Shown here piece after piece: positions 1-33,501 of a stretch of DNA of 33,501 nucleotides. The stretch lies in the IMG/VR virus record IMGVR_UViG_3300038652_000605, positions 1-33,501 of that record; one strand, written 5' to 3'. The first letter of the stretch is position 1; every line of letters begins with the position of its first letter. Below the pieces are notes generated by a model, which saw nothing but the letters and a program-made list of their open reading frames with translations, was not told the DNA's origin and searched no databases. The position numbers and the translations under genes are program-made. This DNA is from a virus.

Positions 1-777
1 TTATTTTACTAGATTTACGAACCCGAATAGATTCTTGTTATAATTACCAATCCCATTTGTATATGCGACTTCCTTTAATTCATTAGGACATATTAGACTA
101 AAAGTTACTTTGTATCCTTTTACATTTAGGTTCTTCCCAGAGAAGTTAATCTTAGTAAGCGAACTACTAGTTGATCCCATTAAAATATCCATAGAATTAA
201 CATCAAAATTACTTTTAGTATTTTGTGTATTTTCATATTTTTTAATTAAGTTTTGGAAGAAAGCAGTTTTGAATTCTGTAGATGCGAATTCTTGTGGTTC
301 ATAAGAAATACGAATGCCTTTTTTATAACCATCCTTGAGCAAACAAAAGTCATTTGATTTAAATGTGGATCTGTATACTATATCAGTATCTTCTCTTGTA
401 CCTAGTGATTCGTCAGTGCAACTCACATAGTCTACTTTTAAAAAGATTCTATCATTGTCACCACTTATATGGAACATCTCTCCCTTTAATCCGTTCAATA
501 GAGAATGAATATCAGGAACAAATGATGATACTTCTATAGATATGTATCCAGGAGATGAGACATCAAATCCTAATTTTCTATCAATCTTGTATCCACTTTC
601 AAACCTTATATTAGATATAACATAAGGTGATATTAAATCTACATCATGTAGCTTATCTGAAAATGCTTTATTCTTGCTTCCTATCATTTTTAGAAATAAA
701 GAAGACACTTTCTTTTTGTAATTAAAGGGTATTGTTTTATTATGCCCTATTATTTTAAATCTTATTTTAGTTTTCAT
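1..777 (-). CDS. cas6: Cas6-family CRISPR RNA endoribonuclease (phage-encoded, stand-alone)
   Basis: Cas6 enzymes cut CRISPR repeat RNA to make mature crRNA guides in type I and III systems. Three blocks of this 258-residue protein match the family. The N-terminus has IPFNY at 16-20, then VSSLFLKMI and a KLHD motif whose His44 sits where many Cas6 proteins have their catalytic histidine. The central-to-C-terminal part has the NLIKKYE block. The extreme C-terminus carries the glycine-rich RNA-binding loop, Gly242-x-Gly244 followed by LFGFVNLV with Gly252. The length is typical for Cas6 (about 240-260). The stop codon is at the very left edge, so the gene is complete. A strong host-type promoter lies just upstream (806-835). 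No other cas gene and no repeat-spacer array is visible in the window. Its substrate, whether phage array, host crRNA or a decoy, is unknown. The family call is confident; the role is not. Confidence 0.85.
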   Translation of the reverse strand: MKTKIRFKIIGHNKTIPFNYKKKVSSLFLKMIGSKNKAFSDKLHDVDLISPYVISNIRFESGYKIDRKLGFDVSSPGYISIEVSSFVPDIHSLLNGLKGEMFHISGDNDRIFLKVDYVSCTDESLGTREDTDIVYRSTFKSNDFCLLKDGYKKGIRISYEPQEFASTEFKTAFFQNLIKKYENTQNTKSNFDVNSMDILMGSTSSSLTKINFSGKNLNVKGYKVTFSLICPNELKEVAYTNGIGNYNKNLFGFVNLVK

Positions 778-805
778 ATACCAATAGATTATATTATATT
801 TTTGA

Positions 806-835
806 CAAATGTATTATAAATAATTGGTTATACAA
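806..835 (-). promoter_or_regulatory. Bacteroidota-type promoter for the cas6-like gene
   Basis: On the minus strand a -33 TTG (835-833) is followed by exactly 19 bases and a -7 TACATTTG (813-806), matching the Bacteroidota consensus TTG-N19-TAnnTTTG. The cas6-like ATG lies 29 bases downstream at 777, so the gene can be transcribed alone by host RNA polymerase. Confidence 0.65.
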
Positions 836-853
836 CTATAATATTTAAATAGT

Positions 854-1249
854 TTATAAATTTTCTTGTCTAAGCCTATCCCCAACCTCTTTAATTATCT
901 GATCATCAGATAATTCTGGGTTTTTTTCTTTTAATGTTCTAAATAACTCATTTTCTTCCTTTTGTAGTTTCTCAATCTCTTTATTCATGGGTGCCATAAG
1001 TGTTTCTAGCTTATTTCCCTCTACCTCTACCTCTTTAATAACCTCCATTAGCTTAGATATTGATTTCTCTGGATCAGTTACCTTCTTACTCTTGATGTCT
1101 TTTTGTAGCTTATCTAGACTCTCTATATTCTTATCTAGAATAGATACTATTTCTTTTGATCTTTTGTGATATAGTTCTATATTAGATGAAACCTTTAAAT
1201 ACTCTTGTCTTATAGTTACTGCTGATTGTAATAAATTTTCTTGAATCAT
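854..1249 (-). CDS. Coiled-coil protein of unknown function
   Basis: A 131-residue, highly charged (Lys/Glu-rich) protein without membrane segment or signal peptide. Heptad-like spacing of Leu/Ile from about residue 20 to 115 predicts long helices forming a coiled coil, broken near VTDPEKS (about 57-63). It starts 7 bases after the stop of the 324-residue protein at 1257-2231, so the two are probably co-transcribed. Its size and helical character recall small phage recombination or assembly mediators such as T4 UvsY (137 residues), but I see no sequence match and do not assign that function. Confidence 0.7.
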   Translation of the reverse strand: MIQENLLQSAVTIRQEYLKVSSNIELYHKRSKEIVSILDKNIESLDKLQKDIKSKKVTDPEKSISKLMEVIKEVEVEGNKLETLMAPMNKEIEKLQKEENELFRTLKEKNPELSDDQIIKEVGDRLRQENL

Positions 1250-1256
1250 ATTATAT

Positions 1257-2231
1257 CTATTTTTTTAGTTCACTAATTCTTTTCTTACCCGCTTCTTTTA
1301 CAGTCTTAGCAGTCTCGCCTTTTAAAGCTACACCAATTTCTTCTACTGTTTCTAACTTAGATATCGATTTAACCCTATCACTTGCACTAGGCTTTTTACT
1401 AGATTTAGCTTTAGGTTTAGATTCTTTCTTATCAGATTTAGATTTGCCATAGACTTTTATCTCAATTTCTCTCTTAATTCTATCTTTTACTAAGGATGGA
1501 TTATGTAATAACTCTCTAGTGAATTCCTCAGCTAAAAAATCAATAATAGATACATTATATGAATCCTCCATCATCTCTATAAAATCTAGACGAGGTATTT
1601 TCCTATCTATCTCTAAATCAAAAGTAAACGGTACATTCTTCTTGACATTTTTAAACATTGCTATAATCGGATCTTCATCTATCCTCTGTGTTTGTTGTAT
1701 AGGTTCTGCATTAGATTGTCTTGTTGTAGTTTCCCTAGTTTCGCTAGTTTGTTTAGTATCATAAGATATATCTTGTGATTTTCTAGCATTACTAGGATTT
1801 TCACTAGGGGTATCATCACCGTTTATGATTCTATTCATAGCTTCATTCTGCTTATTCACACTATCAGAAACATCAACCTCAGCACCATACTTTTTAGCTA
1901 ATGCTGCTCTTTCTTCCTCTTCGCTAGATTGTATGATTGCACTCTCATTACTAGAAGGTTTAAAAGAGTCATCTCTATCAAAACTAACATTTTCATCAAT
2001 CATATCATCTGTTTTTAGATTTTTGATGTCATTAAGCACACTAGAAAAGGCACTAGATGTATCTAAAAAAGAACTAGGATCTATTTGTTCCGAGTATTTA
2101 GATGTATCTAATAATACATTCTTATCAATCTTAGTCTTGTTTTCTAAAACTACAGTATCCCCAAAATTATCTAAAACTCTTATAGTTTCTCCTGTCTTAT
2201 TGTTTCTAAAAGTTTTGTTAGCTAAAGTCAT
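1257..2231 (-). CDS. Conserved phage-type protein of unknown function, start moved to 2231
   Basis: The reading frame is open back to 2354, but the extra 41 residues are AT-rich leader with no coding character. The natural start is the ATG at 2231, behind an AT-rich leader (AAATAAATAAC), giving 324 residues. The first 60 residues look like a small beta domain (TGETIRVLDNFGDTVVLENK, then IDPSSFLD). Residues about 70-190 are Ser/Thr/Glu-rich and probably disordered. A folded helical part (IPRLDFIEMMEDSY... LAEEFTRELL) follows at about 205-255. The tail is Lys/Ser-rich and basic. Probably co-transcribed with the coiled-coil gene downstream. Function not recognised; a disordered middle between two folded ends suggests an assembly or adaptor role, which is only inference. 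Confidence 0.75.
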   Translation of the reverse strand: MTLANKTFRNNKTGETIRVLDNFGDTVVLENKTKIDKNVLLDTSKYSEQIDPSSFLDTSSAFSSVLNDIKNLKTDDMIDENVSFDRDDSFKPSSNESAIIQSSEEEERAALAKKYGAEVDVSDSVNKQNEAMNRIINGDDTPSENPSNARKSQDISYDTKQTSETRETTTRQSNAEPIQQTQRIDEDPIIAMFKNVKKNVPFTFDLEIDRKIPRLDFIEMMEDSYNVSIIDFLAEEFTRELLHNPSLVKDRIKREIEIKVYGKSKSDKKESKPKAKSSKKPSASDRVKSISKLETVEEIGVALKGETAKTVKEAGKKRISELKK

Positions 2232-2342
2232 GTTATTTATTTTATTTTTTATTGTTTTAATAATTTTGTTTAAATATTCTATCAAAACACTTTTATTATT
2301 TATTATTATATACTTAAATATTAATTTGTTTAATAATACAAC

Positions 2343-2372
2343 AAAAAAAAGCACACATTGTATAATGTGTGC
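2343..2372 (-). terminator. Rho-independent terminator after the gp32-like gene
   Basis: A 9-bp perfect stem (2351-2359 with 2364-2372) and a 4-base loop, followed on the minus strand by eight T residues (2350-2343). It lies 20 bases past the gp32-like stop codon. Confidence 0.85.
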
Positions 2373-2393
2373 TTTCTTAATATTAACTATCTA

Positions 2394-3368
2394 CTAGAGG
2401 TCGTCAAAAAAGTCATCTTCGTCAGTACTAACTGCTTCTTCTTTACCTTCCGTGAAGTTATTCTCGAAATCGAAGTCGCTTGATTCGGGCTTTTGTTCAG
2501 AAGCACTAGTTGAATTAGCACTATTAAAGCTATTAGACGACTTACCAAGTAATATATTCGTAATTTCTGAAATTTTCGAATGTTGTTCGTCAGTAAGTGG
2601 CTTAGGGCCGAAGTCTTCTACATTATGATCTCTATCTAATAAAAATCCTTTAATCTTTCCTTGTGCCTTTTGACTTACTTTGTTATTTTCATCTAAAGGT
2701 ACATTCTTAAACTCTTTAGTTTCTTTAAAGTAGATTGGTAGAGATGTAGTTTGTTGCTTAAACATACTCATTTTGTAATCAGGGTAAGTTGCATCTCCTG
2801 TAGAGATTTCTTTTACGATTAATACAAAGTCCTTACCATCTGCTAGTTCAAACACATTACAAGGTTCACCAGAGATTTCTCCATTCTTTTCTGCCGAAAT
2901 CTTGTCCTTAATTGTCTTACCATACTGCATAACCATAATCTTACCAACTAACTCTGGTTGTTGCTCATCTTCAAGTACTAATACATAAGAGTAGTACTTT
3001 CTAGAGTAGTTAAGAACGTTCGCCTTCTCAACAAGAACTGCATTCTTAGAGTTCTTCATCTGGTAAAAAAGATTTGTAAGTGGACATGGTTCTCCAAAGT
3101 TTTTAGGAGAGTCATAATAACCACCTAATTCTCTTGGTTCTTTAATTTCTACATAGTGTGAAATCTTTTCAAGTGCTACTTGTCCTAATTTACCTTCCTC
3201 TGTTAGGTTAGGTAAAAACCTAACAACCGAACGATATCCTCTTTTAGTGTCCTTAACCTTTGTCAAGTCAACACGATAAATTCCATCGTTGTTTGAGGTC
3301 TTTTTTTCCTCTAAGAAGTCCATTTTCGTGTCTAGACTTCCGTCAAATAATTGATCTAATTCTTCCAT
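2394..3368 (-). CDS. 32: gp32-like single-stranded DNA-binding protein
   Basis: T4 gp32 coats single-stranded DNA cooperatively in replication, recombination and repair and recruits partners through an acidic C-tail. This 324-residue protein (T4: 301) has the same plan: GYRSVVRFLP (44-53) matches the T4 AVIRFLP strand, followed by YDSPKNFGEPCPL (85-97), KYYSYVLVLEDEQQPELVGKI and MQYGKTIKDKI. The linker is Ser/Asn-rich and the end is strongly acidic (DEDDFFDDL), as in T4. In T4 gp32 a zinc ion is held by His64 and three Cys. Here His71 and Cys95 remain, but the CPVC pair has become CPLT and the other Cys is missing, so the zinc site is probably lost. The gene is followed by a good terminator and preceded by about 200 AT-rich bases (3369-3570) in which I found no clear promoter. 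Confidence 0.9.
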   Translation of the reverse strand: MEELDQLFDGSLDTKMDFLEEKKTSNNDGIYRVDLTKVKDTKRGYRSVVRFLPNLTEEGKLGQVALEKISHYVEIKEPRELGGYYDSPKNFGEPCPLTNLFYQMKNSKNAVLVEKANVLNYSRKYYSYVLVLEDEQQPELVGKIMVMQYGKTIKDKISAEKNGEISGEPCNVFELADGKDFVLIVKEISTGDATYPDYKMSMFKQQTTSLPIYFKETKEFKNVPLDENNKVSQKAQGKIKGFLLDRDHNVEDFGPKPLTDEQHSKISEITNILLGKSSNSFNSANSTSASEQKPESSDFDFENNFTEGKEEAVSTDEDDFFDDL

Positions 3369-3570
3369 AATATTGCTTTTTATTTGTTTTTATATTCAAC
3401 TTAATTGTTGATATATGTTATATTAAAAAGGTCTGAAAAGTTTAGATTTATTTTTATTTATTTTTCTTTATTTCCCAACACTTTATAATACTGAATCTTT
3501 ATATAAGCAATATTACTGTTTGTTTATTTTTTAGTATTTATTTAACATATTCACCCTATCTATCTAAAGT

Positions 3571-3774
3571 TCACTGTGTCCAAATAATAGATAGTTCAAC
3601 TAAAGGACCTTCTAAATATGGTTTATCAAGGTTTTTGAAAGATATTATCCCAGTTTCTGCTTCTTTATTATATACTCTAAGATATACCATTTCCTCACAT
3701 TTCCAAAACACTAAACAACCTTCAAATAGCTTGGAATCTGGTCTTGTTGTTTTATCTATTGTATCTAATTTCAT
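3571..3774 (-). CDS. Small protein of unknown function, coupled to the exonuclease gene
   Basis: A 67-residue protein whose ATG overlaps the stop of the upstream DEDDh exonuclease gene by four bases (ATGA arrangement), suggesting translational coupling. It is mostly beta-like (LVFWKCEEMVYLRVYNKE, then GIISFKNL), with no transmembrane segment or recognisable motif. It could be a partner of the exonuclease, by position only. It is followed by about 200 bases without a gene. Confidence 0.6.
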   Translation of the reverse strand: MKLDTIDKTTRPDSKLFEGCLVFWKCEEMVYLRVYNKEAETGIISFKNLDKPYLEGPLVELSIIWTQ

Positions 3775-4511
3775 TGTTTCTTAGTCTTTATAACATTCAC
3801 TCTATCTAGCTGATACTTCTCTATGTCTAAAGAATGGTTATCTTTCATAGTTCTAAATATACTTATACACATCTCACCCATTAATACACAATCTGTAAGT
3901 GCATCATGGTATCCTTTCATATCTATATCTAGTGCTGGGCCGATTTTGGACAAAGAAGATGATATAAGACCATTGTCTCTATCAGATGTTCCAATTTTAT
4001 TTAGGAGTTCTTTATAATGGTTATCAGTTTCAGATAATTTTTGGAAAATAGGTATTAAATATAACCTAATAAGCATTTTAGTATCAAAAACTTCTTCAAC
4101 TATTTTATGATTATACCTACCAGTTAACATATCAACATCAAACGGTGCGTTTTGTGCAACTAATAGACTAGGAGTATTTTGTTTTATAAATTCAAAAAAA
4201 CTATCTAGTACAATATTTTCATTTTTATACACATAATCACCATCATCATAATGATTAAACTCTAATATAGGCTTAACTATATCATAACGCCTAATTGTTT
4301 CAGCGGTTAATAATATTTTTTCATCAAATTCTGCCTTGTATAAGAATTTATTTTCTAAATAATCATATTTAACTAACTTAGCAGACACTTGAGTTAGTTG
4401 CTCTATTTTAGAACCTTTGAGTCCTGTGGTTTCAGTGTCCAGTAAAATCCAATTTATTTCAGATTTATTTTCTAACCAACTAAGCATTTCTGGTATTGAC
4501 TTGTAATTCAT
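3771..4511 (-). CDS. DEDDh-type 3'-5' exonuclease (DnaQ-like)
   Basis: All three exonuclease motifs of the DnaQ / polymerase III epsilon fold are present: ExoI LLDTETTGL with Asp25 and Glu27, ExoII NAPFDVDML with Asp125, and ExoIII YHDALTDCV with His202 and Asp207. The His five residues before the last Asp places it in the DEDDh subgroup. At 246 residues it is a single exonuclease domain without a polymerase. In phages such enzymes trim 3' ends of DNA or RNA, proofread, or degrade small RNAs; which applies here cannot be told. It probably shares a transcript with the upstream 2H phosphoesterase (19-base gap) and the 67-residue gene downstream. Confidence 0.85.
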   Translation of the reverse strand: MNYKSIPEMLSWLENKSEINWILLDTETTGLKGSKIEQLTQVSAKLVKYDYLENKFLYKAEFDEKILLTAETIRRYDIVKPILEFNHYDDGDYVYKNENIVLDSFFEFIKQNTPSLLVAQNAPFDVDMLTGRYNHKIVEEVFDTKMLIRLYLIPIFQKLSETDNHYKELLNKIGTSDRDNGLISSSLSKIGPALDIDMKGYHDALTDCVLMGEMCISIFRTMKDNHSLDIEKYQLDRVNVIKTKKQ

Positions 4512-4530
4512 TTTATTTATTTTAAGGTTA

Positions 4531-5061
4531 TTATTCTAGTTTAAACATAGTCTTTTCATCTGCCGAGTACATAACTTTTTTAGATGATAGAGTAGCATTG
4601 TAATTATCAACAACATACTTTTTACCCTTACCTTTCTTCACATAAGCTATTGTGATATGTGGATTATAATCAGGGAAGTCTGTAGTATGTGGCAATATAG
4701 ATAATTTTTCATTAATATCTAACAATTCTTTAGTTTTTTTAACTTTGAATTTAACAACATCAAACTTATCATTCTCAAATAAATCAACTGACTCTAATTC
4801 TATATCAATAGAAGTATAACCTTCAAATGCCTTTTTCACGTCATCTATGCTAACTTCATCTTTATGAAGTCCAAATAGAAGTGTTAAGTGTGGTTCATCT
4901 TCTAAACCATCCTCACTTATATCCTCTTTGTCTATAAAGCTAGTTATTTCTCCCCAGTTCTTAACATTGAAGTATAACATAGCACATCCATATTCATATA
5001 TTTTTTCTTCTTTAGTTTCGTTTTTCTCATTGATGAACAATGAATAGCTTGTAATTATCAT
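4531..5061 (-). CDS. 2H phosphoesterase (LigT/CPDase-like; Acb1 anti-CBASS candidate)
   Basis: The 2H superfamily hydrolyses 2'-5' or cyclic phosphodiester bonds using two H-x-T/S motifs. This 176-residue protein has both: PHLTLLFG (His58, Thr60) and DFPDYNPHITIAY (His135, Thr137). The context of the second motif closely resembles the DYPDYRPHITLSY segment of T4 Acb1 (gene 57B), which degrades the cyclic nucleotide signals of CBASS anti-phage immunity. The same fold also includes RNA 2',3'-cyclic phosphodiesterases and phage 2'-5' RNA ligase-like proteins, so substrate cannot be read from the motifs. The first 25 residues (to YEYGC) look like an extension, so Met28 is an alternative start. 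It is the first gene of a minus-strand unit, divergent from the small gene at 5127. Confidence 0.8.
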   Translation of the reverse strand: MIITSYSLFINEKNETKEEKIYEYGCAMLYFNVKNWGEITSFIDKEDISEDGLEDEPHLTLLFGLHKDEVSIDDVKKAFEGYTSIDIELESVDLFENDKFDVVKFKVKKTKELLDINEKLSILPHTTDFPDYNPHITIAYVKKGKGKKYVVDNYNATLSSKKVMYSADEKTMFKLE

Positions 5062-5100
5062 ATTTTTACTTATTTTTAATTTATATATATATTAAAATAT

Positions 5101-5108
5101 TATATTTG
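5101..5108 (+). promoter_or_regulatory. Candidate -7 element (TATATTTG) for the small plus-strand gene
   Basis: TATATTTG matches the Bacteroidota -7 consensus TAnnTTTG and lies 18 bases before the ATG at 5127. No convincing TTG occurs 19 bases upstream, so this is a half-match only. Confidence 0.35.
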
Positions 5109-5126
5109 TAAAAAAAAATAACTGCT

Positions 5127-5294
5127 ATGGAAAAATTTTCAATGAAAGAACTTCTTAAAAATAAGTATGGAGAACCAGAAAAGAATAAAAAAACATCTTC
5201 GTCTACTAAAAAGTCAACTAAGAAAAAAGTAAATGATGGTAGTAAGTATAAAACTAAAATAGTTAATGGTGTTAAGTATATGATTCTTAGGTAA
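5127..5294 (+). CDS. Small Lys-rich protein of unknown function
   Basis: A 55-codon gene (ATG at 5127, TAA ending at 5294) filling the otherwise empty gap between two minus-strand genes. The product begins MEKFSMKELLKNKYG, has a Lys/Ser/Thr-rich middle (about 19-36) and ends with KTKIVNGVKYMILR. The pI is clearly very basic. A -7-like promoter element lies just upstream, and its stop abuts the end of the convergent gene at 5295. Coding is supported by exact fit to the gap and by its normal start context; function is unknown. A basic peptide of this size could bind nucleic acid or a host protein, which is inference only. Confidence 0.6.
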   Translation: MEKFSMKELLKNKYGEPEKNKKTSSSTKKSTKKKVNDGSKYKTKIVNGVKYMILR

Positions 5295-5843
5295 TTACTT
5301 AATCTTAATATCTAAGTAGCTTTCATCTTCATCTGCACCTAAATCTTGTTCCATATCAAGGTCAAATCCCTTATCAACAACATGGTGCATTACTGAGTCA
5401 AATTTACCTTTATGAATATTTAGCTTATCTAACATATTATCCAATACTCTTACTGTTACAGATTCACCGTCACTTCTCATTTTTTCTAAACGAGGAAGTA
5501 TTTCAGTTGCTATTTTTTCTGTCTCGCTGTGATCTGTATTACCTCTAGAATCTTTATCATACTCAAAGCTTTCGTTAAAAGGAGACATTAAATGCTTTAA
5601 GTTCCATGATGGTATAAACTTTTTATTCTTTTTTTCAAAATCTTCATATGACTCTAATCCATTCTCAATAGGATTTCTAATATACACAATATTAGCACCT
5701 TCCTTACTCATATCTGATATTCTGTTCCCTATATCTGTCTTAGAAGATAACTTCATAACTCTTTCCAGCTGGTCTACACTTTTTTGCCTAGGTAAAGATT
5801 CATTTATTACTTCTACTTCACTAAATTTGCTTAAATATTTCAT
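5295..5843 (-). CDS. Unknown protein with a capsid-targeting-like N-terminus
   Basis: A 182-residue charged protein not recognised by family. Its N-terminus has basic and hydrophobic residues in a short helix ending VINE15|Ser16, which fits the (I/L)-x-E cleavage consensus of T4-type prohead proteases and resembles the starts of the repeat paralogues at 14-18 kb. The rest is soluble and mixed, with an acidic C-terminal region (DLDMEQDLGADEDESYLDIKIK). It converges with the 55-codon gene, which ends one base away. If the N-terminal reading is right it would be an internal head protein, but this is inference from one motif. Confidence 0.65.
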   Translation of the reverse strand: MKYLSKFSEVEVINESLPRQKSVDQLERVMKLSSKTDIGNRISDMSKEGANIVYIRNPIENGLESYEDFEKKNKKFIPSWNLKHLMSPFNESFEYDKDSRGNTDHSETEKIATEILPRLEKMRSDGESVTVRVLDNMLDKLNIHKGKFDSVMHHVVDKGFDLDMEQDLGADEDESYLDIKIK

Positions 5844-5891
5844 AGTTTATTTTACTCATTTTAAGTTTATCACTTACGTTATATATTAAAT

Positions 5892-5922
5892 AAAAAAACC
5901 CATAATATAATTATGGGTTTTT
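5892..5922. terminator. Terminator after nrdB (bidirectional form)
   Basis: A 10-bp stem (5897-5906 with 5910-5919) with a 3-base loop, flanked by A-tract on the left and T-tract on the right, so it can work in either direction. It lies just past the nrdB stop at 5944 on the minus strand. Confidence 0.8.
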
Positions 5923-5943
5923 ATTAAAATGAAATATAAATTT

Positions 5944-6912
5944 CTAGAAATCTTCATCAAGGTCATCATAATCAATAGCTTTATCAGATACTTTTTGATA
6001 TTCACCCACTCTTTTTTCGAAAAAGTTGGTTTTGTTTTGTAAAGAAAGCATATCCATAAAATCAAATGGATTTTCAGAATTATAAACTTTTTCACAACCT
6101 AGTTCTAATAACCAGAAGTCTGCAACGAACTCTATATACTGCTTCATAAGGTCTGCGTTCATACCAATAAGTGCAACTGGTAAAGATTCTGATACGAATT
6201 CTTTCTCAATTTCAACAGCATCACATAATATAGCCTTAATTCTTTCTTTTGGAACTTGGTCTATAACATGATCGTTATGTATCATAGTTGCAAATTGACA
6301 ATGTAAGCCTTCATCTCTTGATATAAGTTCATTTGAAAATGTAAGACCTGGCATTAAACCTCTTTTCTTCAACCAGAAGATAGAACAAAATGATCCAGAG
6401 AAAAATATACCCTCAACTGCTGCAAAAGCAATTAAACGCTCAGCAAATGAATCTGATTCAATCCATTGTAAAGCCCAATCTGCTTTCTTTTTCACAGAAG
6501 GTACAGTCTCTAGTGCATTAAACAAACGCTCTTTCTCCTCATTATCTTTGATGTAAGTATCAATTAATAGAGAGTAAGTCTCCGAGTGAATATTTTCTAC
6601 CATGATTTGGAAGCCATAAAAGAATTTAGCCTCTGCATACTGAACTTCAGTTAAGAAATTTTCAGCTAAATTCTCGTTAACTATCCCGTCACTTGCCGCA
6701 AAGAAAGCCAAGACATTCTTAACATAAAATCTTTCATCATCATTTAACTTATTTTCCCAATCGTCCATATCTTGTGATAGATCAATTTCTTCGGCAGTCC
6801 AAAATGAATGTTCTGCTGTTTTATACATTTGCCAAATATCGTTATGTTGTAATGGAAATATTACAAATCTATTTGGATTTTCCTTTAAAATTGGTTCTTC
6901 TTGTTTGCTCAT
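5944..6912 (-). CDS. nrdB: Class Ia ribonucleotide reductase small subunit (NrdB/R2)
   Basis: R2 holds the di-iron centre and tyrosyl radical used by the large subunit to convert ribonucleotides to deoxyribonucleotides. All expected residues are visible: Asp75, Glu106, His109, Glu167, Glu201 and His204 as iron ligands, and Tyr113 as the radical tyrosine four residues after His109 ([12 protein letters not shown]). This IHSETY form resembles the eukaryote/Bacteroidota branch more than E. coli. The length, 322 residues, is normal, and the C-terminus ends acidic-aromatic (DDLDEDF), as needed to dock on NrdA. The gene stands alone between a promoterless AT-rich region and a terminator; nrdA is not in this window, so it is either elsewhere in the phage or supplied by the host. 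Confidence 0.95.
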
Positions 6913-7056
6913 ATAATTAAATTTTGTTTACTATATATATCATTATAACTCTACTATGTTTAGTTATTTCTAGATATTTTTTAATATCTTTTGATATGTT
7001 TAACTTATATTAATATAAGACTTGTTTATCCATATATTTTTTATACAACTATTATG

Positions 7057-7086
7057 TTGTCAATATATAATTATTTAGTATATTTG
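7057..7086 (+). promoter_or_regulatory. Bacteroidota-type promoter for the gene at 7110
   Basis: TTG at 7057-7059, a 19-base spacer and TATATTTG at 7079-7086 give a full match to TTG-N19-TAnnTTTG, 23 bases before the ATG. A short dyad (ACAAC, 6 bases, GTTGT; 7045-7060) overlaps the -33 element and could be an operator. Confidence 0.65.
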
Positions 7087-7109
7087 TTTTAAATTAATAA
7101 ATAAATAAA

Positions 7110-7460
7110 ATGAAATTCATATACAATAGTGTATTTTACATTTGTAATAAGATTGTTAGTAACATAAGACCTAATAGCTGGCAAAGTTGGCAATCAGTCA
7201 GAATGACATGCACCATTCCAAAAAAAGTGTATTTAGATATTAAAGGAACTAGTGGCGATATTGAATTTATAATATATGATGATAATAGTCCTAAAGTGTC
7301 TTATGTATTATACAATTCTACTATAGAAAGAATGACAATTGCATCGACTTTCAAAAACGGTGATGTTAGAGTCATATTTATATTGTCAGTTACTGATTCA
7401 GAAGTTATAGAAAATAAATCATTTATAAGAAATTTAAAGTTAAAGCAAGTATATCTTTAA
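7110..7460 (+). CDS. Unknown protein
   Basis: A 116-residue protein, not recognised. The N-terminus (MKFIYNSVFYICNKIV) is hydrophobic but short, with no clear cleavage site. The body has alternating hydrophobic residues suggesting beta strands (KVYLDIKG, DIEFIIYDD, KVSYVLYN, DVRVIFILSV). It is a single-gene unit with its own host-type promoter upstream and a terminator directly downstream. This pattern is typical of small phage accessory genes, often early and directed against host functions, but nothing in the sequence proves that. Confidence 0.65.
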   Translation: MKFIYNSVFYICNKIVSNIRPNSWQSWQSVRMTCTIPKKVYLDIKGTSGDIEFIIYDDNSPKVSYVLYNSTIERMTIASTFKNGDVRVIFILSVTDSEVIENKSFIRNLKLKQVYL

Positions 7461-7464
7461 AAAT

Positions 7465-7495
7465 AAAAGCCAGAAGTAGCGAATTTCTGGCTTTT
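7465..7495 (+). terminator. Rho-independent terminator after the 7110 gene
   Basis: Stem AAAAGCCAGAA (7465-7475) with its complement at 7485-7495, 9-base loop, ending in a T-run. It starts five bases after the stop codon. Confidence 0.85.
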
Positions 7496-7510
7496 TATAG
7501 TTGTTATAAC

Positions 7511-7550
7511 TACACCGATCCTAAAGTAAGGGCATTCGCCCCTCGGTGTT
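7511..7550 (+). ncRNA. GC-rich nested hairpin of unknown function in the leader of 7645
   Basis: ACACCGA (7512-7518) pairs perfectly with TCGGTGT (7543-7549). Inside, GGGC (7530-7533) and GCCC (7538-7541) close a 4-base ATTC loop, leaving an 11-base one-sided bulge on the 5' side. The block is far more GC-rich than its surroundings and lacks a T-run, so it is not an ordinary terminator; the terminator of the preceding gene is separate and upstream. It lies about 95 bases before the ATG at 7645. I could not match it to a riboswitch or ribozyme class. It may be a leader regulator, a small RNA or a processing site. Strand is assumed from the downstream gene. Confidence 0.4.
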
Positions 7551-7644
7551 AAAAGTATATATTATTATTCAAAGCCTCCTTTTATTAAACTTTTTAGAAC
7601 ATTGAGCATAAAACAATAAATAATAAATAATAAAAATCATTAAA

Positions 7645-7953
7645 ATGACAAAACACGAAGTAAAAGTAGAAATCACAGAGAAAGACTCTATCTTGAGTAT
7701 GATTAACAAAGCCTATCCCAAAAGTATGAAGGGTAGGATAAATGGTAATGAGAACTTTATGGAAATATATAGCACTAGTGATAGTTTTTCTGTATTCAAA
7801 GGTCTTAATGGCTCAACTGCTAAGATAAGTAATCAAGAGATTATAGATGGAACTATTAGAGTTATGGTAAAGGAAGAGAAAGGAATTGTCAAACTATACC
7901 CCATTTCTATTTATTGTATAGATGATGAACAAGGTAGATATATCTTTTACTAA
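7645..7953 (+). CDS. Unknown protein ahead of the GMP reductase-like gene
   Basis: A 102-residue soluble protein of unknown family, mixed alpha/beta in appearance (EVKVEITEKDSILSMINKAY at the start; IVKLYPISIYCIDDE near the end). Its TAA is followed after one base by the ATG of the next gene, so the two are almost certainly one operon and may be translationally coupled. The long leader (about 185 bases from the previous stop) contains the GC-rich hairpin at 7511-7550. A link to purine metabolism is suggested only by the neighbour. Confidence 0.65.
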   Translation: MTKHEVKVEITEKDSILSMINKAYPKSMKGRINGNENFMEIYSTSDSFSVFKGLNGSTAKISNQEIIDGTIRVMVKEEKGIVKLYPISIYCIDDEQGRYIFY

Positions 7954-7954
7954 T

Positions 7955-8983
7955 ATGAGAGATATAAAACTAGATTGGAATGACATATCATTAGTACCAC
8001 AGGCTATAAGTAGCATATCTTCAAGAAATGAAGTTACTATAAAAGACTTATATAATATGCTTCCTTTATTCACTGCACCAATGGATACAGTTATTGACGG
8101 GGATAATTCTAAAACATTTCACGATAAGGATATAAACGTTTGTCTACCTAGAAATGTTAAGTTCAAGAAAGGCAGTGAACAGAAGTATTTCTATTCATAT
8201 GGACTTGATGATATTATAGAGAAAGTAAATAATGATTTGTTATTACCAAATAGGATACTAATAGATGTTGCTAATGGTCATATGGAAAAACTTATAAATA
8301 TATCAAAAAAGATAAAAGATAAGTATGGCAATGATAAGGAACTTATGGTTGGTAATATAGCCAACCCAGAAACATATAAAACTTATTGTGCTATTGGTGT
8401 TGATTATATAAGAGTTGGTATAGGTGGTGGAAGTTCTTGTACAACATCTGCCAATGTATCTATCCATTACCCAATGGCATCGCTTATATCAGAGTGTTAT
8501 GATATAGGATTGTTGTATGCTAAGCCAACAAAAATAATAGCAGACGGTGGCTTTAGAAGCTTTTCAGATGTTATAAAAGCCATTGCAGTTGGTGCTGATT
8601 ATGTTATGCTTGGTGGTATTTTTAATAAATGTATGGAAAGTTGTAGCACTAGTTATACTAAGCTTAGTGATAATACTTATGTAGAAAAGGATTATATGAC
8701 TGCTAGGACATTATTTGAAAGTGGTGATAATGTATATAAATACTATAGAGGTATGTCAACAAAAGAAGTACAGAAAGCCTGGAATAAAAAAGATTTAAAA
8801 ACAGGTGAAGGTATAACCAAATATAACTTGGTCGAATATACTTTGGACGGATGGGTAGAAAACTTTAGCGATTATTTAAAATCCGCTATGTCATATACTG
8901 GGTGTAGAACACTAGAAGATTTTATAGGCGGACCAGAGATTATTCAAATATCACAAATGTCTTTTAATAGATTCAATAAATAA
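7955..8983 (+). CDS. IMP dehydrogenase / GMP reductase family enzyme
   Basis: These TIM-barrel enzymes interconvert IMP with XMP or GMP through a catalytic cysteine. Family signatures are clear: LPLFTAPMDTV (36-46), the active-site loop GIGGGSSCTTS with Cys162, KIIADGGFRSFSDVIKAIAVGADYVMLGG split as IIADGG (194-199) and GADYVMLGG (213-221), and YYRGMSTKE (263-271). At 342 residues with no CBS insert it has GMP reductase-like size. The residue after CTT is Ser165 where most members have Arg. The ATG at 7955, right after the previous stop, is preferred over in-frame starts at 7922/7925 inside the preceding gene. Whether it makes IMP from GMP or XMP from IMP cannot be told. Ends in a bidirectional terminator. 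Confidence 0.85.
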   Translation: MRDIKLDWNDISLVPQAISSISSRNEVTIKDLYNMLPLFTAPMDTVIDGDNSKTFHDKDINVCLPRNVKFKKGSEQKYFYSYGLDDIIEKVNNDLLLPNRILIDVANGHMEKLINISKKIKDKYGNDKELMVGNIANPETYKTYCAIGVDYIRVGIGGGSSCTTSANVSIHYPMASLISECYDIGLLYAKPTKIIADGGFRSFSDVIKAIAVGADYVMLGGIFNKCMESCSTSYTKLSDNTYVEKDYMTARTLFESGDNVYKYYRGMSTKEVQKAWNKKDLKTGEGITKYNLVEYTLDGWVENFSDYLKSAMSYTGCRTLEDFIGGPEIIQISQMSFNRFNK

Positions 8984-9012
8984 AAAAAACCACCTTAGAG
9001 GTGGTTTTTTTT
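8984..9012. terminator. Bidirectional terminator between convergent genes
   Basis: AAAAAACCACCT (8984-8995), 3-base loop, and its complement (8999-9010), with A-tract and T-tract on the two sides. It starts directly after the plus-strand stop and touches the minus-strand stop at 9011. Confidence 0.85.
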
Positions 9013-9361
9013 ATTTATTCATTTTATACATTATGAAAGTTTTAAAACCAGCCTTAGTAGTTTTGTCTGTTTTAGACAAACAATCTATTTTATCAGCTAT
9101 TCTTTCTTCATCACCACCTTTCTCTATCCACACAGCATCTATTAACATGTTATCAGATAATATCTTACTTATATCAATGTAAGATTCTCCTTCCAATGTA
9201 TTAGCATAAAACTGTGTTTTTAATGGACTATCCGCAATTTTGTGTATAGTTAATGTTTCATCATCAAATTCAATTGTCTCTATATAAGTTTCGTCCACTT
9301 CAGCACTTTCTTTTATAAACATTGCCATTGTTTTTATAAATCTTTTGTTTCTTTTTTCCAT
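9011..9361 (-). CDS. Unknown protein with a possible capsid-targeting N-terminus
   Basis: A 116-residue protein of unknown family. The N-terminus is basic then hydrophobic (KRNKRFIKTMAMF) and runs into FIKE18|Ser19, again matching the (I/L)-x-E|S pattern seen in the repeat paralogues and at 5295-5843. Internal starts at Met12 or Met14 would shorten but not remove this segment. The remainder is acidic, with DETYIETIEFDDETLTI and a Lys-rich end. It begins two bases after the 146-residue gene upstream, so they form one operon. Confidence 0.65.
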   Translation of the reverse strand: MEKRNKRFIKTMAMFIKESAEVDETYIETIEFDDETLTIHKIADSPLKTQFYANTLEGESYIDISKILSDNMLIDAVWIEKGGDEERIADKIDCLSKTDKTTKAGFKTFIMYKMNK

Positions 9362-9363
9362 AA

Positions 9364-9804
9364 TTATATTGAGTATTTTTTGAGTATTTTTTTTATATCA
9401 CTAAATGATTTTGTAGTTAGTTTAGCTCTTTTGACATCCATGTAATCAATTTCACCATCCTCATAATCAAATTCTAACCAAGTAAGTGTCCCAGCTTCAA
9501 TCTTCACAAAGCATTTAGTTTTCTCTTTCTTGTCAGTCATATCATATGTGACCGAAAAATTAAATCTAACTTGCTCTGGTATACTTCCTTCGTAACTATT
9601 ATCCCTATTAGGATCTTTACTATCTAAACGATAGTCCATAAATACCTTATTAGATCCTGGTACAAATGCAACTCTTTTATATGTTGCTTTAGGATTACTA
9701 AAAGTTAGAGTTTTGGGAAAATCCGACTCTTTGAATTTTTTATAATATTCTAATGAATAGTTTAATTCAGGTGTATAATTTTCGAATTTTTTAATATGAT
9801 TCAT
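9364..9804 (-). CDS. Unknown protein, MNHIKKFENY N-terminus
   Basis: A 146-residue soluble protein with no recognised domain. Its first residues (MNHIKKFENYTPE) resemble the MKHIKPYKIFES start of the tandem paralogues, though the position three before Glu8 is Lys rather than Ile/Leu. The middle has beta-like strands (KRVAFVPGSNKVFMDYRL, RFNFSVTYDM, CFVKIEAGTLTWLEFDYEDG). On the minus strand TTAATATATA (9818-9809) lies 5 bases before the ATG, the same motif as ahead of several structural genes. Likely a virion-associated protein, by inference. Confidence 0.65.
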   Translation of the reverse strand: MNHIKKFENYTPELNYSLEYYKKFKESDFPKTLTFSNPKATYKRVAFVPGSNKVFMDYRLDSKDPNRDNSYEGSIPEQVRFNFSVTYDMTDKKEKTKCFVKIEAGTLTWLEFDYEDGEIDYMDVKRAKLTTKSFSDIKKILKKYSI

Positions 9805-9832
9805 AAAGTATATATTAAGTTACAAATATTGC

Positions 9833-10657
9833 TTATCTTATCAAATCTAAATCAATCTTAATGAACTCATCTTTATATCTCCATATGAATCCCATTGCTG
9901 TCTTTGACAAACCCCTACACACATTTGCTATATTGCCTTTATTATAACCTAGTTCTCTATTTACTTGAGCTGGGGAATCCCATTCTTTTAAAAAGTTACC
10001 ATCTAAACTATATTGATACACAATTTTCTTTGAGTTACTAAGTTGTTTTTTCCAAACTTCTTTTTCTTTTTTAATATTATGGTCTTGTAAAGACTGCCAT
10101 ATTTTCTTTCCACTAAAACCCAATTCCTTAGAAATACTTGGTATAGATAGATTATCCGTTATATATAATTTGTATAGTAAGTCTTTATCAATTACTTTTT
10201 TAATATTATTACCACTCCTATTATAGTTTGGTCTATCTATGTATATGTCTTTCACAGATTTTGAAATTTCTTCTTTATGTGAATTTGTCAAAGTACATCC
10301 TAGTTTGGATTTTCTCATTTTTAGCTTACTCTCTTTATTGTGTTTATAACCATTAAGTCCTATGCCACCACTAGTTAAGTTTGTTAGGTTAAATCCCCAG
10401 CATCTTAGTTGTGTTATCCAGTAAGTTTCCCAAAACTCCCAATCCTCACTAGAAACCTCATCAATAACTTCTATAGTAGGTTTTTTATCTTTTTCAAGTA
10501 GAGATCTAATCCAATTAGCTTTGTGAGATTTTGATCCTAGCTTAGAAGTTGTTATATGTGCATTTAGCCTTTTATTTACCTTTAATTGGGTTTTGCCAAC
10601 ATACCTTATCTGATTAGTTATTGGATCTACTAGTGTATATATGCATATTGTTTTCAT
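9833..10657 (-). CDS. GIY-YIG homing endonuclease with NUMOD3/NUMOD1-type DNA-binding tail
   Basis: Free-standing homing endonucleases cut related phage genomes and spread by repair of the break. The catalytic GIY-YIG domain fills residues 1-95: IYTLVDP (Tyr7), IRYVGKT (Tyr19, Gly21), Arg30 and a Glu in WEFWETYWI (Glu77). After it come NUMOD3-like basic repeats (GYKHNKESKLKMRKSKLG, then NSHKEEISKSVK), a helix-turn-helix-like part (LSIPSISKELGFSGKKIWQSL), and a C-terminal NUMOD1-like repeat (VYQYSLDGNFLKEWDSPAQV, then GNIANVCRG and GFIWRY). At 274 residues it looks intact. It lies directly downstream of the probable virion gene at 10707-11492, whose other side carries a second homing endonuclease, suggesting that gene or its alleles are the target. 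Confidence 0.9.
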   Translation of the reverse strand: MKTICIYTLVDPITNQIRYVGKTQLKVNKRLNAHITTSKLGSKSHKANWIRSLLEKDKKPTIEVIDEVSSEDWEFWETYWITQLRCWGFNLTNLTSGGIGLNGYKHNKESKLKMRKSKLGCTLTNSHKEEISKSVKDIYIDRPNYNRSGNNIKKVIDKDLLYKLYITDNLSIPSISKELGFSGKKIWQSLQDHNIKKEKEVWKKQLSNSKKIVYQYSLDGNFLKEWDSPAQVNRELGYNKGNIANVCRGLSKTAMGFIWRYKDEFIKIDLDLIR

Positions 10658-10706
10658 ATATTATATATGAGAAAAATATGGATACCATAGATGGTGAACA
10701 AAGATT

Positions 10707-11492
10707 TTATTTTTTAACCATGAAGAAGAATGATGAATTAGACATTTCGCCTATATAATCCGTAACCTCCTTAGTTTCCTCCTTTCCCTGTGATACCAAG
10801 TCAGCTCCATTTATCTTAACAGCACCAGGCAATGAGAAGTCATACCTACCAACCATGTTGCCTAGTTGTTGTTTAGCATACCCTGCTACATATTTAAAGA
10901 AAAGGTCATCGTTAAATAAATTCTCTTTAGGAATATCGGCATAGGCTTCCATAATCACGTTGTGCTTAATATTAGTCAATATGTGTAATCTGTGGTTTAA
11001 TTGGTTGTATTGGTGCTTTAATGTATACTTATTCATCTGGTTAAGCATATCAGACATACTATCTAGTACTGTTTTATACACCCCAAGCTCACCGATTGTG
11101 GTTACGTAGGAAGATAGGTAGGGTTGATTTGTAACACCTAAATTAACCGACATATTAGGAGTATTAATACCCAACTGAAACAATGAATCCCCTCTAACTT
11201 CATATAAGTAAGTTACAGACTGTATTTCACAAGGAACTGTCACATAGTTATACTTAGTAAATTCATCTGTCTGAAAGGCTTCCTTTCTTATTAAAAAGTA
11301 CATTTTCTGAACTGCATACATATAAGACCTATAGAAATATGGCAATGCTCTTTTTTCTATTGTAAGCCTTATTGCCTCATCTGGTAATGTCTTAGGTAAA
11401 GAACATGCTATTGTTAATTCTGTTTGTATAGAATCTATAAACTCTTCTATTGTTTGACCACCTTGAAATGGTTTGTAATCTTCTCCTTCCAT
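10707..11492 (-). CDS. Probable virion structural (neck/connector-like) protein
   Basis: A 261-residue, mostly helical protein starting MEGEDYKPFQGGQTIEEF. The C-terminal half has AKQQLGNMVGRYDFSLPGAV followed by KINGADLVSQGKEETKEV. I associate this LG-x-G-x-F/Y-x-LPGa-ln-g pattern with conserved virion proteins of large myoviruses, though I cannot name the T4 counterpart. There are no membrane segments. It is bracketed by two unrelated homing endonuclease genes, which typically settle beside conserved, essential phage genes; this supports an essential structural role. On the minus strand AATATATAAGT precedes the start, resembling the late-type motif. Confident as a gene, moderate on role. 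Confidence 0.6.
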   Translation of the reverse strand: MEGEDYKPFQGGQTIEEFIDSIQTELTIACSLPKTLPDEAIRLTIEKRALPYFYRSYMYAVQKMYFLIRKEAFQTDEFTKYNYVTVPCEIQSVTYLYEVRGDSLFQLGINTPNMSVNLGVTNQPYLSSYVTTIGELGVYKTVLDSMSDMLNQMNKYTLKHQYNQLNHRLHILTNIKHNVIMEAYADIPKENLFNDDLFFKYVAGYAKQQLGNMVGRYDFSLPGAVKINGADLVSQGKEETKEVTDYIGEMSNSSFFFMVKK

Positions 11493-11543
11493 AAATAAAT
11501 AGTATTTTACTTATATATTATTTTCTGATATTAAGAAAGTGGC

Positions 11544-11551
11544 TATATTTG
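11544..11551 (+). promoter_or_regulatory. Candidate -7 element (TATATTTG) for the large homing endonuclease gene
   Basis: TATATTTG matches TAnnTTTG and sits 28 bases before the ATG at 11580. The -33 region (TTTTCTG around 11521-11527) is only a weak match, so confidence is modest. Confidence 0.4.
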
Positions 11552-11579
11552 ATATATACTAAAACATATATGCTTACTC

Positions 11580-13388
11580 ATGCGAGAACTAATAGAAAAA
11601 AAGACATGTAATATAGGATCATTGTGTAGCTTTTTGAATAATAGTGAGAACTTTTTGTATTTAAAACACATAAATGACTCACTTGGTAAATCATTTATGG
11701 ATATTCCCTTAACAACATCAGAAAAAATATATTATTATATAAATAGAATTAATATACCGAATCTATGTTTTTGTGGACAAAGAACTAAGTTCATAGGCTT
11801 TAAAAATGGACATAGAAAAACATGTGGTTCTAAAGAATGTGTAGTTATATCAAGAAAAAATACTTGTATAGATAAATATGGTGTAGACAATCCTAAGAAG
11901 TCAAAAGAGATAAAAGATAAAGAACAATATAAGATTAAAGAGAAATGGGATGGTAAGCATTATATGCACAATAATGATGTTAAGGCTAAATTTAACTCCA
12001 CTATGGATGATAGGTATGGTGTTAAATGGGCTCAGCAATCAAATCTAATATCTAAGAAAAGCATAAGTACCTTTTCACACAACACAGATAGAGAGGATAT
12101 AATTAGAACAAGGGCAAATTCTAATAAGGACAAATCATTAGATGAAAAGAAGTTAATAGATGAAAAGAAGAAGAAAACACTAGAAGAAAATTGGGGTAGT
12201 ATATCATTGTTTAATGACTATAGGAATGAGAAGATAAAAGAATCATCAATGAAAAAATGGGGAGTTGACCATCACTTTAAGGCAAATACAATAGCTAAAA
12301 AAAGAATTGATTCTTATAATAATACACAAATGAAAAGCCTTATAGATTCTTTACCAAAAGAAGTATCCTTTATATCAAAGAAGCAAAATAATAACAATAC
12401 TGATACTGTGTTTAAGCTAGTGTGTGAAACATGTGATAAGCATTTTAGTATAAATAGACAACTTATGTGGTTTCGCATTAAATCAAATAGTGGAGTATGT
12501 GTATATTGTAATCCTATATCTAGTGGTAAATCTAATAAAGAGCTAGAAGTATTAGACTTTATAAAAAGCATATACAAGGGAAAGATTGTTTCAAATGCTA
12601 GGAATATTATATCAAAGGAGTTAGACATATATATACCTTCTTTAAAAATAGCATTTGAGTTTAATGGACTTTATTGGCATAGTGATTTGTTTAAGACCAA
12701 GAGTTACCATTTAGACAAAAGTAAAGAGTGTGAAGATGTTGATATTCAATTAATACACATTTGGGAAGATGATTGGGATTATAAGAAAGATATTGTAAAA
12801 TCTATTATATCTTATAAGTTAAATAAATCAGATAGGATATTTGCTAGAAAGTGTGTTATTAAAGAGATAAAAGATAACTCTATAGTTAAGAAGTTTTTAT
12901 TAGACAATCATATACAAGGATTTGTTGGTTCTAGAGTTAAAATAGGCTTATTTTTTGAGAAAGAACTAGTTAGTTTAATAAGTTTTGGTAGCCTTAGAAA
13001 ATCTTTAGGTCATAAATCCTCTGCAAATAGATGGGAGTTATTAAGGTTCTGTAATAAGATAAATACATCTGTTATAGGTGGTGCATCTAAGTTATTTAAT
13101 TTCTTCATAAAGAATTATAATCCAGAATATGTAATGAGTTATAGTGATTCGTCTAGGGGAAAGGGAAATCTGTATGATGTATTAAAATTTAAGAGAAATC
13201 ATCAAACTGTACCTAATTATTACTGGGTTATTGATGGTATAAAAACACATAGGTTTAACTGGAGGAAGGACAAGCTTGTTAAAATGGGGTATAGTTCAGA
13301 TAAAACAGAAATAGAAATAATGAATGAAATTGGATATTATAGAATTTTTGATTGTGGATCTTGTAGATGGGACTGGTTTGGTAAATAA
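11580..13388 (+). CDS. Large homing endonuclease (zinc-finger, Vsr-like nuclease; Hef-like)
   Basis: A 602-residue multi-domain protein of the type annotated in phages as Hef-like or Vsr/EDxHD homing endonuclease. The N-terminal Cys cluster (Cys63, Cys65, Cys82, Cys87) probably binds zinc. Three DNA-binding repeats of the YGVxNP type follow (KYGVDNPKKS, RYGVKWAQQS, KWGVDHHFKA), linked by Lys-rich helices. A second CxxC pair (CETC, CVYC) precedes the nuclease core, with Asp349 (ELDIYIP) and Glu360 in AFEFNGLYWHS, then IQLIHIWEDDW, as in Vsr-like enzymes. The last 160 residues (from RKCVIKEI to CRWDW) form the conserved tail of this group. It is unrelated to the GIY-YIG endonuclease on the far side of the 10707 gene and has its own possible promoter. 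It looks intact. Confidence 0.85.
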   Translation: MRELIEKKTCNIGSLCSFLNNSENFLYLKHINDSLGKSFMDIPLTTSEKIYYYINRINIPNLCFCGQRTKFIGFKNGHRKTCGSKECVVISRKNTCIDKYGVDNPKKSKEIKDKEQYKIKEKWDGKHYMHNNDVKAKFNSTMDDRYGVKWAQQSNLISKKSISTFSHNTDREDIIRTRANSNKDKSLDEKKLIDEKKKKTLEENWGSISLFNDYRNEKIKESSMKKWGVDHHFKANTIAKKRIDSYNNTQMKSLIDSLPKEVSFISKKQNNNNTDTVFKLVCETCDKHFSINRQLMWFRIKSNSGVCVYCNPISSGKSNKELEVLDFIKSIYKGKIVSNARNIISKELDIYIPSLKIAFEFNGLYWHSDLFKTKSYHLDKSKECEDVDIQLIHIWEDDWDYKKDIVKSIISYKLNKSDRIFARKCVIKEIKDNSIVKKFLLDNHIQGFVGSRVKIGLFFEKELVSLISFGSLRKSLGHKSSANRWELLRFCNKINTSVIGGASKLFNFFIKNYNPEYVMSYSDSSRGKGNLYDVLKFKRNHQTVPNYYWVIDGIKTHRFNWRKDKLVKMGYSSDKTEIEIMNEIGYYRIFDCGSCRWDWFGK

Positions 13389-13392
13389 AGCA

Positions 13393-14034
13393 TTATCTTA
13401 ACTTCATTTTAATAAATGTCATAACAATATTTTCTTTTGTTTTATTATCCTCTGTATTAAACCATTTCCAGGTAAAGGTAGATTCCAAAAATACTGTTTT
13501 ATCTCGATAAGAATCTATTACTCCTAACATGTTATCCTTATCACTTTCATCTAGGCTATAATTTATATCTAACCCATCACATATTCTATACATAGCTATT
13601 CTATCCTTATCTTTATATGCAACAGTAGCATTTATATACGTATTATTTTTTTTATTATCTTTAACTTTATCTGGGTGTGTTATTTTAGCAATAGACCTAT
13701 ATAATTGTCTTAACTTTATATCATCATCCACTTTTCCAACAGACTCTTCAATGCTTTCCTTCTCTTCCTTATTATCATCATTCTTTTTACTTTCTTGTGA
13801 TATTTCATTTTTAAGTTCTTTTATTTTATTTTCTAAGTCTTTGTTTAGAGCTTGTTCTAATTTATTGTTATATGCTTTTTTAAGACTAGGATTATCTTCT
13901 AGAACATCATCAATAGCTTTTGTGAATAAATCATCAGAATTTGAGACTATTTCGGATACATAATTATAGTTTTCTTCTATATAATCTAACTCTTTTATAA
14001 GTTTTTTCAATTCTAACTCTTTAATTCTATCCAT
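13393..14034 (-). CDS. J-domain-like protein (HPD motif) with coiled-coil N-terminus
   Basis: J domains stimulate Hsp70/DnaK ATPase through an HPD tripeptide. Starting at the ATG at 14034 (213 residues) the first 100 residues are charged helices likely to form a coiled coil. The region from about 107 reads LRQLYRSIAKITHPDK (His120-Pro121-Asp122), then NATVAYKDKDRIAMYRI, which matches J-domain helices II and III. The C-terminal 60 residues are of unknown fold. The frame is open to an ATG at 14076, but the stretch between contains a TATAATATATAAATATA leader resembling other phage starts, so 14034 is preferred. The phage may use it to recruit host DnaK, for instance in head assembly or replication (inference). 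It converges with the homing endonuclease, 4 bases apart. Confidence 0.7.
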   Translation of the reverse strand: MDRIKELELKKLIKELDYIEENYNYVSEIVSNSDDLFTKAIDDVLEDNPSLKKAYNNKLEQALNKDLENKIKELKNEISQESKKNDDNKEEKESIEESVGKVDDDIKLRQLYRSIAKITHPDKVKDNKKNNTYINATVAYKDKDRIAMYRICDGLDINYSLDESDKDNMLGVIDSYRDKTVFLESTFTWKWFNTEDNKTKENIVMTFIKMKLR

Positions 14035-14109
14035 TGGGTGGTGGTTACCTTTATATTTATATATTATAAGAAACATGTTTTGTTTATATTTTAATACATA
14101 ATATACAAA

Positions 14110-14119
14110 TTAATATATA
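14110..14119 (+). promoter_or_regulatory. TTAATATATA motif ahead of the repeat-paralogue cluster
   Basis: The decamer lies 4 bases before the first ATG of the cluster. The same decamer precedes genes at 20110, 22480 and 27173 (plus) and at 9804 and 5061 (minus). It may be a phage late-promoter core comparable to the T4 TATAAATA box, but such AT-rich words also arise by chance here. Confidence 0.3.
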
Positions 14120-14123
14120 CTCT

Positions 14124-14792
14124 ATGAAACATATAAAACCTTATAATATATTCGAGAGTGCTAGCACTAACTTCCCAACTACAAGAGATGAGGTTATAAA
14201 AGTGTGTAAAAGATATAATATAAGAAATTATACCATAAACGATGATTTGAGTATCGATGTTGACGGTGTTGTTTATTTAGATAATAGAAATTTAGAATAC
14301 TTACCACTTAGATTTAATTATGTGAGTGGTGGTTTTGATTGTTTTAAAAATATATTAGTATCGTTAGAAGGTAGTCCACTAACACTAGGTGGTAATTTTG
14401 ATTGTGGTTATAATGAATTAAAGACATTAGAAGGTAGTCCACAAACAGTAGATGGTAATTTTGTGTGTCATGATAATAAATTAAAGACATTAGAAGGTTG
14501 TCCACAAACAGTAGGTGGGAATTTTAATTGTGTCAATAATGAATTAAAAGACTTAGAACACTTCCCAGAAGTGAATGGATTTATACGTATAAATAAAAAC
14601 GCAGTATATCACTTAGCATATACCTTTATTTATAAAGCCAATAGCTTTATGATAGAAGATTTCAATGACTATGAAATAGTTAGAAACAGAGGTACTGTTA
14701 TGTTAGATAGACTCCAAACATTCATAAGGGATAATGATTTAGAAATGCCTGACTTAGAAGATATTAAAAAACACTATAAAATAATAGAATAA
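14124..14792 (+). CDS. Tandem LRR-like repeat protein, paralogue 1
   Basis: First of six tandem paralogues with one plan: a short N-terminus (here MKHIKPYNIFES), a conserved 50-residue domain (NFPTTRDEVIKVCKRY, then YTINDDLSIDVDG), a repeat region, a closing LEHFPEVNG unit and a conserved C-terminal domain (SFMIEDFNDYEIV... MLDRLQTFIRDNDLEMPDL... YKIIE). This copy (222 residues) has three full 21-residue leucine-rich-like units of the form LKTLEGSPQTVxGNFxCxxN plus a degenerate first unit (YLPLRFNYVSGGFDC). Such repeats are widespread in phages of Bacteroidota but have no known function. The IFE11|S12 start fits a T4-type capsid-targeting sequence. The next paralogue begins two bases after its stop. 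Confidence 0.85.
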   Translation: MKHIKPYNIFESASTNFPTTRDEVIKVCKRYNIRNYTINDDLSIDVDGVVYLDNRNLEYLPLRFNYVSGGFDCFKNILVSLEGSPLTLGGNFDCGYNELKTLEGSPQTVDGNFVCHDNKLKTLEGCPQTVGGNFNCVNNELKDLEHFPEVNGFIRINKNAVYHLAYTFIYKANSFMIEDFNDYEIVRNRGTVMLDRLQTFIRDNDLEMPDLEDIKKHYKIIE

Positions 14793-14794
14793 AA

Positions 14795-15466
14795 ATGAAA
14801 CACATAAAACCTTATAAAATATTTGAAAGCAACAGTCCTAACTTCCCAACTACAAGAGAAGAAGTTATACAAGTGTGTAATAGGTATGGAATAGGAAACT
14901 ATACTATTAATGATGATTTAAGTATCGATGTTGGTGGTAGTGTATATTTAATAAATATACAAGACTTAAAATATCTACCTCTTAGATTTAATTATGTGAG
15001 TGGTGGATTTTTTTGTCCTGAAAATATATTAGTATCGTTAGAAGGTAGTCCACTAACAGTAGGTGGTAATTTTGGTTGTGGTTATAATGAATTAAAGACA
15101 TTAGAAGGTAGTCCACAAACGGTAAATGGGGATTTTAATTGTATACATAATGAATTAGAAACACTAGAGGGTGGTCCACAGACCGTAGGTGGTAATTTTA
15201 GTTGTTATAGAAATGAATTAAAAGACCTAGAACACTTCCCAGAAGTAAATGGAATTATAGATATAGAGGAAAACACAGTAAATTTATTAGTATATACCTT
15301 TATCAATAAAGCAGATAGCTTTATGATAGAAGACTTCGTAGACTATGAGATTGTTAGAAATGGTGATACTGTTATGTTAGACAGGCTTCAAACATTCATT
15401 AGAGATAATGACTTAGAAATGCCTGATTTGGATAAAATTAAAGAACACTATAAAATAATAGAATAG
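14795..15466 (+). CDS. Tandem LRR-like repeat protein, paralogue 2
   Basis: Second copy, 223 residues, three full repeat units (SLEGSPLTVGGNF, KTLEGSPQTVNGDF, ETLEGGPQTVGGNF). The DNA from 14834 to 15142 is almost identical to 16179-16484 in paralogue 4: one substitution (Pro versus Arg codon after FFC) and one 3-base insertion (ATA, giving an extra Ile in LINIQ). This points to recent duplication or gene conversion. N-terminus MKHIKPYKIFES as in the others. Separated from its neighbours by two bases on both sides, so translation may be continuous along the cluster. Confidence 0.85.
   Translation: MKHIKPYKIFESNSPNFPTTREEVIQVCNRYGIGNYTINDDLSIDVGGSVYLINIQDLKYLPLRFNYVSGGFFCPENILVSLEGSPLTVGGNFGCGYNELKTLEGSPQTVNGDFNCIHNELETLEGGPQTVGGNFSCYRNELKDLEHFPEVNGIIDIEENTVNLLVYTFINKADSFMIEDFVDYEIVRNGDTVMLDRLQTFIRDNDLEMPDLDKIKEHYKIIE
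14834..15142. repeat. Near-identical 0.3-kb block, copy A (partner 16179-16484)
   Basis: By direct reading the two blocks differ by a single base and one 3-base indel over about 306 bases, while flanking parts of the two genes have diverged more. The copies are in direct orientation about 1.3 kb apart and could recombine, removing or adding whole paralogues. Confidence 0.85.
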
Positions 15467-15468
15467 AA

Positions 15469-16137
15469 ATGAAACATATAAAATCTTACAAAATATTCGA
15501 GAGTGCTGAGCCTAACTTCCCAACTACTAGAGAGGGAGTTATACAAGTGTGTAAAAGGTATGAAATAAAGAACTATACTATTAATGATGATTTAAGTATT
15601 GATGTTAATGGTAATGTATTTTTAAATATACAAGACTTAAAATATTTACCTCTTATATTTAATTATGTGAGTGGTTATTTTTCTTGTAATAGAAATATGT
15701 TAGTATCGTTAGAAGGTAGTCCACAAACAGTAAACGGTAATTTTGATTGTGGTTATAATGAATTAAAGACATTAGAGGGTAGTCCACAAACAGTAAGTGG
15801 TAACTTTTCTTGTTATGGAAATGAATTGGTATCATTAGAAGGTGGTCTACAAACAGTAGGTGGTTACTTTGATTGTTCTTTTAATAAATTAAAAGACTTA
15901 GAACATTTCCCAGAAGTAGGTGATGGTATAATTATAGTGGAAAACAAAGTAAATTTATTAGTGTATACCTTTATTGAAAATGCTGATAGCTTTATGATAG
16001 AAGATTTTAACGACTATGAAATAGTTAGAAACAGAGATACTGTTATGTTAGATAGACTCCAAACTTTCATTAAAGATAATAATTTAGAAATGCCAGATTT
16101 GGAAAAAATTAAAAAACACTATAAAATAATAGAATAA
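15469..16137 (+). CDS. Tandem LRR-like repeat protein, paralogue 3
   Basis: Third copy, 222 residues, N-terminus MKHIKSYKIFESAEP. Three full repeat units, with variable residues concentrated at the positions following GN/GY-F (FDCGYN, FSCYGN, FDCSFN), as expected if one face of the repeat solenoid is diverging. The closing unit reads KDLEHFPEVGDG, with one residue more than the usual VNG form. N- and C-terminal domains are conserved with the sister copies. Two-base gaps on both sides. Confidence 0.85.
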   Translation: MKHIKSYKIFESAEPNFPTTREGVIQVCKRYEIKNYTINDDLSIDVNGNVFLNIQDLKYLPLIFNYVSGYFSCNRNMLVSLEGSPQTVNGNFDCGYNELKTLEGSPQTVSGNFSCYGNELVSLEGGLQTVGGYFDCSFNKLKDLEHFPEVGDGIIIVENKVNLLVYTFIENADSFMIEDFNDYEIVRNRDTVMLDRLQTFIKDNNLEMPDLEKIKKHYKIIE

Positions 16138-16139
16138 AC

Positions 16140-16808
16140 ATGAAACATATAAAACCCTATAAAATATTCGAGAATAAAAGTCCTAACTTCCCAACTACAA
16201 GAGAAGAAGTTATACAAGTGTGTAATAGGTATGGAATAGGAAACTATACTATTAATGATGATTTAAGTATCGATGTTGGTGGTAGTGTATATTTAAATAT
16301 ACAAGACTTAAAATATCTACCTCTTAGATTTAATTATGTGAGTGGTGGATTTTTTTGTCGTGAAAATATATTAGTATCGTTAGAAGGTAGTCCACTAACA
16401 GTAGGTGGTAATTTTGGTTGTGGTTATAATGAATTAAAGACATTAGAAGGTAGTCCACAAACGGTAAATGGGGATTTTAATTGTTATAATAATGAATTAA
16501 AAACACTAGAAGGCTGTCCACAAACAGTAGGTGGTGATTTTCGTTGTTCTGATAATGAATTAAAAGACTTAGAACATTTCCCAGAAGTGAATGGGTTTAT
16601 AAGTATAAAGAAAAACGCAGTATATCACTTAGTATATACCTTTATTAATAAAGCGGATAGCTTTATGATAGAAGACTTCGTAGACTATGAGATTGTTAGA
16701 AATGGTGATACTGTTATGTTAGATAGACTCCAAACATTCATAGAAGGATTTGATTTAGAAATGCCTAATTTAGAAGAAGTAAAAAAACACTATAAAATAA
16801 TAGAATAA
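16140..16808 (+). CDS. Tandem LRR-like repeat protein, paralogue 4
   Basis: Fourth copy, 222 residues, three full repeat units. It shares the near-identical 0.3-kb block with paralogue 2 but differs from it in the last repeat unit and in the end of the C-terminal domain (EGFDLEMPNLEEVKKHY in place of RDNDLEMPDLDKIKEHY). The N-terminus is MKHIKPYKIFENKSP, with Asn rather than Ser after Glu11. It is followed by 49 bases without a gene and then by the unrelated Gly-rich gene, which breaks the array. Confidence 0.85.
   Translation: MKHIKPYKIFENKSPNFPTTREEVIQVCNRYGIGNYTINDDLSIDVGGSVYLNIQDLKYLPLRFNYVSGGFFCRENILVSLEGSPLTVGGNFGCGYNELKTLEGSPQTVNGDFNCYNNELKTLEGCPQTVGGDFRCSDNELKDLEHFPEVNGFISIKKNAVYHLVYTFINKADSFMIEDFVDYEIVRNGDTVMLDRLQTFIEGFDLEMPNLEEVKKHYKIIE
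16179..16484. repeat. Near-identical 0.3-kb block, copy B (partner 14834-15142)
   Basis: Second copy of the block in paralogue 4, same orientation; see the partner for the differences. Confidence 0.85.
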
Positions 16809-16857
16809 CTAATACATTATCTTATTTTTATATATACTTTAAATGCTTTAAAAGAAT

Positions 16858-17370
16858 ATGAAAAATCTTAATTTAGAACAACTTTATAATTTAAAGAGCA
16901 AATTAATAAGTAATAGAGAACTTAGTAGTTTGAAAATGTATAACGTTTTAGATGCTATAAAAATAGAAGAATCAAAACTAACTGAAAACACTTCGGCTAC
17001 TGGCGGACCATCAGCAGGTGGTGGAGCAGGAGCTATCGTCTCATCACAACCATCAGGTCTTGGTGGTCAGACTATAGGAACTAGCTGGGCAAGCAATGGT
17101 GGAACATCTGGATCTGGTGATGTGGCAGCACCTTATAATCCAAGTGGTAATAATAGGGTTTTCCAAATGGTACCGATGGGTAGAAATCATGGTGCTATGA
17201 CTGGTAAGAAGTCAAGAGAGAAGAAAATAGATTTAAAAGCTCTTAGAAATTCATTCAATCAGAAGAAAAAAGATGATAAGAATGGTGTTAAAGATGATAG
17301 CAAGAAGGGCAAATCTGTTATGAATTTCAATAACTTCTTAAAAAAAGAGTTTACCACAATTAAAAAGTAA
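16858..17370 (+). CDS. Gly/Ser-rich protein inserted in the paralogue array
   Basis: A 170-residue protein unlike its neighbours. Residues 1-40 are helical (MKNLNLEQLYNLKSKLI...). About 46-100 are Gly/Ser/Pro-rich and probably disordered (TGGPSAGGGAGAIVSSQPSG...). The segment PYNPSGNNRVFQMVPMGRNH (about 91-110) followed by GAMTGKKSREKKIDLKALR looks conserved, and I have the impression that similar segments occur in proteins of other phages of Bacteroidota; the end is Lys-rich. No catalytic motif is visible. It lies between paralogues 4 and 5, one base before the latter, so it is co-transcribed with them. The composition suggests a minor structural or scaffold-associated protein, which is inference. 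Confidence 0.7.
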   Translation: MKNLNLEQLYNLKSKLISNRELSSLKMYNVLDAIKIEESKLTENTSATGGPSAGGGAGAIVSSQPSGLGGQTIGTSWASNGGTSGSGDVAAPYNPSGNNRVFQMVPMGRNHGAMTGKKSREKKIDLKALRNSFNQKKKDDKNGVKDDSKKGKSVMNFNNFLKKEFTTIKK

Positions 17371-17371
17371 A

Positions 17372-17914
17372 ATGAAGCATATAAAACCCTATAAAATATT
17401 TGAGAGTGTCGGTCCTAACTTTCCAACTACAAGAGATGGTGTGATAGAACTATGTAGAGAATATGAAATAGAAAACTATACTATTAATGATGATTTAAGC
17501 ATAGATACAGATGGTAGCATAGACCTAAGTGAGTTACCATTAGATTATTTACCACTTAGATTTAATTATATTGGTAACAGTTTTGAGTGTGATGCTAGTG
17601 GATTAAAGACACTAGAGGGTTGTCCTAAAACAGTAGATGGTCATTTTCATTGTTATAACAATAAATTAACAGACTTAGAACACTTCCCAGAAATAAATGG
17701 TAATGTACATATAGATGAAAATGCTGTATATTACTTAGTACACACCTTTATCAAAAATGGTGATAATTTTATGATAGAAGATTTTGTGGACTATGAAATA
17801 GTTAGAAACAGGGATACTGTTATGTTAGATAGACTCCAAACTTTTATTAAAGATAATGATTTAGAAATGCCTGATTTAGAAGATATTAAAAAACACTATA
17901 AAATAATTGAATAG
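17372..17914 (+). CDS. Tandem LRR-like repeat protein, paralogue 5 (contracted)
   Basis: Fifth copy, only 180 residues because it keeps a single full repeat unit (LKTLEGCPKTVDGHFHCYNN) between the N-terminal domain and the closing LEHFPEINGN unit. The first, degenerate unit is also altered (YLPLRFNYIGNSFEC). The N-terminus MKHIKPYKIFESVGP and the C-terminal domain are intact, so this is a contraction of whole units rather than decay. Its stop is followed after one base by the ATG of paralogue 6. Confidence 0.85.
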   Translation: MKHIKPYKIFESVGPNFPTTRDGVIELCREYEIENYTINDDLSIDTDGSIDLSELPLDYLPLRFNYIGNSFECDASGLKTLEGCPKTVDGHFHCYNNKLTDLEHFPEINGNVHIDENAVYYLVHTFIKNGDNFMIEDFVDYEIVRNRDTVMLDRLQTFIKDNDLEMPDLEDIKKHYKIIE

Positions 17915-17915
17915 A

Positions 17916-18647
17916 ATGAAACATATGAAACCCTATAAAATATTTGAGAGTGTAAGTCTTAAATTCCCAAAGACAAGAAATGGTGTTGTAAAAGCATGTA
18001 AAAAATATAATATAGAGAATTACACTATCAATGATGATTTGAGTATCGATGTTGATGGAGATGTTGATTTAAATGATTTAAAATTAATGAGACTACCACT
18101 TAGATTTAGTTATGTGAGTGGTAGTTTTAGTTGTAATTTTAACAAATTGAAATCATTAGAAGGTTGCCCACAAACAGTAGGTGGTAGCTTTAGTTGCCAT
18201 GGTAATGGATTAGAATCATTAGAAGGTGGGCCACAGATAATAAGTGGTGGATTTTATTGTTTTCTGAATAATTTAAAGACTTTGGTTGGTGGACCACAAA
18301 CAGTAGGTGGTATTTATATGGTACATCGCAATAAATTAGAGACATTAAAAGGTAGCCCACAAACAGTAGGTGGTGATTTTCTTTGTAATATTAACAGATT
18401 AACAGATTTAGAACATTTCCCAGAAGTAAATGGAATTATAGATATAGAGGAAAACAAAGTATATCTCTTGGTATATACCTTTATCAGAAGTGCTAATAGC
18501 TTTTTAATAGAAGACTTCATAGACTATGAAATAGTTAGAAACAGAGATACTGTTATGTTAGATAGGCTACAAACATTCATTAGAGATAATGACTTAGAAA
18601 TGCCAGACTTAGAAAAAATTAAAAAAGAATATAAAATAATAGAATAA
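17916..18647 (+). CDS. Tandem LRR-like repeat protein, paralogue 6 (expanded)
   Basis: Sixth copy, 243 residues from the ATG at 17916 (an in-frame TTG at 17907 inside the previous gene is less likely, since every sister begins MKH). It has four full repeat units, the most in the family: KSLEGCPQTVGGSF, ESLEGGPQIISGGF, KTLVGGPQTVGGIY, ETLKGSPQTVGGDF. The third unit has lost the usual Phe-x-Cys (IYMV). The N-terminus is MKHMKPYKIFESVSL. It ends the array. Confidence 0.85.
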   Translation: MKHMKPYKIFESVSLKFPKTRNGVVKACKKYNIENYTINDDLSIDVDGDVDLNDLKLMRLPLRFSYVSGSFSCNFNKLKSLEGCPQTVGGSFSCHGNGLESLEGGPQIISGGFYCFLNNLKTLVGGPQTVGGIYMVHRNKLETLKGSPQTVGGDFLCNINRLTDLEHFPEVNGIIDIEENKVYLLVYTFIRSANSFLIEDFIDYEIVRNRDTVMLDRLQTFIRDNDLEMPDLEKIKKEYKIIE

Positions 18648-18694
18648 TAATATAAACTTAAAATGTTTATGGTATATAATTAAAAAAGTTATTT

Positions 18695-19252
18695 GTGTTT
18701 AATAAGAAAATAATAATAGTTGGGAAAAGTGGATCTGGTAAAGATTACTTAATGGATAGTTTAGATAAAGAAAATATGGTAAAGTGTTTAAAATATACAA
18801 CACGTCCAATTCGGAAGAATGAGAAACATAATATAACTTACCATTATACTAATAATAAAAAATTCGAACACTATATAAAAAATAATGAGATGGTAATATA
18901 TCAAAAAATAGAGATAACATCTAGTTTAGATAAACCAATCTGGTATTATGGTATAACTCTAGATAATTTTAATACCTCTGATTTTATGGTAATGACACCA
19001 CATGAAATCAATTCATACTTAAAAAACAACCAAAGAGATAGCATATTTGTAATATATCTAGATATAGATAAAGATGTTAGAAAAAAAAGAGTTATTAATA
19101 GAAATGACCACAGTGATAGTGTATCTCGAAGATTCATTGGGGATGATATAGACTTTAAAGATTTTAATATTTATGATTTACAAATCACTGATACTTTTTT
19201 TGATACATCCAATATAATTGACATAATAAAAAATTCCATTAAAAGACTTTAA
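18695..19252 (+). CDS. Guanylate-kinase-like nucleoside monophosphate kinase (GTG start)
   Basis: Guanylate kinase-type enzymes phosphorylate (d)GMP. This 185-residue protein has the Walker A loop at residues 10-17 (GKSGSGKD, with Asp where Ser/Thr is usual), the KYTTRPIRKNE GMP-binding segment (about 35-45), a YYGIT segment, FVIYLDID and an Arg-rich lid (RKKRVINRN, then VSRRFIGDDIDFKDF). No ATG precedes the P-loop in frame, so the start must be GTG at 18695; an upstream ATG at 18663 runs into a stop. Lid and base-binding segments fit the family, but the Asp in the P-loop and low similarity leave substrate open; T4 gp1, a dNMP kinase, is an analogue. Probably part of the phage nucleotide supply. 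Confidence 0.75.
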   Translation: MFNKKIIIVGKSGSGKDYLMDSLDKENMVKCLKYTTRPIRKNEKHNITYHYTNNKKFEHYIKNNEMVIYQKIEITSSLDKPIWYYGITLDNFNTSDFMVMTPHEINSYLKNNQRDSIFVIYLDIDKDVRKKRVINRNDHSDSVSRRFIGDDIDFKDFNIYDLQITDTFFDTSNIIDIIKNSIKRL

Positions 19253-19259
19253 TTTAATA

Positions 19260-19976
19260 TTATGGTTCTATCTTACCCTCAAATGTATTTCCACTTAGCT
19301 TACCATTTATAGAGTCACAAACAGCCTCTGATCCTGATATAGTACTTTCTAGTATAGATAGAATAATATTTAATATTGAATATATTTTCAATAAATTTTT
19401 AGTAGACTCATAAAATTGTGAACTACAAATCCCCTCTATCAAATCTATAGTTAATGATATATTAGAGTTGTTCTTAACTCTCATTTTATCTATAACTATT
19501 TGTGGAATACCAACATCATTAGCCTTTTTTTCATAATCATAAATTATGATATTCAACAGATTCAGTAAAGAAGTTGATAGTTCTGCTTGATCCATATCTT
19601 GATAATTTTTACAATCAACATAATTATAAATGTTTTTTTTATAAGAAGCTAAGAATATTGTCAAATATTTTCTAAATACAACAGTCCTATATGCAGTCGA
19701 AAGTTGTAATGCAGGAAGTTTAGATATAGTCCAGTAATCAACATAATTAAATATGTCATGATTAAGTACATCTGATTCAGTAGCATCCTTAATTGGCTTT
19801 GATGTCTTTGTTTTACTTCTCATAAATCTTTTTATAATACTTGTATAGAAGTTGCTAACAATATCACCAAACCACCTACTTTTAACAATAGATACTATTG
19901 AAAATATGGCAACAATAGACAAAATGCCTAACACACCATACTCATCTATTAATTGTCTTATGTCTGAGAAACCCAT
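19260..19976 (-). CDS. Membrane-anchored protein of unknown function
   Basis: A 238-residue protein with one clear transmembrane helix near the N-terminus (GVLGILSIVAIFSIVSIV, about 14-31), flanked by a basic segment (KSRWF, later KRFMRSKTKTSKP) that predicts the C-terminal part faces the cytoplasm. The rest is helical, with a second hydrophobic stretch near 195-212 (LLKIYSILNIILSIL) that is amphipathic rather than clearly membrane-spanning. No motif is recognised. It is convergent with the kinase gene (7 bases apart) and divergent from the baseplate operon. It could be a lysis, superinfection-exclusion or tail-associated protein; nothing in the sequence decides this. Confidence 0.65.
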   Translation of the reverse strand: MGFSDIRQLIDEYGVLGILSIVAIFSIVSIVKSRWFGDIVSNFYTSIIKRFMRSKTKTSKPIKDATESDVLNHDIFNYVDYWTISKLPALQLSTAYRTVVFRKYLTIFLASYKKNIYNYVDCKNYQDMDQAELSTSLLNLLNIIIYDYEKKANDVGIPQIVIDKMRVKNNSNISLTIDLIEGICSSQFYESTKNLLKIYSILNIILSILESTISGSEAVCDSINGKLSGNTFEGKIEP

Positions 19977-20109
19977 TCGTTTTTAAATTATTTTTTAACC
20001 TTTAAGTGTATTATATATTTAATTTCTCAAATGGAAATGCAACTAATGTCTTAAATACATTAATGAATAGGTGGGATTGATAAATTTAATATATAAAAGA
20101 AAAATAAAG

Positions 20110-20439
20110 ATGGGGTTAAAGAAAAATATAAATAAAATACACTCTGACTTATCAGATAAGTTTTCTTCAGTAGAAATAGTAGAAAAATATAACAAAAAAC
20201 ATAGCAATTATATAGAAATAGTTGTTAATGAGGAAAATAGGACTATGTTTTCTATAATTAAGAAAGAAGATCTAGAGAGAGAAGAATTTAAATGGTCGTA
20301 TAAGTCAAATCCTATGCTAGAGGACTCTTACCTCGTAGAAAGAAATTCTAGTATTGATAAATTTACAAGTGATGTTAAAGATATTTTTGAAAAGGATAGA
20401 TTTGATTATGATTACATAAGAGATATTGAGAAAAAATAA
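20110..20439 (+). CDS. Unknown protein, first gene of the baseplate operon
   Basis: A 109-residue protein from the ATG at 20110 (MGLKKNINKIHSDLSDKF). The frame is open to a GTG at 20071, but that stretch contains the TTAATATATA leader motif (20086-20095) and is unlikely to be coding. The sequence is charged, with one beta-like block (YIEIVVNEENRTMFSIIKKE) and a C-terminal helical part. It lies 14 bases before the gp6-like baseplate gene. In T4, gene 25 (a small baseplate wedge protein) precedes gene 6, so position hints at a baseplate role, but I see no gp25 signature. Confidence 0.65.
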   Translation: MGLKKNINKIHSDLSDKFSSVEIVEKYNKKHSNYIEIVVNEENRTMFSIIKKEDLEREEFKWSYKSNPMLEDSYLVERNSSIDKFTSDVKDIFEKDRFDYDYIRDIEKK

Positions 20440-20453
20440 AACAATAAAATAAT

Positions 20454-22181
20454 ATGTCAGTTACTAAATTTTCAGAAATAACCTTTAGTGGTATAAAGGA
20501 AGAAATCGAGAGGTATCTAAGAGAGACTTATAATAAAGCTGGTGTGTTGTTCTCCCCCGCCTCTCCTTATGGTCAGATATTATATGTTGTGCAAAACTTA
20601 CACCAAATGTCACTATTGTATCTAAAAAACTCAATAAGTCAATTTGACTTAACCAATCCAGGGTCTAACAATCCTAGAATAATAAGAAACGAAGCAATAG
20701 CAGCTGGTCATATACCAGGTAGAGCAATTAGTTCATCTGGTACAATAAGAATGACACTTAAAACAGACTCTGATATATCAAGTAGCATACCTGGTGGTAG
20801 AATTACATTTACAAATAGAACTCTAATTAGAAACAATACTAATTCATTAGATTATTCTATTAACCTAGGCGTTGATACTATCACACATAAGATAACACCA
20901 AATTATAGCTTATTCTTACCAATAATTCAAGGTAGGTGGGAAGTAAGGCGATATACAGGTGATGGATCTCAATTACAAACCTATTCAGTTAGAAATCCTG
21001 GACAAAGAGACATAGAAAATTTTAATGTTGAAGTTACTGTTAATGGAGATGTTTGGGAATCCAAAAAACACATATGGGAAATGATACCAGAAGAAGAGGC
21101 ATGTGTTATAAGAACTGGGTTTAATGGTGGTGTTGATATAATATTCGGGAACTCTGGATTTGGTGCTATTCCAAAGATAGGATCTATTATAACTGTTAAT
21201 TATTTATTAACAGATGGTTCTAATGGTAATATATTCAGAAGAACTAGAAATGACTGGAGATTCGTTGGGGATGTAATAGATGGAAATGGTGAGGTTATTG
21301 ATCCTACTGATGTATTTAATATAGACATATATACTGATGTAAACTTTGGTGCTGATGCTGAAAGCATAGAGTTTACCAAAAATATATTACCAATATCTAG
21401 TAATAATTTTGTATTAGCATTACCTCAACAGTATGCATATCAAATTAAAAAATTAGGTGTTTTCTCACATGTTAATGCATATGAAAGGACTGGTACTATA
21501 TTTATAGTTGCAACACCAAATGTAAGACTATTCAAAAACCAAAATGCTGATTATTTTACAATAGATAAAAGAGCCTTTGAGTTAGATAGATATGAAAAAT
21601 CTAAAATAGATAAATATCTCAAATCTAGTGGAACAATACAACTTACTAGAAAATATAGAATAGACTCACCAAAATTATCATATTATGTTATGAATGTTTT
21701 TGTAATACCATATTCTGACACAACCGATGATTCTGTAAATGCACAAATATTAGATAAAATATCCGAGTATTTCTTAGATTTGAGAAGAATAGACAGAATA
21801 CCTAAGTTAGACCTAATACGTGAATTGTCAACTATAACAGATATACATTCGGTTGATGTTAAATTCATAAGTAAAAAAAATGAAGACTATCATAGAGAGA
21901 ATATAAATAGGCAAAAAAATAGCCTAGCTAAATTTGACTCCAAGTACAACAATGATATATCCATAAAGAAGTCAGTATCTTATAACCCAAATGAAGTCAT
22001 TGGATTAGATCCAGTGTTAGGTGATATTATATTTGAACCAGAAGAATTGCCTATAATAAGAGGTGGGTTTTATGATCGTAATGATATATACTATTCTACA
22101 GATATAGATGTTAATCAAATGAAGTCTGTGAATATAATTAAAAAGGGAACTGTTGATTCTAAAAATAAACCAAATTCATAA
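20454..22181 (+). CDS. 6: Baseplate wedge protein, gp6 / baseplate J-like
   Basis: gp6-type proteins form the ring of wedges at the contractile-tail baseplate. This 575-residue protein (T4 gp6: 660) begins with the helical N-terminal segment typical of the family (FSGIKEEIERYLRETYNKAG, then SPYGQILYVVQNLHQM), has GHIPGRAISSSGTIRM at about 86-101, and the J-like signature DIIFGNSGFGAIPKIGSIIT at about 228-247 followed by VNYLLTDGSNGN. The C-terminal third (from about 400) carries further beta-rich sections (FVIPYSDTTDDSV, ISEYFLDLRRIDRIPKLDLI) that resemble the repeated domain of gp6. Stop and next start overlap by one base (TAATG). The core of the structural operon. Confidence 0.88.
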   Translation: MSVTKFSEITFSGIKEEIERYLRETYNKAGVLFSPASPYGQILYVVQNLHQMSLLYLKNSISQFDLTNPGSNNPRIIRNEAIAAGHIPGRAISSSGTIRMTLKTDSDISSSIPGGRITFTNRTLIRNNTNSLDYSINLGVDTITHKITPNYSLFLPIIQGRWEVRRYTGDGSQLQTYSVRNPGQRDIENFNVEVTVNGDVWESKKHIWEMIPEEEACVIRTGFNGGVDIIFGNSGFGAIPKIGSIITVNYLLTDGSNGNIFRRTRNDWRFVGDVIDGNGEVIDPTDVFNIDIYTDVNFGADAESIEFTKNILPISSNNFVLALPQQYAYQIKKLGVFSHVNAYERTGTIFIVATPNVRLFKNQNADYFTIDKRAFELDRYEKSKIDKYLKSSGTIQLTRKYRIDSPKLSYYVMNVFVIPYSDTTDDSVNAQILDKISEYFLDLRRIDRIPKLDLIRELSTITDIHSVDVKFISKKNEDYHRENINRQKNSLAKFDSKYNNDISIKKSVSYNPNEVIGLDPVLGDIIFEPEELPIIRGGFYDRNDIYYSTDIDVNQMKSVNIIKKGTVDSKNKPNS

Positions 22182-22429
22182 TGCTATACGAGAAGAAACA
22201 AAATTCTGAATTATTGTTTATGAAAAGCAGACATAATGATAATACTTCCTTTGTCAAATATGATGAATCGGTACTAGATAATAGCCTAAGCCCACATATA
22301 TATAAGAATGATACAATGAATACATTTTTAAAATTACTACAACCTCTTGTATCTATAATCCTAGACCACATGAATGTTGTTAAAAACTTCAAAAACTATA
22401 TCGTTGATAAATACGATTATAAGCAGTAG
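22181..22429 (+). CDS. Small unknown protein coupled to gp6
   Basis: An 82-residue protein whose ATG shares a base with the gp6-like stop (TAATG), implying coupled translation. It starts MLYEKKQNSELLFMKSRHND and has an amphipathic helical second half (FLKLLQPLVSIILDHMNVVKNF). There is no family match. The tight coupling to a baseplate wedge gene argues for a tail or baseplate component needed in similar amounts, which is inference from context. Confidence 0.65.
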   Translation: MLYEKKQNSELLFMKSRHNDNTSFVKYDESVLDNSLSPHIYKNDTMNTFLKLLQPLVSIILDHMNVVKNFKNYIVDKYDYKQ

Positions 22430-22479
22430 AGAAAAACATTTTAGATATTTAATATATAACAATAAATATAAACAAACAA

Positions 22480-23166
22480 ATGGCAGATAGTAAAAGAAAG
22501 GTAGTTGGATTTAAAAAATTTTCCGATATTAAAAGATCTAAAGTAGAAGAAGTCGATTTATCAACTGGTATAAAACCAGATGATGGTTCTGACATACCTA
22601 TGAATCCTAACTTATCTAGAAAATCTACTAAGATAGAAAAACCAGGTTCTAGTAAGAATTTAAAGCCATTTAAGCAAGATGTTAGCTTACCTAATGATAA
22701 AGATTTAAAAACAGTTAAGGATTCTGTGAGTAAAACTATTGGTAAGACTGCTAGCCAAGAAGAAAAGGAAGAGAAAGTATCTAATGAACAAGTAGAAACT
22801 ATTGGAAGAGTAGCCAAATTTCCTAAGAATGCAGAAGCATCAAAGGCATATAGCTTCTTAGAGAGCGTTAAAGTGTCTAAAAAGTCAATATGGTATATAA
22901 TGATAGAGAAGCAAAATAACGAGCTACAGATGGTTAAATACAATTATAAAGAAGGTGTTAACCTAAACAAGTTTGTGAATGAATTAAAGACATACTATGT
23001 GAGTAAGTATAGTGGTAATAAAGAAGCTTGTAGAGTAATAGAAAAAATAGAAGTGGGTGGGAATGATAAGTTTTCAATGGTCAAGAATATACCTCTTATA
23101 GATGTAGATGGGAAGAAAATGATTACGGTTATAACAGAGGACTTGATAAGTCTTTTGAGCAAATAA
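22480..23166 (+). CDS. Unknown, probably structural protein
   Basis: A 228-residue protein: the first 120 residues are Lys/Ser/Glu-rich and look disordered, the last 105 (from KAYSFLESVKVSKKSIWYIM) look folded, with beta-like strands and a helical FVNELKTYYVSKY segment. No motif is recognised. It is preceded by TTAATATATA (22449-22458) and is the last gene before a strong bidirectional terminator. Its position at the end of the baseplate operon suggests a tail-associated function. Confidence 0.65.
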   Translation: MADSKRKVVGFKKFSDIKRSKVEEVDLSTGIKPDDGSDIPMNPNLSRKSTKIEKPGSSKNLKPFKQDVSLPNDKDLKTVKDSVSKTIGKTASQEEKEEKVSNEQVETIGRVAKFPKNAEASKAYSFLESVKVSKKSIWYIMIEKQNNELQMVKYNYKEGVNLNKFVNELKTYYVSKYSGNKEACRVIEKIEVGGNDKFSMVKNIPLIDVDGKKMITVITEDLISLLSK

Positions 23167-23183
23167 GTAAAATATTTATTAAC

Positions 23184-23211
23184 AAAAAACCACTCATTTG
23201 AGTGGTTTTTT
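23184..23211. terminator. Bidirectional terminator ending the baseplate operon
   Basis: A 13-bp perfect stem (23184-23196 with 23199-23211) with A-tract on one side and T-tract on the other, between convergent genes whose stops lie at 23166 and 23210. Confidence 0.9.
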
Positions 23212-23779
23212 ATATTCTATCCGTGATGTATTTAACTCTTTTCGAAATATCAATATCAGTTAAATCATAATGATCAATATTTTCTAGTTCTAAGTAAGAC
23301 TTTATCCATTTCTCTATATTACTTATTTCATTCTCATTATGAAACCTTATTCCGTCATTTATATCATTATTAACCATAGATGGTATGTAGAATATGCTAT
23401 CTATCTTATTTATATGTTTTAATATTTCTTTTTGTAAATGATTTATTGATGCTATATCTTTATTTGACAGTTCTTTATCAAATAGTTGCCTAAAGTAAAA
23501 ATAATTTAAAATAGAGGACGAATCACAAACAATATAATCTTTTGTTTTCATAAACATTTTCTCCTTGTTAAGTTGTTTATAAAATATAACCATTTGGTCT
23601 ATTGGAGTATCTGGTGTCCCATATTCGGCTATATAGTCAGTTGCAACTTCTGATACAAATATAGAATTTATATTATTTTTCTTTAGTGCTGTATGCACCT
23701 CAGTTGCTAGTGTAGACTTCCCACTATTAGGTGGCCCAACTACCATTATTATTTTACCTTTAGAATTTATATCTTTCAT
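23210..23779 (-). CDS. NadR-like P-loop kinase (AAA_28 type)
   Basis: A 189-residue P-loop protein: Walker A GPPNSGKS at 15-22, the FVSEVATDYIAEYGTP block (41-55) typical of NadR/AAA_28 nucleoside kinases, and a Walker B-like IVCDSS (83-88). The NadR kinase domain phosphorylates nicotinamide riboside to NMN; related phage proteins may act on other nucleosides, so substrate is open. Its start overlaps the end of the dihydrofolate reductase gene by 20 bases, and both follow the glycosyltransferase gene in one minus-strand operon, favouring a role in nucleotide or cofactor supply (NADPH is needed by the reductase). The stop lies at the edge of the terminator. Confidence 0.75.
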   Translation of the reverse strand: MKDINSKGKIIMVVGPPNSGKSTLATEVHTALKKNNINSIFVSEVATDYIAEYGTPDTPIDQMVIFYKQLNKEKMFMKTKDYIVCDSSSILNYFYFRQLFDKELSNKDIASINHLQKEILKHINKIDSIFYIPSMVNNDINDGIRFHNENEISNIEKWIKSYLELENIDHYDLTDIDISKRVKYITDRI

Positions 23780-24239
23780 AGTTTACAAATGTATAATCAT
23801 ATTCATTTTTATAATCTTTATTATTACTTTCGCTTAGTACTTCAGTCCAGTTTTCATCTAGTTCAGGAAATGTAGTATCGCCGTCAAAAGTGTTATGAAC
23901 GATAGTTAGGTATAACTTATTTGCAATTGGTAGTGCTTGTCTATATATCTCACCACCACCAATCACAAAACAATCATTGTTAGTTAACATAAGAGCCTCT
24001 GGTAATGAGTTACACATCACACAACCTTCTACTTCATAATCTTCATTTCTAGTAATTATTATATTCCTTCTATTTGGAAGAGGTCTACCAATTGATTCAT
24101 ATGTTTTCCTACCCATAACTACTGCACTTCCACTAGTTATGCTTTTAAACCTCTTCAAGTCATTGGGTAGCTTCCATATTAAAGAATTGTTATTACCAAT
24201 AACTCTATTTTCTGACATTGCCACTATTATAGATATCAT
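23760..24239 (-). CDS. folA: Dihydrofolate reductase
   Basis: DHFR reduces dihydrofolate to tetrahydrofolate with NADPH, sustaining dTMP synthesis. This 159-residue protein shows the complete family pattern: MISIIVAMSENRVIGNNNSL, WKLPNDLKRFK with the catalytic Asp27, VVMGRKTYESIGRPLPNR (40-57), and FVIGGGEIYRQALP with the cofactor-binding GG. Length is equal to that of E. coli FolA (159). It overlaps the upstream glycosyltransferase stop by one base and the downstream kinase start by 20 bases, indicating coupled translation. No thymidylate synthase is visible in this window. Confidence 0.95.
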   Translation of the reverse strand: MISIIVAMSENRVIGNNNSLIWKLPNDLKRFKSITSGSAVVMGRKTYESIGRPLPNRRNIIITRNEDYEVEGCVMCNSLPEALMLTNNDCFVIGGGEIYRQALPIANKLYLTIVHNTFDGDTTFPELDENWTEVLSESNNKDYKNEYDYTFVNYERYKF

Positions 24240-25417
24240 TATTTGTTAAAAATTTTTTCGTTATGATTTATCTTAGATATATCATCTTCACTAAACAGTG
24301 AAGGATTGATTGATATTAGATTTTTTAGAATTTTAAAATCAGACTTAGCTTCCTCTTTCCTACCAGTATAATAACTAGCTACCACATTTGCCTCCACAAA
24401 CTTCCATTCATATAAAGAGTTATCTAAAAATAATATTCTTTGGGGATATGGATTTTTACCACAGAAGGTTGACTTTGAAAACTTAGTATAAATATATGCC
24501 TTATCCCAATCCCCCATTTGTAAATAATAATCTATAATTGCTTTTATGGATTCGCCCCTAAGTGGATCTAGTGAGTAAGCTTTTAGTAGTTCTTGATGTG
24601 TTAAATACCAAGGTTCTTCAAGGCGTTTCATAATAGTACCTATTCTAAACTGTGAGAAGAATATTTCTTCTTTAAAACCATCTTTTCTTTCAACTCTTTC
24701 TTTATAGTAATGCATAGATCTTCTTAGCCTTTCATCATTATCACTTTTTGACTCAGTTGAAGCAGAGTCATAATAGGACTGTGCGGTGTAGAATATCCAT
24801 CTTGGATCTGTTCTATCATTATCTATATAATTCTCTAGAATAGATGCATGTGATCTATATTTGTCTGAAATATTACCTTGCCACGATGCTCCCTCCATCT
24901 TAACATCAACATACAATCCTTTGATTACACCACCTGGACTATATTCTTTTTGTGTTGGCCTTATAAATTCGTGTACTGGTCCATACCATTCAAATTTTTT
25001 TGACAATTTAAAAAAAGTATTTCTAGTATATTTCATCTTACCAATATGTGCACTTAGCATATAGATATCCTTTAATAAGTTTTTTCTATTAAAGTCTTTG
25101 GATATAACTAATGTCTCGTCACAATCTATCCAAAACCCATAAGATTTATCAAGATCCCATTTAAGTAATTTTGAAGTTTCTATCAACTTCTGCATAGAAT
25201 GATTTCTACTATTTTCAAAGTTGTCAAATGGTCTATCAAATACATAAGTAGGTATGTTATTGTCTTTACCAAACTTTTTTATAATATCTTGTGTACCATC
25301 CGAAGAACCAGTATCAGTTGCTACTATTAAGTCAACTATTGGCTTAGTTGAATAAAGCATTTTCTCTATAATATGAGATTCGTTTTTACAAATAAAATTA
25401 AGTGCAAGTTTAACCAT
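24239..25417 (-). CDS. Family 2-type glycosyltransferase with helical repeat tail
   Basis: A GT-A glycosyltransferase transfers sugar from a nucleotide-sugar donor. In this 392-residue protein the N-terminal domain shows KNE (11-13), VATDTGSSDGTQDII (32-46) and the metal-binding FWIDCDE (Asp98-x-Asp100), followed by the acceptor-side WYGPVHEFI segment. From about residue 200 helical TPR-like repeats follow (SQFRIGTIMKRLEEPWYLTH, then YYLQMGDWDKAYIYTK). The same arrangement is common in GT2 enzymes of phages. The acceptor could be modified phage DNA bases, a virion protein or host surface sugar. It is first in the operon with DHFR and the NadR-like kinase, which leaves DNA-base modification possible but unproven. 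Confidence 0.8.
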   Translation of the reverse strand: MVKLALNFICKNESHIIEKMLYSTKPIVDLIVATDTGSSDGTQDIIKKFGKDNNIPTYVFDRPFDNFENSRNHSMQKLIETSKLLKWDLDKSYGFWIDCDETLVISKDFNRKNLLKDIYMLSAHIGKMKYTRNTFFKLSKKFEWYGPVHEFIRPTQKEYSPGGVIKGLYVDVKMEGASWQGNISDKYRSHASILENYIDNDRTDPRWIFYTAQSYYDSASTESKSDNDERLRRSMHYYKERVERKDGFKEEIFFSQFRIGTIMKRLEEPWYLTHQELLKAYSLDPLRGESIKAIIDYYLQMGDWDKAYIYTKFSKSTFCGKNPYPQRILFLDNSLYEWKFVEANVVASYYTGRKEEAKSDFKILKNLISINPSLFSEDDISKINHNEKIFNK

Positions 25418-25477
25418 TAAATTTCTTATTTACTTTTATATAATTAAATATTGGTTAAGTTTGGTATTTTAATATAT

Positions 25478-25532
25478 AAATTTAAAGAAGCTAAATCTGT
25501 ATAAAACTCATATATTTAGCTTCTTTAAATTT
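25478..25532 (-). terminator. Long perfect inverted repeat, probable terminator, overlapping a gene end
   Basis: A 19-bp perfect inverted repeat (25478-25496 with 25514-25532) around a 17-base spacer. On the minus strand the stem core GAAGCTAAAT/ATTTAGCTTC is followed by a T-rich TTTAAATTT. The right arm lies inside the last eight codons of the gene at 25508-25900. It separates that gene from the glycosyltransferase operon. Confidence 0.6.
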
Positions 25533-25900
25533 ATAACACGCTTCTCTTCCTTTTGAAGATTTTCATCAATATAGATATTATAGGATTCTTCATAATTATC
25601 TATTGCAAAATCTAGTACACGACCACTTGATACTATATTAGTAGAACAGCTTGTCCTATAAACAGTTGATAAGAATTTAAAATTATCACCAATAGTCAAA
25701 TTTGTGTTTACCGATTGCAGTGTTATTTCTTTTGTGGTGTTCATATCATGTTCTTGTCTTATCTCAACAAGCAAATAATAATTAGAATTCCCATATCTAG
25801 AAACACCCACGGTTATTATCTTCGAATGTACTGGTATTGTTAAAGTAATTGGAGTGTTACTACCATCTATCATAAAATCATATTCTAGTATTGTTTTCAT
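25508..25900 (-). CDS. Unknown beta-rich protein (DUF7352-like)
   Basis: A 130-residue protein of alternating hydrophobic strands. The opening KTILEYDFMIDG, then LTIPVHSKIITVGVSR and YYLLVEIRQEHD, resembles a small phage domain (DUF7352) with the pattern i-x-P-x-G-A-K-I-l-x-V; the match is from memory and weak. The rest has no recognised motif. It lies at the end of a minus-strand group of small genes, and its 3' end forms one arm of a 19-bp inverted repeat. Confidence 0.6.
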   Translation of the reverse strand: MKTILEYDFMIDGSNTPITLTIPVHSKIITVGVSRYGNSNYYLLVEIRQEHDMNTTKEITLQSVNTNLTIGDNFKFLSTVYRTSCSTNIVSSGRVLDFAIDNYEESYNIYIDENLQKEEKRVINLKKLNI

Positions 25901-25952
25901 TTAATTATTTTTAAAATTTAAAAAATATACATTTAACAAATCATCATTATAA

Positions 25953-26231
25953 CTAACTAAACACATCATAGTTGTCACCGTCATCATAACTTTCTTCTTC
26001 ATTTAAATATAGTGTAGTTATATAAAAATCTGTTGTTACTTGAAAACTTCTACTTTCTAAAACATATGACATATCTCCTAGTTTCATAAACTCACCAATA
26101 TTGGGCATTATTATATGTTTAATATCACTTATCTCACTTGGTATGTTATTTTTTAAAATGTTCAAGTTAAAAGTTCTTTTATTGGCTTTACACATCTCCA
26201 CACTAGGCTTTATTTTTAACAAATGCTTCAT
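25953..26231 (-). CDS. Small unknown protein
   Basis: A 92-residue protein with a basic N-terminus (MKHLLKIKPSVEMCKANKR) and an acidic end (NEEESYDDGDNYDVFS). Beta-like strands run through the middle (HIIMPNIGEFMKLGDMSYVL). The start MKHLLKIK resembles the MKHI starts elsewhere but lacks the I-x-E-S cleavage-like site. It begins one base after the stop of the 113-residue gene upstream, so it shares its transcript. Confidence 0.6.
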   Translation of the reverse strand: MKHLLKIKPSVEMCKANKRTFNLNILKNNIPSEISDIKHIIMPNIGEFMKLGDMSYVLESRSFQVTTDFYITTLYLNEEESYDDGDNYDVFS

Positions 26232-26232
26232 A

Positions 26233-26574
26233 TTATTCTAATATATGTTTTAATACAGATTTTCGATATGCTTTTTTGGTAGGTATATAGTAATCCATTT
26301 TTTTAACACCAATTATAAAATGTTTAAATTTAGGTGGATATATCTTAACCTTTTCCCTTTCACTACTATACGAATCAGCATAAACTTTCCGATATATAAC
26401 AAGTGGTCTTTCTAGATTGTTCCTAAATTTAAAATTTTTCCACATAAATAGTATGTCATATCTTTTTGAACTCACTAGTGAACTGAACCATATTTTATCG
26501 CTATTGTTCATTTTATTCACCATTGACTTTAACTCTTTTTTATGCTTTCTAATATTTCTTTCTATATTATCCAT
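26233..26574 (-). CDS. Small basic unknown protein with its own promoter
   Basis: A 113-residue, strongly basic protein (many Lys/Arg, aromatic-rich: KIWFSSLVSSKRYDILFMW, RKVYADSYSSEREKVKIYPP). No family match or membrane helix. A full Bacteroidota-type promoter lies 22 bases upstream, with its -33 element inside the end of the MazG-like gene, so it can be expressed independently. The basic, small, promoter-linked character is typical of phage early host-takeover proteins, which is inference. Confidence 0.65.
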   Translation of the reverse strand: MDNIERNIRKHKKELKSMVNKMNNSDKIWFSSLVSSKRYDILFMWKNFKFRNNLERPLVIYRKVYADSYSSEREKVKIYPPKFKHFIIGVKKMDYYIPTKKAYRKSVLKHILE

Positions 26575-26596
26575 TTATACATTTAATTAACTTATG

Positions 26597-26626
26597 CAAA
26601 TATAGGTTAAATAATTTACTCCTCAA
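26597..26626 (-). promoter_or_regulatory. Bacteroidota-type promoter for the gene at 26233-26574
   Basis: On the minus strand, TTG (26626-26624), exactly 19 bases, then TATATTTG (26604-26597); the ATG follows 22 bases later at 26574. The -33 part overlaps the last codons of the MazG-like gene. Confidence 0.65.
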
Positions 26627-27089
26627 TCAATATAGACTTCAAATTTGCAGGTGAATAATTGATTGATTTCAAAACCTTATTGTCTAGTGTTCTGTATACT
26701 AAATACTTTTTACCCTTTTTAACCCAATATGACACCGTGCCATCTTTATCCAAGTAATGCTTAATAGTTTTATCAGCTTCTTCAATAGAACCACAAGCTT
26801 TACTCATATTACTTCTGTGGACTTCGTTGAATATTTCTTCATACTTATCACCTATTCCAAATTCTAATATGGCTCCTGATAGCACGTAATTCAAATCTGC
26901 AAAAGCATCTGCTATTTCTACCAAATCTTTTTCTCTTATTGCATCAATAAACTCATTTAATTCCTCCTTTAGAAGTTCAGCTCTCAAATCACACCTATCT
27001 TTAGATGGTATTTGTGGATTATCTAATACTGGTAAGTCAAATAATTTGTGGAACTCTTCTACTTTTTTTTCTGCATCTGTGTTTTTCAT
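26616..27089 (-). CDS. MazG-like nucleotide pyrophosphohydrolase
   Basis: All-alpha NTP pyrophosphatases of the MazG/HisE group hydrolyse (d)NTPs, and some lower ppGpp or modified nucleotides. The metal-binding pattern E-x-x-E then E-x-x-D is visible: LLKEELNEFIDA (Glu43, Glu46) and VEIADAFADLNYVLSG (Glu58, Asp61, with Asp65). The typical SNMSK stretch (about 93-97) of phage members follows. At 157 residues it contains the single catalytic domain plus a C-terminal beta tail (GTVSYWVKKGKKYLVYR). In phages these enzymes are thought to adjust nucleotide pools or blunt the stringent response; substrate here is unknown. It heads a minus-strand run, divergent from the gene at 27173. Confidence 0.8.
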   Translation of the reverse strand: MKNTDAEKKVEEFHKLFDLPVLDNPQIPSKDRCDLRAELLKEELNEFIDAIREKDLVEIADAFADLNYVLSGAILEFGIGDKYEEIFNEVHRSNMSKACGSIEEADKTIKHYLDKDGTVSYWVKKGKKYLVYRTLDNKVLKSINYSPANLKSILIEE

Positions 27090-27172
27090 TTTGATATCTT
27101 TTCTTGTTATATGAAAAATATCTATATGGTTTAATTATTTTAATATATAAGCTATAAAAATAAATTATAAAG

Positions 27173-28051
27173 ATGAAAAAAAGATATATCCACACCTTCT
27201 CTAATTTCAGAACAGATAAGAATATAAAGCCTGTGATGACTGTAAATGAAGAATTTATAGGTAAACTATTTAAAGGTTTGAAGAATAAAATATCTATTGG
27301 ATTTTCTAAAATGTTTGGATCTGCAAAGAAGGTTGAAAAGCTAATGGATGAGTATAAATCTGAAATACTTTCTTCACAAGAACAAAAGAGAGAAGCCATA
27401 AAAAAATACGGTGAATATATAAACTCAGAGAAAGATTCTAAGGATGATATAGATGTAGATGCACTTAAAAATAATATAAAAAAAGCAACAAAAAACTTTG
27501 AAGATGAGGTGAGAATAATAAAAAAGAAATTTGACATTAGATTTGATGAGATTGTGAGAGAAGAGTCTAATAAGAAGATTAAAAGTTACATAAGTCTTAA
27601 GAAGTTAGAAATGCAACAAGATGTACTTAGAAAAGAAACATCTAGTATACTAAATGATACTGGTCTTACAGAAGATATGGCTAAAGATGATGAATTTTTT
27701 AAGAGTATGATTGATGGTATAGAAGAAAAGATATCAAAAAATAAGGAATCTCAAAGTAATAGAAAGAAAGAGTTAGAGGAAATATCCAAAGATGAAGCTT
27801 TTGACTTAAAGAAAGCTAAAGAACTTGCAGAAAATGGCGAGGAATATGAATGGAATGGTTCTCCTTATCTAGAAAAGGGTTTTAGTAAGGGGGATAAAAT
27901 AGCCTATTTTTCTAAGGGAAATAAGGATAAGACTAACGCAATAGTAATATCTAATAAAGATGGTTTTGTTGAAATAGAAACAGAAGAATCAAAACAAGAT
28001 AGTAAAACATTTGATATCAAAAAAAGTTCTATTATTGAACTAGTTGAATAA
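27173..28051 (+). CDS. Coiled-coil protein, possible internal head protein
   Basis: A 292-residue protein. The first 60 residues are basic with aromatic positions (MKKRYIHTFSNFRTDK..., then VNE26|E27 FIGKLFKGLKNKI), a pattern like T4 prohead core or internal proteins. Residues about 60-220 are charged helices with coiled-coil character. The C-terminal 70 residues look like a small beta domain (KGDKIAYFSKGNKDKTNAIV, then GFVEIETEE). A TTAATATATA motif (27140-27149) lies upstream. The start and end are clear and the next gene begins one base after the stop. A scaffold or core role is inferred only from composition and the N-terminus. Confidence 0.65.
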   Translation: MKKRYIHTFSNFRTDKNIKPVMTVNEEFIGKLFKGLKNKISIGFSKMFGSAKKVEKLMDEYKSEILSSQEQKREAIKKYGEYINSEKDSKDDIDVDALKNNIKKATKNFEDEVRIIKKKFDIRFDEIVREESNKKIKSYISLKKLEMQQDVLRKETSSILNDTGLTEDMAKDDEFFKSMIDGIEEKISKNKESQSNRKKELEEISKDEAFDLKKAKELAENGEEYEWNGSPYLEKGFSKGDKIAYFSKGNKDKTNAIVISNKDGFVEIETEESKQDSKTFDIKKSSIIELVE

Positions 28052-28052
28052 T

Positions 28053-28736
28053 ATGAGAAATAGCAAAAATTTATATAGGAAAAAATTAGAAAAGATTTTT
28101 AAAAAGATTGACCTATTGGCTTCAAGAGGAAGGGATAGTGAATTAGAATTTTTTAAATATATTAATGAATTACTTGACAAGGGAGACTATACAACACTTG
28201 TAGAGGCTCTATACATATATTATAACATAGATGTATCAAAAGAGTCAGATGTTAAATCACATAGGCTTAAAACGTGGTACAGAGTATGTGAACAGACCAA
28301 TTCAAAATTTTCTAAACGCTTAAACACATTACTAAAAAGGTTAGCAAAAGAATGGAGTACAGAACTAAGTAGTGATGGGATCAAATACCTAGAAGTATAC
28401 CAAGTGGGACTTGGGGTATTTGTTAAGAAAGAGGACAATGCATCTGTTGTGTCGGACATTTTAATAGGATATATAAGAGAGGTTGATGATTTTTTAGATG
28501 AATCTAAATACCATATTAAAAATAAACACTATGCAAAACTTATTGGTGATAGGAAAACTCTTGTAGAAATAGAATATAATAAAGCCACAGAGGAAGGTAT
28601 AGTTATAAATGGATTAATAGAGTTAATTGACACACCACCAGATTCTACACTAAGCGAAGATCATAAGCTTATAGAAAGATACGAGATTGCATTAAATATG
28701 CTAATTGATGAATATGAAAATCCTACTGATATTTAG
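28053..28736 (+). CDS. Unknown helical protein
   Basis: A 227-residue soluble, mostly helical protein (MRNSKNLYRKKLEKIFKK...). The ATG at 28053, one base after the previous stop, is preferred over an in-frame TTG at 28044. The middle carries YLEVYQVGLGVFVKKED and the end ELIDTPPDSTLSEDHKLIER. No family recognised. Co-transcribed with the coiled-coil gene upstream; composition and context suggest a virion or assembly protein. Confidence 0.65.
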   Translation: MRNSKNLYRKKLEKIFKKIDLLASRGRDSELEFFKYINELLDKGDYTTLVEALYIYYNIDVSKESDVKSHRLKTWYRVCEQTNSKFSKRLNTLLKRLAKEWSTELSSDGIKYLEVYQVGLGVFVKKEDNASVVSDILIGYIREVDDFLDESKYHIKNKHYAKLIGDRKTLVEIEYNKATEEGIVINGLIELIDTPPDSTLSEDHKLIERYEIALNMLIDEYENPTDI

Positions 28737-28801
28737 ATTGGTAGTAAATGATATCCTAAACTTTTGTACTCATTGATACTATAATAAATAAAAGTTTAAA
28801 C

Positions 28802-29242
28802 ATGGCAACAAATATAAAAGCAGTAGATTTTCAAATATTGACTAAACACTACAAGACATACAGATTAGGTGTTGGTAAGATAGAAGAAAAGAAGAAAGAA
28901 TTTTTAAATGAATTAGAGCCTTATAAAAAGGAAATAAACAAACTTTTAAAAGATTCTTCAAGCAATGGCAAGAGAGATGAAAAAACTGATATGCAAATAC
29001 AGACAGTATCAGAGAAAGCATTAGATTTGGAAAAGGGATTTAAAGAAGAATTGAAAAAGATAAGCGAAAGCTTAAATGAAAAATGTTATGACGAACTTTC
29101 TACTATAATAAAGGGTTGGTCTGAAGATAACGATGCTGATATAGTTTTTGGGAAAATGGAGATTGTTTATTGTAAGAAGGAGTCAGATATCACAGATGAT
29201 ATATTGGATATAATAAAATCGAAAGATTTATATTTAGAATAA
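28802..29242 (+). CDS. OmpH/Skp-like coiled-coil protein without signal peptide
   Basis: A 146-residue protein dominated by a long charged helical hairpin (about 20-100: KIEEKKKEFLNELEPYKKEI..., EKALDLEKGFKEELKKISES). After it comes ADIVFGKMEIVYCKKESDIT followed by DDILDII, which closely mirrors the end of OmpH/Skp periplasmic chaperones (strand, V-x-Y, s-x-DIT, helix). A signal peptide is absent, so it would act in the cytoplasm or in the virion. In cells Skp grips unfolded outer-membrane proteins; a phage version could chaperone fibre or capsid subunits (inference). Ends in a bidirectional terminator. Confidence 0.6.
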   Translation: MATNIKAVDFQILTKHYKTYRLGVGKIEEKKKEFLNELEPYKKEINKLLKDSSSNGKRDEKTDMQIQTVSEKALDLEKGFKEELKKISESLNEKCYDELSTIIKGWSEDNDADIVFGKMEIVYCKKESDITDDILDIIKSKDLYLE

Positions 29243-29270
29243 AAAAAAGAGCTTTAAAGCTCTTTTTTTT
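29241..29270. terminator. Bidirectional terminator
   Basis: A 30-base perfect palindrome; the functional stem is AGAGC/GCTCT around TTTAAA with an eight-A and eight-T flank. It lies between convergent genes ending at 29242 and 29274. Confidence 0.85.
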
Positions 29271-29273
29271 ATT

Positions 29274-30014
29274 TTAGTATTGACTACCATTTAAATACTC
29301 TTCTAATATACCCACCATATTAATACACTTATATATTTTTGCAGGTTCATCACCAGGTCCTATATGAACTAAGTATCCAGCACTAACATTAAATCCCCAC
29401 TCTTTAAGTATCAGAGAATATAGTGATATTTGTATTGAATATTCCGATAGGTGTGATTTATTAAAGTCGTGGAATGGTGGAAATAGTCTTTCTTTATATT
29501 TTAATGTTTCATCTGTATCAAATTTTTTATTTGTTTTCCAATCCACTATCACAAGTTTTCCCCTATACATAAAAAGAGAATCAATAGTACCTGCTAGCTT
29601 CCATTTTTTAGAAAATACCTTTAACTCAAACTTTAATGGTTCTAATTTATATAAGTTTTCAGCATATACTATATTGAACTTATTTATCCTATTTATAACA
29701 TCTAAATTAGTTGGTAATTTATTCCAATTACCTTTGAAGTAATCCTCTATCCAATTATGTGTGTCTGTACCAATTTCATTTGCATAGTCATTAAGCTTTT
29801 GCCACTCATTTATAATCCATTCTTGTGGAACATTCTGCTCATGTGCTTTTCTAAGTGACCAGTATTGTTTATCGAATTTTTTATGAAACTGTTGTATAAA
29901 TGTAGTAACAGATACCATTTCATCACCATTGTGTGTATACTTATGCAAACCTGGTTCAAACTTGAACTCTTTATCTTTAAAACATTCTAAATCTTCTAAT
30001 ATACTTTCTTTCAT
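29274..30014 (-). CDS. PD-(D/E)XK nuclease, RecB-family type
   Basis: RecB-type nucleases process DNA ends or linear DNA in recombination and repair. The 246-residue protein has the expected order: GTDTHNWIEDYF (His86), Glu130 in KFELKV, GTIDSLF (Asp145), LVIVDWKTNK (Asp158-x-Lys160) and the YSIQISLYS helix (Gln195, Tyr199). This is the QxxxY signature shared by RecB, AddB and Cas4 nucleases. The four-cysteine iron-sulfur cluster of Cas4 is absent (only Cys11 and one late Cys), so it is not a classical Cas4. Probably a phage recombination exonuclease. Confidence 0.8.
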   Translation of the reverse strand: MKESILEDLECFKDKEFKFEPGLHKYTHNGDEMVSVTTFIQQFHKKFDKQYWSLRKAHEQNVPQEWIINEWQKLNDYANEIGTDTHNWIEDYFKGNWNKLPTNLDVINRINKFNIVYAENLYKLEPLKFELKVFSKKWKLAGTIDSLFMYRGKLVIVDWKTNKKFDTDETLKYKERLFPPFHDFNKSHLSEYSIQISLYSLILKEWGFNVSAGYLVHIGPGDEPAKIYKCINMVGILEEYLNGSQY

Positions 30015-30050
30015 AAGGATTATATTTATATATGATAAAAAGTTTAGTAT

Positions 30051-30356
30051 TCAAGAGTATATAAATTTCTCATACTTTTCTTGTTGTTTTAAATCAACTA
30101 ACATAATAACTCTTTTCAACGGTGTGGTGAATGATACCATTATACTAGACATATAATCCGTCTTTATATCATTTAATATTTCATCTAAAAATAGACTCCT
30201 TTCCTCTTGTTTGGATAATCTTTTACCAGTATCTATGACTAGACTAATTTTCCAACCCACTCTCTTTTTGACAAATAATATAATATTTTCTTTATAAATG
30301 TCTGGTTTTCTTATGTCACTTTTATATAAAAACACCGAGAATAGAACTACTTTCAT
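30051..30356 (-). CDS. Small unknown protein
   Basis: From the ATG at 30356 (101 residues): MKVVLFSVFLYKSDIRKPDI, then NIILFVKKRVGWKISLVIDTG, beta-alternating strands, and a helical second half ending QQEKYEKFIYS. The frame is open 39 bases further up, but the shorter start has the normal leader. No motif or membrane helix is convincing. Minus-strand run with the 73-residue gene upstream and the nuclease downstream. Confidence 0.55.
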   Translation of the reverse strand: MKVVLFSVFLYKSDIRKPDIYKENIILFVKKRVGWKISLVIDTGKRLSKQEERSLFLDEILNDIKTDYMSSIMVSFTTPLKRVIMLVDLKQQEKYEKFIYS

Positions 30357-30396
30357 AATATATTTATGATATACTAAATTCATACTAAACTCCATA

Positions 30397-30618
30397 TCAA
30401 TATATTATGCTTTTTATTTTGTCTGTTCTTTCTTCTCTAATTAGAATTTTTCTATACTCAGCCGTAGTAACTAATTCGTTTTCTAAAAACGTATCACTAA
30501 AGAATTTATTACCAACAAACCACGAACACAAGTACTTATTACTATTGACTTGGCTATATATAGTCATTCTATTACCACCAGTTGTTTTTATAACAATATC
30601 ACCTAAATTAAATCTCAT
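30397..30618 (-). CDS. DUF2158-like small protein
   Basis: A 73-residue protein with the DUF2158 (YodC-like) pattern: FNLGDIVIKTTGGNRMTI at 3-20, then NKYLCSWFVGNKFFSDTF, matching the F-x-GD-V-x-lKSGG-x-MTV ... yxCxWF-x-g-k ... F-x-x-x-x-L layout of the family, which is a compact SH3-like beta barrel of unknown function often found in phages and mobile elements. It is preceded on the strand by the terminator at 30644-30679, so it has its own transcription start. Confidence 0.75.
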   Translation of the reverse strand: MRFNLGDIVIKTTGGNRMTIYSQVNSNKYLCSWFVGNKFFSDTFLENELVTTAEYRKILIREERTDKIKSIIY

Positions 30619-30643
30619 ATATAAATTATTTTGCTATATATAT

Positions 30644-30679
30644 AAAAAAAAGCACTATCTATAAGGATAATGCTTTTTT
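30644..30679 (-). terminator. Terminator after the DUF151 nuclease gene
   Basis: On the minus strand GCATTATC pairs with GATAGTGC (one G-T pair), with A-tract before and a long T-tract after. It lies 27 bases past the stop at 30706. Confidence 0.75.
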
Positions 30680-30705
30680 GAATATAAATATTATGTTATA
30701 AAATG

Positions 30706-31293
30706 TTAGGACTTGATATCTTCTATTTTATCTCTTAACTCGGCAGCCTCTTCATAATCCTCATTTTCCAAAGCATCTCTAAGTTTATTATTAAGTCCTT
30801 CCACAGTATTAATATCCTCTTTTATATCAGACTCAGAACTCAATTCTTCTTCTATGTCTCCATCAATAACAGGTGTACCATCTTCATTTATAGCTATCCC
30901 AACATTCTTTACTACTTCATCGGTAGTATATAGTGGACATTTGTATACTAAGGATAAGGCGATACCATCACCAGTGCTACATTCTATCTCTATATCATTG
31001 TCTCCATTAGATGTGATTAGTTTTGCGTAATAGATACCAGCTAATACAGTATGGATAAATACCTCCTTAACATCTACTGAATATGTATCAGTTATGTTTT
31101 TCATCACATCGTGTATAGTTAATGTCTTATTTTTAACTCTTTCCACTTCTATAACTATTCTCTTAGCCTCTACTGGGTTAACAATTACTGGTAACTTCAG
31201 TTTACTAGATTTATCACCTAGTACAACAATACAAGATCCATCATTTGCTTCACTATATGATACTGCAATAACTTTTAATTCTCTTTTATTCAT
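30706..31293 (-). CDS. DUF151 bifunctional nuclease fused to a UVR motif
   Basis: DUF151 (BFN) proteins have been reported to cut DNA and RNA. From the ATG at 31293 this 195-residue protein shows the BFN domain (MNKRELKVIAVSYSEA..., CIVVLGDKSSKLKLPVIVNP at 21-40, TGDGIALSLVYKCPLY at 107-122) and, after an acidic linker, a C-terminal UVR motif (LNNKLRDALENEDYEEAAEL, 167-186, then RDKIEDIK). The BFN-plus-UVR fusion of about 200 residues is a typical chromosomal protein of Bacteroidota, which suggests capture from a host. The open frame upstream to 31353 overlaps the promoter and is not coding. A -7 element and an 8-bp dyad lie just upstream. Confidence 0.85.
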   Translation of the reverse strand: MNKRELKVIAVSYSEANDGSCIVVLGDKSSKLKLPVIVNPVEAKRIVIEVERVKNKTLTIHDVMKNITDTYSVDVKEVFIHTVLAGIYYAKLITSNGDNDIEIECSTGDGIALSLVYKCPLYTTDEVVKNVGIAINEDGTPVIDGDIEEELSSESDIKEDINTVEGLNNKLRDALENEDYEEAAELRDKIEDIKS

Positions 31294-31323
31294 AACTGAT
31301 ATAAGTTTTTTTTTATTATATGA

Positions 31324-31347
31324 CAAATATACTAAATTATTTAGTAT
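31324..31347 (-). promoter_or_regulatory. -7 element overlapped by an 8-bp palindrome (candidate operator)
   Basis: On the minus strand TATATTTG (31331-31324) matches the -7 consensus, 30 bases before the DUF151 start. The perfect dyad ATACTAAA (31329-31336) / TTTAGTAT (31340-31347), with a 3-base centre, overlaps its upstream edge and fills the spacer, where a repressor would block transcription. The -33 position reads ATG rather than TTG. Confidence 0.4.
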
Positions 31348-31361
31348 TATCATTATACAAT

Positions 31362-32033
31362 TTAATCTTTTAACAATAAATCTGCTGCTGATGTTGCCGC
31401 TTCTGAATTAGGCTTTGCCCAAGTTCTGAAACCAACACCTCTCAGCCAAGGTACATAGCTTTTATATGCTTGATATGATTTGTTTTTGAAAACACCCTTA
31501 TCATTGACATTCCCCTCAAATGGATTAAAGTCAACATGTATATCAACACATTTAAATTCTGAATTATCTATACTATCTAGCTTTAAGTTATTTATAACAT
31601 TTTCTTCTAAATGTGGTAGTACATAAGAATACTCGCCCTTGCATTTTAATAAATGAAATTTATACCGTTTCCTTTGATAATCAGACAAATCTTTTCTTTT
31701 ATAAAAATCTGATAACTTAGAATCTAAGTAAGTACCAACATCATAAACATATTGTGCTTCTTTTGATAGCCTTTCTTGGTTGTCTCGTATCTTTTTTTTA
31801 CTTTCAATAAAATATACAACATGTGCACCATTCCGTATGTCATTATTATATAACATAATTGTAATAGCATATATAGTCTTTCTTCTCTTTTGGACGGAAT
31901 CACACCCAACAGTTATAGTAGCCATTGGCTTTAAAGAAATATATTCTTTAATATACTCAACGGCATCAGGTATTAAGACACCACCAAATTTTTTAAACTT
32001 ATGTCTAACTTCTATTTCTTTTTCAATTTCCAT
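31362..32033 (-). CDS. YkuK-like RNase H-fold protein (DUF458)
   Basis: The DUF458/YkuK family has an RNase H-like fold and is a presumed nuclease. This 223-residue protein matches its main blocks: DAVEYIKEYISLKP (23-36), ATITVGCDSVQKRRKTIYAI with Asp45, GAHVVYFIE, and a second acidic strand IHVDFNPFEG (about 164-173). The C-terminus RTWAKPNSEAATSAADLLLK ends with the Asp expected at the third active-site position. An unusual insertion rich in Lys/Arg/Tyr (SDFYKRKDLSDYQRKRYKF) lies in the middle. It starts 3 bases after the small gene upstream, so they share a transcript. Substrate unknown. Confidence 0.75.
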   Translation of the reverse strand: MEIEKEIEVRHKFKKFGGVLIPDAVEYIKEYISLKPMATITVGCDSVQKRRKTIYAITIMLYNNDIRNGAHVVYFIESKKKIRDNQERLSKEAQYVYDVGTYLDSKLSDFYKRKDLSDYQRKRYKFHLLKCKGEYSYVLPHLEENVINNLKLDSIDNSEFKCVDIHVDFNPFEGNVNDKGVFKNKSYQAYKSYVPWLRGVGFRTWAKPNSEAATSAADLLLKD

Positions 32034-32036
32034 TTT

Positions 32037-32255
32037 CTATATTTTATTTATTTCTAACTTAACCAATGACTCCATTATTATATTTGGTGGGACTACTAAA
32101 AAATTACCATCTTCACAATCTAATTCAAACCCACCTTGTTGGTAAAACGTAACTGATATTGACTTTATCTTTTTTAATCCAATATCATCTACCTTTACTT
32201 TTTTACCCACAAACTCACCAAATCTATTAATCAAAATTATTCTTACTTCATACAT
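32037..32255 (-). CDS. Small unknown protein
   Basis: A 72-residue beta-rich protein (MYEVRIILINRFGEFVGKKV..., SVTFYQQGGFELDC, FLVVPPNIIMESLVKLEINK). No match known. It is separated from the AAA+ gene upstream by a strong terminator, and from the YkuK-like gene downstream by only 3 bases, so it opens that transcript. Confidence 0.6.
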   Translation of the reverse strand: MYEVRIILINRFGEFVGKKVKVDDIGLKKIKSISVTFYQQGGFELDCEDGNFLVVPPNIIMESLVKLEINKI

Positions 32256-32297
32256 AAGTTATATATCTTTTTTTTTACTTTTTGTTTAAAAAAATAT

Positions 32298-32338
32298 ACA
32301 AAAAAAGAGGGTTTTGTATATAATACAAAACCCTCTTT
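32298..32338 (-). terminator. Strong terminator after the MoxR-like gene
   Basis: A 16-bp perfect stem (32304-32319 with 32323-32338), 3-base loop, and on the minus strand a T-tract continuing to about 32300. It lies 20 bases past the stop at 32359. Confidence 0.9.
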
Positions 32339-32358
32339 AATAAACACAATGAAACAAC

Positions 32359-33501
32359 TTATTTTTGAGTGTTCTTTCTTTCAATCAATTGAAGGGTTTC
32401 TTTGAAATTAAGTAAGAAGCTCTTTACTTTAGAATTTCCAACATCTTGACTTTCGTCCAAAATATAAAGTAAGTATGCTGTTTGCTCATCAGCCTGTACT
32501 GTTCTGATGAATTTTTCAACGTTAATGATTTGTTTCTTAGTCAAATCTTCTAGCTTAAACTCTTTTAACTCGTTGATAAGTTCAGAGTTTTTATCTCTAT
32601 TGTATTTTTCTAAATCTTTCTTAACACCTTCATAGTTGTTAAGTACATCTATGATAGAGACATTTAACATGTCTTCACAGTATTGTAAAAATTTAAGAGC
32701 AGTACTTCCTAAGTATCCAACTGCAACTTCTCTTAGAAGTGGTAGAAACTCTTTAGGTGATGCATCTTCACCAAAATTACAAATAATAAGTTCCGAAAGC
32801 ATTGTCCATGAACGTGGTGTTGCATATGCTTTAGGACCATTATCAGTTGATGGTTGATACATTTTCTCTGGATGTGCTTTGATATAAGACACAATTAGTG
32901 TGTGTACATTTTCATCTGCAAAGTCGGTAATCCACTCATTTGTACTAAGTGTGTGAGAGATATGGACTAGTCGATTATTAAGTGCAGAATCAAGTTCTTC
33001 AACATCAGTACCATCTTCGTCTCCTAAGTTACCTGATGCCATCATAATGACATTGTCATTGAACTCAAAGTCACCAATTTCTCTTTCTAACAGAATTTGC
33101 AAAGCTGCGTTTCTAACAAATAAAGGAGCTCTGTTAAGTTCTTCGAAATGGATAAGAGTTGGTTGTTGGTTTGCATCATAAGCCCATTGTGGAACTGCAA
33201 ATCCAGAAACTTTAATATCATCCCCATCATAATTTGCATCTCTTAGGTAGGGGAATTTAAAGTCTGATTCATCATTCATACTCAATCTCATATCAACATA
33301 CTTGAAGTTCATCTTATTTGCGATTGAGCGACCTATTGCTGATTTTGCAACACCTGGCTTTGAAGTGATAAAAAGAACTCCATACTTTGCCCACATAACT
33401 GAGAAATACTTTCTTTCTTTCTTAGTAAGTGTTTTAACATACTCTTTCATTTCAGAGGAAAGTTGTTTAACTCTTTTTGTTGTTTCCATTGTTTGTGACA
33501 T
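32359..33501 (-). CDS. MoxR-type AAA+ ATPase
   Basis: MoxR AAA+ ATPases remodel protein complexes, often with a VWA-domain partner. The 380-residue protein has the Walker A loop ITSKPGVAKSAI (45-56), where the first Gly of the usual GxPGxGKS is Ser47 and the Gly before Lys is Ala52, so the loop is atypical. Walker B is LIHFEELNRAP (Glu120, Glu121), sensor 1 is MMASGN (Asn158) and the arginine-finger region includes LNNRLVHI. The C-terminal 200 residues form a helical lid. The ATG coincides with the right window edge (33501); the start is normal, but longer forms beyond the window cannot be excluded. No VWA gene is visible. Confidence 0.85.
   Translation of the reverse strand: MSQTMETTKRVKQLSSEMKEYVKTLTKKERKYFSVMWAKYGVLFITSKPGVAKSAIGRSIANKMNFKYVDMRLSMNDESDFKFPYLRDANYDGDDIKVSGFAVPQWAYDANQQPTLIHFEELNRAPLFVRNAALQILLEREIGDFEFNDNVIMMASGNLGDEDGTDVEELDSALNNRLVHISHTLSTNEWITDFADENVHTLIVSYIKAHPEKMYQPSTDNGPKAYATPRSWTMLSELIICNFGEDASPKEFLPLLREVAVGYLGSTALKFLQYCEDMLNVSIIDVLNNYEGVKKDLEKYNRDKNSELINELKEFKLEDLTKKQIINVEKFIRTVQADEQTAYLLYILDESQDVGNSKVKSFLLNFKETLQLIERKNTQK

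Follow-up and report, generated by a model that had tools for sequence, protein, structure and literature searches.

A cas6 gene at the edge of a viral record opens a phage-borne type I-B CRISPR-Cas operon

The I-B subtype of CRISPR-Cas is set by its effector genes; cas4-cas1-cas2 belong to complete systems and are often absent from virus-borne ones. The I-B loci of Campylobacterota plasmids and Bacteroidota are ordered cas6-cas8b-cas7-cas5-cas3-cas4-cas1-cas2, and extra genes occur in some of them. Huge phages carry CRISPR-Cas systems as well, nearly all of them without acquisition genes; their arrays have a median of six repeats, and some target the structural genes of other phages (PMC7162821). 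In the type I variant reported from huge phages, Cas6, Cas1 and Cas2 are missing and Cas3 is replaced by another helicase (Al-Shayeb et al. 2020, PMC7162821). ICP1 carries a complete type I-F system with acquisition genes, which is aimed at PLE (PMC6452262, PMC11656645), and haloarchaeal proviruses have type I-B systems without acquisition genes (PMC12596717).

The locus described here shares with the type I-B systems of Bacteroidota (Alkaliflexus imshenetskii and relatives) the order cas6-cas8b-cas7-cas5-cas3-...-cas2, the Cas3 family and a repeat of 30 nt whose 3′ end reads TTxAAAT. It differs from them in being phage-borne and without cas4 or cas1, in a Cas3 that is 32-37% identical, in a diverged protein at the Cas8b position and in a repeat that is identical to that of Alkaliflexus at 18 of 30 positions. 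As in the huge-phage systems (PMC7162821), the carrier is a huge phage, acquisition genes are mostly missing and spacers appear to be directed at genes of other phages, whereas Cas6, Cas3 and cas2 are all present here and the repeats number 58 compared to a median of six. ICP1 likewise is a phage carrying a type I interference system with an array, but the present system is of subtype I-B and without cas1. The haloarchaeal I-B systems are also virus-borne and without an acquisition module; those are found in archaeal proviruses, whereas ours is found in a phage of a probable Bacteroidota host and has kept cas2. A I-B system with Cas3 in a huge phage, long arrays and a solitary Cas2 are what makes the locus distinctive, and a close match may have been reported by Al-Shayeb et al. 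(Cell, 2022), who surveyed virus-encoded systems. Our preferred reading, to which we give a probability of about 0.86, is that the phage carries a type I-B interference system derived from Bacteroidota, that at least part of its targets are competing phages, and that the acquisition of spacers has been lost or outsourced.

The window (the whole stretch of DNA that was analysed, 33,501 bases) is the record of a linear virus fragment. Its first features are the following:

1..777, minus strand: cas6, 258 aa, first gene of the phage type I-B operon (PADLOC, Pfam, identical protein in two other contigs)
778..853, minus strand: intergenic stretch of 76 nt in front of cas6, which marks the left edge of the cassette and probably holds the promoter (sequence; promoter-like match)
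854..1249, minus strand: conserved phage gene of 131 aa that borders the cassette upstream of cas6 (comparison with LR745206.1 and LR756502.1)

Judged by sequence comparison, the product of 777..1 on the minus strand is a genuine Cas6, as the preliminary description had proposed. The PADLOC Cas6b profile matches it over its full length (residues 1-257, E 1e-21), and Pfam recognises the C-terminal domain Cas_Cas6_C in the 258-aa protein (1.2e-9). We aligned it with Cas6 sequences collected from related loci (55 rows). The likely catalytic His44 named earlier aligns with a position at which 54 of the 55 rows have His, and the C-terminal Gly-rich loop is recognisable as GIGNYNKNLFGF, with G242, G244 and G252 kept and Leu at column 250, which is usually Gly. 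Six residues past His44, the phage protein has Ser compared to Lys in 95% of the aligned family. The protein is identical in three contigs of the same phage (the window record and two more), and the one nucleotide difference in cas6 between strains is synonymous. Single-sequence structure prediction gave a pLDDT of 30, too low for use. Searches for related Cas6 found no further one in other viral contigs and no Cas6 in phage records. As for the promoter attributed to the gene, a consensus-like TTTATA-16-TATAAT (10/12) does lie upstream of cas6 and is found at the equivalent place in the sister contig introduced below (piece L003), but it is a consensus match only, in surrounding DNA that is very AT-rich.

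The remainder of the operon is found in this sister contig, IMGVR_UViG_3300036669_000019 (G001; 45,108 bases), whose identity to the window is about 99% across positions 1-10061 and 18294-22496. There, a 702-aa ORF overlaps the cas6 stop codon (TAATG). Gene families were assigned with PADLOC profiles, plus Pfam, as follows (L003 coordinates of the sister contig):

10777-12885: 702-aa ORF in the cas8b position
12918-13838: cas7 (Cas7b, 9e-15)
13851-14666: cas5 (Cas5 of I-B, 1e-12)
14635-17244: cas3 (PADLOC Cas3b, 4.8e-196)
17293-17562: cas2 (Cas2b, 5e-31)

The phage cassette is thus ordered cas6, 702-aa ORF, cas7b, cas5b, cas3b, cas2, followed by two arrays, and its ORFs are open and tightly packed. 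The cas6 gene is the first gene of the phage's own type I-B CRISPR-Cas operon and not an orphan enzyme. The HD and helicase motifs of Cas3 are intact (LHD, GHS, KHH, the Walker A motif PTGGGKT, IDEIQ and AGRINR) and are in substance common to the relatives aligned.

The 702-aa protein has no match in the profile libraries. Against a profile of six Bacteroidota Cas8b-position proteins, it obtained an hhalign score of 29.7, compared to at most 27.0 in 80 shuffles; the match covers a 70-residue C-terminal stretch with a probability of 4%. With a broader profile, the score was not separated from shuffles, and single-sequence structure prediction of this protein reached a pLDDT of 32, too low for use. 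We refer to the protein as a putative Cas8b, an assignment made mainly by position and suggestive only.

The closest cellular sequences are found in Bacteroidota. The best match of Cas3 is in Alkaliflexus imshenetskii, and Cas3 matches were obtained in 7 of 396 sampled genomes, namely Alkaliflexus and six further Bacteroidota (32-37% identity); Cas2 and Cas6 also have their best matches in Bacteroidota. In a quick tree, the phage Cas3 stands beside the Bacteroidota group (SH-aLRT 85), a placement that is tentative because the phage branch is long. The Bacteroidota repeats of the family are likewise about 30 nt long and end in ATTGAAAT. Both Cas3 and the format of the repeat point towards Bacteroidota, and the probable host is a member of this phylum; related phages infect Prevotella, Tenacibaculum, Flavobacterium and Chryseobacterium. 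The search for related Cas3 found no further one in other viral contigs and three weak Cas3 helicase matches in faecal phage records.

The two tandem arrays (G001 34787-38663, equal to L012 288-4164) begin about 7 kb downstream of cas6 and are known from this single contig. They comprise 58 repeats and 56 spacers, laid out as 46 repeats, a gap of 101 nt and then 12 repeats. As many as 48 repeats are exactly identical, while repeats 46 and 58, at the array ends distant from cas2, are degenerate. A phage-borne mini-array elsewhere had been suggested as a possible substrate of Cas6: arrays do exist, but they are long rather than mini and are accompanied by effector genes of their own. Other viral contigs gave no match to the exact repeat, and genome contigs none to a slightly degenerate form; a short degenerate core of the repeat gave only three single matches, which look like chance. 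Some spacers resemble one another, with spacers 16 and 17 identical and spacers 30 and 37 near-identical. Translated, spacers 15 and 45 resemble the Walker-A motif of ATPases or helicases, and a degenerate pattern of spacer 45 (TGYGKTMMGLL, Walker-A-like) matched the array itself only.

The 30-nt repeat, GTATAATCCTAGCCATAATGGCGTTAAAAT, folds into a hairpin (GCCA-UAA-UGGC) followed by an 8-nt 3′ tail, which, going by known type I crRNAs, would be the geometry expected of a 5′ tag made by Cas6. In the working that we propose, Cas6 would cut the array transcript after this hairpin, so that the 8-nt tag GUUAAAAU stays on each crRNA. The crRNAs would then load into a Cascade of Cas7, Cas5 and Cas8b, and Cas3 would degrade the matching DNA.

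Targets were found for 1 of the 56 spacers, with no exact match, and the matches are too inexact for a PAM to be read. For spacer 21, 34 of 37 positions agree with gp103 of Sphingomonas phage PAU (E 4e-4), and 33-35 of 37 nt with five other IMG/VR contigs. In the two contigs that we read by eye, the target adjoins a tail-collar-like gene in one and lies near portal- and terminase-like genes in the other. The gp103 protein itself was recognised by eye as a repeat protein in the style of DUF285 (BspA-like), and a repeat of that style can be read in spacer 25 too. From the one matching spacer, we infer that at least some of the targets would be other phages competing for the same host, which suggests that this clade of phages, more than 600 kb in size, carries its own memory of rivals. 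Self-targeting was rejected, spacer matches to the phage's own known sequence being no better than chance.

Alternatively, the operon may be a real I-B system whose main role is directed against the host or host-borne elements, either as counter-defence in the manner of ICP1 or for the silencing of host genes. ICP1 and several huge phages use CRISPR in this way (PMC6452262, PMC7162821, PMC11656645), and for most spacers of our phage no target was identified. Nevertheless, the one supported target family consists of phage genes, and thirteen spacers compared with plasmids gave no match. We consider a mainly host-directed role unlikely, though still a serious contender to an interference system aimed at competing phages.

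Of the acquisition genes, cas4 and cas1 are absent from the known sequence of the phage and cas2 is present. The Cas1 family search was empty in the three contigs of the phage and in its relatives LR745206.1 and LR756502.1, and positive in 9 of 14 control genomes. A cas1 gene elsewhere in the phage is possible because most of its genome is unseen. Within our preferred reading, the cassette would have lost spacer acquisition and new spacers would need host Cas1 (with Cas4) in trans, possibly joined by the phage's own Cas2. It is conceivable, but we hold it doubtful, that the kept cas2 and the unusually long arrays with their recent-looking duplicates reflect spacer gain during infection, in which host Cas1 (and Cas4) would act in a mixed complex with the Cas2 of the phage. 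If true, this would be a half-outsourced adaptive immunity, storing the phage lineage's memory of competitors. The locus offers a ready case for the question of array growth in phages without cas1.

The missing cas1 and cas4 could also be taken as signs of a decaying, non-functional CRISPR relic, as could a Cas6 devoid of the commonly conserved Lys and of one loop Gly and the very divergent protein at the Cas8b position. Such decay is improbable given that all ORFs are open and closely packed, that the catalytic motifs of Cas3 are intact and 48 repeats exactly identical, and that the sole strain difference in cas6 is silent.

We then place the cassette in its phage lineage. The baseplate-wedge-like protein of the phage is 72% identical to that of LR745206.1 (634,780 bases) and 68% identical to that of LR756502.1 (642,428 bases), which are its nearest relatives and both huge phages; weaker matches are found in Prevotella Lak, Flavobacterium and Tenacibaculum phages. 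Beyond the arrays lies a 646-aa gene. In LR745206.1 and LR756502.1, this gene directly follows the 131-aa gene, about 55 bases apart, and a Cas7 search of both genomes gave no match. With the flanking genes adjacent and no Cas7 found in either of these genomes, an insertion of the cassette in the lineage of our phage is the probable explanation; the alternative, loss in both relatives, is less simple. To a clade of phages of more than 600 kb, the locus adds a type I-B system that has Cas3, 56 spacers and a Cas2 that was kept, and the two relatives provide a clean empty site for comparison.

The same comparison bears on a chimeric assembly, in which a bacterial CRISPR locus would have been fused to the phage. 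Although the operon past cas6 is seen in one contig only, both flanks of the cassette are phage, the gene beyond the arrays is homologous to huge phages and in the expected order (131-aa, then 646-aa; 64% and 58% identical), and cas6 itself is found in three contigs, so that a chimera is very improbable.

The apparent solitude of cas6 can be traced to the edges of the records. The cas6 stop codon ends on base 1 of the window, and the ATG of a 380-aa AAA_5-like gene begins on base 33,501. Another record of this phage (G002, 19,282 bases) begins at the identical cas6 stop. Ends that fall so exactly on gene boundaries look like the result of automatic trimming, in which flanks presumed to be host would have been removed. 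Because cas6 ends at base 1 of the fragment, its downstream side is out of view, and the start of two records at the cas6 stop, together with the end of the window at a start codon, means that the absence of other cas genes reflects the cut. The preliminary description of a lone Cas6 with no array or other cas gene nearby is accurate inside the window, where the best match to the phage repeat is 20/30, the same as in shuffled sequence, and where Cas1 and Cas7 searches of the record gave no match. It fails just past the cas6 stop, where the sister contig continues with the operon and then the arrays. The functions proposed for a Cas6 without its system, among them action on another RNA target, lose their premise with 56 spacers and a I-B operon directly downstream in the same phage, and the anti-CRISPR and sequestration readings were dropped once the operon was found. 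A solitary phage Cas6 that cuts or sequesters host crRNA precursors as an anti-CRISPR has in its favour that cas6 is alone among cas genes in the window record, and is extremely unlikely given the cas8b-position ORF, cas7, cas5, cas3, cas2 and arrays of the sister contig and the exact gene-edge ends of the records. The tempting claim of an orphan Cas6 is hereby corrected, and the case shows how a cut at gene edges can make a gene, such as cas6 here, look solitary in a viral record.

Finally, several differences between strains and recurrent features were observed elsewhere in the window. At window 5879-5943, the sister contig (L003 4204-4833) has an extra 209-aa gene that is absent from the window. 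Positions 14124-18647 hold a tandem family of at least six paralogues that start with MKHIKPYKIFES or similar and have repeat-like cores; strains differ in their copy number and order, and the first paralogue has no Pfam match. GIY-YIG-like and HNH-like endonuclease ORFs, recognised by eye as probable homing endonucleases, are located at 9833-10657 and 11580-13388. An N-terminus of the type MK-[HY]-[IL]-x-x-[FY] is common to several otherwise different small proteins (window 5295-5843, 9364-9804 and 14124-18647), and we presume a resemblance to the capsid-targeting peptides of T4.
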